Virus record (IMG/VR): IMGVR_UViG_3300020421_000032
Coordinates: 1 to 48,769 of that record
DNA: 48,769 nucleotides
Source of the DNA: a virus
Direction: 5' to 3' (one strand)
Part shown: piece after piece, positions 1 through 48,769 of the stretch
Layout: each line of letters begins with the position of its first letter
Numbering within the stretch: position 1 is the stretch's first letter
Notes under the pieces: model-generated
The model's input: only the letters and a program-made list of their open reading frames with translations
Databases searched by the model: none
What the model was told of the DNA's origin: nothing
Program-made: the position numbers and the translations under genes

Positions 1-2
1 GT

Positions 3-1232
3 AGTAATGGTACAGACGGAACAGATGGTGTTGGTATAACAAGTGTAAGTTTAGTCGGTGGTGCTAATTTAGTACTTAACTATTCAAACAGTTCAACACA
101 AGATGTAGGAAACATTAAAGGACCTACAGGTTCAACAGGATCCACAGGTGCTCAAGGTGCCGGACTAAATGATGTAAGTGTTTCAACAGCAAGTGCAAGT
201 GGTAGTGGTAGTTTAGCATACAACAGTGGTAGTGGTGTATTTACATTTACTCCACCAGACCTAAGTTCTTACTTAACAAGCGAATCAGATAGCCAAGACT
301 TAACAATATCAGGTAATGTAATTAGTCTAACAGGACAATCAGGTAATGTTGACTTAACAAGTATTCTAGGTAGTACTGACATTGTTTCAGATACAACTCC
401 ACAACTAGGTGGTGACTTAGATGTTAACGGCAATGACATTGTTTCAACAAGCAATGGCGATATAGATTTAGATCCAAATGGATCAGGTGTTGTAGTATTC
501 AAAGGTAATGCTACAAAAGGCGCAGGACAGTTTAAATTAAATTGTGAGAATAACTCACACGGTATTACAATTAAAGGACCTCCACATAGTGCGGCGGCAA
601 GTTACACATTAACATTACCAAATGATGATGGTAGTGCTGACCAAGTACTAAAAACAGACGGTAGTGGTGTATTAAGTTGGACTGCTCAATCAGGTGGCGG
701 TGCAAGTGCATTAAATGATTTATCTGATGTATCAACATCAGGTGCGGCATCAGGACAAGTTTTAAAATATAATGGTAGTAGTTGGGCACCAGCGGCAGAC
801 AATAATAGTGGTGGCGGTGGCGGTAGTTCATCATTTGAATACTTCAAACTTTACTACACATCTGCAGGAGCAATAGACACAGCACAAGGAACAGGCGGCG
901 TTAGTGATAAGAGTACTAATATAGGAAATGTTACTATTAATAATGCGGCATCAAACAGTTGTGAAGTCATAGTAGACTTCGGAGGCAACTATAATTTCCC
1001 TCCAGTAGCCATAACAGCATACGGTTACAGTCAGTCCACATCGGAGTATTTGATTAAAGGGCAGAGTGCAAGTGTAAACAATACTACTTTAAAACTAGCA
1101 GGTAGTGGTTCACCACATGGATCATTAGGTACTAGTAATGTGACATTATCATTAACAAGAAGTGAAACAGGTTCAAGTAGTGGGTTTGGGCAAACAACTC
1201 ATGCATGGATATACTTCTCGATGGGGTCTTAA
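3..1232 (+). CDS. Tail-fibre-like structural protein, 5' truncated
   Basis: The reading frame is open from base 3 to a TAA at 1230-1232, giving 409 residues with no start in the window, so the N-terminus lies outside. The chain is very rich in Gly, Ser, Thr and Asn. It carries a short collagen-like run (GPTGSTGSTGAQG) near residue 40, then modules such as LGGDLDVNGNDIVS and GDIDLDPNGSG and a glycine-rich linker of six residues near residue 270. The C-terminal third, starting around SFEYFKLYY, looks like a compact beta-rich head ending in HAWIYFSMGS. Such composition and modules are typical of trimeric tail fibres or adhesins of marine T4-like phages. It is followed after 3 bases by another fibre-like gene. 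The role in host recognition is inferred from composition and context; no enzymatic motif is visible. Confidence 0.75.
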   Translation, partial: SNGTDGTDGVGITSVSLVGGANLVLNYSNSSTQDVGNIKGPTGSTGSTGAQGAGLNDVSVSTASASGSGSLAYNSGSGVFTFTPPDLSSYLTSESDSQDLTISGNVISLTGQSGNVDLTSILGSTDIVSDTTPQLGGDLDVNGNDIVSTSNGDIDLDPNGSGVVVFKGNATKGAGQFKLNCENNSHGITIKGPPHSAAASYTLTLPNDDGSADQVLKTDGSGVLSWTAQSGGGASALNDLSDVSTSGAASGQVLKYNGSSWAPAADNNSGGGGGSSSFEYFKLYYTSAGAIDTAQGTGGVSDKSTNIGNVTINNAASNSCEVIVDFGGNYNFPPVAITAYGYSQSTSEYLIKGQSASVNNTTLKLAGSGSPHGSLGTSNVTLSLTRSETGSSSGFGQTTHAWIYFSMGS

Positions 1233-1235
1233 TAA

Positions 1236-3269
1236 ATGGCTGATACTATTTTTAACAAAAGTGCTGATTCAACTTTAGACGTTTACAAACCAGCAAAGGT
1301 ATTACAGATATCTTTTACTTCAGCAACAGGATATAAAAACTGGACTCACAATGATGGAGAAGGTGATCCTTGGTGGAGTGGCGGTGGTTCAGCAAAGCCT
1401 TATCAATATACATTAACTTTTACTGTAACAGAATATGCACATGGTTCCCATAAAACACGTGAATCCAGAAAATATAATGGCATGGACGTAAGTGTTGGAG
1501 ATTGGATTGCAGGTTCCCAGGATGGAAAGTGTTTACAGATTGTAAGTGTTACAAGTAAAAGTGCAACATCTGTTACAGTAATTGCAGAAGATGTAGACAG
1601 GTATAATGTGTTTAGAAGCAGTTCAGGTTCACCTATATTTGCTGTACCAGGTACAGGTGTATTGTTTACAATTAACAATGAAGGTAAACCTATGCTAGAT
1701 CCTTTGCCAGCAAGTTTGGTTAGTACAGATTTTTATCCAAACATTGTAAGTAGATTTGAATACATCAATCCACAAGAACATTATAAGTTTACAAAAGATG
1801 CACACGGTTTTGCTAGAGGAGATGTTATTGCTATAACAAGTGCAGGTGCATTAGAAAAAGCAAATGCCAGCACAATTAGTAGAACAGTTGGTGTAGTAAG
1901 TTATACAGGTCCAGGACCTAATCAATTTAAAGTAAAGCCACAAAATCAAATTATAGATTTCAATCCAGCATTGCCAGGAAGTGCTGGAGACTTTATATAT
2001 GCCGACACAGATGGAGATTTAACTACAACTGATACAGGCAAAATATTATTTTTAAAATTAAAAGATGCAATAAGCAGTACTTCAACAGGCAATGTATCTA
2101 ACGGAACAACAACACAAAACAACGTGTTAGAAATAAATGCAACCAATGTAACATTAAGCACAGGTACAAGCATAGCAAATGCAGTTACAGACATTAATAA
2201 TACTGCTAATACCTTTGTAACAGCCAGTGAAGCCTCTGTTCCCACAACTGTAACAAGTGATACAAGTGATTACAGTTATGGATTGTTAGGTGGTTATATA
2301 CCTTTTAGTGGTAACATAACAACAGGCAGTGGTACATATTTTGCAAATGTTAATTCAAGTCCAAGTGGTAATGCACAATATGGTGCCGGTATTGCAAACA
2401 ATACAGACATAAAAGACACCATTGATGCATTAAGTATTCCTAACTTAACAACAGAAGTATTAGGTGATGGTAGAATAAGACTTACAGAAGCAAATGGTAA
2501 TGCAGTTACCATAACCAATGTGACCAATGACGCCAACAGTAATGTTCCTTTTGGTGGTGATGCCAGTGTAACTGGATTGCCTTTAACCACAAATGCAAGT
2601 ACAGGAAAGTATTTAAAACTCACAAGAACTGATGGTGGACCTATTGACTTAGAAGATAAGACAGGAACACCTAGCACAGACTTTGGTATAACAAGTGTAC
2701 ACAATGGACAGTTTCCTTTAGGACTTTATATTGAACATGGTGTTAAGAGTTCAGGAACAACTATTGTAGCAAACATATCAGCCAGAGATGCATTAAGTCC
2801 ACAAGCAGGAGACCTTGCTTATGTTACTGATGCTGGAGATGGTGAGTGGGCATTGTACTTATATGATGGTAGTGCATGGGGTGAATTAAGTAACCAAGAT
2901 AGTGCTAACACAGATGCACAAACATTAACAGTTGACTTTGATACACCTGGTTCAGGCTTTGGTGGAGTTGAAACTGTAACACTTGGTAATGTATCTCCAG
3001 GTTCAAGAATAGTTGAAGTTGCTGTTAAGGTAACAACACCAGTAACAAACTATACAGGTGATGCACCTACAATAGATGTTGGTGACCAGACAGACATAGA
3101 TGCATATATGACAGGTGACATGAGTGACCTATCTGCTTCAGGAACATATACTTCAAATCCAGATTATGTGTATCCAGCAAGTCAAACAAACGACCTCAAC
3201 ATACGTTGTAAGTTTACACACAACTCAGCAACCTTAGGTGCTGTAACTGTGTCAGTAACCTACGTGTAA
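1236..3269 (+). CDS. Tail-fibre-like structural protein, 677 aa
   Basis: The product is a 677-residue secreted-type structural protein with no signal peptide, starting at ATG 1236, three bases after the preceding fibre gene stop. No strong ribosome site precedes it, so translational coupling is likely. The first 250 residues are less repetitive and contain an HGFARGDVIAITSAGALEKA segment, a pattern seen in phage fibre proteins. The middle is Thr/Asn/Gly-rich, and near residue 510 there is a segment (AGDLAYVTDAGDGEWALYLYDGSAW) of the kind found in fibre tips. The C-terminal 100 residues have alternating beta-strand character. The product is probably a tail fibre or baseplate-associated adhesin; assignment rests on composition and neighbours, not on a recognised domain. 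Confidence 0.7.
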   Translation: MADTIFNKSADSTLDVYKPAKVLQISFTSATGYKNWTHNDGEGDPWWSGGGSAKPYQYTLTFTVTEYAHGSHKTRESRKYNGMDVSVGDWIAGSQDGKCLQIVSVTSKSATSVTVIAEDVDRYNVFRSSSGSPIFAVPGTGVLFTINNEGKPMLDPLPASLVSTDFYPNIVSRFEYINPQEHYKFTKDAHGFARGDVIAITSAGALEKANASTISRTVGVVSYTGPGPNQFKVKPQNQIIDFNPALPGSAGDFIYADTDGDLTTTDTGKILFLKLKDAISSTSTGNVSNGTTTQNNVLEINATNVTLSTGTSIANAVTDINNTANTFVTASEASVPTTVTSDTSDYSYGLLGGYIPFSGNITTGSGTYFANVNSSPSGNAQYGAGIANNTDIKDTIDALSIPNLTTEVLGDGRIRLTEANGNAVTITNVTNDANSNVPFGGDASVTGLPLTTNASTGKYLKLTRTDGGPIDLEDKTGTPSTDFGITSVHNGQFPLGLYIEHGVKSSGTTIVANISARDALSPQAGDLAYVTDAGDGEWALYLYDGSAWGELSNQDSANTDAQTLTVDFDTPGSGFGGVETVTLGNVSPGSRIVEVAVKVTTPVTNYTGDAPTIDVGDQTDIDAYMTGDMSDLSASGTYTSNPDYVYPASQTNDLNIRCKFTHNSATLGAVTVSVTYV

Positions 3270-3280
3270 TAACATAATAC

Positions 3281-3288
3281 GATAAATA
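3281..3288 (+). promoter_or_regulatory. T4-type late promoter, GATAAATA
   Basis: GATAAATA lies 73 bases upstream of the long fibre gene and matches the T4 late consensus TATAAATA at seven of eight positions. Small hairpins (for example CGTAC at 3302-3306 pairing with GTACG at 3312-3316) sit in the leader. Confidence 0.6.
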
Positions 3289-3361
3289 TACAAGTATAAT
3301 GCGTACAGACAGTACGTTCTTGTACATCTATATATAGAAAAAATCCTTAAGGAGTAACAAG

Positions 3362-6300
3362 ATGGCGAATATTAAAAACTTTGGAATCAAAGGTGTAGCC
3401 TCCGATGTTCAATATGGAAAGAGTGGAGGTTTCGTAGTATATGATTCCTCTAATAACAAATTCCAATTTAAAGACAACGGATCTGCTCTTGAAGATGTAG
3501 AGTTTGCAACGGTACAAGCAGGTACCTGGGGTGGTACAGCAATAGCAACCACTAAAGGTGGTACTGGCTTAACATCCGTAGCGGCAGACAAAATTATCTA
3601 CACTTCCGGTGCAAACACTTTTGCGGCTTCCGACATTTCGTCGTTTGGTAGATCCATAATTGACGATGCGGACGCGGCGGCGGCCCGTACAACTCTCGGT
3701 TTAGGTACAATCGCAACACAGGCAAGTGACTCAGTAAACATAGATGGAGGCGCAATAGACGGCGCAGTCATTGGTGGCAACTCAGCGGCGGCAGGTAGTT
3801 TCACAACTATTAATGCCTCCGGTGCAATTACTGGTGATGTAACTGGTAACTCAGATACAGCAACAGCACTAGCAAATGCTAGAACAATAACAATAGACGG
3901 TGATGTAGACGCAACTGCAACTGCTTTTGATGGCAGTCAGAACATTACATTAACAACTACACTTGATAGTACAGGTGTTAGTGCGGCAAGTTATGGTTCA
4001 AGTACAGCGATTCCTGTTATAACAGTAGATGCAAAAGGTAGAATTACAGCGGCTAGTACAGCCAGTATTTCTTCTGCATTAACTATTGCGGCAGATAGTG
4101 GAAGTAATGATACAGTAACAGTTGGAACTGATACATTAACTTTTGCAGGTACTTCAAACGAAATTGAGACAACAGTCAGTAACAATCAAATACAGATTGG
4201 ATTACCAGATGATGTTACTGTTGGTGGAGACTTAACAGTCACAGGTACACTTAACTCGGATGATATTACATCATCTACAGTTACAATTACTGGTGACGCA
4301 GTAGTTTCAGGTACACTAACAGTAAACGGTACAACAACGACAGTAAACAGTACAACAGTTCAAGTTGATGATCCTATTTTTGAAGTAGGTGATCCAGCAA
4401 TTTCATCTGATGACAACTTAGATAGAGGTATTAAATTTAATTGGCATGACGGATCAAATGCAAAGAAAGGTTTCTTTGGTTATGATGATTCAGCAAGTGA
4501 ATTTGTATTCATTGCAGATGCTACAGAAAGTTCAAATACTTTTACAGGAACAAAGAGTGCAATTAGAACAGGAGCAATAAACTCCGCGGCAATCACGGCA
4601 ACATCATTTACAGGTGCCAGTGGTGCTACTATTACAGCATTCTTAGATGAAGACAATATGAACTCAGACTCAGCAACAGCAGGTGCTACTCAACAGAGTA
4701 TTAAAGCATACGTTGATACTGAGATTAGTGGAATTAGTTCTTCATTCACCCTATCAGCAGACAGTGGGTCTAATGATACATTCACAACTGGTGGAACATT
4801 AAACTTTGCAGGTACTAGTAATGAGATTGAAACAACTGTTTCAAACGATGCTATTACAATTGGCTTAGTAAATGCTCCTACAGTATCAGGTACAATGACA
4901 GCAGGTGCATTTACAACTGCTGGTGCAATTACAGATGGTGCTATGACAATAGACAACGGTTCTTTAACCGGTGGTGTTGCAGGTACATTCAGTGGTGCAG
5001 TAACTGGTGGAAGTATTACAGACGGCACAGCAACAATGACTGGTGGAGCCTTAACTGGCTTGACTGGTGCATTAACTACTGCAGGAACAGTAACTGGTGC
5101 AACATTAACTGATGGAACAGCAAGTATTAACAGTGGTGCTATTACAGGTGCTACTAATATCACAGCAAGTGGTACAGTACAATATGGTTCATTAAGTGAT
5201 GGCACAATTACTATTACTGCATTCGTTGATGAGGACAATATGGCATCTGATAGTGCTACATTGGTTCCAACTCAACAATCAGTTAAAGCATACGTTGATG
5301 CTCAATTGACTGCTAGTGACCTTGACTTCCAAGGTGACTCGGGTGGTGCTCTAAGTATTGATTTAGATTCAGAAACATTAGACATAGCAGGTGGAACAGG
5401 TTTAACAACAGTAGGAAGTGGAAACACTTTAACTGTAAACCTAGATGATACGGCAGTAACAGCCGCTTCATATGGTAGTGCAACAGCAATACCAGTTCTA
5501 ACAGTAGACGCACAAGGTCGTATAACAGCGGCTTCAACGGCTTCTATTAGTACATCATTCACATTAAGTGATGGTTCTAATACACAAACCGTTGCAGGTG
5601 GTGATACACTTACAATAGCAGGTACGGCTAATGAGATTGAGGTAACAGTTGGAGCAACTGATACAGCAACAATTGGTTTACCAAGTACAGTAAGTGGATT
5701 AACAGGTGTAAGTGCAACAACTGTAACAGGTACAACTGTAACAGACGGAACAGCAACATTAACAAGTGGAGCCTTAAGTGGAGTAACATCTATTGCGGCG
5801 GCTAGTTTGGTGTTGTCCGGAGACCTTACAGTTAATGGTACAACAGTAACTAACTCAGCAACTAACACAACAATTGAAGACCAATTGATAGAACTTGGGA
5901 CTGGTAGAACAGGCTCAGCAAGTGGTGATGCTGGTATAGTTATAGAACGTGGTGACGACAATAATGTATTTATTGGTTGGGACGAAAGTGCAGACCAAGT
6001 ACAAATTGCTACCACAACAGGCACAGGTGCAAGTACAGGTGACTTGACCCTTACAGATGCTAACTTAAAAGCAGGTGTAATAACATTTGCAAGTTTAAGC
6101 GATGGTGCAATCACTGTCACAGCATTTGTTGATGAAGACAATATGGCTTCAGATAGTGCTACATTGGTACCAACCCAACAATCTGTTAAGGCTTATGTCG
6201 ATTCACAAGTTGTAGCACAAGATGATGGTATTGTAAGAGCGGCTATTACAGCAGATAGCTCAGCAAGTACTTTCACAATTGGTGCTATACCAAGTGTATC

Positions 6301-6592
6301 AGGTAGGAATTACTTTGCCAATAAGGCAGTATTAAAAGTAACAACTGCCTTTGCAGGTGGTTCTGTTGATGGATTCAAAATTACAGATAATGAGAGTTCT
6401 GAAACAACTTATATAACAGCGGCACAGGCTGATCCTACAGTAACAGGTACTTATGTACTTGACTTAGGTATGGAGGCATTAACTTCTGGTACTACTCTAC
6501 AATTAGATGCAGTACAAAGTGATGGTTCTACAGCGGCGGTAGCCACTAGTGGTGCTGTAACTGTAACTGTTGAATATGTTTATAATACATAA
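3362..6592 (+). CDS. Long repetitive tail-fibre protein, 1076 aa
   Basis: This is a 1076-residue fibre protein preceded by a good ribosome site (AAGGAG, 3349-3354). Several modules recur. The DEDNMxSDSAT...TQQSxKAYVD element appears three times, near residues 429, 623 and 923. The ASYGSxTAIPVxTVDAxGRITAAST element appears twice, near residues 210 and 700. A SNEIETTVS-type element appears near residues 265, 485 and 755. Two GDLTVNGTT...NSTT modules (about 320 and 820) are followed by a short domain with RGI or IVIERGD and a W/GWD strand. The last 100 residues are non-repetitive and may form the tip. The same GDLTV-GTTTTVNSTT module occurs in the gene at 16244. This is the shape of a long trimeric fibre built from duplicated cassettes, expressed late. 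Confidence 0.8.
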   Translation: MANIKNFGIKGVASDVQYGKSGGFVVYDSSNNKFQFKDNGSALEDVEFATVQAGTWGGTAIATTKGGTGLTSVAADKIIYTSGANTFAASDISSFGRSIIDDADAAAARTTLGLGTIATQASDSVNIDGGAIDGAVIGGNSAAAGSFTTINASGAITGDVTGNSDTATALANARTITIDGDVDATATAFDGSQNITLTTTLDSTGVSAASYGSSTAIPVITVDAKGRITAASTASISSALTIAADSGSNDTVTVGTDTLTFAGTSNEIETTVSNNQIQIGLPDDVTVGGDLTVTGTLNSDDITSSTVTITGDAVVSGTLTVNGTTTTVNSTTVQVDDPIFEVGDPAISSDDNLDRGIKFNWHDGSNAKKGFFGYDDSASEFVFIADATESSNTFTGTKSAIRTGAINSAAITATSFTGASGATITAFLDEDNMNSDSATAGATQQSIKAYVDTEISGISSSFTLSADSGSNDTFTTGGTLNFAGTSNEIETTVSNDAITIGLVNAPTVSGTMTAGAFTTAGAITDGAMTIDNGSLTGGVAGTFSGAVTGGSITDGTATMTGGALTGLTGALTTAGTVTGATLTDGTASINSGAITGATNITASGTVQYGSLSDGTITITAFVDEDNMASDSATLVPTQQSVKAYVDAQLTASDLDFQGDSGGALSIDLDSETLDIAGGTGLTTVGSGNTLTVNLDDTAVTAASYGSATAIPVLTVDAQGRITAASTASISTSFTLSDGSNTQTVAGGDTLTIAGTANEIEVTVGATDTATIGLPSTVSGLTGVSATTVTGTTVTDGTATLTSGALSGVTSIAAASLVLSGDLTVNGTTVTNSATNTTIEDQLIELGTGRTGSASGDAGIVIERGDDNNVFIGWDESADQVQIATTTGTGASTGDLTLTDANLKAGVITFASLSDGAITVTAFVDEDNMASDSATLVPTQQSVKAYVDSQVVAQDDGIVRAAITADSSASTFTIGAIPSVSGRNYFANKAVLKVTTAFAGGSVDGFKITDNESSETTYITAAQADPTVTGTYVLDLGMEALTSGTTLQLDAVQSDGSTAAVATSGAVTVTVEYVYNT

Positions 6593-6621
6593 TAATAGTT
6601 AGATAGTAATTTATTACTAGA

Positions 6622-6649
6622 AAAAGGGAGGCTTCGGCCTCCTTTTTTT
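6622..6649 (+). terminator. Rho-independent terminator
   Basis: A perfect 6-bp stem GGAGGC/GCCTCC with a TTCG tetraloop (6627-6642) is followed by seven T. It closes the fibre operon, and its T-run merges into the next late promoter. Confidence 0.92.
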
Positions 6650-6656
6650 ATAAATA
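6649..6656 (+). promoter_or_regulatory. T4-type late promoter, TATAAATA
   Basis: This is an exact match to the T4 late consensus, 46 bases before the start of the 114-residue gene. The final T and A of the preceding terminator form its first bases, so terminator and promoter are fused back to back. Confidence 0.75.
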
Positions 6657-6701
6657 GTAGTAACAGACTCATATGAGTTCTTAATATATTAGGAGAAATA
6701 A

Positions 6702-7046
6702 ATGGCTATTTCAAAAGCAAACCCAAGTGCAACTACTACAGGTTCAGCATCAGAAGTTATTGGTAAAGATGTTTCTATCTTTTCACTAGACTATATTGTT
6801 GCTATCGATGGTAGTGCAGGACCAAGCGGTGCTCAACAAGCCGTTCTTCAAGCAATTCAAGAATCAAGAGTAATTTTAGCGGCAGGTCCACTAGGTAACT
6901 CTAACACAGAACAAACTTTCATTATTGAAGGTGAGTTAGATTCAGGTCTTCAAGCAAGAATCCAGGCTTTAGGCACAGTTGATGGTGTAGATTTAAGTGG
7001 TACAACTGCTACTGCTCAAACATTATCAATTGCCGTTGGTGCATAA
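6702..7046 (+). CDS. Small probable structural protein, 114 aa
   Basis: The 114-residue protein has a clear AGGAG ribosome site at 6691-6695. It is isolated between two strong terminators and has its own exact late promoter, so it is a one-gene late unit, often the sign of an abundant virion protein. The N-terminus is Ser/Thr-rich; the rest (IVAIDGSAGPSGAQQAVLQAI, then FIIEGELDSGLQARIQALGTVDG) looks like a small alpha/beta fold. There is no signal peptide or membrane segment. I do not recognise the family; a decoration or fibre-associated protein is a guess from regulation and position. Confidence 0.75.
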   Translation: MAISKANPSATTTGSASEVIGKDVSIFSLDYIVAIDGSAGPSGAQQAVLQAIQESRVILAAGPLGNSNTEQTFIIEGELDSGLQARIQALGTVDGVDLSGTTATAQTLSIAVGA

Positions 7047-7065
7047 TTAATTTTAAATTAAGAGA

Positions 7066-7093
7066 AAAAGCACACTTCGGTGTGCTTTTTTTT
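7066..7093 (+). terminator. Rho-independent terminator
   Basis: GCACAC/GTGTGC stem (7070-7085) with a TTCG loop, flanked by A and T runs. It may work in both directions, though all nearby genes are on the plus strand. Confidence 0.92.
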
Positions 7094-7106
7094 GGGTAGA
7101 AAAAGG

Positions 7107-7135
7107 TTGACATGTACCTCTAAAACATGTAATAT
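7107..7135 (+). promoter_or_regulatory. Sigma70-type promoter
   Basis: TTGACA (7107-7112), 17-base spacer, TAATAT (7130-7135), preceded by AAAAAGG. It belongs to the shared A-tract/GGTTGAC promoter family of this genome and drives the exported protein gene at 7165. Confidence 0.85.
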
Positions 7136-7164
7136 ATAACATAAGGCTAAAAAAAGGAGAGAAT

Positions 7165-7683
7165 ATGAAACAGTTATTTTTATTATTTGCATTAATTTTT
7201 ACATTTAATGCCCATGCTTCTTCATTTATTCGAGTAGATGCAGATGTTGTTGGAGTTGAAACTGTTCTTAAATATCAAACCGTTTACGGCACTAGTAACC
7301 AAGTAAGAGAAGTATGTCAGGATAGACGTGCTAGAGACAACTATGGTATCTTTGAAAGAGGTACTGATAGTATATTTGGTTCTAATGGAGGCTTTATAGG
7401 TTCAGTAGTAGGTATTGCTATTGCAGACAAACTAGATGCTAATAACAATGCTAGGATAGTTGCTGGACTTCTTGGGAATAGAATCGGAAACGATTTAAGT
7501 CATAAAGGCAAATACAAATACAACTGTGAATTTAGGGAAGTACCTATGCAAACCAGTCATGTTACTCAAGTAGTAGACTACTTCTTGGTAACTGTTGACA
7601 TCAATGGTTCTTTACATCAAGTAAAAAGGAACTTTCAACCAACAGTTGGTGACAAAATTAAAGTTCAATTTAGAGTAAAGTAA
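7165..7683 (+). CDS. Exported protein with glycine-zipper segment
   Basis: This 172-residue protein has an N-terminal Sec signal peptide (lysine, hydrophobic core LFLLFALIFTF, cleavage likely after NAHA, about residue 18), so it probably acts in the host periplasm or outer membrane. Residues 76-110 (GGFIGSVVGIAIADKL...ARIVAGLLGNRIGNDL) match the glycine-zipper pattern of SlyB/17-kDa-antigen-type proteins. Two cysteines (near 50 and 118) may pair. It follows an AAGGAG ribosome site and a strong promoter, and its stop overlaps the start of the next gene. Glycine-zipper envelope proteins can insert in or stabilise membranes; a role in envelope remodelling or superinfection exclusion is only a possibility. 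Confidence 0.8.
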   Translation: MKQLFLLFALIFTFNAHASSFIRVDADVVGVETVLKYQTVYGTSNQVREVCQDRRARDNYGIFERGTDSIFGSNGGFIGSVVGIAIADKLDANNNARIVAGLLGNRIGNDLSHKGKYKYNCEFREVPMQTSHVTQVVDYFLVTVDINGSLHQVKRNFQPTVGDKIKVQFRVK

Positions 7684-8102
7684 TGTCAAAAGATAATGGT
7701 AACGACGGCGATAAGTCTAATGACCGAGACAATGTCATACCATTCCCAACCAAACCAAAGCATGTCAGTGAACTTCTCCCAGAACTAATTGAGGAGTTCA
7801 CTGGTAAACTAACATCAGAACAATTACGAGATTTCGAATCATTCATCAAAGAGAAACATCCTTTGCCCGAAGATGTACCTGAGGGGTGGGAATTAGTAGA
7901 TAGTTTCACTCCAGAAGAACTAGAAGATAGAATGATTGAGGCAGAAACACTAAATGATAAGTCTTTTGAGTATTTAAAATACATAGAAAAACACATGTTT
8001 AGAATGGAAAGTTCTTTACAAATCAAAGACTTAAAGTGGCTGTCAAAAAACTTGCAAAAAATCTTCATTGAAATGCAAAAAAAGGTTGACTTCAAGGAGT
8101 AA
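7683..8102 (+). CDS. Hypothetical acidic protein with NVIPFP motif
   Basis: This is a 139-residue charged, mainly helical protein whose ATG overlaps the preceding TAA by one base. Residues 18-23 read NVIPFP, a short motif also present near the N-terminus of the gene at 45211. The remainder has SELLPELIEEF and a C-terminal helical segment ending in KKVDFKE. There is no signal peptide or membrane segment. The last codons carry the promoter of the next operon. Function is unknown. Confidence 0.75.
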   Translation: MSKDNGNDGDKSNDRDNVIPFPTKPKHVSELLPELIEEFTGKLTSEQLRDFESFIKEKHPLPEDVPEGWELVDSFTPEELEDRMIEAETLNDKSFEYLKYIEKHMFRMESSLQIKDLKWLSKNLQKIFIEMQKKVDFKE

Positions 8103-8113
8103 AGACGTATAAT
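8086..8113 (+). promoter_or_regulatory. Sigma70-type promoter inside gene end
   Basis: AAAAAAAGG then TTGACT (8086-8091), 16-base spacer, TATAAT (8108-8113). It overlaps the last codons of the upstream gene and drives the MoxR-like ATPase gene. Confidence 0.88.
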
Positions 8114-8145
8114 AGTATATGTAGGTTAAGAAAAAGGAGTAATAT

Positions 8146-9240
8146 ATGGACACACTACAAGTAAGACCGAACGATACAAACGATATTGTTCTTCGAGCAA
8201 TGAAGGCAGAGCGACCTATTTTTATATGGGGTGCTCCTGGAATTGGTAAATCAGAACTAGTTCAGCAAATTGTTGATTCAGGTGAGTTAGGTAATGCTCA
8301 CATGATAGATTTGCGTCTAGCATTAATGGAACCAACTGACCTTAGAGGTTATCCGTTCCGTAATCCAGAAAACAATTTGATGGAGTGGGCACCACCTGCC
8401 GACCTTCCTACTCAGGAAATGGCAGATGCACATGACACTATTGTTTTATTCTTAGATGAGTTGAACTCTGCACCACCAAGTGTACAGGCGGCGGCTTATC
8501 AATTAGTATTGAACAAAAGGATTGGTCAATATAATCTTCCAACTAATGTAAAAATTGTTGCCGCTGGTAACAGGGAGACTGACCGAGGTGTTACTTATAG
8601 AATGCCTAGTCCTTTGGCAAACAGATTCAGACACATCAATATGGAAGTAAACTTTGAAGATTGGAGCATTTGGGCAACCAATAACAAAGTTCACCAAGAT
8701 GTGATTGGATACCTAACATATAGTAAAGCAGACTTGTTTGACTTTGATCCTAAAACATCTAGTCAGGCTTTTGCTACTCCACGTAGTTGGAATTATGTTA
8801 GTGAAATTCTTAGCACAGAAGGTTTTGATACTGCATCAGACTTCCAGCAAAAGGCAGAAGTTGCCGGTGCTATTGGAGAAGGTATGGCAATTAAGTTCTG
8901 TGAACACAGAAAGATTGCTAGTCAACTTCCTAATCCAGAAGATGTTCTTAATGGTAAAGTTAAGAAGTTGGACATCAAAGAGAAGTCTGCACAATATTCA
9001 TTCGCAATTGGATTGTGTTATGAACTTGCAGAACTATCTGACAATGGTACTGTAGACGCATTTGATGAAGGAGTTGATTATTTCTTCGAGTTCATCATGC
9101 AGAACTTTGAACCTGAGTTAGTTATCTACTCTGCTAAGACTGTATTGGCTGACCACGATATAGATATTAAACCTCGTAAGTTGGCTGGTAAGAAAGAGTT
9201 TAAGGAGAAGTATTGGAAGTACCTATTCCCAACTGAATAG
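8146..9240 (+). CDS. MoxR-family AAA+ ATPase
   Basis: This is a 364-residue AAA+ ATPase. Walker A is GAPGIGKSE (about residues 29-37), Walker B is VLFLDELN (about 103-110), and a sensor-1 stretch AAGNRETDRG follows near 143. The order and the MPSPLANRF arginine-finger region are typical of the MoxR family, which work as chaperone-like ATPases with von Willebrand factor A partners. Such a partner, also bearing HExxH, is the next gene (9454), separated by a terminator and its own promoter. The ribosome site is AAGGAG (8134-8139). The pair may remodel or activate a metal-containing protein; the substrate is not identifiable here. Confidence 0.9.
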   Translation: MDTLQVRPNDTNDIVLRAMKAERPIFIWGAPGIGKSELVQQIVDSGELGNAHMIDLRLALMEPTDLRGYPFRNPENNLMEWAPPADLPTQEMADAHDTIVLFLDELNSAPPSVQAAAYQLVLNKRIGQYNLPTNVKIVAAGNRETDRGVTYRMPSPLANRFRHINMEVNFEDWSIWATNNKVHQDVIGYLTYSKADLFDFDPKTSSQAFATPRSWNYVSEILSTEGFDTASDFQQKAEVAGAIGEGMAIKFCEHRKIASQLPNPEDVLNGKVKKLDIKEKSAQYSFAIGLCYELAELSDNGTVDAFDEGVDYFFEFIMQNFEPELVIYSAKTVLADHDIDIKPRKLAGKKEFKEKYWKYLFPTE

Positions 9241-9254
9241 GTTACTTCGACAGT

Positions 9255-9352
9255 TTAAAACCGTTGTTGTATCCTGCCCGAAAGGGCACATCGTTACTCC
9301 TACAACCTACGACGACAACAGTTTTTCCCCCTCTTCGGAGGGGGTTTTTTTT
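9255..9352 (+). ncRNA. Candidate structured small RNA
   Basis: The gap between the ATPase and vWA genes can fold. An outer stem pairs 9257-9267 with 9315-9325 (ten of eleven pairs, one C-A mismatch). Inside it TGCCC (9275-9279) and GGGCA (9284-9288) close a GAAA tetraloop, and GTTGTA (9266-9271) could alternatively pair with TACAAC (9301-9306). A strong terminator follows directly. This could be a processed 3'-UTR RNA of the ATPase transcript or an mRNA stability element; no known RNA family is recognised. Confidence 0.45.
9327..9352 (+). terminator. Rho-independent terminator
   Basis: A perfect 7-bp stem CCCCCTC/GAGGGGG with TTCG loop (9327-9344) and an eight-base T-run. It ends the ATPase transcript. 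Confidence 0.95.
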
Positions 9353-9396
9353 GGCTATTGCATATAATATTTATAAAAACTTGCCAGAAAAAAAGG

Positions 9397-9424
9397 TTGA
9401 CTTTGCCCTAAAAAGACGTATAAT
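9397..9424 (+). promoter_or_regulatory. Sigma70-type promoter
   Basis: AAAAAAAGG, TTGACT (9397-9402), 16-base spacer, TATAAT (9419-9424). It is almost identical to the promoter at 8086, including the bases just before the -10 box (AAAGACG), so the two partner genes are probably co-regulated. Confidence 0.9.
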
Positions 9425-9453
9425 ATAAGTATATTGTAAGGAGTATAGAACAC

Positions 9454-10803
9454 ATGAAAGAAAACATTTTAGAACAGGCAGTAAAGAATCCTAAGCAGTC
9501 TAGTAATCCAAAAGATACTGCTCACAAGGCCCTTGATACTATTCCAGAAACTACTAAGACAAAGCAAGAACTTGAAGACCGTCTTATTAGTGCTAGGATT
9601 TCTATGCTACTAAATTGTCCTTTCTATGGTAACCTTGCTTGTCGTTTAGAAATGAAAGACGCAACTGACTGGTGCCCAACTGCCGCAACTGATGGCAAAT
9701 ACTTTTATTACAATAGGCATTTCGTTGATGCTCTTAAGCAAGGCGAGTTAGTTTTCCTTTGGGGACATGAAGTAGAGCATTGTGTTTATGACCACTTTGG
9801 TCGTAGGGGAGATAGAGATCCTATGCTTTGGAACTTTGCAAATGACTATGTTGTGAACAGTGATTTGATTGAACAAAATGTAGGTGAGAGAATCAGGCTT
9901 GTTGAAATACTACACGATTACAAATATCGTGGTTGGATGTCTGAAGAAGTTTATGATGACTTGTTCAAGCAGGCTGAAGAAGAAGGCAGAGTATTTGAGC
10001 AGTCTACATTAGACGTTCATATTGATATGGACCCTAGCGATGATGATGCTAATGGTAATGGTCCAGAAGGTAACACAGAAGATGATTCCAATGATGGTAG
10101 TAAAGGTCCAGTAAGATATACTGCTGAAGAAAAGAAAGAGATTCAACAAGCATTTAAGAACGCAACTATCCAGGCGGCTAAGTCGGCTGGTGCTGGTAAC
10201 TTACCAAGTGGTGTTAAACGCCTAGTTGACCGAATGACTAATCCACAGTTAAGTTGGAGAGAGTTGTTGCCACAGGAAATACAATCAACTTTCAAAAGTG
10301 ATTACACTATGTCTACTCCAAGTAGGAAAGGTAGAGACGAAGGTTACTACTTGCCTGGTATGGACAGAGAGAACACAATTGATATTGCAATGGCGATTGA
10401 TACTTCAGGTTCAATGACTGACCCTATGTTAATTGACATCTTAACAGAAACAAAAGGTATTATGGATCAATACACAGACTTTAAAATACACTTGTTCTGT
10501 TTTGATACTGAAGTTCATAACCCACAAGAGTTTACCGAACACAACATGGATGAGTTCTTAGAGTACGAACCTGCTGGTGGCGGTGGTACTGACTTTGATT
10601 GTTGTTTCGATTACATGAAAGAAGCAGGCATACAGCCTAAGAAGTTTGTTATGTTCACAGATGGTTATCCTTGGGATAGTTGGGGAGATGAAAACTACTG
10701 TGATACTTTGTTTATTGTTCATGGTGGTGGGTTTGGTGGTAGGTCACCTGTTGCACCTTTCGGCACAACCGTACAATATGACAGAAAGCCTGGAGATGAA
10801 TAA
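9454..10803 (+). CDS. vWA-like protein with HExxH metallopeptidase motif
   Basis: This 449-residue protein has two parts. The N-terminal part has HEVEH (about residues 106-110), the zinc-binding HExxH signature of the putative metallopeptidase domain that often precedes a vWA-like domain. A low-complexity Asp/Asn/Gly linker lies near 190-215. The C-terminal vWA-like domain carries the MIDAS signature DTSGS (about 316-320), a GGGGTDF segment (about 375) and FTDGYPWD near 400. This architecture is known to pair with MoxR-type ATPases, and that gene lies immediately upstream under a near-identical promoter. Whether the HExxH is catalytic cannot be told from sequence. The stop overlaps the next start by one base. 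Confidence 0.88.
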   Translation: MKENILEQAVKNPKQSSNPKDTAHKALDTIPETTKTKQELEDRLISARISMLLNCPFYGNLACRLEMKDATDWCPTAATDGKYFYYNRHFVDALKQGELVFLWGHEVEHCVYDHFGRRGDRDPMLWNFANDYVVNSDLIEQNVGERIRLVEILHDYKYRGWMSEEVYDDLFKQAEEEGRVFEQSTLDVHIDMDPSDDDANGNGPEGNTEDDSNDGSKGPVRYTAEEKKEIQQAFKNATIQAAKSAGAGNLPSGVKRLVDRMTNPQLSWRELLPQEIQSTFKSDYTMSTPSRKGRDEGYYLPGMDRENTIDIAMAIDTSGSMTDPMLIDILTETKGIMDQYTDFKIHLFCFDTEVHNPQEFTEHNMDEFLEYEPAGGGGTDFDCCFDYMKEAGIQPKKFVMFTDGYPWDSWGDENYCDTLFIVHGGGFGGRSPVAPFGTTVQYDRKPGDE

Positions 10804-11093
10804 TGTTTAAAAGATTTAATAAACTAACAGAATCAGAATTTACAGCCTTAGCAGGCACTGAAAAATTTGCTAGGATGTTATCTCATAAGTTTATCACAGA
10901 TGACTTTGATATATGTGAATGGTTGTATGATAATGCATTAGGACAATATTGTGTTATCAAGGATATGGGTAATCAATGGATTATCTACTTCGAATCACAG
11001 GAAGATATTGCTAGGATACATGCACATTTGGATACGCCTTTAGCAGAAGCACCTCCTGTAAATACGATAAATATTCAACAAGAGTTCGAATAA
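10803..11093 (+). CDS. Hypothetical protein, 96 aa
   Basis: This is a 96-residue soluble protein translationally coupled to the vWA gene (TAATG overlap). Its middle (YCVIKDMGNQWIIYFESQEDIARIHAHL) resembles the strand-plus-acidic-residue pattern at the C-terminus of two other small proteins in this window (37222 and 39400), where a predicted strand is followed by F-x-x-x-x-D. No function is recognised. A GATAAATA at 11066-11073 lies inside its last codons. Confidence 0.7.
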   Translation: MFKRFNKLTESEFTALAGTEKFARMLSHKFITDDFDICEWLYDNALGQYCVIKDMGNQWIIYFESQEDIARIHAHLDTPLAEAPPVNTINIQQEFE

Positions 11094-11205
11094 TTGGTGT
11101 TTACGACCCTCACAGACGTCGTATAAGCAACATTAAAAGGCTCAACTACATACTAGTACCATAGTTAAAACACGTTTTTATAGGGCAAAACAACCAAAAA
11201 ATAGG

Positions 11206-11233
11206 TTGACTTTGGCCCGTTTGGTGCTATAAT
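11206..11233 (+). promoter_or_regulatory. Sigma70-type promoter
   Basis: AAAAAATAGG, TTGACT (11206-11211), 16-base spacer, TATAAT (11228-11233), driving the metallophosphatase. The 164-base gap before this gene also holds a small hairpin (TACGAC 11102-11107 with GTCGTA 11118-11123); nothing else is seen there. Confidence 0.88.
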
Positions 11234-11257
11234 ATATGCATACTGTAGGAGTATTTA

Positions 11258-11992
11258 ATGCACAAAGGTTACATAGTTATTGGAGATGTTCACAACGAGT
11301 CTAACTTGTTAGGACATGCTATTGATTATGCCTTGCTCAATGAATTGAGAATGGTGTTTGTTGGCGACCTAGTTGACTATGGCCCAGGTGCTACTGCTAC
11401 AATCCACATGGCACATAGTTTGCTGAAAAATCATAATGCTATTTTTGTAGAAGGTAATCACGATAATAAGATACATAGGTACTTGTTAGGAAATGATGTG
11501 ACTATATCACATGGTATGGTTTCTACTATTGAAGCATTGAAAGATGATGAAGTTGCTAAGAAGTTCGTAGACATATATGAGAACATGTTACCTTTATTAG
11601 TTATAGGTGATACACATATCACTCACGGTGCTTTTACTTCTACATATTGGAGTAAAGAAAGAAACGAGAAGGCTCACAACAGAGCAAGGTTGTATGGTGA
11701 GATAGATAAGTCTAAACCTTTTGTTGAATGGAATGGACAACAATATCCTGCTAGAACTTATGCGTGGGTTGATGCAATTCCAAATGACAAGACTGTTATT
11801 GTTGGACACGACAGAAGTCCGTTTGAAGAGATACCTGCATTTGAAAGTAACATAAATCAAATTGTTTCTAAAACAAATGAGCAAGGCGGTACTGTTTACT
11901 TTACAGATACTGGTGCTGGTAAAGGTGGATTTGTTTCAGGTGTTGTTCTTAATAATGAAGGACTTGTTCAAAATACTGCAGAATTCAAATAA
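11258..11992 (+). CDS. Calcineurin-like metallophosphatase
   Basis: This 244-residue phosphoesterase carries the metal-ligand blocks in the proper order: GDVHNE (about 8-13), GDLVDYG (about 36-42), GNHDN (about 67-71), a late THGAF (about 121) and GHDRSP (about 186). This is the arrangement of the PPP/PrpE-like phosphatases that hydrolyse phosphoproteins or dinucleoside tetraphosphates. No signal peptide, so cytoplasmic. It is a single-gene unit under its own promoter with ribosome site AGGAG (11247-11251). The substrate is not determined by the sequence. Confidence 0.88.
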   Translation: MHKGYIVIGDVHNESNLLGHAIDYALLNELRMVFVGDLVDYGPGATATIHMAHSLLKNHNAIFVEGNHDNKIHRYLLGNDVTISHGMVSTIEALKDDEVAKKFVDIYENMLPLLVIGDTHITHGAFTSTYWSKERNEKAHNRARLYGEIDKSKPFVEWNGQQYPARTYAWVDAIPNDKTVIVGHDRSPFEEIPAFESNINQIVSKTNEQGGTVYFTDTGAGKGGFVSGVVLNNEGLVQNTAEFK

Positions 11993-11998
11993 GCATTT

Positions 11999-12006
11999 CA
12001 TAAATA
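11999..12006 (+). promoter_or_regulatory. Possible T4-type late promoter, CATAAATA
   Basis: CATAAATA starts 14 bases upstream of the glutathione peroxidase start and differs from the late consensus only at its first base. If used, the leader would be very short. Confidence 0.4.
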
Positions 12007-12012
12007 ATTTCC

Positions 12013-12471
12013 ATGAACGTAAATGATTTTAAAATCATAGACATTGATGGAAATGAAACTACACTAGGTTCATTTGGAACACATCTTTTAATTGTAAATG
12101 TTGCAAGTAGGTGCGGACTGACTTCACAGTATGCAGACTTGCAACAATTACATGAAATATATGATGACTTAACAGTTGTAGGATTTCCTTGTAATCAATT
12201 CATGCATCAAGAACCCGGTGATGAATCTGAGATAAAGAAGTTTGTAACTGAAAGATACAATGTTACATTTCCTATGATGTCAAAAATAGATGTTAAGGGT
12301 GATGATATTCATCCGTTGTATAAGCATTTAACTGGAAGTGGCAAAAGGATTACTTGGAACTTTGAAAAGTTTTTGGTTAGCAAAGACAATGAAGTTATTA
12401 TAAGACACAGTCCACAGATAGAACCTTTACAACTAATGGGCGATATAGATATATTAATTGCCAAGAATTAA
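12013..12471 (+). CDS. Glutathione peroxidase family protein
   Basis: This is a 152-residue protein of the glutathione peroxidase family, which reduces hydrogen or lipid peroxides using thiols. The three family blocks are present. NVASRCG carries the peroxidatic Cys34 in place of selenocysteine. FPCNQF (about 58-63) is followed by HQEPGD with the catalytic Gln. TWNFEKF with the conserved Trp and Asn lies near 118-124. The length fits compact bacterial and plant-type enzymes. There is no signal peptide, so it is probably cytoplasmic. The start has no good Shine-Dalgarno sequence and a very short leader. Together with the two glutaredoxins and the redox cassette at 37.6-39.0 kb it suggests control of oxidative stress during infection. 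Confidence 0.92.
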   Translation: MNVNDFKIIDIDGNETTLGSFGTHLLIVNVASRCGLTSQYADLQQLHEIYDDLTVVGFPCNQFMHQEPGDESEIKKFVTERYNVTFPMMSKIDVKGDDIHPLYKHLTGSGKRITWNFEKFLVSKDNEVIIRHSPQIEPLQLMGDIDILIAKN

Positions 12472-12490
12472 TCCTATCATTAAAACATAC

Positions 12491-12498
12491 TATAAATA
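12491..12498 (+). promoter_or_regulatory. T4-type late promoter, TATAAATA
   Basis: Exact late consensus 48 bases before the start at 12546. A 17-base AT palindrome (12503-12519) begins near the expected transcript 5' end. Confidence 0.7.
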
Positions 12499-12545
12499 AT
12501 TGTGTAATTTAAAATTACAAAACTTTTTTATTGGAGCAAAAACAA

Positions 12546-12857
12546 ATGGCAGAAGAAGTTACAAATAACGAAGAGTTGGCTGGAGAGTTTTCAGACGACC
12601 AAACTGGCGGACCAGAAGAAGGGGCGGCAGTAGAAAGCATCACTCTTAGAGAGTTGGATCAGATTGCTCAGATTATTGATTTGGCATCTCAGAGAGGAGC
12701 ATTCAGAGGTGGAGAAATGTCTACAGTAGGCATTCTTTACGACAAATTGGCAACATTCCTACAGAATGTTAAAGACCAACAAGATGCGGCAAAAGCCGCG
12801 GCAGAGTCCGAAGAAGCACCAGTGAGTGATGACGAGGCTCAGGACGGAGAAAAATAA
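12546..12857 (+). CDS. Acidic protein, probably late, 103 aa
   Basis: Start ATG 12546 is chosen because TTGGAG at 12531-12536 fits as its ribosome site; a TTG at 12531 is in frame but would leave no such site. The 103-residue product is strongly acidic with Glu/Asp-rich termini and a helical core (ITLRELDQIAQIIDLASQRGAF, then TVGILYDKLATFLQNV). Its late promoter and coupling to the next gene suggest a virion or assembly role, but no family is recognised. Confidence 0.7.
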   Translation: MAEEVTNNEELAGEFSDDQTGGPEEGAAVESITLRELDQIAQIIDLASQRGAFRGGEMSTVGILYDKLATFLQNVKDQQDAAKAAAESEEAPVSDDEAQDGEK

Positions 12858-13465
12858 TGGCAGAGATGACTAAACACGTAGGCTTATATGGTGACAAACC
12901 ATGCGTAGTAGTTTTTAGAGAACTACCAGAAGAAGCCGACCAAGCACTTATCTTAATTAGTGATTCACTAGAAGGACAATTCCATGATGACATTATGTCA
13001 GTTGTTGATAGTCCAGAAGGACAAGAGTCAAACAATGTGAGCGAAGTATTCTTTAGACGTAGACTTACAGATGGTGAAAACATGCTAGAAGCATTACACA
13101 CCAGAGGTAAACTTACTAAAGTTCCAGTTGACATGGTTAAATTAACTCCTGCTCCTAATCAAGCAGTAGAATTAGCAGAAGTAAATGCTGAACTACAAAA
13201 GATTGAAACAGGTTCTAACCCACCTTTAGTTACAGAACAAAATGTTGAAAACTTATCACAAGGTGACGTTCCTGTTGATGAAGCAGAAGACCAAAACCAA
13301 GTAGCACAAAATTTACTATCCCAAGCATCACTTCTAAGAGAAGATGCTAAGGTACTATTAGGCGATGCAGACACTAAGGAAGAAGAAGCATATAGACTTG
13401 CTCCTGAACTTAAACCTAAGAAAGGTCCAGGTAGACCTCCAAAAAGTGCATCATTAGACGTATAA
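12857..13465 (+). CDS. Hypothetical late protein, 202 aa
   Basis: This is a 202-residue protein whose ATG overlaps the preceding TAA. The first 90 residues look like a folded domain (KPCVVVFRELPEEADQALIL then a strand-loop pattern), followed by an acidic helical region and a basic, proline-rich tail (KPKKGPGRPPK) that resembles an AT-hook core (GRP) and may contact DNA. It is in the same late operon as the acidic 103-residue protein. No family is recognised, and the AT-hook reading is only motif-level. Confidence 0.7.
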   Translation: MAEMTKHVGLYGDKPCVVVFRELPEEADQALILISDSLEGQFHDDIMSVVDSPEGQESNNVSEVFFRRRLTDGENMLEALHTRGKLTKVPVDMVKLTPAPNQAVELAEVNAELQKIETGSNPPLVTEQNVENLSQGDVPVDEAEDQNQVAQNLLSQASLLREDAKVLLGDADTKEEEAYRLAPELKPKKGPGRPPKSASLDV

Positions 13466-13481
13466 GTCTAATATAGATAAG

Positions 13482-13504
13482 TAATATAACAGAAGGTTAT
13501 ATTA
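13482..13504 (+). other. Perfect 9-bp hairpin in intergenic leader
   Basis: TAATATAAC (13482-13490) and GTTATATTA (13496-13504) pair perfectly around a five-base loop, 24 bases before the GTG start at 13528. No T-run follows, so it is more likely an RNA processing or stability element, or an operator, than a terminator. Confidence 0.5.
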
Positions 13505-13527
13505 AAACCTAATAGTAGGAGATAAAG

Positions 13528-13854
13528 GTGTCGACTCACGACGTAAAGATAGTATTGGTCGCAAAGCAAAGTAAGAATAATGAGTTTGAAAAATTACTAC
13601 GACAAGTGTTTCCACAAGAAATACCAGTAGACTTAATTGAACAAGTTGTTCTCGAATTCAAAGACGGCACAAAAGCACAACTAGATACAAGAGAGTTGGA
13701 ACATCCTTTACCTACAGCACCTAACAAAACTTGGGCACAACTAATCAAAGCATTTTCTAATGTTAATCAAGTAACGATTGTTGTTGATGTCAGTAAAGTT
13801 GAAGAGTCAGTTGGTGATAAAGTTGGCTCTATGTTAGGTAAACATTTCGAATGA
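13528..13854 (+). CDS. Hypothetical protein, GTG start, 108 aa
   Basis: This 108-residue protein starts with GTG at 13528 after a TAGGAG ribosome site (13516-13521). It is a small alpha/beta protein (VKIVLVAKQS, QVVLEFKDGTKAQLDTREL, QVTIVVDVSKVEE) without signal peptide. Its stop overlaps the next start by four bases (ATGA). Function unknown; the operon position after two late genes suggests a late or structural role. Confidence 0.7.
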   Translation: MSTHDVKIVLVAKQSKNNEFEKLLRQVFPQEIPVDLIEQVVLEFKDGTKAQLDTRELEHPLPTAPNKTWAQLIKAFSNVNQVTIVVDVSKVEESVGDKVGSMLGKHFE

Positions 13855-14546
13855 AAGTAGCAATCACCGGACACTCTAGTGGCATTGGAGCAGACATCTA
13901 CGGTAAGTTAGTAGATGATCCTGAGTTTGATGTTAGAGGTTACAGCAAAAGCAATGGATGGAATATTGCAGAGGAAGATGGTGATAGAATTATTAATGAA
14001 CTATTAGACTTTGATGCAGACGTTGTCTTTAATAATGCATACTATCCAGATATACAAAACAAAATCTTAACAACCTTATTGACCGAATGGAAAGATGCCA
14101 GTGGTAAAATTATAATTAACACTGGTTCTATTAGTGGTTGGCTCAATGAGGACTTAGGTGTTGACATCAACGACACTTATGTATCTGATAAAAGACAGTT
14201 AGGACAAATTTGTATTAATAATAGTTTCGATGTGTTTACACCTAAAGCGAATGTGAGATGTCACAATATAAGTTTTAGTTTTGTAGACACACCTTTACTA
14301 ACCAAACGAGTTGGTGTTCCTACAAATGAAGACCATATGATAAACACATCAGATGCCGCTGATATGTTAATTGATTTGATTCCAGAACAAAAATATCACA
14401 TACCTGAAATGATTGTACAATGCAAAGTAATTGATGCCACTGATATGCTAGGCATGTACAAAACCGCAAACAGAAACATGGTAAAACATGTTGCAAAGAG
14501 CCGAAGAGAAGTAAAGAAAAAACTTGACAAAGACTCCCTAACCTAG
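13851..14546 (+). CDS. Short-chain dehydrogenase/reductase family protein
   Basis: This is a 231-residue Rossmann-fold protein. The N-terminal cofactor motif is TGHSSGIG (about residues 6-13), matching the TGxxxGIG of classical SDRs. FNNAYY near 62 stands in the NNAG position, and TGSISG near 98 and YVSDK (about 116-120, the YxxxK pair) supply the catalytic Ser, Tyr and Lys. The substrate is unknown. SDR-like genes occur in marine T4-like phages, often near structural genes. Promoter bases for the next gene lie within its last codons. Confidence 0.8.
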   Translation: MKVAITGHSSGIGADIYGKLVDDPEFDVRGYSKSNGWNIAEEDGDRIINELLDFDADVVFNNAYYPDIQNKILTTLLTEWKDASGKIIINTGSISGWLNEDLGVDINDTYVSDKRQLGQICINNSFDVFTPKANVRCHNISFSFVDTPLLTKRVGVPTNEDHMINTSDAADMLIDLIPEQKYHIPEMIVQCKVIDATDMLGMYKTANRNMVKHVAKSRREVKKKLDKDSLT

Positions 14547-14552
14547 TATAAT
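14524..14552 (+). promoter_or_regulatory. Sigma70-type promoter inside gene end
   Basis: TTGACA (14524-14529), 17-base spacer, TATAAT (14547-14552), preceded by A6. It drives the HAD gene; the TTGACA lies within the SDR coding sequence. Confidence 0.85.
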
Positions 14553-14573
14553 ACATACAAATTAAGGAGTAAC

Positions 14574-15191
14574 ATGGCTCAGAAATATATTATTACAGAC
14601 ATAGATGGCGTAGTCTTGGATTGGGAAGAAGGCTTTAGTGTATGGGCAGAACACCATGGACATACTAAAGTAGAAGGATACCAATTCCAGTATAGCATTG
14701 GAGATAGGTATGGACTAACTCATCAGCAAGGAAATCAAATGGTAAAGACTTTCAATGAAAGTGCCGCAATTGGTTTTCTTCCACCACTGAGAGATGCTCA
14801 ATTCTTTATTAAAAAGTTACATGAGCAACACAGATACAAGTTCATTGCACTTACAAGTCTAAGTTTAGATCCATATGCCAAAGCATTAAGAGAAAGAAAC
14901 CTTGCAAAACTAATGGGTAACTTTGCATTTGACAAAGTGATATGTTTGGACACAGGTGCAGACAAGGACGAAGCATTAGAAAGACTTGCAAAGAAATACA
15001 AAGGAAGTTATTGGATTGAGGATAAGCCTGTAAACTTAGAAGTAGGTGTAAATGTAGGATTTAAAGGTATTTTATTAGAGCATGGACACAACATGGATTC
15101 TAATGTAAATGGCTTTGTTGCTAAAAATTGGGAAGAGATTTACAATTACATTATAGACAACGAAGTTAAGTCAACTAGTTACGAGAGGTAA
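14574..15191 (+). CDS. HAD-superfamily phosphatase, 5'-nucleotidase-like
   Basis: This 205-residue protein has the HAD motif I ITDIDGVVLDW (about residues 6-16; nucleophile and acid/base Asp in DxDGV), a motif II Thr/Ser in IALTSLS near 92, and a motif III/IV region WIEDKPVN near 148. Arrangement and size fit the HAD family that includes deoxyribonucleotidases. Such an enzyme could act in nucleotide pools. The ribosome site is AAGGAG. It is followed two bases later by a membrane-protein gene. Confidence 0.82.
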   Translation: MAQKYIITDIDGVVLDWEEGFSVWAEHHGHTKVEGYQFQYSIGDRYGLTHQQGNQMVKTFNESAAIGFLPPLRDAQFFIKKLHEQHRYKFIALTSLSLDPYAKALRERNLAKLMGNFAFDKVICLDTGADKDEALERLAKKYKGSYWIEDKPVNLEVGVNVGFKGILLEHGHNMDSNVNGFVAKNWEEIYNYIIDNEVKSTSYER

Positions 15192-15192
15192 C

Positions 15193-15387
15193 ATGGATAT
15201 TTTATCATTCATAGGTGTTTGTGCATTAATCTATATTGCATTCAAATTTGGTGGAAGTATTATAGGATTCATAGCAAAGGTGGCATTATTCATAATTGCA
15301 TGTTTCTTTCTTATACCACTTGCTATATTCTTATTAGCATTTGCATTTGATATATCTGTATATCTTTGGCTTTCCATACTAAATTAA
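15193..15387 (+). CDS. Small membrane protein, 64 aa
   Basis: A 64-residue, almost wholly hydrophobic protein with two predicted membrane segments, roughly residues 3-30 and 33-60. It directly follows the HAD gene after one spacer base and is preceded by GAGAGG. A small inner-membrane protein; holin-like activity cannot be excluded but nothing specific supports it. Confidence 0.65.
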   Translation: MDILSFIGVCALIYIAFKFGGSIIGFIAKVALFIIACFFLIPLAIFLLAFAFDISVYLWLSILN

Positions 15388-15410
15388 TCCAAAAAAACTG
15401 GTAAAAAAGG

Positions 15411-15439
15411 TTGACTTGGCACCTAGTTTTTGCTATTAT
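15411..15439 (+). promoter_or_regulatory. Sigma70-type promoter
   Basis: AAAAAAGG, TTGACT (15411-15416), 17-base spacer, TATTAT (15434-15439), driving the 238-residue gene. Confidence 0.82.
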
Positions 15440-15466
15440 ATACAATGTAGGATTAGGAGATAGCGA

Positions 15467-16183
15467 ATGAAACCACAAAACAAACTTTACACAGGACGAG
15501 AATTGATTGCTCACGCAGTAGCAGTTGATGAATTCCAAGGTTTTAAATACATCAAATCTCATGAAACAGATAAGGATAAAGGCGTTGAGTCCAACTTCAA
15601 ATTGATGTTAGGCTTATTGCATACTCCTGCTGAGTCTGTTGTTAAACTTAATGACAGTCATTACGAAACTGCTGATGACATCATTGAGTATTTTGAAGGT
15701 CTTATTTTCAAAGCAATGGAGAGAGATTTATCTGATTTCGAAAAGAAAATCACTCAACTTATTAAGGCTGAGGATGTAAGTTTATCTGGTAGAGATGATA
15801 GGCTTCCTATTGTAGGTTCTCTTCCTAACATCTATAGAAACAATGTTAAGCATGATGATTGGGCAGACAGAGAAAGGTCTCTTAGGAAAGTATCTGAGTT
15901 CGAAGGAGTACTTAAACAACGAGGAACTTTTACTGGTGAAGTTGTTATGTCAAGGTATATGAATCGTAGTAACAGTTTATTGGTTGCTTTGGTTACACCT
16001 AATGACAACATTGTTAAGTTCTTTTATGACCTATATAGGGATGGTGCTTCTAGGAATATGTTCAAAGAAGGCGAAACTATTACCTTATCTGGTTATGTCA
16101 AAAGCCAAGATATATCTAAGTTTTCAAAGTGTAAAGAAACATTTTTGAATAGAGTATCTTTTAACACCAAAGAAGATAAATAG
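15467..16183 (+). CDS. Hypothetical protein, 238 aa
   Basis: This is a 238-residue soluble protein in a one-gene unit with its own promoter and TAGGAG ribosome site (15452-15457). The first half is helical and charged. The second half (residues 150-238: RGTFTGEVVMSRYMNRSNS..., then LVALVTPNDNIVKFFYD, then GETITLSGYVKSQD) has the strand pattern of an OB-fold-like or beta-barrel domain. No known motif. A late promoter for the next gene overlaps its stop. Confidence 0.72.
   Translation: MKPQNKLYTGRELIAHAVAVDEFQGFKYIKSHETDKDKGVESNFKLMLGLLHTPAESVVKLNDSHYETADDIIEYFEGLIFKAMERDLSDFEKKITQLIKAEDVSLSGRDDRLPIVGSLPNIYRNNVKHDDWADRERSLRKVSEFEGVLKQRGTFTGEVVMSRYMNRSNSLLVALVTPNDNIVKFFYDLYRDGASRNMFKEGETITLSGYVKSQDISKFSKCKETFLNRVSFNTKEDK
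16175..16182 (+). promoter_or_regulatory. T4-type late promoter, GATAAATA
   Basis: GATAAATA overlaps the stop of the upstream gene and lies 61 bases before the fibre-like gene at 16244. Confidence 0.6.
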
Positions 16184-16197
16184 TATTATAACTTTAA

Positions 16198-16213
16198 CTA
16201 GGATTAATCCTAG
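16198..16213 (+). other. 16-base perfect palindrome in late leader
   Basis: CTAGGATTAATCCTAG is a perfect inverted repeat. A second small inverted repeat (CAGTT...AACTG) follows at once. Both lie between the late promoter and the start at 16244. They could form mRNA hairpins that protect a late transcript, or bind a dimeric protein. Confidence 0.5.
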
Positions 16214-16243
16214 ACAGTTTATTAACTGATAGAGGTATAATAT

Positions 16244-17350
16244 ATGGCAGTCTTTATGAATGCCAAAGGTACACAGAACTCTGTTTTTCAGATTGGAAAA
16301 CGTGGAAATAAAATCTTTGGCTCAACAGTAACACCAACAGCATCGGAATGTAGTACCGGTGACCTTTGGTTTGACGTTTCAAATAATCAAACTAAGATAG
16401 CATCTAAGTCAGGTGATACTGTAACATGGAACAAAATCCTCACAGAAAACTTTGGTGATGTAACTATTACAGGTGACCTAACAGTCCAAGGTACTACCAC
16501 TACAGTTAATTCAACAACAATAGAAGTCCAAAACGCAATAGTATTAGAAGGTGCTACTGCAGATGCTCACGAAGTTACTTTAACCACAGTAGAACCTACA
16601 GCAGATAGAACTATTAGATTACCAAACGCAAGTGGTACATTAACATTAGATGGTGCGATTGAAGTAGAAGATTTGGCATCATCAGCCTATGTAACTACTG
16701 CAGAAACTTGGAATGATAACGATAGTGAGTTTGCTACAACAGGTAGAATATCAGCATTCATTGGAACAGAACTTGCTAATTCAACAACTATAATGCACAC
16801 AACTGGCACTGAAACAATGGCTGGAGTTAAAACATTTACTAATGGTGCAACTATATCTAGTGGTGGAACACTTACTGTTACAGGAGCAACTGTTACTGGA
16901 CTAAGTTCTGATAGTGTTGGAGAAGGGTCAAGTAATTTATATTATACAAATCCAAGAGCCAGAGCGGCAATCAGTGTTGCAGGTGATTTAAGTTATAACA
17001 GTTCAACAGGTGTTGTATCTTACAGTACACCAGCCGCAAGTACAACTAATGTAGATAAAGTTACTGCATTATCCTTTGGAACACTAACAGACTATGATGT
17101 AATTACTACTTCAGCAACTCTTACTAGCGACTTTGGTACTGTGGCTAATGCTGGCAATACATCTAATGACCATGGATTTGTGTTTACAGATTCAGGTTTA
17201 CCACAACTACCAAGTTATACAGTAGCAACATTACCCAGCACAGTAGCAGGTGACTTAGCACTTTGCACAGATGAAACTGGCGGAAGTACTGTAGTTTTCT
17301 TTGATGGTAGTAATTGGCGTAGAATGGCTGATAGAGCCGTAGCCAGTTAA
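16244..17350 (+). CDS. Fibre-like structural protein, 368 aa
   Basis: This 368-residue protein shares the module GDLTVQGTTTTVNSTT (about residues 79-94) with the long fibre at 3362. It also has a DRTIRLPNASGTLTLDG segment and LSYNSSTGVVSY, both usual in marine phage fibres. The C-terminal part (GDLALCTDETGGSTVVFFDGSNWRRMAD) resembles a fibre-tip motif and is similar in kind to AGDLAYVTDAGDGEW in the gene at 1236. Expression is predicted to be late. The gene ends tail to tail with the minus-strand gene, sharing four bases. A tail or capsid-decorating fibre is the likely role. Confidence 0.75.
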   Translation: MAVFMNAKGTQNSVFQIGKRGNKIFGSTVTPTASECSTGDLWFDVSNNQTKIASKSGDTVTWNKILTENFGDVTITGDLTVQGTTTTVNSTTIEVQNAIVLEGATADAHEVTLTTVEPTADRTIRLPNASGTLTLDGAIEVEDLASSAYVTTAETWNDNDSEFATTGRISAFIGTELANSTTIMHTTGTETMAGVKTFTNGATISSGGTLTVTGATVTGLSSDSVGEGSSNLYYTNPRARAAISVAGDLSYNSSTGVVSYSTPAASTTNVDKVTALSFGTLTDYDVITTSATLTSDFGTVANAGNTSNDHGFVFTDSGLPQLPSYTVATLPSTVAGDLALCTDETGGSTVVFFDGSNWRRMADRAVAS

Positions 17351-17658
17351 AGTTCTATACTTGCTTCAAATGTAAATGGATCTTGATCCGGAAACTCTTC
17401 ATATAGCATACCACTAATTTTGTTTCCTTCATCCTCAGAAATCATTTCTTCTAGTATTATTTCGTGAATGTAAATTGGACCGTCAGCATCTTCGTCATCA
17501 TAAATTAGTACATCAGCACTAACTTTGTTTCCGTCGACACTAACTGCTTGAACAACTTTTGCAGGCACGACACTTTGTACGATGTCAAAAAATTCTATGA
17601 CATCGTAATCATCTAGTTCTTGTCTAGTATTAAATCTTACAAAGTGTTTAACAAACAT
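17347..17658 (-). CDS. Hypothetical acidic protein, 103 aa
   Basis: This is a 103-residue minus-strand gene read after the membrane protein gene at 17661 with a two-base gap, so the two form an operon. It is strongly acidic, with runs such as IYDDEDADGPIYIHE and LEEMISEDEGNK; no membrane segment or motif is recognised. Its stop codon overlaps the stop of the convergent fibre gene. Function unknown; pairing with a holin-like gene makes a lysis or envelope role conceivable. Confidence 0.75.
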   Translation of the reverse strand: MFVKHFVRFNTRQELDDYDVIEFFDIVQSVVPAKVVQAVSVDGNKVSADVLIYDDEDADGPIYIHEIILEEMISEDEGNKISGMLYEEFPDQDPFTFEASIEL

Positions 17659-17660
17659 AA

Positions 17661-17966
17661 TTAATCTTTACTTTTATCTTTATCTGTTCCTGCGTATAAA
17701 CCGAACCATGCCGCACCGGCACCTACTATAATACTTATCAATCCTGACTGTTCTAAACTAGGATTTTCCAAACCCATAAACCACATAGTGGAATAATATA
17801 GTAAAAATACATATACACTTAAGAATAACCTAGGGAATATTCTCCAAGCATCAACGGCTCTTGCCATATGTATCCAACCTTGGTATGGATTCTTACTGCT
17901 ATCAACAGTTTTAGTATCAATTTCTAGTTCGATATTTACCTTTTTGCTTTCTGGTAAATCTGACAT
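17661..17966 (-). CDS. Holin-like small membrane protein
   Basis: This 101-residue minus-strand protein has a charged N-terminal 40 residues, an amphipathic stretch near WIHMARAVDAWRI, and two membrane segments (about residues 46-68, LFLSVYVFLLYYSTMWFMGL, and 75-93, ISIIVGAGAAWFGLYAG). It ends in a charged tail (TDKDKSKD). Size, two segments and charged tail fit phage holins, but other small membrane proteins look alike. A late promoter on the same strand (17994-18001) and an AGGAG ribosome site lie upstream, as expected for a lysis gene. No endolysin gene is visible nearby. Confidence 0.7.
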   Translation of the reverse strand: MSDLPESKKVNIELEIDTKTVDSSKNPYQGWIHMARAVDAWRIFPRLFLSVYVFLLYYSTMWFMGLENPSLEQSGLISIIVGAGAAWFGLYAGTDKDKSKD

Positions 17967-17993
17967 AATGTGTACTCCTATCTGTTATGTATG

Positions 17994-18001
17994 TATTTAT
18001 C
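17994..18001 (-). promoter_or_regulatory. T4-type late promoter on minus strand
   Basis: TATTTATC on the plus strand reads GATAAATA on the minus strand, 28 bases upstream of the holin-like gene. It supports late expression of the minus-strand island. Confidence 0.55.
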
Positions 18002-18008
18002 ATTTTTA

Positions 18009-18037
18009 TTGACTTTACCACAATGTGAATATATAAT
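18009..18037 (+). promoter_or_regulatory. Sigma70-type promoter
   Basis: TTGACT (18009-18014), 17-base spacer, TATAAT (18032-18037), upstream of the DsbA-like gene and the polymerase. The A-tract of the common promoter family is replaced by a T-rich stretch here. Confidence 0.75.
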
Positions 18038-18048
18038 GCAAACATGCT

Positions 18049-18056
18049 TATAAATA
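18049..18056 (+). promoter_or_regulatory. T4-type late promoter, TATAAATA
   Basis: Exact late consensus, 25 bases before the DsbA-like start and 12 bases after the early -10 box. The gene thus has tandem early and late promoters. Confidence 0.7.
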
Positions 18057-18080
18057 AAATTATACACAGAGGTAAAACAC

Positions 18081-18347
18081 ATGGCATTCAATAAAGTATT
18101 CAATTCAGAAGAAGTCGCAAGACTCAAAAAACTCATTCAAGAAGGCGACCAAGTATTATATGAGGTCGATGCATTACAAGTAGGACTAAGAGAGACTGTG
18201 AAAGCAATCGCAGAAGAAATGGACATTAGACCTGCTATCCTAAACAAAGCAATTAAGATTGCCCACAAGGCAAACTTTGGAGAAGAATCAGATAAGTTCG
18301 ACGAACTAGAAACTATCTTAGCGGCAGTTGGCAAAGACCAACTATAA
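18081..18347 (+). CDS. dsbA: DsbA-like double-stranded DNA-binding protein
   Basis: This is an 88-residue helical protein, the same length as T4 DsbA (89 residues), a dsDNA-binding protein that acts near late promoters. The alignable core is VGLRETVKAIAEEMDIRPAILNKAIKIAHKANF, which follows the T4 pattern of a helix, a short D-x-x turn and a helix with KxxxxxxHKxN, then an acidic tail (DKFDELETIL). The gene carries both an early and a late promoter, consistent with a role across phases. It is followed after 26 bases by the DNA polymerase. Identification is from remembered family pattern; the T4 protein is not named for thiol exchange. Confidence 0.68.
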   Translation: MAFNKVFNSEEVARLKKLIQEGDQVLYEVDALQVGLRETVKAIAEEMDIRPAILNKAIKIAHKANFGEESDKFDELETILAAVGKDQL

Positions 18348-18373
18348 TTTAAACTTTGTTTTAGGGAATTCAA

Positions 18374-21073
18374 TTGAGTTATGTAGACGCATATCATGAC
18401 AGGGCGAAGGACGTTATCCACGTCTCAGAACGTGTCAATGGTAAAAGACATATAGTTACACACAAACCGGAATACAATTTCTATTATGCCGATCCACGTG
18501 GCAGAAAGAAAAGTGTGTATGGCGATCCTGTAACAGAAGTAATTTGCAAAAACTTTAAAGACTTTAAGAAGAACGTAGCAATTAATCGTGGTAGTGGACA
18601 GTTATATGAAACTGATATCAAGCCACTAAACAAAACATTAGAAAAACATTATCATCCTAATAACACAGAAACACCTAAACTGCATTCTGCATTCTTTGAT
18701 ATTGAGGTAGACTTTGATCCACTAAAAGGATTTAGTTCTCCTGAAGAAGCATTTATGCCTATTACTGCTATAGGTGTTTACTTAGATTGGATGGATGCAA
18801 TGGTATGTTTGGCAGTACCACCTAAGACATTGAGTTGGGAACAAGCACAAGAAATAGCAAAAAGTATGCCTGAAGTTATCTTGTTTAGAGATGAAGCACA
18901 GATGCTTAAAACATTTTTAGATTTGATTGATGATTGTGACGTGTTGAGCGGTTGGAACAGTGAAGGATATGATATTCCTTATACTGTGAATAGAGTTATT
19001 AAAGTATTAGGTAAAAGCGAAACAAGAAAGTTTTGTTTGTTTGACCAATTTCCAAGAGAAAGAACTTATGATAGTTTTGGTAGTGAAAGACAAAGTTATG
19101 ACTTGTCTGGTAGAGTGCATTTGGATTATATGCAACTATATCGTAAGTTCAACTATGAAGAAAGACACAGTTATAGACTAGACTATATTGGTGAAGTAGA
19201 ACTAGGTGAGAAGAAAGTAGCATACGAAGGTTCACTGGACAGACTTTACAATCATGACTTTGCTAAGTTTTTAGAATACAACATACAAGATGTTATGTTG
19301 ATTGCTAACATGGATAAGAAGTTGCAGTTCATTGACCTTGCTAATACTATTGCACATGATAATACTGTATTACTTTTTACTACAATGGGTGCGGTAGCAA
19401 CAACAGAACAAGCAATTATAAATGAAGCACACTTACGTGGCTTTGTAGTTCCAGATAGAATAAGACGCAAGAGTGGAGAAGATACAACGGCGGCAGGTGC
19501 CTATGTGGCATTCCCACAAAAAGGTATTCATGAATGGGTAGGATCAATGGATATAAACAGTCTATATCCTAGTGTGTTTAGAGCATTGAACATGGCTCCA
19601 GAGACTGTGGTAGGACAGTTAAGACCAGACTTTACAGATGAAGAACTAGCAACTAAAATGAAACTTGAAAAGAAATCATTTGCAGATGCTTGGCTAGGTA
19701 AGTTTGGTACAAATGAATATGAAATGGTTATGGAGAAAGATGTCAATACTGTAATGAAGTTAGACATGGAAGATGGTGGTACAGTAGAATGCACAGGTGC
19801 AGATGTTTACAACTTGGTATTTAAAAGCGGACAACCTTGGTGCATTAGTAGTAATGGCACTATCTTTAAAACAGACTTCCAAGGTATTGTGCCTGGACTA
19901 TTAGAACGTTGGTATGCTGAAAGACAAGATTTGCAGAAGAAAAAGAAACAAGCGACAACTCCAGAAGATATTGCATTCTGGGATAAGAGACAATTAGTTA
20001 AAAAGATTAACCTAAACAGTTTATATGGAGCGATATTGAATCCAGGCTGTAGGTTCTTTGATAAAAGAATTGGACAGAGTACCACTCTGACCGGTAGGCG
20101 GATCACCCGCCACATGGGAGCGAAAGTGAATGAGTTGCTCTTAGGAAGATACGACCATACAGGCGATTGCTTAATTTATGGTGATACAGACTCTGTGTAT
20201 TTTACAGCCACTCCGGCTATGCCAGAAGATATGTCCTTAGATATGGACGGGGCAATAGCATTGTATGACCGTATCAGTGAACAAGTTTCAGATACATTCC
20301 CACAGTTCATGTTAGATGACTTTAACTGTCCTTTGAATATGGGAAGTGTAATCAAAGCAGGCAGAGAAGTAGTTGGTAAGTCTGGTATGTTTATTACTAA
20401 GAAAAGATATGCTATTAAATGTTTAGACATTGAAGGATATCAACCTGAAGGTGGTAAACTAAAAATTATGGGTATGGATATCAAGCGAAGTGATACTCCA
20501 GAGTTTGTGCAGGACTTTTTAGAAACATGTCTTGATGCAACACTAGAAGGTAAAAGTGAGAAAGAAGTTATACAAATGATTAAAGACTTCAAAGATGTGT
20601 TTAGGTCCTTGGAGCCTTGGAAGAAAGGTATGCCTAAAAGAGCAAACAATGTGACCATGTACACCAAGAAGTATAATCGACAACTAAAAGGCCCTGGCTC
20701 TAATGCAACATTGTATAAACTAGATGCATTAAAGAATGAAACTGAAAACAAAATGATTCCAGGACATGTTAGAGCAAGTATCAATTGGAATAATTTGTTG
20801 TTTGCTAACAGTGATAATTACAGTCTTAAAATAATGGATGGTTCTAAAGTTGTGGTATGCAGACTTAAGAACAATCCAATGAACTATACAAGTGTGGCAT
20901 ATCCTACAGATGAAATGCACTTACCTGATTGGTTCAAAGAATTACCTTTTGATGAAGAAGGTATGGAAGAAGCCGTATTAGATAAAAAGATCCAAAATGT
21001 TTTAGGTGTTACAGGTTGGGACTTGAATTCGGCAAATGACAGTAAAACACTAGATACATTTTTTGAATTTTAG
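18374..21073 (+). CDS. 43: DNA polymerase, family B, T4 gp43-like
   Basis: This 899-residue replicative polymerase is the same size as T4 gp43 (898). The 3'-5' exonuclease carries FFDIEVD (about residue 109, Exo I), WNSEGYDIPY (about 197, Exo II) and YNIQDVMLI (about 303, Exo III). The polymerase carries SMDINSLYPS (about 392, motif A), KKINLNSLYG (about 545, motif B Kx3NSxYG) and YGDTDSVY (about 600, motif C). The C-terminus, DSKTLDTFFEF, ends in a short hydrophobic peptide like the clamp-binding tail of gp43. The start is TTG at 18374, which matches the MSYVDAYHD N-terminus but has a weak ribosome site (AGGGAA), so low initiation is expected. The sliding clamp lies 600 bases downstream. Confidence 0.97.
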   Translation: MSYVDAYHDRAKDVIHVSERVNGKRHIVTHKPEYNFYYADPRGRKKSVYGDPVTEVICKNFKDFKKNVAINRGSGQLYETDIKPLNKTLEKHYHPNNTETPKLHSAFFDIEVDFDPLKGFSSPEEAFMPITAIGVYLDWMDAMVCLAVPPKTLSWEQAQEIAKSMPEVILFRDEAQMLKTFLDLIDDCDVLSGWNSEGYDIPYTVNRVIKVLGKSETRKFCLFDQFPRERTYDSFGSERQSYDLSGRVHLDYMQLYRKFNYEERHSYRLDYIGEVELGEKKVAYEGSLDRLYNHDFAKFLEYNIQDVMLIANMDKKLQFIDLANTIAHDNTVLLFTTMGAVATTEQAIINEAHLRGFVVPDRIRRKSGEDTTAAGAYVAFPQKGIHEWVGSMDINSLYPSVFRALNMAPETVVGQLRPDFTDEELATKMKLEKKSFADAWLGKFGTNEYEMVMEKDVNTVMKLDMEDGGTVECTGADVYNLVFKSGQPWCISSNGTIFKTDFQGIVPGLLERWYAERQDLQKKKKQATTPEDIAFWDKRQLVKKINLNSLYGAILNPGCRFFDKRIGQSTTLTGRRITRHMGAKVNELLLGRYDHTGDCLIYGDTDSVYFTATPAMPEDMSLDMDGAIALYDRISEQVSDTFPQFMLDDFNCPLNMGSVIKAGREVVGKSGMFITKKRYAIKCLDIEGYQPEGGKLKIMGMDIKRSDTPEFVQDFLETCLDATLEGKSEKEVIQMIKDFKDVFRSLEPWKKGMPKRANNVTMYTKKYNRQLKGPGSNATLYKLDALKNETENKMIPGHVRASINWNNLLFANSDNYSLKIMDGSKVVVCRLKNNPMNYTSVAYPTDEMHLPDWFKELPFDEEGMEEAVLDKKIQNVLGVTGWDLNSANDSKTLDTFFEF

Positions 21074-21081
21074 GAGTAAAC

Positions 21082-21417
21082 ATGAACGACAATACGATGT
21101 ACCAAACAGACTTTTTCATAGATACAGATGGTGCTGGAGAAACAATCACGATTACAAACGATGCACCTTACACACTAACAGGATCATTTGATACAGACAC
21201 AATTTCAATTGATAATGTTACAACAGCATATGATAATGTAGATATGAGACGTCCTTTAGTAGTAGGAGACACTGAAATATCAGAGTCACAAGTAAAAGAT
21301 TTATTAGTATTATTAGACATCATAGGTGAACTAGATGATGATAATCCTATAAAAGAAATGTTTAACTGCAAGAAAATGTTAGACAAAATAAAAGGAGATG
21401 CAAATGCCAATACCTGA
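21082..21417 (+). CDS. Hypothetical acidic protein, 111 aa
   Basis: This is a 111-residue protein with TAGGAG ribosome site right after the polymerase stop. The first 60 residues are Thr/Asp-rich with beta character; the C-terminal half is helical (ESQVKDLLVLLDIIGELDDDNPIKEMF). It overlaps the next gene by 14 bases. No family is recognised; location between polymerase and clamp suggests a replication-linked role. Confidence 0.7.
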   Translation: MNDNTMYQTDFFIDTDGAGETITITNDAPYTLTGSFDTDTISIDNVTTAYDNVDMRRPLVVGDTEISESQVKDLLVLLDIIGELDDDNPIKEMFNCKKMLDKIKGDANANT

Positions 21418-21592
21418 AAAAGTATTCGTACCTGCAAGTAAAGATCCAGGCAAAGGTCATTTTTACGTTAGTCTTGTTAAGAGCGGAATCCGTATTTTAG
21501 CAGGAGTAAGTTTAATCTTTGGCGGAGTTATGTTAGCAGGAGCATTATTAATTGGTGCAGAAGTATTAGGAATAGTCGAAGAAATTGTATAA
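21404..21592 (+). CDS. Small membrane protein, 62 aa
   Basis: ATG 21404 is preferred over the in-frame ATG at 21398 because AAAGGAG (21391-21397) then has usable spacing. The 62-residue protein has one membrane segment of about 30 residues in its C-terminal half (GIRILAGVSLIFGGVMLAGALLIGAEVLG split over two hydrophobic stretches) and a polar N-terminus. Function unknown. Confidence 0.65.
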   Translation: MPIPEKVFVPASKDPGKGHFYVSLVKSGIRILAGVSLIFGGVMLAGALLIGAEVLGIVEEIV

Positions 21593-21599
21593 AAATTGC

Positions 21600-21628
21600 T
21601 TGACTTTTCTAAATACATACTGTATAAT
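21600..21628 (+). promoter_or_regulatory. Sigma70-type promoter
   Basis: TTGACT (21600-21605), 17-base spacer, TATAAT (21623-21628), opening the clamp/DpdA operon. Confidence 0.85.
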
Positions 21629-21654
21629 AGAACAAAAATATTATTGGAGATAAA

Positions 21655-22410
21655 ATGGCAGATAATTATATCAAAGACGTATTGAAAGATGTACTCAGAC
21701 ATACACATGACTTGAGCATCTTTGAAATGGTCAAACTGAGAGGTACTTCTGAAGTAACAGAAGTTGAAACTGTTGATGCAGACAAGACAGTTATACTAAA
21801 AGGCACATTGAACAATCCTGTTGTAGACTTTATTGATTCTACAGTTGGAATGAGTTCAATGGGTGTGTTAAAAGGATACATACAATATCCTGGATTTGAA
21901 GATGAGAATGCAACGGTGCAAGTAAACACTCAAGAAAGGAATGGTGAAACTGTTCCAACTGAAGTAGAGTTTATTAGTGCTGAAGGCACAGATGCACATT
22001 ACAGATTCATGTTAGCAGACGTAATCAATCAACAACTTAAAGACATTAAGTTTAAAGGTGCAGAGTTTGATGTAACAATTGAACCTACACAGAAAATGTT
22101 AAAGGACTTAACATACTTTAACAGTATCTTAGGAGCCTATGAAGCAAACTTTAGTCCTAAAACTGAAGATGGTGCATTGGTATTTAATGTTGGTGATGGT
22201 GCAAGTAACAGAACAAAGATTGTAGTCAACAACGATGTTGAAGGCGAGATTAATACAGATTGGAACTGGCCCTTAGATGTTGTGTTAAGAATACTAAGGC
22301 TTGGAGACAACTCTACAATTAATATGAGTTTCAACAACCAAGGGTTACTACAAATTAAAGTAGACAGTGGAATGGGAGTTTACACATACTTACTCCCTGC
22401 GAGAAGTTAA
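21655..22410 (+). CDS. 45: DNA polymerase sliding clamp, gp45-like
   Basis: This is a 251-residue protein whose size and strand pattern fit the T4 gp45/PCNA-type sliding clamp. It has two repeated beta-rich halves joined by a linker near residues 105-125. The first half contains FIDSTVGMSSMGVLKGYIQYPGF. The second ends in FNNQGLLQIKVDSGMGVYTYLLPA, like the final strand of trimeric clamps. It sits in the replication block, 581 bases after the polymerase gene, and has its own promoter. The clamp would encircle DNA and tether the polymerase; in T4 it also activates late transcription, which fits the late promoters here. No clamp loader subunit is in the window. Stop overlaps the next ATG by one base. 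Confidence 0.78.
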   Translation: MADNYIKDVLKDVLRHTHDLSIFEMVKLRGTSEVTEVETVDADKTVILKGTLNNPVVDFIDSTVGMSSMGVLKGYIQYPGFEDENATVQVNTQERNGETVPTEVEFISAEGTDAHYRFMLADVINQQLKDIKFKGAEFDVTIEPTQKMLKDLTYFNSILGAYEANFSPKTEDGALVFNVGDGASNRTKIVVNNDVEGEINTDWNWPLDVVLRILRLGDNSTINMSFNNQGLLQIKVDSGMGVYTYLLPARS

Positions 22411-23954
22411 TGAAAGACTTAGGAAGCCAACATAAAGACTATGCAGTATTTCTTCCTGCTATTAGTGGATTCTTTACAGAACTACTAGGTAGATGTAATA
22501 GTGTAGAAGGTTATATACCAGAAGTAGATGGTAAGAACAGAGTCCCTAATGGATTCGAACATGGCTTCGAAGGAATGAATTTCCTAGACAAAGAAAAAGG
22601 TTATTACACATATGACAACGCACTTTACTCGGCGGGCCATGCCTATCTCGATTTAGATAGAAGTGCAATAATGGAATACATTATACAAGAAAGAGGACCA
22701 CATACAACTATTGTAGGCGACTCTGGTGGATTCCAAATAGGTAAAGGTGTAATTAAATTTGACTGGGAAAACTTCTTTGAAACTCCTTCTAGTGGAACAT
22801 ACAAAGGAGATGCAGATAGAACTAGAGCAAAAATACTTGCATGGTTAGAACAAACTGCTGACTGGAGTATGACACTTGATGTTCCTAGTTGGGCGGCAAA
22901 GCCTGGCTTTAGAGAAAAAACAGGACTGCAAAACTTTGATGAATGTTTGAAGTGTACTAAATTTAATAATCAATGGTTTGCAGATAACCGTTTAGGTAAG
23001 ACTAAGTTCTTAAATGTATTACAAGGAACATATTGGGACGATGCAGAAGAGTGGTATCAAACTGTAAAAGACTATCCGTTCGAAGGATGGGGCATGGGTG
23101 GTAACAACATTCGTGATATGCATATGGTTCTTAAAAGACTTATCACAATGCGTGATGATGAACTATTGCAGGACAGAGATTGGATACACTTCTTAGGTAC
23201 AAGTAAATTAGAGTGGGCAGTGATGCTAACAAGCATACAACGTCAACTAAGAAAGCATATTAATCCTAACATTACTGTTAGTTTTGATTGTGCTAGTCCT
23301 TATATTAGTAGTGCAAATGGTTTAGTTTACACTAGAAATAAAATTACAAGTGAACAAATGAGTTACATAATGGAGAAAAGTTTTGATAATAAAGCATTTA
23401 GCCATTTTAGTCCAGGTGATTTATCTAGTACTCCTTTCCCTTGGGAGAGTGAAATAGGTAATAGAGTTACTGCTGGAGATGTAAATTGGTATGCTCCTGG
23501 TATGTTAAACAAAATTAATAAAGAAGGCAAAACAAGTTGGGATAGTTTTACATATGGTATCTTAATGAGCCACAATGTTTACATGCACATTAGAGCAGTA
23601 CAAGAAGCAAACAGTTTAGCAACAATGGAGTTTGAAAACTACAAGTTAGACTGGAGACATTGGCAAAAGAAAGGTAAGAAACTTAACCAAGAGAGCCTTT
23701 GGACACCAAGGAACTTATTGATGTTTAATACATTCGTAGAAGAACTATTTGTATCTGATAATCCACATGTATTATTAGACCAAGCAAAAGACTTCTTAGA
23801 TGATTTAAGCAACAACAAGCACAAGGATCATGATAGTGCATTTAAAAATAGTGCGGCTAGTATGTTCTTTGATGAGGAAGTCGAACAACAAGTAGAAGGT
23901 GAGTTCGATGAAGTAATGGAACAAGCACTAGATAATCTAGTGGAGGAGTTGTAA
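22410..23954 (+). CDS. dpdA: DpdA-like DNA 7-deazaguanine transglycosylase
   Basis: This 514-residue protein belongs to the tRNA-guanine transglycosylase (TGT) superfamily. GDSGGFQIG (about residue 103) is the TGT substrate-binding Asp motif, and SMTLDVPSW (about 153) holds the second, nucleophilic-type Asp. GWGMGGNN (about 230) matches the GG-loop region. The TGT zinc motif CxCxxC-H is not visible; the cysteines at KCTKF and SFDCAS are spaced differently. Long TGT relatives in phages are the DpdA enzymes, which exchange guanine in DNA for a preQ0-type base. FolE, QueE and a QueD-like gene in this window could supply that base, so a DNA rather than tRNA role is favoured. It is coupled to the clamp gene (overlapping TAATG). 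Confidence 0.88.
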   Translation: MKDLGSQHKDYAVFLPAISGFFTELLGRCNSVEGYIPEVDGKNRVPNGFEHGFEGMNFLDKEKGYYTYDNALYSAGHAYLDLDRSAIMEYIIQERGPHTTIVGDSGGFQIGKGVIKFDWENFFETPSSGTYKGDADRTRAKILAWLEQTADWSMTLDVPSWAAKPGFREKTGLQNFDECLKCTKFNNQWFADNRLGKTKFLNVLQGTYWDDAEEWYQTVKDYPFEGWGMGGNNIRDMHMVLKRLITMRDDELLQDRDWIHFLGTSKLEWAVMLTSIQRQLRKHINPNITVSFDCASPYISSANGLVYTRNKITSEQMSYIMEKSFDNKAFSHFSPGDLSSTPFPWESEIGNRVTAGDVNWYAPGMLNKINKEGKTSWDSFTYGILMSHNVYMHIRAVQEANSLATMEFENYKLDWRHWQKKGKKLNQESLWTPRNLLMFNTFVEELFVSDNPHVLLDQAKDFLDDLSNNKHKDHDSAFKNSAASMFFDEEVEQQVEGEFDEVMEQALDNLVEEL

Positions 23955-24139
23955 TGGCTATCTTAAACAAATCAGATTATAGAGAGTTTACATTTAAAGT
24001 AGGCGAACTAGTAGAACAAGGATACGAGTTGCCACATACAGTAACGGCGTTGCCTGATGGCAAATTTGAAGTTGTACTGCATGGTGATGTAGACTTAGAC
24101 GAGTTAGATAGATTAACAAATTCAGCATTTGCGAGTTAG
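23954..24139 (+). CDS. Hypothetical protein, 61 aa
   Basis: A 61-residue protein translationally coupled between DpdA and the Gfo/Idh-type oxidoreductase (TAATG upstream, TAG then ATG downstream). It has a basic N-terminus and a strand-rich middle (HTVTALPDGKFEVVLHGDVDLDELDRL). No motif is recognised; its fixed place between the two enzymes suggests a partner role. Confidence 0.65.
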   Translation: MAILNKSDYREFTFKVGELVEQGYELPHTVTALPDGKFEVVLHGDVDLDELDRLTNSAFAS

Positions 24140-25033
24140 ATGAAAGCATTATTAATAGGCGCAGGTGGCATAGGACAGAATGTCTATTTGCCACAATTGA
24201 TTAAGAAAGGGTTTACTGTTGAAACAGTAGACTCTAACTTGCCTGCGACTTATGATAATATAGACAAAGTAGATAAGAAATATGAAGTAGCAATTATTTG
24301 TACACCTAACTTTACACACTATGAACTTGCAACATATATTGCTAAGAAGAATATAGCACCTATCGTATTTGTGGAAAAGCCTGGCTTTGCTACTGCAGAC
24401 ATGTGGTGTAATACTGTAGAGCAATACAAAGCAACAAAGTTTATAATGTGTAAGAACAATTTGTATAGAGATAAGCAAGGTGCAATTACAAGTTTTGTTA
24501 ATGATGTAGATGCTGATAAGATATTAAGGATAGATATCAATTGGCTAAACAATAACAGAGTTCCTAATCCAGGTGGCTGGAGTACAAACAGAAGGATGTC
24601 AGGTGGAGGTGTTGCATTAGATTTATTCCCACACTTGTATTGTCAATTTATAAAGATGTTTACTTCAGAGTTTTTGCAATACATACAAAGAACTTCTTTT
24701 GCTATGACGCAACAATGGAGGTTAAGTGACATGTTAGGTTCTGATTATGGTAATGTAGATCCAAATGGCATATATGATGTATGTGATTTTGCACAAGAAA
24801 CTTGGCACTTGAATGAAACAATTATTAATATACAAGCAGGTTGGAAGGCTGGTGTAGATAATCAATCTTTGATAGTACATACAGAAGATAGCAGTTACAA
24901 ATGGCACTTTGGATTATGTCCTGATTATGCATATGGTGAAATGATTGTGCAAGGTATAACAGAAGACTATGACTATCATAAGGAGATTGATACTTGGATA
25001 CACAAACAGTTAGAGGTGTACTATGAAGGTTAA
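24140..25033 (+). CDS. Gfo/Idh/MocA-type NAD(P)-dependent oxidoreductase
   Basis: This 297-residue protein has the Rossmann motif GAGGIGQN (about residues 8-15), CTPNFTHYELA near 55, the family motif EKPG (about 77-80) and a catalytic-type segment GGWSTNRRMSGGGVALDLFPHLY (about 150-172) with the conserved Asp and His. The family oxidises or reduces sugars and related substrates. It ends inside the next gene, a zinc-type dehydrogenase (11-base overlap). In polysaccharide clusters the same two domains occur as one fused bi-domain oxidoreductase, so the pair probably works as one enzyme. The substrate may be a sugar or a base modification. Confidence 0.85.
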   Translation: MKALLIGAGGIGQNVYLPQLIKKGFTVETVDSNLPATYDNIDKVDKKYEVAIICTPNFTHYELATYIAKKNIAPIVFVEKPGFATADMWCNTVEQYKATKFIMCKNNLYRDKQGAITSFVNDVDADKILRIDINWLNNNRVPNPGGWSTNRRMSGGGVALDLFPHLYCQFIKMFTSEFLQYIQRTSFAMTQQWRLSDMLGSDYGNVDPNGIYDVCDFAQETWHLNETIINIQAGWKAGVDNQSLIVHTEDSSYKWHFGLCPDYAYGEMIVQGITEDYDYHKEIDTWIHKQLEVYYEG

Positions 25034-25949
25034 ATTATTGTACACAACAGGCAAGAATGATTTATGTGAAACAATATGGAATAAGCCTGATCCTGCTAAA
25101 GATGAAATAGAAGTAAGAGCAGTTATGACTGGGATATGTAGTAGTGACGTTGCTATGTATCAAGGCAAGTTTACAACATTGCCAATGGATATTCAAGGAC
25201 ATGAAGGACTTGGTATAGTTAGTAAGGTTGGTAGTTTAGTAGATGCAAACATGGGATTGAAGGAAGGCGATATAGTTGCAACCAGAGGAGAGCCTGGCTT
25301 TGCAGATTACTACAATGCTAAACAAGGAACATTTGTTAAAGTTCCTAAAGCAGATCCTAAATATATTTTAGAGCCTGTGGCATGTGGAATAAATGTTGCC
25401 AACGCAGTTATCAATCATTATGCCAATAAAGAACAAAGCATAGCAATTATTGGTACAGGCTTTTTAGCAAGGGTAACACATTACACATTGAAACGTGCAG
25501 GGTATAAAAACTTTTATGTATATGGTAAAGCATATCCTGAGTATTGGGATAAGCAAGATATTACACAAATTAAACACACAGGCTTTCATTTACAAATGCC
25601 AACAGACATTAAAGGCTTTGATGCATTTGTTGACTACTCTAGTAAGCCACAATACATCACAAGTAATTATGTAAATGAAAATGGTATATTTGTAATGGCG
25701 GCTGAAAAGAAAGTAGACAACTTAGACTTTAGCAAGTATCTTTGGAACAACATTACAATTAAATTTCCTAGTCCAAGAGACAAGACATTTTTAAATTCAA
25801 TGAGGTATGCCAGAGAGTGTATAAAGAGCGGAAGTTTAAACGTTTCTGACATGTGGGAAAAAGAATATGATAGAGACGATGCCAAGAATGCGTTCGAAAA
25901 TAAAGCAAATGGCATAGATAAAGGTAGGACTTATATAAAATGGGCATAG
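25023..25949 (+). CDS. Zinc-type medium-chain dehydrogenase
   Basis: This is a 308-residue MDR-family protein. Near residue 38, GICSSDV carries the catalytic-zinc Cys; GHEGLG (about 59-64) carries the His-Glu pair. IGTGFLARVTHYTLKRAG near 143 is the cofactor-binding GxGxxx turn. At 308 residues it is shorter than the usual 340-380, and the four-Cys structural-zinc lobe is absent (no CxxCxxCxxxxxxxC). It is coupled to the Gfo/Idh gene by an 11-base overlap and to a membrane-protein gene downstream. Likely a sugar or alcohol dehydrogenase half of a two-protein oxidoreductase. Confidence 0.85.
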   Translation: MKVKLLYTTGKNDLCETIWNKPDPAKDEIEVRAVMTGICSSDVAMYQGKFTTLPMDIQGHEGLGIVSKVGSLVDANMGLKEGDIVATRGEPGFADYYNAKQGTFVKVPKADPKYILEPVACGINVANAVINHYANKEQSIAIIGTGFLARVTHYTLKRAGYKNFYVYGKAYPEYWDKQDITQIKHTGFHLQMPTDIKGFDAFVDYSSKPQYITSNYVNENGIFVMAAEKKVDNLDFSKYLWNNITIKFPSPRDKTFLNSMRYARECIKSGSLNVSDMWEKEYDRDDAKNAFENKANGIDKGRTYIKWA

Positions 25950-26143
25950 AAGAGATAATAACAATCGATATAACAATTAATACAGTTTTATTTGTAGTAG
26001 GTGTAATACTTATTACTTTAACTTTACTACTGATATTAACTAAAGATTTTCCTGCAGGAACTAAAGGTATTACAGATGAATACACTAGTCCATCTGGTAA
26101 GAAGAGAACAGCAAAGAAAGAACGAAAGGAGCACATTGTATAA
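25940..26143 (+). CDS. Single-span membrane protein, 67 aa
   Basis: The 67-residue protein overlaps the dehydrogenase by 10 bases. It has one membrane helix (about residues 8-34, ITINTVLFVVGVILITLTLLLIL) followed by a basic cytoplasmic tail (SGKKRTAKKERKEH). No function recognised; with the neighbouring membrane proteins it may support the alternative oxidase. Confidence 0.7.
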   Translation: MGIEEIITIDITINTVLFVVGVILITLTLLLILTKDFPAGTKGITDEYTSPSGKKRTAKKERKEHIV

Positions 26144-26673
26144 TGGCTAAAGTAGAAGGTAGAGATAATTTTGGAGAAGATCCAAAGTTTTTTATAGGTG
26201 TTGAAGTAGAGAAAACTCCTTTGCATGGAAGAAAAACATTGTTTGTTATTGGTAGACAGAATCCAAAAGAGATTCTTGCAAGATGTTTGAACAATAAGAT
26301 TGACCATGTGTATTTAGGTTGTGCTGATTCGTTTCAACCTGGTGATGATAAGGACAGTTGGACTGACTGGGACTTTATTATATCGACTTTATTAAAAGCA
26401 GATGTTTGGGTTACACTAGACTTCGACAGCAAGTATGCTAATCATGAATGGTTTCATGACCAAGGCTGGAGTGAAAGCAGAAAGTTTATTCCAATGATTG
26501 CTGTAAGATTGCCATACATTGATGCTTTTAATTATAACACAACAGTCAAACTAGATGACAAATCCTTTGAAGGAACCAATACAGGTGTTTGGTGTCATCA
26601 ATTACATGATTTAAAAGATAGATCCAACTACACCGATTGGTCCGAATACGTTGGAGATGAGGTTATTGAATGA
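26143..26673 (+). CDS. Hypothetical protein, 176 aa, upstream of oxidase
   Basis: This 176-residue soluble protein starts on the stop of the membrane-protein gene (TAATG) and overlaps the alternative oxidase start by four bases, so it is tightly coupled to it. It has an alpha/beta look: FFIGVEVEKTP, KTLFVIGRQN, HVYLGCADSF and WVTLDFDSKYANHEWF, ending in an aromatic-rich segment. No recognised motif. The chain is rich in Trp and Asp. Its job is unknown, though co-translation with the oxidase suggests a related role. Confidence 0.72.
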   Translation: MAKVEGRDNFGEDPKFFIGVEVEKTPLHGRKTLFVIGRQNPKEILARCLNNKIDHVYLGCADSFQPGDDKDSWTDWDFIISTLLKADVWVTLDFDSKYANHEWFHDQGWSESRKFIPMIAVRLPYIDAFNYNTTVKLDDKSFEGTNTGVWCHQLHDLKDRSNYTDWSEYVGDEVIE

Positions 26674-27263
26674 GAGATGCACTCGCTAAATCTATGACAA
26701 AGTTCTTCCGTTTTATTGCGGATACTTTCTTTGCCAAGAGGTATGGTCATAGAGCAGTTGTTTTGGAAACTGTAGCAGGAGTACCAGGAATGGTAGCAGG
26801 CATGTGGTTACACATGAAAAGTCTGCGTAAAATGAAAACAGGATATGGACCAGACATAAGAGAGTTATTGGCAGAAGCAGAAAATGAAAGAATGCATTTG
26901 ATGTTCTTTATAGAAATAGCACAACCTAATTGGTTTGAAAGATATCTAGTATTGATTGCACAATTAATTTTTATGATGTTTTATGCAATACTATATGCTA
27001 TTGATTATAAGACAGCACACAGAATGATTGCATACTTTGAAGAAGAAGCAGTCCGCAGTTACACAGATTATTTGGCACTTGTAGAGAGTGGAGAAGTAGA
27101 AAATGTGCCTGCTCCTGAACTAGCAATCAAGTATTACAAAATGAAAAAGACAGCAAAACTAAGTGATTTAATTAAAAAAGTAAGGGCAGATGAGGAACAT
27201 CACAGTCAAGTAAATCACAAATATGCAGACGGAAAAACGTCATATACCAGAAAAAATGGTTGA
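26670..27263 (+). CDS. aox: Alternative oxidase (quinol oxidase)
   Basis: This 197-residue di-iron protein shows all signature blocks of alternative oxidase. LETVAGVPGMVAGM has E33, NERMH has E73 and H76, FEEEAVRSYT (about 123-131) holds the third glutamate, and RADEEHHSQVNH has E175 and H178. Two hydrophobic stretches (about 36-50 and 91-112) fit its monotopic membrane attachment. AOX oxidises ubiquinol and reduces O2 to water without pumping protons, bypassing the cytochrome pathway. It is shorter than plant or proteobacterial forms (about 280-350) because the N-terminal extension is missing, while the catalytic core is complete. It lies in an operon of small genes. Cyanophages carry the related plastoquinol oxidase; a respiratory AOX in this context is an auxiliary metabolic gene. 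Confidence 0.93.
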   Translation: MRDALAKSMTKFFRFIADTFFAKRYGHRAVVLETVAGVPGMVAGMWLHMKSLRKMKTGYGPDIRELLAEAENERMHLMFFIEIAQPNWFERYLVLIAQLIFMMFYAILYAIDYKTAHRMIAYFEEEAVRSYTDYLALVESGEVENVPAPELAIKYYKMKKTAKLSDLIKKVRADEEHHSQVNHKYADGKTSYTRKNG

Positions 27264-27286
27264 CATTAACATTAAAAGAGTATAAT
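27260..27286 (+). promoter_or_regulatory. Sigma70-type promoter at end of oxidase gene
   Basis: AAAAAATGG, TTGACA (27260-27265), 15-base spacer, TATAAT (27281-27286). The expected transcript start is only a few bases before ATG 27297, so the message would be almost leaderless. Confidence 0.82.
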
Positions 27287-27296
27287 ATAGTATAAC

Positions 27297-27437
27297 ATGA
27301 AGATAAAACTTGAAGTTGAGATTGATACAAAAGTAGATATGGACGAGATAAACAGTCTAGTTGAAATTGTATCTGATTTTAGAGATAAACTGATAGCACT
27401 TCAGGATGATGATTTTGACGAGGACTATGATGATTAA
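27297..27437 (+). CDS. Small acidic protein, 46 aa
   Basis: An ATG at 27297, 10 bases after the -10 box, opens 46 codons ending in a run of acidic residues (DDDFDEDYDD). The core MKIKLEVEIDTKVDMDEINSLVEIVSDFRDKL looks like a beta strand and helix. There is no room for a ribosome site in the predicted transcript. The stop overlaps the next small gene. Function unknown. Confidence 0.6.
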   Translation: MKIKLEVEIDTKVDMDEINSLVEIVSDFRDKLIALQDDDFDEDYDD

Positions 27438-27564
27438 TACAATAGTTGGAATTATTTTTACTGTAATTGCATTTGGCTTTGCATATATGACATCTCATAT
27501 TATTGCTGAACGTAAAGCAGGTAAACATATTCCTTTACCTTGGGAAAAGAAAAGTGATAAGTGA
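27427..27564 (+). CDS. Small membrane protein, 45 aa
   Basis: ATG ATG at 27427-27432 opens 45 codons with one membrane helix (about residues 4-27, NTIVGIIFTVIAFGFAYMTSH) and a basic tail (ERKAGKHIPLPWEKK). It overlaps the acidic gene before it by 11 bases, as in coupled phage genes. Function unknown. Confidence 0.55.
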   Translation: MMINTIVGIIFTVIAFGFAYMTSHIIAERKAGKHIPLPWEKKSDK

Positions 27565-27661
27565 CATATTAGAAATATTGATATGGAGTTTATTAATTGT
27601 TACATGGGCATCATATGGTATGCATGTAATAAAAGAGTTTATAACACAAAGGTTAAAGTAA
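27554..27661 (+). CDS. Possible small membrane protein, 35 aa
   Basis: A GTG at 27554 overlapping the preceding stop opens 35 codons containing one hydrophobic stretch (ILEILIWSLLIVTWASYGM). There is no clear ribosome site. It is listed because it fills an otherwise empty stretch in frame with the run of tiny membrane genes; it may be spurious. Confidence 0.4.
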   Translation: MISDILEILIWSLLIVTWASYGMHVIKEFITQRLK

Positions 27662-27674
27662 GGAAAGTAAGTAT

Positions 27675-28139
27675 ATGGAACCAACGATGAAGAAGCCAAG
27701 TTTATTTAGAAGAACTGTAATGGGTATGGTAGCAGGCTGGAGACGTGTAATGGATGTTAGATATAATCCACTAAAGTATATTCCAGATCCCAGTCTACAA
27801 ACATATTTTATGCTTGTACTATTTGTAATATGGAGTATATATTTTGGTGTTGTAGGTGCAAGTTACCTAGGCTGGTTTGGTTATAATATTGTAGCAAGTA
27901 TTTTTATACATTGTGCTATAATTTTTCCTTTAGCATTTACTAATGCAGTTTTTGTTGATGCAGAAAGAGATGGTCATCAATGGTTAAAAGAATGGAAAGA
28001 AGAACATAATGCTTGGAAGATTATTGCAAACAGAATGAAAAAGGAAAATTTCCAATTATGGAATCCAAATAGTCCAGACATGGGTACAGGTAAGTTTGAT
28101 AAGCAACGAGTACCTTATAGAGATGGAGACAACACATGA
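27675..28139 (+). CDS. Membrane protein, 154 aa
   Basis: This 154-residue protein has a basic N-terminus (KKPSLFRRTVMGMVAGWRR), then two membrane helices, about residues 44-65 (YFMLVLFVIWSIYFGVVG) and 68-95 (YLGWFGYNIVASIFIHCAIIF), and a long charged, Trp-rich cytoplasmic tail with HQWLKEWKEEHNAW. No domain is recognised. Its place in the membrane-gene run next to alternative oxidase suggests a link to the host membrane or respiration, but this is inference. The ribosome site is AAGGAAAG, spaced a little long. Confidence 0.7.
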   Translation: MEPTMKKPSLFRRTVMGMVAGWRRVMDVRYNPLKYIPDPSLQTYFMLVLFVIWSIYFGVVGASYLGWFGYNIVASIFIHCAIIFPLAFTNAVFVDAERDGHQWLKEWKEEHNAWKIIANRMKKENFQLWNPNSPDMGTGKFDKQRVPYRDGDNT

Positions 28140-28201
28140 CACAAGAAGAAAAAGATTTAATTAATGATTGGATTAAAGGTCAATTAGGTTTTGGGAGTTA
28201 A
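28136..28201 (+). CDS. Possible micro-protein, 21 aa
   Basis: ATGA overlap with the preceding stop opens 21 codons (MTQEEKDLINDWIKGQLGFG and a final Ser). Its only support is the coupled start and the AT-rich packing of neighbours. Confidence 0.4.
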   Translation: MTQEEKDLINDWIKGQLGFGS

Positions 28202-28202
28202 A

Positions 28203-28346
28203 ATGACAAATGAAGAACTAAGAGCATTGGCACAAGAAAGTGCAGATGAAGAACGTGAAGCACAACAACGTGCTGAAAGAAATGAATGCGTATGTGGAAC
28301 TGTAAATTGTTCTACAGAGTACGCATGTCATACAAGTGGATATTAA
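28203..28346 (+). CDS. Small Cys-rich protein, 47 aa
   Basis: ATG 28203 follows GGGAG (28193-28198) at suitable spacing and opens 47 codons. The N-terminal 28 residues are a charged helix; the C-terminus CVCGTVNCSTEYACHTSGY carries four cysteines and a histidine, which could bind zinc or iron. It ends one base before the QueD-like gene. Function unknown. Confidence 0.6.
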   Translation: MTNEELRALAQESADEEREAQQRAERNECVCGTVNCSTEYACHTSGY

Positions 28347-28347
28347 T

Positions 28348-28725
28348 ATGAGAAGTATTTGGGTAACATTTAGCCAAGAAGGTGTGCATTATTATCCAGG
28401 AGCAGATACTAATCCTGCAACTGCTACAGGCGATTGGGATGATGTTAGTTTCTTAGGATACAAGCACAGACATATTTTTCACTTTAAGGTGTGGATCGAA
28501 GTGTTCCACGATGACCGAGACATAGAATTTATACAGTTCAAGAGATGGTTACAAAGATTGTACAATCAAGATGACGTCCTTGTGCTGAATAATAAAAGTT
28601 GTGAGATGATTGCAGATGAACTGTATGAAACAATCACATCTAAATATCCTGATAGATTTATTAGGATAAGTGTAGCCGAAGATAATGAAAACGGTTGCGA
28701 AATGGACTACCCTGTTAGGGTATAA
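28348..28725 (+). CDS. Divergent QueD-like (6-carboxytetrahydropterin synthase) protein
   Basis: This is a 125-residue protein whose layout follows the QueD/PTPS T-fold. H14 lies after FSQEGV, and H40-R-H42 stands in the HGH zinc position; these are the three zinc ligands of the family. QFKRWLQ follows where the DF-x-x-LK helix lies. DDVLVLNN stands in the LDHxxLN position, then KSCEMIADELYETI where NPTxExLAxWI lies, and ISVAEDNENG holds the conserved catalytic Glu (E111) of VxVxET. The DH pair of classical QueD is replaced by DD. QueD makes carboxytetrahydropterin from the FolE product, feeding QueE. FolE, QueE and DpdA are all in this window. Start ATG 28348 is preferred over an upstream in-frame GTG at 28336. 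Confidence 0.58.
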   Translation: MRSIWVTFSQEGVHYYPGADTNPATATGDWDDVSFLGYKHRHIFHFKVWIEVFHDDRDIEFIQFKRWLQRLYNQDDVLVLNNKSCEMIADELYETITSKYPDRFIRISVAEDNENGCEMDYPVRV

Positions 28726-28745
28726 ACTATATATAGGAGAAAGTA

Positions 28746-28928
28746 ATGAGTAGTGAAATTCATTTACAAATAAAAGCAGAGATGGAAACATATCTGGAAG
28801 AGAGTGCAAAGTTCGAAGAGAAAGGTGTTAAAGCATCTGCTACTAGAGCCAGAAAAGCACTAGGTAATCTTGGTAAACTATCCAAGAGTAGACGTGCAGA
28901 AATCCAAGATAAGAAAAACAGTATGTAA
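28746..28928 (+). CDS. Histone H1-like (Hc1-type) small protein
   Basis: A 60-residue, Lys/Arg-rich, helical protein with the pattern EKGVKASATRARKALGNLGKLSKSRRAEI, resembling the DNA-binding histone H1-like Hc1 family seen in chlamydiae and in some phages. The strong ribosome site is TAGGAG (28735-28740). It could compact or coat phage or host DNA. Resemblance is from sequence pattern only. Confidence 0.6.
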   Translation: MSSEIHLQIKAEMETYLEESAKFEEKGVKASATRARKALGNLGKLSKSRRAEIQDKKNSM

Positions 28929-28930
28929 AT

Positions 28931-29998
28931 ATGAAAGTATTTTTAGTTGAATTAGAACCAGTAGAAACTCGATACACCGCTCAGTGGAAACAACATTTGC
29001 CTATGCAAATGAAAGATGCTGAGTTAGATGTTGTAGTAATCGAAGGTCCAGAAGATGCACCTCAGGATACTACACCTGGAGCATTCTTAAACTTCAGTGG
29101 TACTAACTATTGGAAGAGTGAGCAGTTGAAAACTATTAGCAAGATGATTGCTGATGGTGAAGTTAGCGACGGCGACTATTTCCTTTACACTGATGCCTGG
29201 AATCCTACTGTAATTCAACTAAAATACATGGCTGAACTGTTGGGTATAAACATAAAGATTGGTGGCATGTGGCATGCTGGCAGTTATGATCCAGCAGACT
29301 TTTTAGGAAGACTGATAGGAGATGCTCCGTGGGTAAGACATGCCGAACGTAGCATGTTTGAAGTATTTGATGACAATTACTTTGCAACTGAATTCCATTT
29401 AGACATGTTCTGTAAGGAGTTTGGTTATGAGAAGTTTGATTTAATTAATTCAGGCAAGGCTCACATAGTTGGCTGGCCCATGGAATATCTCAAATCTACA
29501 TTAGAAGGTTTTGATAGTGTGGCGAAAGAAGATACAATTTTATTCCCACACAGAATTGCTCCTGAGAAACAAGTAGAAATATTTAGAGACTTAGCAGACA
29601 GTTTACCTGAATATGAATTTATTGTATGTCAAGAGCAAACACTAACAAAAGAAGAATATCATGCTTTGTTAGGTAAAGCAAAGATTGTGTTTAGTGCTAA
29701 CACTCAAGAAACACTAGGCATAAGTTGTTATGAAGGAGCATTGGTAGGTGCAACTCCAATGGTTCCAGATAGATTATCTTATACAGAAATGTATGACGCA
29801 GACTTTTTATATCCAAGTGATTGGACTATAGACTTTGAATCATATAAGATGAATAAAGATTTAGTTGTTGCACACATAAGAAAAATTATGTCAGAAAGTG
29901 ACAGAGATTATATAGATAGATTAGCAATTAATTTATCACAGACATTCTTTAGTGGTGATGCACTTTATGATGTCATCAAGAGGAATGAAAATGAATAG
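28931..29998 (+). CDS. GT-B-type glycosyltransferase
   Basis: This is a 355-residue protein with the C-terminal half of a GT-B glycosyltransferase. ILFPHRIAPEKQVEIFRDLADSLPEYEFIV (about 200-229) resembles the start of the GT4-type nucleotide-sugar domain, and ANTQETLGISCYEGALVGATPMV (about 256-278) resembles the EGxGLxxxEAxAxGxPVV region. The N-terminal domain is unfamiliar. It is followed at once by an epimerase gene. In this phage such an enzyme could glycosylate modified DNA, a virion protein or a host surface sugar; the sequence does not say which. Confidence 0.75.
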   Translation: MKVFLVELEPVETRYTAQWKQHLPMQMKDAELDVVVIEGPEDAPQDTTPGAFLNFSGTNYWKSEQLKTISKMIADGEVSDGDYFLYTDAWNPTVIQLKYMAELLGINIKIGGMWHAGSYDPADFLGRLIGDAPWVRHAERSMFEVFDDNYFATEFHLDMFCKEFGYEKFDLINSGKAHIVGWPMEYLKSTLEGFDSVAKEDTILFPHRIAPEKQVEIFRDLADSLPEYEFIVCQEQTLTKEEYHALLGKAKIVFSANTQETLGISCYEGALVGATPMVPDRLSYTEMYDADFLYPSDWTIDFESYKMNKDLVVAHIRKIMSESDRDYIDRLAINLSQTFFSGDALYDVIKRNENE

Positions 29999-30965
29999 TG
30001 AAAAAGCAGTTGTAATAACAGGAGCAAGTGGATTTATAGGTTCTAATGTTGCAAAACTATTTGTTGATAGTGGATTTACAGTAATCAATATTGACAAAAA
30101 GAAAAGAGAATTAGAAGGTGTAACACAATATCCATTTGAGATTGATAATAAACAAGTTAAAGGTGTAATAGAATTAATTAAGCCTGAGATTGTTATTCAT
30201 ATTGCGGCTAACAATAGTGTTCCTATGAGTGTGCAAGATCCTATGCCCACTTACACAGACAATGTAATGCAAACAATTAGTTTATTAAACACTTGCGTAG
30301 AAGCAAAAGTTCCTAACTTTATATTTGCTTCAAGCAGTAGTGTATATGGAACAAGTATAAATGAAGATGGTTCTTTCAAAGAAAGTGATCCTACTTCACC
30401 AATCAATCCATATGGTAGAACTAAACAAATTTGTGAAAACATTATAAAAGACTATGCAGAAGTATATGGTTTCAACTATGCTAATTTAAGATTGTTTAAT
30501 GTTGCAGGTAGTAATGACGGTAGGTTTGGATATCAAAAGAATCCTTTAGTTCATGTACTTCCTATTATAACACAAAAAGCATTGGAAGAAGAGAAGTTCT
30601 TAATACACGGAGATGATTATCCTACTCCAGATGGAACTTGCGTCAGAGACTATACTCATGTAAACGATGTTGCTAGAGCATTCTTATCAACAGCATATTG
30701 GATGTTGGATCAAGATGACAGTATCACACTTAACATTGGTAACAATGAACCAGTTAGTTTAAAAGAACTGGTTGGTGTAGTAGAAGCAACATTAGGTACT
30801 ACTATGGACGTTGAAGTAAGTCCAAGCAGAAAAGGTGATATGGTATCAACACATGCAGATATTGAATTTGCTAAAGAACTTTTAGGTTGGGAGCCAACCA
30901 ACTCTATTCAACAAATTGTTGAAGATGAAATCAAGTGGCAAAAAATCAAAGTAAAACGTAAATAG
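29991..30965 (+). CDS. NAD-dependent nucleotide-sugar epimerase/dehydratase
   Basis: This is a 324-residue extended SDR. ATG 29991 is chosen because AGAGGA (29979-29984) gives normal spacing; it overlaps the glycosyltransferase stop. GASGFIGSNVAKL (about residues 11-23) is the NAD-binding GxxGxxG motif. SSSSVYG (about 114) and the YGRTK catalytic Tyr-Lys (about 138-142) are present, and a substrate-binding region with CVRDYTHVNDVARA (about 210) follows. This is the UDP-glucose/GlcNAc 4-epimerase-like family, supplying sugars to the glycosyltransferase upstream. The substrate is not fixed by sequence. Confidence 0.88.
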   Translation: MNSEKAVVITGASGFIGSNVAKLFVDSGFTVINIDKKKRELEGVTQYPFEIDNKQVKGVIELIKPEIVIHIAANNSVPMSVQDPMPTYTDNVMQTISLLNTCVEAKVPNFIFASSSSVYGTSINEDGSFKESDPTSPINPYGRTKQICENIIKDYAEVYGFNYANLRLFNVAGSNDGRFGYQKNPLVHVLPIITQKALEEEKFLIHGDDYPTPDGTCVRDYTHVNDVARAFLSTAYWMLDQDDSITLNIGNNEPVSLKELVGVVEATLGTTMDVEVSPSRKGDMVSTHADIEFAKELLGWEPTNSIQQIVEDEIKWQKIKVKRK

Positions 30966-30991
30966 TTTTACATCTTTCGTAGGAGAAAAAG

Positions 30992-31042
30992 ATGAAATAT
31001 CAGTTGACATTTGCCAGAAAATCCGGTATAATAATTACATGA
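30992..31042 (+). CDS. 16-residue leader ORF upstream of PRTase
   Basis: ATG 30992 has a good ribosome site (AGGAG, 30981-30985) and opens 16 codons ending in a TGA that overlaps the phosphoribosyltransferase ATG by two bases. The promoter for the downstream gene lies inside this ORF. Read-through transcripts from upstream would thus translate the leader and couple it to the enzyme, while the local promoter would give a leaderless message. It may act as a regulatory leader. Confidence 0.4.
   Translation: MKYQLTFARKSGIIIT
31004..31032 (+). promoter_or_regulatory. Sigma70-type promoter, leaderless start predicted
   Basis: TTGACA (31004-31009), 17-base spacer, TATAAT (31027-31032). The expected transcript start falls at about 31039, the A of the ATG of the phosphoribosyltransferase. 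Confidence 0.82.
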
Positions 31043-31527
31043 CGAAACTATATTACACTTGGGAAGATATCAATGGCATGATGGCTGATATCATTCAGCA
31101 GATGGCAACACAGATGTTGAGACCACATGTGGTATTAGGTCCAGGTAGAGGTGGATTTCCAATTGGTGTAATGATGAGTCATTACTTTGATATTCCATTT
31201 CATGGATTTGAATGGCAGACCAGAGATGGAGCGGTACAGAATTCTAATCAATTACAACAACTTTTGTCTAAATACAATGGTAAAAGAATTGTTATAATCG
31301 ATGACATAAATGATACAGGCACAACATTAAAAGGCATACATGAAGTAGTTAAAAAAGCAGGTATGGAAGATAATGTAAAGTATGTAACATTATTAGAAAA
31401 GATGTCAAGTGACTTTAGTACACAAATTTGTGCCAAAGAATTTGACGAAGAAGAAAGCAAACAATGGATAGTGTTTCCCTACGAGGAATGGTGGAACAAT
31501 AAAACAGGAGTACACAATGGCGGTTAG
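31039..31527 (+). CDS. Purine-type phosphoribosyltransferase
   Basis: This 162-residue type-I phosphoribosyltransferase has the PRPP-binding motif VIIDDINDTGTT (about residues 90-101) and GPGRGGFPIGVMMSHY (about 34-49), matching the hypoxanthine/xanthine/guanine salvage enzymes. FHGFEWQTRDG follows. It probably attaches ribose-5-phosphate to a purine base, acting in salvage or base supply for DNA modification. It stands first in the FolE/QueE operon (FolE overlaps by 11 bases), so a role in deazaguanine or guanine handling is attractive but unproven. Confidence 0.85.
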   Translation: MTKLYYTWEDINGMMADIIQQMATQMLRPHVVLGPGRGGFPIGVMMSHYFDIPFHGFEWQTRDGAVQNSNQLQQLLSKYNGKRIVIIDDINDTGTTLKGIHEVVKKAGMEDNVKYVTLLEKMSSDFSTQICAKEFDEEESKQWIVFPYEEWWNNKTGVHNGG

Positions 31528-32209
31528 TGACGTAATCAGAGAAAGAATTAAAAAAGCAGGTGCTAAGTTTTGGGCTGGTGATAATATCAGTCAATACTTA
31601 CATGAAGGCGAGAAAGAACAACTCATTGAAGAACTGCAACAAAAGTTCGAAGGAGTATTAGACAGTTTAGTTATTGATAGAGAGAATGATCCTAACAGTA
31701 ATCAAACTGGCAAACGTCTTGCTAAGATGTATATCAATGAATTGATGTCTGGTAGGTATGATCCTATGCCTAATGCAACTGCATTTCCTAATGAGATAGA
31801 AGAAGGCTACAAAGGCATGATTGTTATTAGAAGTGAGATAACAAGTATGTGTTCTCATCATCACCAGACAGTAAAAGGTGTAGCCTACATAGGTGTTATT
31901 GCAAGTGATAAATTGATTGGTTTGTCTAAATACACTCGTATAGCACAATGGTGTGCAAGTAGAGGCACATTACAAGAAGAATTGTGTAATGATATTGCTA
32001 GAGAGATTAAGAAAGCATGTGAAACTGACCATGTAGGAGTTTACATACAAGCCACACATGGTTGCGTAGAGAATAGAGGCGTAATGGCACATAGCAGTCT
32101 TACACAGACAACTGTATTAGAAGGTGCATTTAAAAATGAGGCAAAAGTTCAACAAGAGTTTATGGATAACATTAAACTTCAGCAACAATTTGCCGCAGGT
32201 AAAGGATAA
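31517..32209 (+). CDS. folE: GTP cyclohydrolase I
   Basis: This 230-residue enzyme is close in size to E. coli FolE (222). Zinc ligands are in EITSMCSHHHQ (C112, H115) and HGCVENRG (the third Cys, about residue 179). SDKLIGLSKYTRI and SSLTQTTVLEG match substrate-binding and C-terminal blocks. It converts GTP to dihydroneopterin triphosphate, the first step toward 7-deazaguanines and folate. Phage copies near QueE and DpdA usually serve base modification. It overlaps the phosphoribosyltransferase by 11 bases and is followed after two bases by the next gene. Confidence 0.95.
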   Translation: MAVSDVIRERIKKAGAKFWAGDNISQYLHEGEKEQLIEELQQKFEGVLDSLVIDRENDPNSNQTGKRLAKMYINELMSGRYDPMPNATAFPNEIEEGYKGMIVIRSEITSMCSHHHQTVKGVAYIGVIASDKLIGLSKYTRIAQWCASRGTLQEELCNDIAREIKKACETDHVGVYIQATHGCVENRGVMAHSSLTQTTVLEGAFKNEAKVQQEFMDNIKLQQQFAAGKG

Positions 32210-32211
32210 AC

Positions 32212-32739
32212 ATGATTGAGAAAAGGGCAAAAGCATTCGTAACTAGTAAAGGACTTGTTCCTGTTGACTTGATTGCGTCTGAGATAGGTAAAGGCAAAAA
32301 CCTTAATGGTTTACAAAGACTCTTTCCTATGTTACTTGAAGAAGATATATTTGAAGCAGTAGAGTTTTATGCAGAGAATACTAGTTTGCCTTTAATTGAA
32401 GAAGAAAAAATGCTTACCCTTGCTAATGTAGGTAAGGATAAGAATGATATTATTATAGAAGTAACTAACTTACATCAAGTGATATATTTAAAGTTAGTTG
32501 CTGAAGGATATAAATTGTACCCAGAAACAAAAGATTTTGCAAGCCTTATGAACACAGGTTTAAGGGTATGTTGTTTAGAAAATATTATTAGTATTGAAAA
32601 CAATACTGCAATAACAAACGAGTTGCATAGTTTGGTAAATAATGCTTTATTTGTTGCCTGTCCAGAAGTAAATGAGGACTTGGCAAGAACTAAAGATGAT
32701 TTAGATTATGCAGAATATATAACAAGAAGGGATAAATGA
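32212..32739 (+). CDS. Hypothetical protein between FolE and QueE, 175 aa
   Basis: This 175-residue soluble protein overlaps the QueE gene by four bases (ATGA) and follows FolE by two bases. The first half is helical (VTSKGLVPVDLIASEIG...LQRLFPMLLEEDIFEAVEFY), with a mid-region ADVIIEVTNLHQVIYLKLV-like strand/helix pattern and a Cys pair VCC near residue 122. There is no metal or cofactor motif. Its fixed place inside the queuosine-type operon suggests a partner in that pathway or a regulator. Confidence 0.72.
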   Translation: MIEKRAKAFVTSKGLVPVDLIASEIGKGKNLNGLQRLFPMLLEEDIFEAVEFYAENTSLPLIEEEKMLTLANVGKDKNDIIIEVTNLHQVIYLKLVAEGYKLYPETKDFASLMNTGLRVCCLENIISIENNTAITNELHSLVNNALFVACPEVNEDLARTKDDLDYAEYITRRDK

Positions 32740-33623
32740 AGTTAAGATACTCAGAAGCATTTTATAGTGTGCAAGGCGAAGGAAGATGGGTAGGAGTACC
32801 TAGTCTTTTCCTAAGAGTCTTCGGCTGTAATTTTGAGTGTGCTGGCTTTGGTCAAGAACGTGGTAAACTAATTCCAGTAGAGGAGATGCCTCACAACACA
32901 GATGAGAAAGCAGATCCTAATAACGAATTGGCTTATAAAAGTATAGAAGAACTACCAGTTACACCCATAGGGTGTGATTCAAGTGCTAGTTGGAGCAAGA
33001 AGTATAAACACTTGCAGTTGACTAAAACTCCGGAGGAAGTGTTTGAGCATTTAGTATCGCTACTTCCCAACAGCACTTTCGAGGGCAGGCACGGCGAAGA
33101 CATTCATCTTGTTATTACAGGTGGTGAACCGCTACTGGGGTGGCAACGTGTCTGGCCCTCACTCTTATCATTGTGTAAAGAAAGAGGATTAAGGAACGTA
33201 ACATTTGAAACTAATGGTTCTAAAGAAGTTACACCTGAGTTAATAAATTATTTTAATAGTCCAGAAGGAGAAGATATACATGTTACTTGGAGTACAAGTC
33301 CTAAGTTATCTTTGAGTGGAGAAAAATTAGAAGATACATTGAAGCCTGAATGTTTGACTTCAATGAATCAAGTGTTAAACAGTTATCTGTACAACAAATT
33401 CGTAGTTCGAGACATGTTAGACTTTGATGAAGTTGACATGTTTGTACAAGCATACAAAGATGCAAGAGTAATAGTAGACGCAATATATTGTATGCCAGAA
33501 GGAGCAACATTTGAACAACAAACATTAACAGAAAAAGATGTTGCTGAAGCATGTATGCAAACAGGCTATAAGTTCAGTCCTAGATTGCATATTAATTTAT
33601 TTGGAAACGCATGGGGAACTTAG
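32736..33623 (+). CDS. queE: 7-carboxy-7-deazaguanine synthase with split Cys cluster
   Basis: This 295-residue radical-SAM-type protein has the QueE start YSVQGEGRWVGVPSLFLRVFGCN. The iron-sulfur cysteines are C31, C35 and, after a 44-residue insert, C80 in PIGCDSSASW. C80 sits in the same CD-x-x-x-x-W context as the third Cys of ordinary QueE (CxWCDTxYTW), so the cluster is intact but split. GGEPLLGWQ (about 129) is the SAM-binding GGEP motif, and the barrel continues normally. QueE makes 7-carboxy-7-deazaguanine from carboxytetrahydropterin. Similar split forms are known in phages. Operon: PRTase, FolE, unknown, QueE. Confidence 0.92.
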   Translation: MKLRYSEAFYSVQGEGRWVGVPSLFLRVFGCNFECAGFGQERGKLIPVEEMPHNTDEKADPNNELAYKSIEELPVTPIGCDSSASWSKKYKHLQLTKTPEEVFEHLVSLLPNSTFEGRHGEDIHLVITGGEPLLGWQRVWPSLLSLCKERGLRNVTFETNGSKEVTPELINYFNSPEGEDIHVTWSTSPKLSLSGEKLEDTLKPECLTSMNQVLNSYLYNKFVVRDMLDFDEVDMFVQAYKDARVIVDAIYCMPEGATFEQQTLTEKDVAEACMQTGYKFSPRLHINLFGNAWGT

Positions 33624-33637
33624 ATAAGGAAAACACA

Positions 33638-33796
33638 ATGAGATACTATTGGAAACTCTGGGCAATGAGTTTAGGAGAAAAAGCAACAGAAGATACAACA
33701 GAAGCAGATAGGGTAGCAATTATTAGAACTATTGTAGTTCTTGTTAATTTCTTTACTTGCTTCTTTATTATATCTGGAGTATTGAGGCACTGGTAA
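33638..33796 (+). CDS. Small membrane protein, 52 aa
   Basis: ATG 33638 is preferred over the in-frame ATG at 33611 because TAAGGA (33626-33631) precedes it. The 52-residue protein has a charged N-terminus (SLGEKATEDTTEADRVA) and one membrane helix (about 29-50, TIVVLVNFFTCFFIISGVL). It is coupled to the next gene by overlap of stop and start. Function unknown. Confidence 0.65.
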   Translation: MRYYWKLWAMSLGEKATEDTTEADRVAIIRTIVVLVNFFTCFFIISGVLRHW

Positions 33797-34155
33797 TGAG
33801 CAAAGTAATGAAGTTTGTGTTAGGATTAATTGTTGTAGTTGTTGCATTGTTTACTACTATTCCAATAGAAGCAAGTGTAGACTTTGACGGTAAGAAAGTC
33901 AGAGTAGCGGCTATACAAAAGATTCAACCATTGAACGATGGTCAATTATTAATTACATTAATAGATGATATTGCTGTCGTTAATGTTGTTGGAGTATGTG
34001 ATGACTTATCAAAAGCAACAAAGTTCAGTTTTATAATTGAGCGAAGTTTTTATATTAGAAAAGGTAATCAATTTGTATATTGGAACATGGATAGCATGGA
34101 ACAAAAATGTACTGTAGATAGTTTTTCTAGATTAAGTGTAGACAATGTTGTATGA
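33796..34155 (+). CDS. Exported or anchored hypothetical protein, 119 aa
   Basis: The 119-residue protein starts at ATG 33796, overlapping the preceding stop. Residues 5-26 form a signal peptide or anchor (MKFVLGLIVVVVALFTTIPIEAS; cleavage possible after EAS). The remainder is beta-rich with VDFDGKKVRVAAIQKI and two cysteines (about 80 and 109). It is probably periplasmic or envelope-associated. Function unknown. Confidence 0.68.
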   Translation: MSKVMKFVLGLIVVVVALFTTIPIEASVDFDGKKVRVAAIQKIQPLNDGQLLITLIDDIAVVNVVGVCDDLSKATKFSFIIERSFYIRKGNQFVYWNMDSMEQKCTVDSFSRLSVDNVV

Positions 34156-34316
34156 TTAGTTGTGCAGAATGTGGAAAAGTTTTAATAGTAGAAATGGTAA
34201 AATATTATACTGCTAATAGAAGGTTTCATTTTTGTGATGCGTATTGCTCTAATGCATGGTACATGAAACATGAAACAAATGGAGATAAGAAAGATGAAAA
34301 GAATAATTCCTTTTAA
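34152..34316 (+). CDS. Small zinc-finger-like protein, 54 aa
   Basis: A coupled ATG at 34152 opens 54 codons with CAEC (residues 4-7) and FCDAYC (about 27-32), a CxxC...CxxxC arrangement of a small zinc-binding finger, followed by a charged tail. It overlaps the next gene by 23 bases in another frame. A DNA, RNA or protein contact role is possible. Confidence 0.55.
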   Translation: MISCAECGKVLIVEMVKYYTANRRFHFCDAYCSNAWYMKHETNGDKKDEKNNSF

Positions 34317-34791
34317 ATTACACCCAAGCAGTTGGGGTAAAACTGGTAAGGTCAGACAAATTGCAGAAGCAAATTACAGTTTGTCTGGAATTGAATTGAA
34401 GAAAGCATTGGCAAATATTGAACAGGATACGCCTGAAGATAAAGCACTAGCAGAACTTAAAGTTGAGTTTGATGAAGGCATGATTGGTCAGTTAGAATTT
34501 GACAGACGTGAAGCAAGTGTACTCAAACAACCTTGGGTAGAAGTTAAAAAGATGCAAGTCAATGAGGAAGATCCTAAGCAAGGTTATATGGAACTTGATT
34601 GGAATGATGAGTTCGTTGCCATGTTATCTGCTAAAGGTTACACAGGTGAAAGTGATGAGTCTGTAGTAAATGGTTGGTTCAATGATGTATGCAGAACTGT
34701 ATTGTTAGATGAACTACAGGATCAAGACTACGGAATGGAATCCAGAGATGATGTAGTTGTAATCAACAATAATGAGAACAATGAAGGATAG
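34294..34791 (+). CDS. Hypothetical protein, 165 aa
   Basis: ATG 34294 is chosen over 34270 because GGAGA (34281-34285) precedes it. The 165-residue acidic protein has a basic start (KRIIPFKLHPSSWGKTGK), a helical core (IELKKALANIEQDTPEDKALAELK...), a WVEVKKMQVNEEDPKQGYMELDWND strand region and an acidic, Asn-rich tail. No motif is recognised. Confidence 0.68.
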   Translation: MKRIIPFKLHPSSWGKTGKVRQIAEANYSLSGIELKKALANIEQDTPEDKALAELKVEFDEGMIGQLEFDRREASVLKQPWVEVKKMQVNEEDPKQGYMELDWNDEFVAMLSAKGYTGESDESVVNGWFNDVCRTVLLDELQDQDYGMESRDDVVVINNNENNEG

Positions 34792-35032
34792 TATTGCAAC
34801 AGCCAAATTGGCTAAAGTAGTTAATGAAGAGATAGCACCTGCTATTGATAACTTCATTTCTAGTTTATCAGATGAGGAGATTTTAGAGTTGTTAAAAAAC
34901 TTTAAAACAATGCAAATAGATTTAGTCCGTGACTTAAAGAAAGCCGCGGATGCCAGAAGGATAGAAGTCATTACAGGTGATAGTCCTTTTGATACAATCA
35001 TGGAGGAGGGCATAATGCCTGCAAATAAATGA
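34772..35032 (+). CDS. Hypothetical helical protein, 86 aa
   Basis: An 86-residue protein overlapping the previous gene by 20 bases and the cupin gene by four. It is mostly helical and charged (AKVVNEEIAPAIDNFISSLSDEEILELLKNFKTMQIDL...). ATG 34781 is another possible start. Function unknown. Confidence 0.65.
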   Translation: MRTMKDSIATAKLAKVVNEEIAPAIDNFISSLSDEEILELLKNFKTMQIDLVRDLKKAADARRIEVITGDSPFDTIMEEGIMPANK

Positions 35033-35367
35033 CAATGCAGAAGGTCAATATAAAAGACATAGGTGGATATATAGCCAAAGAGGACGACAGATATGTTGTT
35101 AAAGATAATCCTTTTGGCAATACACTAATTTTATCTAGCACTTTCCTACAAGCAGGAAAAGAAACTTCAGGTCACTTTCATAAAGGACAAGAAGAAGTAT
35201 ATTTCTTTGTAGATGGTGTAGGGGAAATGACTATTGATGATAATAGATTTCCTGTTGAAAAGGGTGATGTTGTTTGTATTAATGATGGTGAGTTCCACAA
35301 AGTTCATAATACAAGTGACTTCGGATTATATTTTGTTTGCGTATTTGATGGCGCAAGGAGACACTAA
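35029..35367 (+). CDS. Cupin-domain protein
   Basis: This is a 112-residue single cupin. GHFHKGQEEVYFFVDGVGEM (about residues 45-64) is the first conserved block G(x)5HxH(x)3,4E(x)6G, and GDVVCINDGEFHKVHN (about 76-91) is the second block with its His. Such small cupins bind a metal and act as sugar isomerases, epimerases or dioxygenases. The substrate is not recognisable, but a sugar-phosphate role would fit the glycosyl genes upstream. Start at 35029 overlaps the preceding stop; 35035 is also possible. Confidence 0.82.
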   Translation: MTMQKVNIKDIGGYIAKEDDRYVVKDNPFGNTLILSSTFLQAGKETSGHFHKGQEEVYFFVDGVGEMTIDDNRFPVEKGDVVCINDGEFHKVHNTSDFGLYFVCVFDGARRH

Positions 35368-36353
35368 TGAATTATTTACTTGTAGATGGATTAAACATGT
35401 TCATGAGAGCCAAGCACGTTGGTGGCAAAGGTTCAATTGATATGAAGATTGGTATGGCAATGCACATCATGTTTAACAGTATTAACAAGTGTTGGAGAGA
35501 GTTTGACGGCAATCATATTGTATTATGTTTAGAAGGTAGAAGTTGGCGTAAAGACTTTTATGCTCCTTACAAAGCGAACAGAAGAGTTGTAATGGATCAA
35601 AGAAGTGTTAGAGAGCAAGAAGATGATGAACTTTACTTTGAAGCATATGATGATATGGTTAAGTTCTTTAGTGAAAAGACTAATTGTAGTGTTGTACAAT
35701 GTGAGAAAGCAGAAGCAGATGATATGATTGCTACTTGGATTCAGCAACATCCTGAAGATAACCATTATATTATTAGTACTGATAGTGACTTCTATCAGTT
35801 AATAGCACCCAATGTAACGCAGTACAACGGTACAACTGACCAAGTAGTTACATTAGAAGGCTTTAAAGATTTAAAAACAGGAGAGCCTGTTATAGACAAG
35901 AAAACTAAAGAGCCTAAGAAGGCAATAGTTCCTGAGTTTGCATTATTTGAAAAGTGTGTTAGAGGTGATAGTTCAGACAATGTGTTTAGTGCATACCCTG
36001 GTGCAAGATTAAAAGGTACTAAAAACAAAACAGGTATATTAGAAGCCTTTGAAGATAGACACACAGGCGGTTATGATTACAATAACTTTATGTTGCAACG
36101 ATGGGTCGACCATGAAGAAACAGAACACAGAGTAATAGATGACTTTGAAAGAAACAAGATCCTAATTGACCTAACTGAGCAACCTGATGAGATTAAGCAA
36201 CTATGCATTGAACGTATGAATGAAGGCAAACAGAAAGAAGCAGTTGCTAACATAGGTATACACTTTATGAAGTTCTGTGCTAAATGGGACTTACAAAGAA
36301 TGAGTGACAATGCTCAAACATATTCTGGAATGTTAAATGGCAGAGCTGGATAA
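35367..36353 (+). CDS. rnh: 5'-3' exonuclease, T4 RNase H-like
   Basis: This is a 328-residue nuclease of the FEN-1/T4 RNase H (gp rnh) family, which removes RNA primers and flaps during lagging-strand synthesis. The N-terminus MNYLLVDGLNMFMRA carries the first metal-binding Asp. KAEADDMIATW (about 115-124) has acidic ligands, STDSDFYQLI (about 136-145) carries two more, and RGDSSDNV (about 195) gives the conserved GDxSDN. Size is close to T4 RNase H (305). It stands between the cupin and a small gene (overlap) and belongs functionally to the polymerase and clamp. Confidence 0.92.
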   Translation: MNYLLVDGLNMFMRAKHVGGKGSIDMKIGMAMHIMFNSINKCWREFDGNHIVLCLEGRSWRKDFYAPYKANRRVVMDQRSVREQEDDELYFEAYDDMVKFFSEKTNCSVVQCEKAEADDMIATWIQQHPEDNHYIISTDSDFYQLIAPNVTQYNGTTDQVVTLEGFKDLKTGEPVIDKKTKEPKKAIVPEFALFEKCVRGDSSDNVFSAYPGARLKGTKNKTGILEAFEDRHTGGYDYNNFMLQRWVDHEETEHRVIDDFERNKILIDLTEQPDEIKQLCIERMNEGKQKEAVANIGIHFMKFCAKWDLQRMSDNAQTYSGMLNGRAG

Positions 36354-36507
36354 AGATATAGAGAAGATGATGAAAGAAATTAAAAACCCGCAACATGGCA
36401 AGAAATGGATATATGAAAGAGCGGATGACAAAGTTTATAAAAGAGAATTCGGTGCTGATCCTAGTACCAGAATATTAATCAATCCTGAGGAGGTAAAAAA
36501 TGATTAA
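36337..36507 (+). CDS. Small basic protein, 56 aa
   Basis: An ATG at 36337, inside the 3' end of the nuclease gene, opens 56 codons of a charged protein (KNPQHGKKWIYERADDKVYKREF...). Its stop overlaps the next ATG by eight bases. It fills the gap to the next gene and reads in a coupled way. Function unknown. Confidence 0.6.
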   Translation: MAELDKDIEKMMKEIKNPQHGKKWIYERADDKVYKREFGADPSTRILINPEEVKND

Positions 36508-37033
36508 GTTCAAAGAGCAAGTAAAATTGCAACAGATAAGCGATGATGCTTGGATTGTGAATGATGATACCAAACGTGTTGGTATTCTGCACAAAACTGT
36601 TCAAGACAAATTCACTTATGTAGATAAGACTGAGACTATCTTATATGATAGTGAAGCAGAAGTAAAAGAAGCATTTCAAAACAAGTTCTTGTTTAGGAAT
36701 ACAAATAAACTGGATATAAATCAACCAGCAACCTTTTACATTAAAGGTTATGAAGTTGATTACCCAAACCCAGTACCAGTAGATCCTAGTCACAAAGACT
36801 ATATGGAAGAGATTCCTTTGTTTGCTAAAACAGAAAACAGTGATGTTTACTATGCGGCAGGCTGGTATGCAATTAATTTTGAGAAAGGATGGAAACATGG
36901 TAACTGTCCTAAATTGAGTACGTTGATTACATATGGTTATGAAGGTCCATTTAAAACCAAAATAGAACTAAAACAACGACTCAAAGTGTTAAATAAAATA
37001 AAGAGACAAGCAAGTAAAGTACATGCAAAATAA
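36500..37033 (+). CDS. Hypothetical protein, 177 aa
   Basis: A 177-residue protein with a strong GAGGAGG ribosome site (36486-36492). It has a beta-rich N-terminus, a central YEVDYPNPVPVDPSHKDYMEEIPLF segment, a W/Y-rich middle (YYAAGWYAINFEKGWKHGNCPK) and a basic C-terminus (LKVLNKIKRQASKVHAK). It shows no known motif. The basic tail could bind nucleic acid. Confidence 0.7.
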   Translation: MIKFKEQVKLQQISDDAWIVNDDTKRVGILHKTVQDKFTYVDKTETILYDSEAEVKEAFQNKFLFRNTNKLDINQPATFYIKGYEVDYPNPVPVDPSHKDYMEEIPLFAKTENSDVYYAAGWYAINFEKGWKHGNCPKLSTLITYGYEGPFKTKIELKQRLKVLNKIKRQASKVHAK

Positions 37034-37229
37034 CGAGCCAAACGATATTGAATTATTTGTTAGACACATTAATCATTTGTTTGATAAAGGTGAGAAACAA
37101 GTAACACTTGATGTTGAATACTTACATAGAATTGCAAAACAGTTTGATGTAAACAAAGCACCAAGTACCAATAGAGATTTGGACAAAGAAATATATGTTA
37201 CAGGCGGACAATTTAAAGATAATGACTAA
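37023..37229 (+). CDS. Hypothetical protein, 68 aa
   Basis: A 68-residue polar protein, coupled by overlap of 11 bases upstream and 8 bases downstream. It has a helix-strand pattern (IELFVRHINHLFDKGEKQVTLDVEYLHRIAKQFDV). No function recognised. Confidence 0.65.
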   Translation: MQNNEPNDIELFVRHINHLFDKGEKQVTLDVEYLHRIAKQFDVNKAPSTNRDLDKEIYVTGGQFKDND

Positions 37230-37605
37230 GATATCTGGAGACAGACTTCCGGAAAGAGTTGCTATAGGTATTAAGTCAACTCAAATGATGTCAAGAGCCA
37301 CAGGGGGTACTCCTCAGACCAGTGGTGCAGGACAACTAGGTGACTATAAAGAAGGTTGTGGTTACAATAAAATCTTTGAACATAGAGTTATGTGGCAAGA
37401 AGGTTTCTATGATGGCAGAGATGAAGACTGGCGTGAAGTAGGAATACCTATGTATGTAATTGAAGCGATAAATATACAGGTTAAAGGAATGTTTGGTTGG
37501 CATTTTAATACAGTTGATAATACCAAACAAGCAATTATAACCTTTAGTGATCCAGACGATGCATTCTGGTTCAGACTTAAACACGTTAAACAAGGAAACA
37601 CATGA
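37222..37605 (+). CDS. Hypothetical protein, 127 aa
   Basis: ATG 37222 is preferred to 37195 because the overlap with the previous gene is then only eight bases. The 127-residue protein ends in GMFGWHFNTVDNTKQAIITFSDPDDAFWFRLKH. The final strand plus acidic-aromatic pattern (F-x-x-x-D-DA-x-W/F-x-L) is also seen in the protein at 39400. No motif of known function. Confidence 0.68.
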   Translation: MTKISGDRLPERVAIGIKSTQMMSRATGGTPQTSGAGQLGDYKEGCGYNKIFEHRVMWQEGFYDGRDEDWREVGIPMYVIEAINIQVKGMFGWHFNTVDNTKQAIITFSDPDDAFWFRLKHVKQGNT

Positions 37606-37832
37606 TAGTAGAAATTTATAGTAAACCACAATGCCCATATTGTGATATGGCAAAAGCATTAGCAGAAAGAGAAGAACACAATTTAACAGTTAAAATGTTA
37701 GATGAAGATTTTGATAGAGAAACACTAATGGAAACATTTCCAGGTGCAAGAACTTTCCCACAAATTATTGTAGACGGAAATAAGATTGGTGGCTATCAAG
37801 AATTTAAAAAAATAGTAGATGGAGAAAAATGA
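37602..37832 (+). CDS. grx: Glutaredoxin, dithiol CPYC type
   Basis: A 76-residue glutaredoxin with the CPYC active site (C11, C14), a TFPQIIVDG segment with the conserved cis-Pro (about 52-60) and GGYQEF (about 63). It reduces disulfides with glutathione, and can support ribonucleotide reductase as T4 NrdC does. It opens a redox cassette: its last codons overlap the start of the copper-protein gene by four bases. Confidence 0.93.
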   Translation: MIVEIYSKPQCPYCDMAKALAEREEHNLTVKMLDEDFDRETLMETFPGARTFPQIIVDGNKIGGYQEFKKIVDGEK

Positions 37833-38290
37833 AAAAGATAGTCTTAGCATTAAGTTTATTTTTACTAACAGTTCCAGCATTTGCGGCTGAGCATGAAGTA
37901 AAAATGTTAAACAACGGAGCAGGTGGCATGATGATATTTGAACCTGCTGTATTAAAAGTTTCAGTAGGAGATACTGTGAATTTTGTAGCAACAGATATGG
38001 CACATAATTCAGCATCAGTGTTTACTCCTCCAGGAGCGACAGTATGGAATGGTGCAATGAGCAAAGACATTTCAATTACAATAACCGAGCCAGGTGTTTA
38101 CATATATGAATGTACACCACATGCAATGATGGCAATGGTAGGTGTAATACAAGCAAGTGATGATTTAGACTTTGAAATGTCTCTTGACAGTACTTATGTT
38201 GAATTGGCACATGAGTTTGCAAAAACATATCAACAAAAATTTGTTATGAATAACCAGAGGTTGGATGCCTATATACACGAGTTAGAATGA
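37829..38290 (+). CDS. Pseudoazurin-like type-1 blue copper protein
   Basis: This 153-residue protein has a signal peptide (MKKIVLALSLFLLTVPAFAA, cleavage after residue 20), so it is periplasmic. The copper ligands are H59 in TDMAHNSASV and C95, H98 and M103 in YECTPHAMMAMVG; their spacing (Cys+3 His, His+5 Met) is that of pseudoazurin. The final 35 residues form a helix-rich extension beyond the usual fold. Pseudoazurins shuttle electrons between membrane complexes and periplasmic enzymes or cytochromes. The cytochrome c gene directly follows, overlapping by four bases, so the two probably form an electron-transfer pair. Confidence 0.9.
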   Translation: MKKIVLALSLFLLTVPAFAAEHEVKMLNNGAGGMMIFEPAVLKVSVGDTVNFVATDMAHNSASVFTPPGATVWNGAMSKDISITITEPGVYIYECTPHAMMAMVGVIQASDDLDFEMSLDSTYVELAHEFAKTYQQKFVMNNQRLDAYIHELE

Positions 38291-38733
38291 GAGAGTTAGG
38301 TATGGTATTAGCAGGATGCGTTGCATTATATTGCTTCTTTGCATTTGTAATATATCCTGATTTAGAGTATAAAGGTTATAAACGTAACAGTAATTGCTCA
38401 GGCGAGTGCTATGTAGAGTATGTAAAAAAATACGGAACAGTAGTAGAAATAGAACAACGTAAAAGAGAATTAGCAAACTTAGATGACTTTAGTGGCATCA
38501 GAAGTTTATGGGCAGGTTGTGCCGCATGTCATGGATCAGATGGCGGTGGTGGAGTTGGTCCAAAGTTAGCAGGACAGACTGCTGACACAATAATAATGAA
38601 ACTTACTACATATAAAAACAATGGACGAGTAGGTCCAATGAGTCAGATGATGTGGGGTCAAGCCGCTAATCTATCTCAAGAAGATATAGAAACAATTGGT
38701 AAGTTTGTACAAGAAGGATTTCCAAGCAAGTGA
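38287..38733 (+). CDS. Membrane-anchored class-I cytochrome c
   Basis: This is a 148-residue cytochrome with an N-terminal membrane anchor (about residues 4-22, LGMVLAGCVALYCFFAFVI). The heme-binding motif is CAACH (C78, C81, H82) in WAGCAACHGSDGGGGVGPKLAGQ, followed by a Met-rich stretch (VGPMSQMMWG) that offers the distal ligand. It has the c-type fold of a small electron carrier or an oxidase-associated subunit. The four-base overlap with the copper-protein gene suggests co-translation. Heme attachment would need the host cytochrome maturation system. Two cysteines at about 37 and 41 in the linker are unusual. Confidence 0.92.
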   Translation: MRELGMVLAGCVALYCFFAFVIYPDLEYKGYKRNSNCSGECYVEYVKKYGTVVEIEQRKRELANLDDFSGIRSLWAGCAACHGSDGGGGVGPKLAGQTADTIIMKLTTYKNNGRVGPMSQMMWGQAANLSQEDIETIGKFVQEGFPSK

Positions 38734-39035
38734 ATATACAAGAACAACTACAAGATATAATCAAAGACAACAATATTATATTGTTTATGAAAGGTAATCC
38801 ACATCAACCAAAATGTGGATTCAGCGGCAAAGTAGTAGAAATACTAAAACAATATGAAATTGAATTTAGTTATTTGGATATACTTGAAGATCCAGAAGTA
38901 AGAGCAACATTACCTAGTGTAAGTGACTGGCCCACATTCCCACAACTATTCGTTAAAGGCGAGTTGGTAGGTGGTTGCGACATAATTACTGAAATGCATG
39001 AGTCAAAAGAACTAAAAGAAGTATTAGAAGGTTAA
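38730..39035 (+). CDS. grxD: Monothiol glutaredoxin, CGFS type
   Basis: This 101-residue protein has the CGFS active site (C29-S32), the family motifs KGNPHQPKCGFS and WPTFPQLFVKGELVGGCDI with the cis-Pro, and the full length of GrxD/Grx4-type proteins. These carry and insert [2Fe-2S] clusters with glutathione rather than reduce disulfides. It begins with GTG at 38730, overlapping the cytochrome stop by four bases. A cluster carrier here could support the Fe-S enzyme QueE, but that is inference. Confidence 0.93.
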   Translation: MNIQEQLQDIIKDNNIILFMKGNPHQPKCGFSGKVVEILKQYEIEFSYLDILEDPEVRATLPSVSDWPTFPQLFVKGELVGGCDIITEMHESKELKEVLEG

Positions 39036-39038
39036 ACA

Positions 39039-39068
39039 TAGTTTTAAAGACCCATTAAAACTAGTTTT
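39039..39068 (+). terminator. Probable AT-rich terminator
   Basis: A perfect 8-bp stem TAGTTTTA/TAAAACTA (39039-39046 and 39056-39063) is followed by GTTTTTA. It lies after the redox cassette and just before a late promoter. Confidence 0.6.
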
Positions 39069-39071
39069 TAT

Positions 39072-39079
39072 GATAAATA
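39072..39079 (+). promoter_or_regulatory. T4-type late promoter, GATAAATA
   Basis: GATAAATA lies 20 bases before ATG 39099 and right after the terminator of the redox operon. Confidence 0.6.
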
Positions 39080-39098
39080 AGTGTATAGGAGACTATAC

Positions 39099-39407
39099 AT
39101 GAGCAGACCAAAACCTAAAATACTACTAGAAGCAGTTCACAAGGACACATATAAAGCAGACCAAATATTAGCGGCTGAAGCCATATACTCTGTGTTTTAT
39201 CAAGGAAAACCAATAAACTTGAGAACACTCAACAAGTTAGTTTCTTATCCAGGACCTAAATATAAAAAAGTGTCATTCAGTAACAGTGGACATGCCTTTA
39301 ATCTTGCAGAAAAACTGAACAAAACTTTCAATACAGATGAGTTTCAAGTTATTAAATTAACACAAGGTGATGTCATATCAGAAGACCAAATCACCGGAAA
39401 TGAATAA
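39099..39407 (+). CDS. Hypothetical late protein, 102 aa
   Basis: ATG 39099 is preferred over 39081 because ATAGGAG (39085-39091) fits it and the protein then starts SRPKPKILLEAVHK. The 102-residue basic protein has an early helix (KDTYKADQILAAEAIYSVFY) and a strand-loop region (INLRTLNKLVSYPGPKYKKVSFSNSGH) of wHTH-like outline. Its role is unknown. The late promoter suggests a virion or assembly function. Confidence 0.7.
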   Translation: MSRPKPKILLEAVHKDTYKADQILAAEAIYSVFYQGKPINLRTLNKLVSYPGPKYKKVSFSNSGHAFNLAEKLNKTFNTDEFQVIKLTQGDVISEDQITGNE

Positions 39408-39768
39408 CAGTAGCCTACAGGTAAAAATTACAGAAAGAATGAGAGAGGAGCATACAACTCTTCAACAATATCCTGTACCTGATGTTTGCTACATGTTATT
39501 TAAAAACTTTCAATACAGTGATACAACTTGTACAGGTTTACGTTTAACTAAACTTGGCTTTACATTATTAAAAGAACAATACGACATGTATAGATTTCCA
39601 ATTGCAAAAGAAGGTATGCACAACAACTTACTATTAAAATTACATGAGCATATGAAATGGCCCTATTACTTAGATAGAAAGAATTTAATATTGTTTAGTG
39701 AAGAAGATGCTATGTGGTTAAAGTTAGTAGGAAATGATGTCGAAAAATTTGCTAAAGGTTTAGATTAA
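39400..39768 (+). CDS. Hypothetical protein, 122 aa
   Basis: ATG 39400 overlaps the stop of the preceding gene by eight bases. The 122-residue product has a helical start, an LRLTKLGFTLLKEQYDMYRF segment resembling the N-terminal part of winged-helix proteins, and ends WPYYLDRKNLILFSEEDAMWLKLV. The closing strand-acidic-aromatic pattern is shared with the protein at 37222. Function unknown. Confidence 0.65.
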   Translation: MNNSSLQVKITERMREEHTTLQQYPVPDVCYMLFKNFQYSDTTCTGLRLTKLGFTLLKEQYDMYRFPIAKEGMHNNLLLKLHEHMKWPYYLDRKNLILFSEEDAMWLKLVGNDVEKFAKGLD

Positions 39769-39783
39769 GGAGTAAATAAAAGC

Positions 39784-41112
39784 ATGTCAGGAATATTATA
39801 TAATTCAGTGTATCCTTGGAACACAACATCCGAGCCACCAAGTTGTATGGTACCTTTGCCATTTACACCTGACGAAGTTGCTGGTAATTGGAAATATGGC
39901 AAAATAAAAATACCTCCCGTAGAAAAACAATTACCACAGTCAATTACTTATACTTTTAATAATGTTGATGAGTTTGTTTTTCCACCAATGAAAGAAAAGC
40001 ATATCTCTAAAGATGAATATATTTGGTATCAATTTTGTCCTACAGACACCTTAAGTGCCTGGAAATCAAACGAACAAATATTTAAAAAAGAACACAAAAA
40101 TAGGGTAGATAGAATCAATCTTCCAAAACAATTTAACCTTAAGCCTTGGGAAGATTGGGACGAAAAGAACTTTCAACGTCATTGGAATTACAGAAATTTA
40201 TATAACATTGACGAATTGTTATACAAAGTTAATCTGCATGGTTTTAGAGCAGATGATTTTCACTCAACAAAGAATTCAAATAGACGTAAAATTATGTTCT
40301 TAGGTTGTAGTTTTACATTTGGCATAGGTGCTAGAAATGAAGAGATATGGCCTCATTTGGTTTCAGAAAAGTTTGATGCAGTCAATTGGAATATGGGTGT
40401 TGGAGGCAGTTCGCCTAAACTTGCAGTAATGTTAGCAGAACACATGTTCAGAATAGGATATATTCCAGAGTTTGTTTGTGTAAACTGGCCCAGTAGATTC
40501 AGAAATGTTTTAGTTAATAGAAGTAAGTTTGAAAAGATGTTAGATTCACACAATGATACAATTAATGAAACAAGCAGTATGAATGAACAAATTAAGAAAT
40601 GGCAAGCCATTGCAGATGCACAAGGTATGGCAGATTTGTTTTATGCTGAAAGCAAGAATGATGATGGGTTCACATTGCCTGATATTAATCCAACTAAGTT
40701 TGATCCTAAGAATTTTAATGATTATCCTAACCATACTTGGTCATATATGCCTTCAGATGGAACAGATAAGGAAAATAAATTACTTAAAGCAGTCAATACT
40801 ACAGATGCTTTTAAAAGTCAAGAGTACCTAAATGGAACAGAACATGAACTGTTAATGTTCAATGATTTAAGAGCAAAATTAAGATTTATGTGTAAAGCAT
40901 ATGGCGTAAAACTTATTGAAACATTTTGTGATAGCCAATCACATAGGCTTGCATTAGAAGTTCACAAACATGAAGAAGATTGGATAAGCGGAACTCCAGT
41001 AGATACAAGTGTTTTTAACTTTGATAGAGCAAGAGACGGCAGTCATTGGGGTCCAGTTACTCATCAAATAGTGGCAAGATTGTTTGCAGAACGCATAGAA
41101 AAGCACATATAA
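39784..41112 (+). CDS. SGNH-hydrolase-like protein
   Basis: This 442-residue protein has IMFLGCSFTFGIGARN (about residues 166-181) in the position of the GDS(L) block with its catalytic-type Ser, and RDGSHWGPVTHQIVARLF (about 416-433) in the position of the C-terminal D-x-x-H block. WNMGVGGSSP (about 202) provides the conserved Gly. The family includes acetyl- and carbohydrate-esterases. The N-terminal 140 residues have an unrelated Trp/Tyr-rich region, and a 100-residue insert with DGFTLPDINPTKFDPKNF separates the blocks. A surface-sugar esterase or a glycan modification role is possible. The ribosome site is AAGGAG (39768-39773), set rather far from the ATG. Confidence 0.75.
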   Translation: MSGILYNSVYPWNTTSEPPSCMVPLPFTPDEVAGNWKYGKIKIPPVEKQLPQSITYTFNNVDEFVFPPMKEKHISKDEYIWYQFCPTDTLSAWKSNEQIFKKEHKNRVDRINLPKQFNLKPWEDWDEKNFQRHWNYRNLYNIDELLYKVNLHGFRADDFHSTKNSNRRKIMFLGCSFTFGIGARNEEIWPHLVSEKFDAVNWNMGVGGSSPKLAVMLAEHMFRIGYIPEFVCVNWPSRFRNVLVNRSKFEKMLDSHNDTINETSSMNEQIKKWQAIADAQGMADLFYAESKNDDGFTLPDINPTKFDPKNFNDYPNHTWSYMPSDGTDKENKLLKAVNTTDAFKSQEYLNGTEHELLMFNDLRAKLRFMCKAYGVKLIETFCDSQSHRLALEVHKHEEDWISGTPVDTSVFNFDRARDGSHWGPVTHQIVARLFAERIEKHI

Positions 41113-41167
41113 TCAGTAAAATCGCTTATTTCAAGCAAAAAAAATACCAAAAAAAGTGGAAAAAAGG

Positions 41168-41195
41168 TTGACTTTACCCTAGAAATCTGTATAAT
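41168..41195 (+). promoter_or_regulatory. Sigma70-type promoter
   Basis: AAAAAAGG, TTGACT (41168-41173), 16-base spacer, TATAAT (41190-41195), starting the ligase operon. Confidence 0.9.
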
Positions 41196-41230
41196 ACTAT
41201 GTATAAGTTAATAAAAAGGTAGGAGATTTT

Positions 41231-41653
41231 ATGAGCACATTCGTAATAGTAAACAAACAAAATGACAGTTTGTTTTCTGAGCCAAGCAGACCATCTTGGA
41301 AGGGTACGTCTTACAAGTCCGAAGGGGCGGCTAAGGCTGGTATTACTAGAACTATTAAGTTCTATGAAAAAGCAGTTGCTGATGTTGAGAGAGTAGTTGC
41401 TGAAGGTGAGAAAGAATATGCATCAAGAATGTATAATGCTTTCCGTGATGCTACTGATACTGATTTAGGTAGAACTCACTTGGCAGACAGAGATAACTAC
41501 AGAGTTATGTCTGCAGAAGAGTATGCTTTAATTGAGCCAATGATTACTAAGACTGGTAAAAGTCCTTATAATGGTAAGGAGATTACTGTAACGCAATCGA
41601 TTAACACACCTCACTACATGGACCCATTGAGTGAGTCATATTACACTAGGTAG
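41231..41653 (+). CDS. Hypothetical protein, 140 aa
   Basis: A 140-residue protein with a TAGGAG ribosome site, first in the operon that reaches DNA ligase. It has TFVIVNKQNDSLFSE, then GTSYKSEGAAKAGITRTIKF, a helical middle, and an NTPHYMDPLSESYYTR end. No domain is recognised. Confidence 0.72.
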   Translation: MSTFVIVNKQNDSLFSEPSRPSWKGTSYKSEGAAKAGITRTIKFYEKAVADVERVVAEGEKEYASRMYNAFRDATDTDLGRTHLADRDNYRVMSAEEYALIEPMITKTGKSPYNGKEITVTQSINTPHYMDPLSESYYTR

Positions 41654-41661
41654 GAGCAACT

Positions 41662-42051
41662 ATGAAATTTCACAAACAAGTTAAAATACCTGGTATGACT
41701 ATGGAGCAGATTGTAGATGCTCTTCGTAACTCAGAGTTAGAAATGAGACCAATGAGGGCTGAATACAGTTTTGAGAAGAAGTTCAAAACTACTAACACAA
41801 TGTCAGATTTCAATTTACTTATTGAAGATGAGCAAGTTGAAGTTCAGGCTAATGGTGATTACAATGTTTGGAGTTTTGTTCCTTATGTTGCTAGAAACCT
41901 TTTAGGTGTTAAGGACAAATACTTAACAATGAGATACACTAAGAGTGATATCGGTTACGAAAGACGTGGCTGGGTTGAGTATGGTCCTAACGGAATGGAA
42001 AAGGGCAAGAAATACATTGATGGTAAAACTGGTGAGGAGAAAACTGTATAA
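41662..42051 (+). CDS. Hypothetical protein, 129 aa
   Basis: A 129-residue protein with helical and strand mix (MEQIVDALRNSELEMRPMRAEYSFEKKF...YNVWSFVPYVARNLLGVKDK). It is coupled to the small gene after it (TAATG). Function unknown. Confidence 0.7.
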   Translation: MKFHKQVKIPGMTMEQIVDALRNSELEMRPMRAEYSFEKKFKTTNTMSDFNLLIEDEQVEVQANGDYNVWSFVPYVARNLLGVKDKYLTMRYTKSDIGYERRGWVEYGPNGMEKGKKYIDGKTGEEKTV

Positions 42052-42221
42052 TGCATACTCAAATCAGTAACAACAAAAGACAGCAGAGACGGGCGGCTAG
42101 ACAACCTGTCTCTACTTTAACTCATACCACAAGAGAAGTTGCAGAACATTTTCTCAAGTGGAGAGAAAAGTTAAGAGAGACTATGATTGGTCATAACGGA
42201 GGGCCCAAAATAAATGAATAA
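42051..42221 (+). CDS. Small basic protein, 56 aa
   Basis: ATG 42051 overlaps the preceding stop by one base and opens 56 codons of a strongly basic helix-rich product (NNKRQQRRAARQPV..., then VAEHFLKWREKLRETM). It overlaps the ligase start by eight bases. It probably binds nucleic acid, but this rests only on charge. Confidence 0.62.
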   Translation: MHTQISNNKRQQRRAARQPVSTLTHTTREVAEHFLKWREKLRETMIGHNGGPKINE

Positions 42222-43488
42222 TCCTTGGAAAGTAATACAAAAGTTGGAATCAGATAACAGTTCTTTGTTCAAGCAGTCTGTGATTAAAGACAACTTGGAT
42301 AATGAAGAATTTATTATGGGTGCAAAAATGTGCCTTGATCCGCTTGTTACATTCGGGGTAAAGCAAGTTCCATTTAGTGAAACAGATGGTGAAGGTTTGC
42401 CTTGGAAAGAGTTTGAAGAACTTGCTCATGCTTTGCAAACTAGACAACTTACTGGACATGATGCCAGAGATGCCATACAACGTGATTGTGATATGGCTAC
42501 TAACGAGCAGTGGAACGATTGGTACAGACGTATCCTTATTAAAGATTTGAGATGTGGTACTGGTGCTAAACTTATTAACAAAGTTCAAGCAGATACTATT
42601 CCACTATTTGGTTGTATGTTAGCACATGATGGTGCTAAACATCCTAAAAAGATTGCTGGCGAATGTTATGTTGAATACAAATATGATGGTGTTCGTGTAA
42701 TTGCTATTGTGCAAAATGGTAGTGCTACATTACATTCACGTAACGGAAAACTGTTAGAAAACTTCCCACACATTGAAGAAGCATTGAGCAAGCCTGAGTT
42801 TGAAGGACTTGTATTTGATGGTGAGGTAATGAGTGAGGACTTTCAAACACTTATGAAACAAGTGCATAGAAAAGAAGGTGCTCAAACTGAGGATTCATAC
42901 CTAGCAGTATTTGACATGCTAACATTAGATGAATTCAATGCTGGTGGTACAAGTAAAAATGCTGTTGAAAGGCGTCAAAGAATAGTAAACCTTTCTAACC
43001 TATTTACATATAGAATCCAATTAGTTGATGCAACACTCATAGACATGGATTCTGATGAAGGACAAGTAAAGTTTCAGGCAATGAATAAACGTGCATTAGA
43101 CGAAGGATATGAGGGTCTAATGATAAAGCCTGTGAGTGAAGGATACAAATGTAAACGTTCACATGCTTGGTTGAAGATTAAACCTTTCATTGAAGTTACA
43201 TTAGAAGTAACTGGCTTTGAAGAAGGCACAGGTAAAAATGAAGGCATGTTAGGTGCTCTCATTGTAGAAGGTACTGATGATGGTAAGTTCTTCCACCTTA
43301 ATGTTGGTAGTGGACTTACAGATGACATGCGTAAAGATGTCTGGGCAGTTAAAGATGCAGTAATTGGTCAATTGGTAGAGATAAGAGCCGATGCGGCAAC
43401 ACAAAGCCAAGATGCTGATGATGTTTGGAGTTTAAGATTCCCTAGATTTAAAACATTTAGAGGATTCGAATTAGGAGAAAAATTGTAA
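42214..43488 (+). CDS. 30: ATP-dependent DNA ligase, T4 gp30-like
   Basis: This 424-residue ligase joins nicked DNA. The nucleotidyltransferase motif I is EYKYDGVRV (about residues 152-160, adenylated Lys about 155). Motif III is VFDGEV near 205, motif IV EGLMIKP near 304 and motif V HAWLKIKP near 318. A C-terminal OB-fold domain follows (TLEVTGFEEG, then VEIRADAATQS). It is shorter than T4 gp30 (487), mostly in the N-terminal DNA-binding part, but fully equipped catalytically. Coupled to small genes on both sides (overlapping ATGAATAA and TAATG). Confidence 0.95.
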   Translation: MNNPWKVIQKLESDNSSLFKQSVIKDNLDNEEFIMGAKMCLDPLVTFGVKQVPFSETDGEGLPWKEFEELAHALQTRQLTGHDARDAIQRDCDMATNEQWNDWYRRILIKDLRCGTGAKLINKVQADTIPLFGCMLAHDGAKHPKKIAGECYVEYKYDGVRVIAIVQNGSATLHSRNGKLLENFPHIEEALSKPEFEGLVFDGEVMSEDFQTLMKQVHRKEGAQTEDSYLAVFDMLTLDEFNAGGTSKNAVERRQRIVNLSNLFTYRIQLVDATLIDMDSDEGQVKFQAMNKRALDEGYEGLMIKPVSEGYKCKRSHAWLKIKPFIEVTLEVTGFEEGTGKNEGMLGALIVEGTDDGKFFHLNVGSGLTDDMRKDVWAVKDAVIGQLVEIRADAATQSQDADDVWSLRFPRFKTFRGFELGEKL

Positions 43489-43589
43489 TGTATGATATAA
43501 GTGAAAAAGGTGAAAAGCAATTCAAAAGGGTCGAACGACTCATTTGGGGATTGTATATTTTAATACCAGTTATGGTTTTTGTAATATGA
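43488..43589 (+). CDS. Possible small membrane protein, 33 aa
   Basis: ATG 43488 overlaps the ligase stop by one base and opens 33 codons with a charged start and one membrane helix (LIWGLYILIPVMVFVI). It is the first of two tiny coupled frames between ligase and the lipoprotein gene. Confidence 0.5.
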   Translation: MYDISEKGEKQFKRVERLIWGLYILIPVMVFVI

Positions 43590-43651
43590 TTAACTGGGTA
43601 TTTGGTTGGATTAGTATAGATTATCTTAAGCACAAAGGAGTTATCAAATGA
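43586..43651 (+). CDS. Possible micro-protein, 21 aa
   Basis: An ATGA overlap with the preceding frame opens 21 codons (MINWVFGWISIDYLKHKGVIK) that end on the next ATGA. It is supported only by the overlaps on both sides. The ribosome site AAGGAG for the next gene lies within it. Confidence 0.35.
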   Translation: MINWVFGWISIDYLKHKGVIK

Positions 43652-43878
43652 GAGAATTACAAAATGGATATCTAGCAATCATAGTTTTAATTATTTTTAC
43701 TGTGGTAGCATGTGGAACTAAAGTTGAAAGCAAAAGCATCGACTCTGTTCCTGTGGACTATTTGGATAGTCCTAAAACAGAATGTTATGATGTGGAAAGG
43801 TTTTATTTCGACACACCCGGAATAGATCCACATGAAATAAAAACCAAAAAAGAGTGTGAGGAGACAGTCATAGGTTAA
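43648..43878 (+). CDS. Putative lipoprotein, 76 aa
   Basis: A 76-residue protein with a hydrophobic signal (GYLAIIVLIIFTVVAC) and a lipobox-like VVAC (Cys22), so it is probably lipid-anchored on the periplasmic side. The remainder is Asp/Glu-rich with cysteines at about 46 and 70. Small phage lipoproteins sometimes block superinfection, but no specific evidence is present. Confidence 0.7.
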   Translation: MRELQNGYLAIIVLIIFTVVACGTKVESKSIDSVPVDYLDSPKTECYDVERFYFDTPGIDPHEIKTKKECEETVIG

Positions 43879-44258
43879 TGAGAAGGTACGAAAACATAAA
43901 TGGTGAGAAACCAGTAATAGAAATCAAGGAACATCATGTTCCTGGCAGTAAGCATGTTATTCTCACGTTTAAAAACGGGTATGGTGCCAGCATCATACCT
44001 GAGTACGATTATCCACGTTTCGATATTAAAGGTGAAGAAATAGAAAAAAGTATGGACAGGATAATGAATAGAAAAGTTATTCCTGGTTTGTATGAAGTTG
44101 CAGTATTTTTTAATGGTGAGTTATGTTATGATACACCTATCACATCAGATGTATTGCGTAGTCAAAATGATCCTGAAGTACAAAATATTGTACAAAAGAT
44201 ACAACGACTAGAAAGAATGGACATTCACTATTTACATCCGGAGGAAGACGATGCCTAA
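43878..44258 (+). CDS. Hypothetical protein, 126 aa
   Basis: A 126-residue soluble protein, coupled (TTAATGAG overlap upstream; eight-base overlap with next gene). It has a beta-rich first half (HVILTFKNGYGASIIPEYDYPRFDI), a strand VIPGLYEVAVFFNGELCYDTPI and a helical, acidic end. No motif is recognised. Confidence 0.7.
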   Translation: MRRYENINGEKPVIEIKEHHVPGSKHVILTFKNGYGASIIPEYDYPRFDIKGEEIEKSMDRIMNRKVIPGLYEVAVFFNGELCYDTPITSDVLRSQNDPEVQNIVQKIQRLERMDIHYLHPEEDDA

Positions 44259-44724
44259 TTGGTGTGCAAATGAAGTTAGAATAGAAGGTCCTGTGGACAA
44301 AATCTATGACATGGCTATGGCTATGGAACGTGAAGAATTATTAGAACATTTAGTTCCTGTTGAAGGCGACAACTTTGAAAGAACTAGTTCATGGGGTACC
44401 AAATGGGATATATCAGATGTACACATGGAACACAATGTTGAAGATGGTGTTATAGAAGCAAGTTTTATGACAGCATGGGGACCACCTGATATGGCATTTG
44501 TTACATACTTAGGTAAGAATGATGATGTTACTATTGAAAACTATTTTTATGAACCTGGTATGGCTTTTGCAGGTGTTGATTCAGAATCAGTAGAACTACC
44601 TGAAACACCAGATGCAGATGAATGGGAAGATGATGTCTTACTGCAACAATTAGATACTATGTTTGGTATAAGAGATTGTATGTGGGAAAGTGAAACGTTA
44701 GAGATTGAAGAGAACGCAGAGTAA
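44251..44724 (+). CDS. YubB/DUF1281-like ferredoxin-fold protein
   Basis: This 157-residue protein opens with MPNWCANEVRIEGP, the start seen in the DUF1281/YubB family found in phages and plasmids, followed by WGTKWDISDV and FMTAWGPPDMAF. The C-terminal half is acidic. The family function is not known. It lies in an operon of small genes. Confidence 0.72.
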   Translation: MPNWCANEVRIEGPVDKIYDMAMAMEREELLEHLVPVEGDNFERTSSWGTKWDISDVHMEHNVEDGVIEASFMTAWGPPDMAFVTYLGKNDDVTIENYFYEPGMAFAGVDSESVELPETPDADEWEDDVLLQQLDTMFGIRDCMWESETLEIEENAE

Positions 44725-44867
44725 TGGGACATCCAACTGAAACACAAATATTTAAAGCAATCAAAGATGGTATTGCAGAAGTGTTGGATAATATGCGAAA
44801 GCATATGGCAGAGATGGATGAAAAGTTAGAAGAAATTAAAAGGAGACTTGACAATGGAAACGACTGA
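44724..44867 (+). CDS. Small coiled-coil-like protein, 47 aa
   Basis: ATG 44724 overlaps the preceding stop by one base and opens 47 codons forming one long charged helix (IAEVLDNMRKHMAEMDEKLEEIKRRL) of coiled-coil type. It overlaps the next start by 14 bases. Function unknown. Confidence 0.6.
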   Translation: MGHPTETQIFKAIKDGIAEVLDNMRKHMAEMDEKLEEIKRRLDNGND

Positions 44868-45051
44868 ATATATAATAATGGGATTGTGTATAATCGGAGT
44901 TGGTTATACATCTTATAACATTGGATTTAGAGAAGGACTTTCAATGGGTGCTGGACTGATGTGGGAGAAACTTTGGGACATGGGTAAGCCACGTAAAAGA
45001 GATTCAAGCATTAGATCCGTAGAATTAACAAGAGATGATGCAAGACAGTAA
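44854..45051 (+). CDS. Small membrane protein, 65 aa
   Basis: ATG 44854 is preferred to an upstream TTG because AGGAG (44841-44845) precedes it. The 65-residue product has one membrane helix near the N-terminus (YIIMGLCIIGVGYTSYNIGF) and a basic tail. It overlaps the DUF2061 gene by 17 bases. Function unknown. Confidence 0.65.
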   Translation: METTEYIIMGLCIIGVGYTSYNIGFREGLSMGAGLMWEKLWDMGKPRKRDSSIRSVELTRDDARQ

Positions 45052-45226
45052 AACTAAAAGTCTATTAAAAACACTAAGTTGGAGATTGATTGCAACACTC
45101 ATAACAATGATAATTGCATGGGTAGTTGTTGGAGACATCACAGTAGCATTGAGCATAGGTGCAGTAGATGTTTTAATTAAAATGTTTGCATATTACTTTC
45201 ACGAAAGAGCATGGACAAAGATATGA
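45035..45226 (+). CDS. DUF2061 family membrane protein
   Basis: This 63-residue protein matches the DUF2061 pattern: KSLLKTLSWRLIATLITM, then VVVGDITVALSIGAVDVLIKM and YYFHERAWTKI. Two membrane helices are predicted. Members occur in bacteria and marine phages; the function is unknown. The start may be at 45035 or at the second ATG, 45038. Confidence 0.88.
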   Translation: MMQDSKTKSLLKTLSWRLIATLITMIIAWVVVGDITVALSIGAVDVLIKMFAYYFHERAWTKI

Positions 45227-45453
45227 GTATAAAATTTAACAATGTAATTCCTTTTCCAAAGAAAAAAGTAGACTTTGAAGTAGACATTACTTTAGATGAA
45301 ATGCATGATATTATTATGGAAAAGCAAAAGGAACTTGATGACTTAGATGTTAGAATGGCAGACATACTGGATCAAGCAATACAAATTGAAAAAGAATCGC
45401 AACGTCTTTTAGACTTAGCAGAGAAAATGCAAAAGGGCAATGAAGACTTTTAA
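45211..45453 (+). CDS. Hypothetical coiled-coil protein with NVIPFP motif
   Basis: An 80-residue protein overlapping DUF2061 by 16 bases. It has NNVIPFPKKKVDFEVD near residues 9-24, the same NVIPFP motif as the protein at 7683, then a long charged helix (DEMHDIIMEKQKELDDLDVRM...EKMQ). ATG 45223 is an alternative start. The shared motif suggests a peptide recognised by one common partner. Confidence 0.7.
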   Translation: MDKDMSIKFNNVIPFPKKKVDFEVDITLDEMHDIIMEKQKELDDLDVRMADILDQAIQIEKESQRLLDLAEKMQKGNEDF

Positions 45454-45796
45454 GCAAACAAGTTATAGACCTTTACCAAAGTGTCTTACTATTAAAACCA
45501 GCAAGATAGATGGTTTGGGTTTAACTTCAACTGAGTTCATTGAAGCAGGAACGGATTTAGGAGAAACTCACGTGTTGGTTCATAACCAGCATAGGTTAGA
45601 ATGGGTTAGAACTCCATTGGGTGGATTTATTAATCACTCAGAAAATCCTAACTGCTACATTGATACTAGCAAAGGAGACAGGACTTTGCATACAGTTATT
45701 CCTGTCCGCAAAGGTGAAGAACTCACAGTTTATTATAGGTTCAAAGGCTATGATGGAACTGTTGGAGACGACACTGATGTTGAAATACATAACTAA
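45440..45796 (+). CDS. SET-domain protein
   Basis: This 118-residue protein carries a minimal SET domain. KIDGLGLTSTEFIEAGTDLGE (about residues 22-42) matches the GxG and G-I start, GGFINHSENPNCYI (about 62-75) holds the NHSxxPN substrate/AdoMet motif, and GEELTVYYRFKGYDG (about 92-106) gives the ELTxxY end. SET proteins methylate lysines using S-adenosylmethionine. A phage version could modify host chromatin-like proteins, ribosomal proteins or phage structural proteins. It lacks the pre- and post-SET cysteine clusters, and activity is not assured. Confidence 0.85.
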   Translation: MKTFKQTSYRPLPKCLTIKTSKIDGLGLTSTEFIEAGTDLGETHVLVHNQHRLEWVRTPLGGFINHSENPNCYIDTSKGDRTLHTVIPVRKGEELTVYYRFKGYDGTVGDDTDVEIHN

Positions 45797-45851
45797 GGAG
45801 AAATGTTTATGGTGTAGTAACCTTAAACTATATGAATACATAAGAGAGTAG
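45777..45851 (+). CDS. Possible micro-protein with CxxC, 24 aa
   Basis: ATG 45777 inside the SET gene end opens 24 codons (MLKYITKEKCLWCSNLKLYE and a short tail) with a CLWC pair. No ribosome site is clear. It is weakly supported. Positions 45852-45930 hold no other gene. Confidence 0.3.
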   Translation: MLKYITKEKCLWCSNLKLYEYIRE

Positions 45852-45930
45852 ATAAAACTAACCACCAAGAACAGGGATTCTAGATGACGGAGAAAACATA
45901 GATACTTCACTCACTAGCGGTAGTTTCCAA

Positions 45931-45957
45931 AAGGGGCAGGCAACTGCCCTTTTTTAT
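45931..45957 (+). terminator. Rho-independent terminator
   Basis: GGGCAG/CTGCCC with GCAA loop (45934-45949), extended by A-T pairs, followed by six T. It ends the long ligase-to-SET operon. Confidence 0.93.
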
Positions 45958-45967
45958 TATATACGCA

Positions 45968-45975
45968 GATAAATA
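45968..45975 (+). promoter_or_regulatory. T4-type late promoter, GATAAATA
   Basis: GATAAATA begins 13 bases before ATG 45981, so a transcript from here would have almost no leader. Confidence 0.55.
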
Positions 45976-45980
45976 TACAC

Positions 45981-48299
45981 ATGACAGACATAGTACTTCC
46001 TACAAAACATTGGAATGATTCAGACTTTCAGTACAATGTATTCGATGATAAAATACTTGTTTTAAACTTTTTAACATTACATGATTACAATGTTAAAGAC
46101 TTACACAACGGAACTGCAACTTTATACAACAGAATCGTAGAAGCAATACAAGTAGCACAAGTAAAAGACACAAATTCATCATGGCAATATATAGTATTAG
46201 ATAACTGTATAGAAAGCATGAGTTCTTTTTTCTCACCAAAGTATCCTTATTGTCCAAGTTCAATTGTCACAGAATTAACAGATGAATTTGCCAACGATGG
46301 ATATAAATTTGTTTGGCTCACAGGTAATGCCAATGCAGAACGCAATCACAAACTGTGGTGCAATTTAAACGGTGTTAATGCTAATGAATCTTGGGTAATC
46401 CACAGAGACGTATTGAGTATTATGCAATTAGGTCAGCCAGTGGTAAACAGAGTTGTACTTGAACAGCCAAAATACTTAGCAACCTGTATGAATAGATTCC
46501 ACAAGAAACATAGAGGTCAAATGTTACAGTCCTTGTATGATAAAAATGCATTTAACCTAGATAGAATCAAAGTCACAATGCCAAACAGAGATGATGATCC
46601 TCATACTTTCAATGCATGGAGTGAAGGCTTACAAAAACATTTGCCAATTGATTTAGTAGAAGGTGGCAAGCCAGATGATTTTATTCAATGGGATTGGAAA
46701 AAACGTATAGATGACTATAAGAAATTCACAGACTGTTATGCAAACAGTTATATTGATATTGTGTCAGAAACATTTGCGGGAGAATATGAAAAGGATACTT
46801 ATGATTTTGACAAAGTAAAGTATCCGTTCTTGCAAAACTTTGTAACTGAAAAGACTTGGAGATGTTTTCATTGGAAGAAACCCTTCTTGTTGAATGCAGA
46901 ACCAAACAGTATAGCAAACTTGCATGCCTTAGGCTTCAAAACATTTGGAGACTTTTGGGACGAAAGTTATGCAGGACTCAGCAAAATGGAAGACAGATGT
47001 GATGCTATTGCTGACATAGTTGCAGACATGCTCACATGGGACGAACTCAAATTGAATGCAGTATTTGACAGTCCTGCTATGCAAGAAATATTAGAACACA
47101 ATTTTAATCAATTGAAAATTCATGCAGGCAAAAACACTTATGAACATGTGTTGCATCAATTGTACACCAAACAAGTAGAAGATGTGCCTTTTGAATTAGA
47201 TAACAACAGCAAATATCAATCACCTTCATTTGAATCATATGTTTACAATGACCATTTGATTATTGCACCACAAGTACCATTGGAGTTTTACAACAATGAT
47301 TCATTGGAAGAGATGTATGACATCATAAACATGCTGGGCAAAGGCAAACACATTGTTTTTGACAACAGCAAAGAAGCAATAGAAAAGTTCAATGGACACA
47401 TCGGTTCACCTTTTCATTTGATGATGTTGGTGGATAAAAGATTCAACACACAAAAATTGATATACATAGATGGTAATGCCAGAGTGCAAACCAACTATGA
47501 CAATTGGTTGCAACAAACCAACACAGAATCATTCATGGAAGTTCATTACTTGCATGTGTTTGCCAGACTGCACAAACAGTTTCAACCTCAGATAGTAGCA
47601 GATTACAGCACACCTATGACTCACACAGCCACATTTTGCAACATGATACCCAAAGAACACAGGGCAGACATGTTGGTTGAATTGTACAATCGAGGCTGGT
47701 TGGATCAACCCACAATATATTGGACTTGGCATTTGAGCAAAAGTGACAGCATAGGTTGTGAACAATGGTTTGAAAACACTGAAGGACTGGCAGACATACT
47801 GCCAAACAGTGGTCCAGACAAACTGTTACATGCCAGAAACAATGAACAACTGCAATGGAATCCACAACACAACAAACAGTTACACCTGTTTATAGACATA
47901 TTCAATGACAGTTACTTTGACATCATAGGAGAAAGTCACAGTTTCTATGATTCAGCAAATGGATTTGAAGTGATGTTTCCCACAGAAAAGACTTGGAGAA
48001 GCATCAATTATGGCAGACCTTTCGTCATAAATGGACCAAAGTTTTCAATCAAACATTTACAACAGTTGGGATTTGAAACATTCTCAGACTATTGGAGTGA
48101 GGATTATGACCAATGGGGTGGCAAAGAACGAACCAAAAGCATAGCAGATTCCATAGCACCTTACTTGAGTGGCAACATAGCATGTTACGAAACATTCAAT
48201 AGTCCACGTATGAGAGAGATATTGCGTCACAACACTAACAGATTCCATGAATATGTTGAACAACAAACTGTGGAATATCTCATAGACAATGTGTTTTAG
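45981..48299 (+). CDS. Large protein with duplicated glycosyltransferase-like module
   Basis: This 772-residue protein has two diverged copies of one module. In the first, KYLATCMNRFHKKHRGQMLQSLY (about 164-186) is followed by FVTEKTWRCFHWKKPFLLN (about 288-306), LHALGFKTFGDFWDESY and MQEILEHNFNQLK (about 372-384). In the second, THTATFCNMIPKEHRADMLVELY (about 550) is followed by FPTEKTWRSINYGRPFVIN (about 665), LQQLGFETFSDYWSEDY and MREILRHNTNRFH (about 747-759). The TEKTWR/KPF(x)N block resembles the nucleotide-sugar region of GT10-like and related phage glycosyltransferase-like proteins. A predicted late promoter and a Trp/His-rich composition fit a virion protein or a late enzyme. Codon use shifts toward CAA/CAC-rich near the end. 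The catalytic identity is unproven. Confidence 0.78.
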   Translation: MTDIVLPTKHWNDSDFQYNVFDDKILVLNFLTLHDYNVKDLHNGTATLYNRIVEAIQVAQVKDTNSSWQYIVLDNCIESMSSFFSPKYPYCPSSIVTELTDEFANDGYKFVWLTGNANAERNHKLWCNLNGVNANESWVIHRDVLSIMQLGQPVVNRVVLEQPKYLATCMNRFHKKHRGQMLQSLYDKNAFNLDRIKVTMPNRDDDPHTFNAWSEGLQKHLPIDLVEGGKPDDFIQWDWKKRIDDYKKFTDCYANSYIDIVSETFAGEYEKDTYDFDKVKYPFLQNFVTEKTWRCFHWKKPFLLNAEPNSIANLHALGFKTFGDFWDESYAGLSKMEDRCDAIADIVADMLTWDELKLNAVFDSPAMQEILEHNFNQLKIHAGKNTYEHVLHQLYTKQVEDVPFELDNNSKYQSPSFESYVYNDHLIIAPQVPLEFYNNDSLEEMYDIINMLGKGKHIVFDNSKEAIEKFNGHIGSPFHLMMLVDKRFNTQKLIYIDGNARVQTNYDNWLQQTNTESFMEVHYLHVFARLHKQFQPQIVADYSTPMTHTATFCNMIPKEHRADMLVELYNRGWLDQPTIYWTWHLSKSDSIGCEQWFENTEGLADILPNSGPDKLLHARNNEQLQWNPQHNKQLHLFIDIFNDSYFDIIGESHSFYDSANGFEVMFPTEKTWRSINYGRPFVINGPKFSIKHLQQLGFETFSDYWSEDYDQWGGKERTKSIADSIAPYLSGNIACYETFNSPRMREILRHNTNRFHEYVEQQTVEYLIDNVF

Positions 48300-48322
48300 C
48301 CAAAAATAATGGCAAAAAAAGG

Positions 48323-48350
48323 TTGACTTTTCAGTCAATTTCCGTATAAT
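48323..48350 (+). promoter_or_regulatory. Sigma70-type promoter
   Basis: AAAAAAAGG, TTGACT (48323-48328), 16-base spacer, TATAAT (48345-48350), starting the gene at 48383. Confidence 0.9.
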
Positions 48351-48382
48351 AGTACACTTAAATTAAACAAAAGGACCACAAC

Positions 48383-48631
48383 ATGGCTACTGATTTGAGA
48401 GCAATACCTAGAACTGAAGTAACTCAAACACGATTTGCAGGTGGAAAACAACGTGGTGTGTGCATACAACTAACTGGCATAGAGGATAACACCTTTCAGC
48501 ATTTGCAGTTCACTAGAGAACAAGCACTGATGGTGGCACAAGAATTGTTGTTGTTTGCCAATGGTATGGAAGTCACTGAAGAAGACAACGTCATAATGGA
48601 TAACTTATGGCCCAAACCCACAGATTCATAA
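48383..48631 (+). CDS. Hypothetical protein, 82 aa
   Basis: An 82-residue protein with GVCIQLTGIEDNTFQHLQFTREQALMVAQELLLFANGM, an alpha/beta pattern with a helix near the end. It is expressed from its own strong promoter and has AAAGGA at 48370-48375. No family is recognised. Confidence 0.7.
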   Translation: MATDLRAIPRTEVTQTRFAGGKQRGVCIQLTGIEDNTFQHLQFTREQALMVAQELLLFANGMEVTEEDNVIMDNLWPKPTDS

Positions 48632-48769
48632 GAGCATAGTGTAGATAGATTGGCTGTGTCAGTGTGCAATATGCTGACAGAGAGGGGCGGGAGGAGGACT
48701 ACTTTAGAGCGAAGCGACGCGGCGCGACACCAGACAAATAGGTGCTCATTCCTACGTCCACCATTGCAC
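48632..48769. other. GC-rich unexplained segment at window end
   Basis: The last 138 bases are much more GC-rich than the rest, with a purine-rich run (48681-48696) and a GCGAAGCGACGCGGCGCGAC-type core. GTGCAAT (48664-48670) is the inverse of ATTGCAC (48763-48769). No open frame or tRNA cloverleaf was recognised; an RNA gene cut by the window end is possible. Confidence 0.4.

Follow-up and report, generated by a model that had tools for sequence, protein, structure and literature searches.

Gene content of the locus

The window analysed here is the whole 48,769-base stretch of an IMG/VR viral record; it has about 36% G+C, its long open reading frames lie nearly all on the + strand, and no tRNA genes were found across its length. 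The window DNA polymerase is closest to those of large T4-like phages, namely Sinorhizobium phage Phosso (46%) and Agrobacterium phage Atu_ph07 (42%), and a megablast search with positions 30000-48000 matched no phage record. The source is probably a large uncultured phage of marine origin, the label 'marine' being inferred from genome bins and from the cellular relatives of its cytochrome. A host assignment through those relatives, which are marine Gammaproteobacteria, was rejected as their identity is only 32-37%. Genes for a phosphoribosyltransferase, GTP cyclohydrolase I and a QueE-like radical SAM protein at 31039-33623 probably belong to a 7-deazaguanine pathway.

The following features are referred to below, the slot being the place between the conserved flanking genes exo and dn1.

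26670-27263, + strand: alternative oxidase (AOX, diiron quinol oxidase), with all six diiron ligands (PF01786, 1.7e-67)
35367-36353, + strand: 5'-3' exonuclease (exo), conserved left flank of the slot (PF02739, 3.1e-21)
36500-37033, + strand: up3, conserved left flank (flank comparison)
37195-37605, + strand: up1, conserved left flank, overlapping the first glutaredoxin gene by 4 nt (open reading frame and flank comparison)
37602-37832, + strand: dithiol glutaredoxin with CPYC, the resident of the slot in 21/21 slots (PF00462, 5.5e-13; phrog_22, 1.7e-18)
37829-38290, + strand: pseudoazurin with signal peptide (Copper-bind, 4.7e-13; TIGR02375, 111.9 bits against a cut-off of 109.85)
38287-38733, + strand: membrane-anchored class I cytochrome c with CAACH (PF00034 Cytochrom_C, 1.9e-7)
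38730-39035, + strand: CGFS monothiol glutaredoxin (Grx4 family), GTG start (TIGR00365, 140.5 bits, 1.5e-41, cut-off 117.1)
39072-39079, + strand: GATAAATA, T4-type late-promoter-like element 3' of the cassette, kept in 18/21 loci
39099-39407, + strand: dn1, conserved right flank (flank comparison)

The four gene identities given in the first-pass annotation (CPYC glutaredoxin, pseudoazurin, cytochrome c and CGFS glutaredoxin) were correct, as judged by PF00462, TIGR02375, PF00034 and TIGR00365, respectively. The first glutaredoxin belongs to the general family PF00462 and scores 57.4 bits against the GrxC model of bacterial glutaredoxin 3 (TIGR02181), under its cut-off of 90, while the last combines a CGFS motif with a TIGR00365 score above cut-off and is a member of the Grx4 family. 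Neither glutaredoxin protein has an export signal. The copper ligands of the pseudoazurin (H59, C95, H98 and M103) are intact and are invariant in eight phage copies, and purifying selection acts on each of the four cassette genes (dN/dS 0.06-0.44). A cyanophage photosynthetic gene cassette was considered and rejected, given a plastocyanin model score of 36.5 bits against a cut-off of 87.85 and no photosynthesis family among the scanned window proteins, which represent part of the open reading frames.

Gene junctions and the end of the slot

Overlaps of 4 nt are present at all three junctions within the cassette, as had been noticed from the sequence, and with the overlap of up1 and the first glutaredoxin gene they make a five-gene chain. 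Among the 64 same-strand junctions of the window there are eight 4-nt and nine 1-nt overlaps. Four of the eight 4-nt overlaps are consecutive at the cassette. Simple counting of placements by hand gives this a chance of about 0.7%, so the packing here departs mildly from random. Relatives show overlaps mostly of 1, 4 or 8 nt at the corresponding junctions; a 4-nt overlap throughout occurs in this record alone and is one local, non-conserved version of tight 1/4/8-nt packing. The fixed stoichiometry proposed from the overlaps is not supported, since overlap lengths vary and gene content varies freely amongst relatives.

The cassette had also been thought to be closed by a terminator. A scan for terminators gave no match on the + strand, and the AT-rich hairpin at 39034-39067 is weak (-7.1 kcal/mol, z -1.67) and not conserved among relatives. 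The element GATAAATA, which has the form of the T4-type late-promoter element, occupies the same place just upstream of dn1 in 18 of the 21 loci compared, so that the slot probably ends where late transcription starts. ATAAATA elements occur on the + strand of the window at 3282, 6650, 12000, 12492, 16176, 18050, 39073 and 45969, 12-80 nt 5' of gene starts, and fit T4-type late promoters.

Modularity of the slot

The slot set comprises 21 distinct loci with the common flanks exo to dn1. Gene order was constant in all of them, running up3, up2, up1 and dithiol glutaredoxin, then pseudoazurin, cytochrome and CGFS glutaredoxin where present, and finally dn1. Relatives thus share the gene order of the window but mostly lack its complete set: the dithiol glutaredoxin is found in 21 loci, the cytochrome and the CGFS glutaredoxin in 15 each and the pseudoazurin in five, with all four genes together in three. 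As the place between the two glutaredoxins is filled by the cytochrome, the pseudoazurin, both or neither, the two carriers appear to be interchangeable.

Comparison of individual loci shows that this cargo is exchanged between phage backbones. The two nearest relatives, L007 and L203, share exo, up3 and dn1 with the window at 94-99% protein identity, yet their cytochrome is only 72% and their glutaredoxin 81-85% identical, and the pseudoazurin is missing. The distant backbone of L082 (up3 54%, exo 68%), on the other hand, carries a pseudoazurin of 76% and a glutaredoxin of 82% identity. Once the backbone was allowed for, glutaredoxin and cytochrome distances were correlated in part (partial r 0.31, p 0.005) and the pseudoazurin, with n=5, showed no such correlation. 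Transfer of the whole cassette as a single block, which the first-pass annotation had raised, was rejected on these grounds, the identities of cargo and flanks being uncoupled. The linkage is real but modular: the slot holds small redox genes as an exchangeable block, among them a cytochrome c and a copper protein of kinds employed in bacterial respiration, and clearly illustrates how redox cargo can move between conserved phage backbones.

The membrane-anchored cytochrome c

The cytochrome consists of an anchor (residues 2-25, a predicted helix in the AF2 model), a CxGxC pair at C37 and C41, a haem site CAACH at 78-82 and a probable axial Met122. CAACH and Met122 are invariant, PF00034 is matched at 1.9e-7 and the fold matches c554/c552, so that the protein is predicted to be a haem protein of class I. 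The AF2 model, which is without haem, has a pLDDT of 79.5 with low confidence at residues 30-37. The closest PDB structures to the haem domain are the small electron carriers c554, c552, c553 and c4; identity with cytochrome c4, which has two haem domains, was rejected as there is a single CxxCH in the 148 residues. Haem is attached to c-type cytochromes in the periplasm, and the residues beyond the anchor can be placed there by virtue of the haem attachment site.

Two extra cysteines between anchor and haem domain had been noted at about residues 37 and 41, and these positions proved exact. Both are invariant in 68/68 distinct phage proteins and in the aligned cellular homologues, a conservation second only to that of the haem site. 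Such invariance in phage and marine gammaproteobacterial proteins alike makes the pair an inherited feature.

The CxGxC motif resembles the CxxxC metal sites of Sco and CuA proteins. The pair may thus be a metal site, for example for copper, in a protein that helps to insert copper or haem into host oxidases and is not itself a carrier. This likeness, the invariance of the pair in phage and cellular proteins and the adjoining pseudoazurin in the window slot agree with such a role. No conserved His or Met lies near the pair at CuA spacing, however, and no structural match was obtained outside the haem domain. The AF2 model is also unreliable at residues 30-37, and we consider a metal site quite improbable.

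Relatives and genomic contexts of the cytochrome

At least 320 relatives of the cytochrome were found in IMG/VR viral contigs, and at least 535 by profile search. None was found among 50,697 phage records, collections that may omit near records, even when a different member of the family was searched with at E 0.1; there was no match in PHROG and none at E 0.001 among viral structures. The family is thus a phage clade: uncultured T4-like phages carry it on hundreds of contigs, and the libraries searched (cultured phages, PHROG and viral structures) do not contain it. Twelve phage records tested had one cytochrome each. Four matches in bacterial genome bins (L122-L125) are phage-like copies, and the true cellular relatives, from marine Gammaproteobacteria, have the anchor, CxGECY and haem domain in common with the phage proteins. 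Among 274 genomes drawn from the class of genome G001, the cytochrome was present in G001 only. On a tree of 149 columns with many weak forks, the phage cytochromes fall on one side and the cellular ones opposite.

Locus scans, which took the best 80 loci per query and are biased to the query, gave 87 distinct cytochrome loci. The cytochrome lies in an RNR operon (nrdA-nrdB-...-cytochrome-Grx) in 29 of these, in the slot in 17 (by flank-gene label), with uvsW/gp55 in 15 and before ferritin in six; the rest are elsewhere, including beside DNA polymerase and IscU/IscA genes. At least six contexts of the cytochrome can be told apart, and glutaredoxin adjoins it in about half. Glutaredoxin occupies 49/171 positions adjacent to the cytochrome against 2/1038 at five or more genes away, although related loci are not independent. 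One locus (L085) repeats the order glutaredoxin-pseudoazurin-cytochrome after a DNA polymerase cluster. The association of glutaredoxin with periplasmic electron carriers, which could have been accidental, is therefore not a matter of chance: the order holds in all related loci and the adjacency recurs in unrelated contexts.

This adjacency, together with the invariant cysteine pair, would be expected if glutaredoxins and cytochrome formed one pathway of fixed stoichiometry, with disulfide exchange to C37/C41 and then transfer to haem, as the first-pass annotation had in part suggested. Direct exchange is unlikely since the glutaredoxins, having no export signal, are cytoplasmic and C37/C41 are periplasmic. 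Moreover, the pair is equally invariant in bacterial homologues, no glutaredoxin lies beside the one whose locus was read (L128), cytochromes with the pair occur in uvsW and ferritin contexts where glutaredoxin is missing, and the gene content of the slot varies. Such a thiol relay is very improbable.

Pfam searches confirmed ferritin, class V aminotransferase (IscS-like), IscU, IscA-type, peroxiredoxin, RNR, AOX and ferredoxin genes as cytochrome neighbours. The cytochrome might therefore be a donor for periplasmic peroxide removal or part of an iron/Fe-S set, outside the energy chain. It lies beside peroxiredoxin in L071, L078 and L081 (all labelled uvsW), beside ferritin and an IscS-like gene in L217 and L253, and between IscU and an IscA-type gene in L241; the CGFS glutaredoxin of the slot is also in keeping with this. 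However, the neighbours examined included no cytochrome c peroxidase, iron and peroxide contexts account for only about 10 of the 87 loci, and pseudoazurin and AOX are better suited to electron transport. A housekeeping role of this kind is unlikely, with some chance of being correct.

A ferritin-like gene follows the phage cytochrome in L217, L222, L228, L232, L253 and L259, with the class V aminotransferase next to ferritin in L217 and L253 as a possible phage iron/Fe-S island. In L241 (9537-10767) the genes on either side of the cytochrome (PF01592 and PF01521) both overlap it by 4 nt.

The contexts of the cytochrome on its tree require 26 changes where the minimum is five, and the sequence nrdA-nrdB-TMpep-Grx was found both with and without an inserted cytochrome. 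In addition, the DNA of the first glutaredoxin gene is 80-89% identical across backbones whose up3 proteins are 54-98% identical. The conserved glutaredoxin gene may accordingly serve as a recombination anchor by which neighbours travel along without a common function. The cytochrome is nevertheless kept in contexts that have no glutaredoxin, and hitch-hiking alone does not predict cargo of related function (redox or iron). As a full explanation it is distinctly unlikely, though both it and the respiratory-carrier explanation developed below could hold.

TMpep, a small single-TM, tail-anchored peptide of the family EVHPMKQ...QVxVFGFML (alignment A4; L080, 3997-4167; L263, 2977-3174), is encoded at 430 or more viral loci, where its gene lies between nrdB and glutaredoxin or between uvsW and gp55; it has no significant Pfam match. 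It was rejected as a partner of the cytochrome, being a widespread phage gene with a cytochrome near it in 11 of the best 80 loci.

The alternative oxidase

The window AOX was found with a profile built from the AOX neighbours of cytochrome loci. Its ligand motifs, read from the sequence, are intact (LET, NERMH, EEEA and RADExxH), and AOX is also present in the three nearest long relatives of the window. In L207 the genes for cytochrome, EF-hand protein, pseudoazurin, TM peptide, ferredoxin and AOX lie in a row, and in L208 and L212 the cytochrome overlaps AOX by 4 nt. Enrichment of AOX with the cytochrome was rejected (8/25 versus 6/23 phages), and the oxidase is therefore taken as a co-resident respiratory gene that does not prove a joint module. 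Related T4-like phage contigs often encode AOX, whether or not they have the cytochrome, and one public record, that of Phage C48C1, carries it annotated as hypothetical.

Proposed function of the slot

What is observed at the slot is the identity of its genes, their intact ligands and purifying selection, a modular order, recurrence elsewhere and an oxidase gene in the same record. We favour, by a little, the reading that a large T4-like phage here has a slot for cargo, in which accessory respiratory electron carriers are lodged beside RNR and Fe-S redox genes. On one side of the slot is a cluster of genes with the exonuclease, on the other a gene with the late-promoter element. Dithiol glutaredoxin is the usual reductant of ribonucleotide reductase, and the resident one probably has this role, as judged from a related gene that follows nrdAB in related phages. 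Interchangeable redox genes, that is the anchored cytochrome, the pseudoazurin and the CGFS glutaredoxin, would have been inserted beside it, the last possibly serving Fe-S delivery. During infection the pseudoazurin would reach the periplasm through host export, and haem would be joined to the anchored cytochrome by the host system for cytochrome c maturation. Once host carriers became limiting, these two proteins could carry single electrons from cytochrome bc1 to terminal oxidases, a role suggested by the nearest structures of the cytochrome, which are such carriers. The phage alternative oxidase may work alongside, drawing electrons from quinol. Respiration, ATP supply and NAD+ recycling would thereby be kept up, and in the cytoplasm the glutaredoxins would meanwhile serve dNTP synthesis and Fe-S enzymes. 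Expression, loading with haem and copper, partner complexes, the type of host and a benefit to the phage are presumed in this account.

The presence of AOX in the record and its relatives and the cytochrome-AOX loci L207, L208 and L212 speak for respiratory carriers, as do the intact haem and copper ligands, the dN/dS values, the alternation of cytochrome and pseudoazurin between the two glutaredoxins and the 29 RNR-operon loci of the cytochrome. Against them, AOX shows no enrichment with the cytochrome, the cellular homologues have no known role here, the neighbours of L128 are not respiratory genes, and the ferritin, IscU/IscA and peroxiredoxin contexts would equally suit iron or peroxide handling. 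A broader version is that marine phages infecting heterotrophs run a respiratory module which re-routes the host electron chain during infection and is coupled in a single operon with dNTP and Fe-S redox supply. The module would consist of AOX and the anchored cytochrome c, whose extra CxGxC would be a redox or metal site and for which pseudoazurin could stand in. This we regard as doubtful, with a modest chance of being right.

Comparison with known systems

Phage genes sustaining host electron flow are known from cyanophages, and the slot points to a respiratory counterpart of these. If this is true, phages may steer the respiration of heterotrophic bacterioplankton. As with cyanophage petE plastocyanin and PTOX, a one-electron copper carrier and an oxidase of the AOX superfamily are phage-encoded here, and the only named-phage matches of the window pseudoazurin are cyanophage plastocyanins, at less than 40% identity. 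Unlike those plastocyanins, the window copper protein scores as a pseudoazurin; a c-type cytochrome that has no relative in the phage records is added, and no photosystem genes were met in the window parts examined. No report of a phage cytochrome c/pseudoazurin/AOX system was found in the open-access literature.

The marine gammaproteobacterial cytochromes (LSUCC0096, Litoricola and Halioglobus bins) resemble the phage ones in anchor, CxGECY, CAACHG and MWGQ. Unlike the phage genes, the bacterial gene is stand-alone in the locus read, and the phage proteins form a separate clade. Cytochrome c-y has a single N-terminal anchor and a class I haem domain; the phage cytochrome has this architecture too, but no close sequence relation to c-y. 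With c554, c552 and c4 it shares the haem-domain fold, c4 being dihaem and the phage protein monohaem with the CxGxC motif as an extra.

The dithiol glutaredoxin recalls the T4-type nrdA-nrdB-Grx operon, in which it is the phage RNR partner and into which the cytochrome is built in the 29 RNR-operon loci. The window slot, in contrast, holds no nrd genes, and NrdB was not found in the 48.8-kb record. In L280 (3132-6286) a phage pseudoazurin gene lies immediately 5' of a B12-type ribonucleotide reductase gene.
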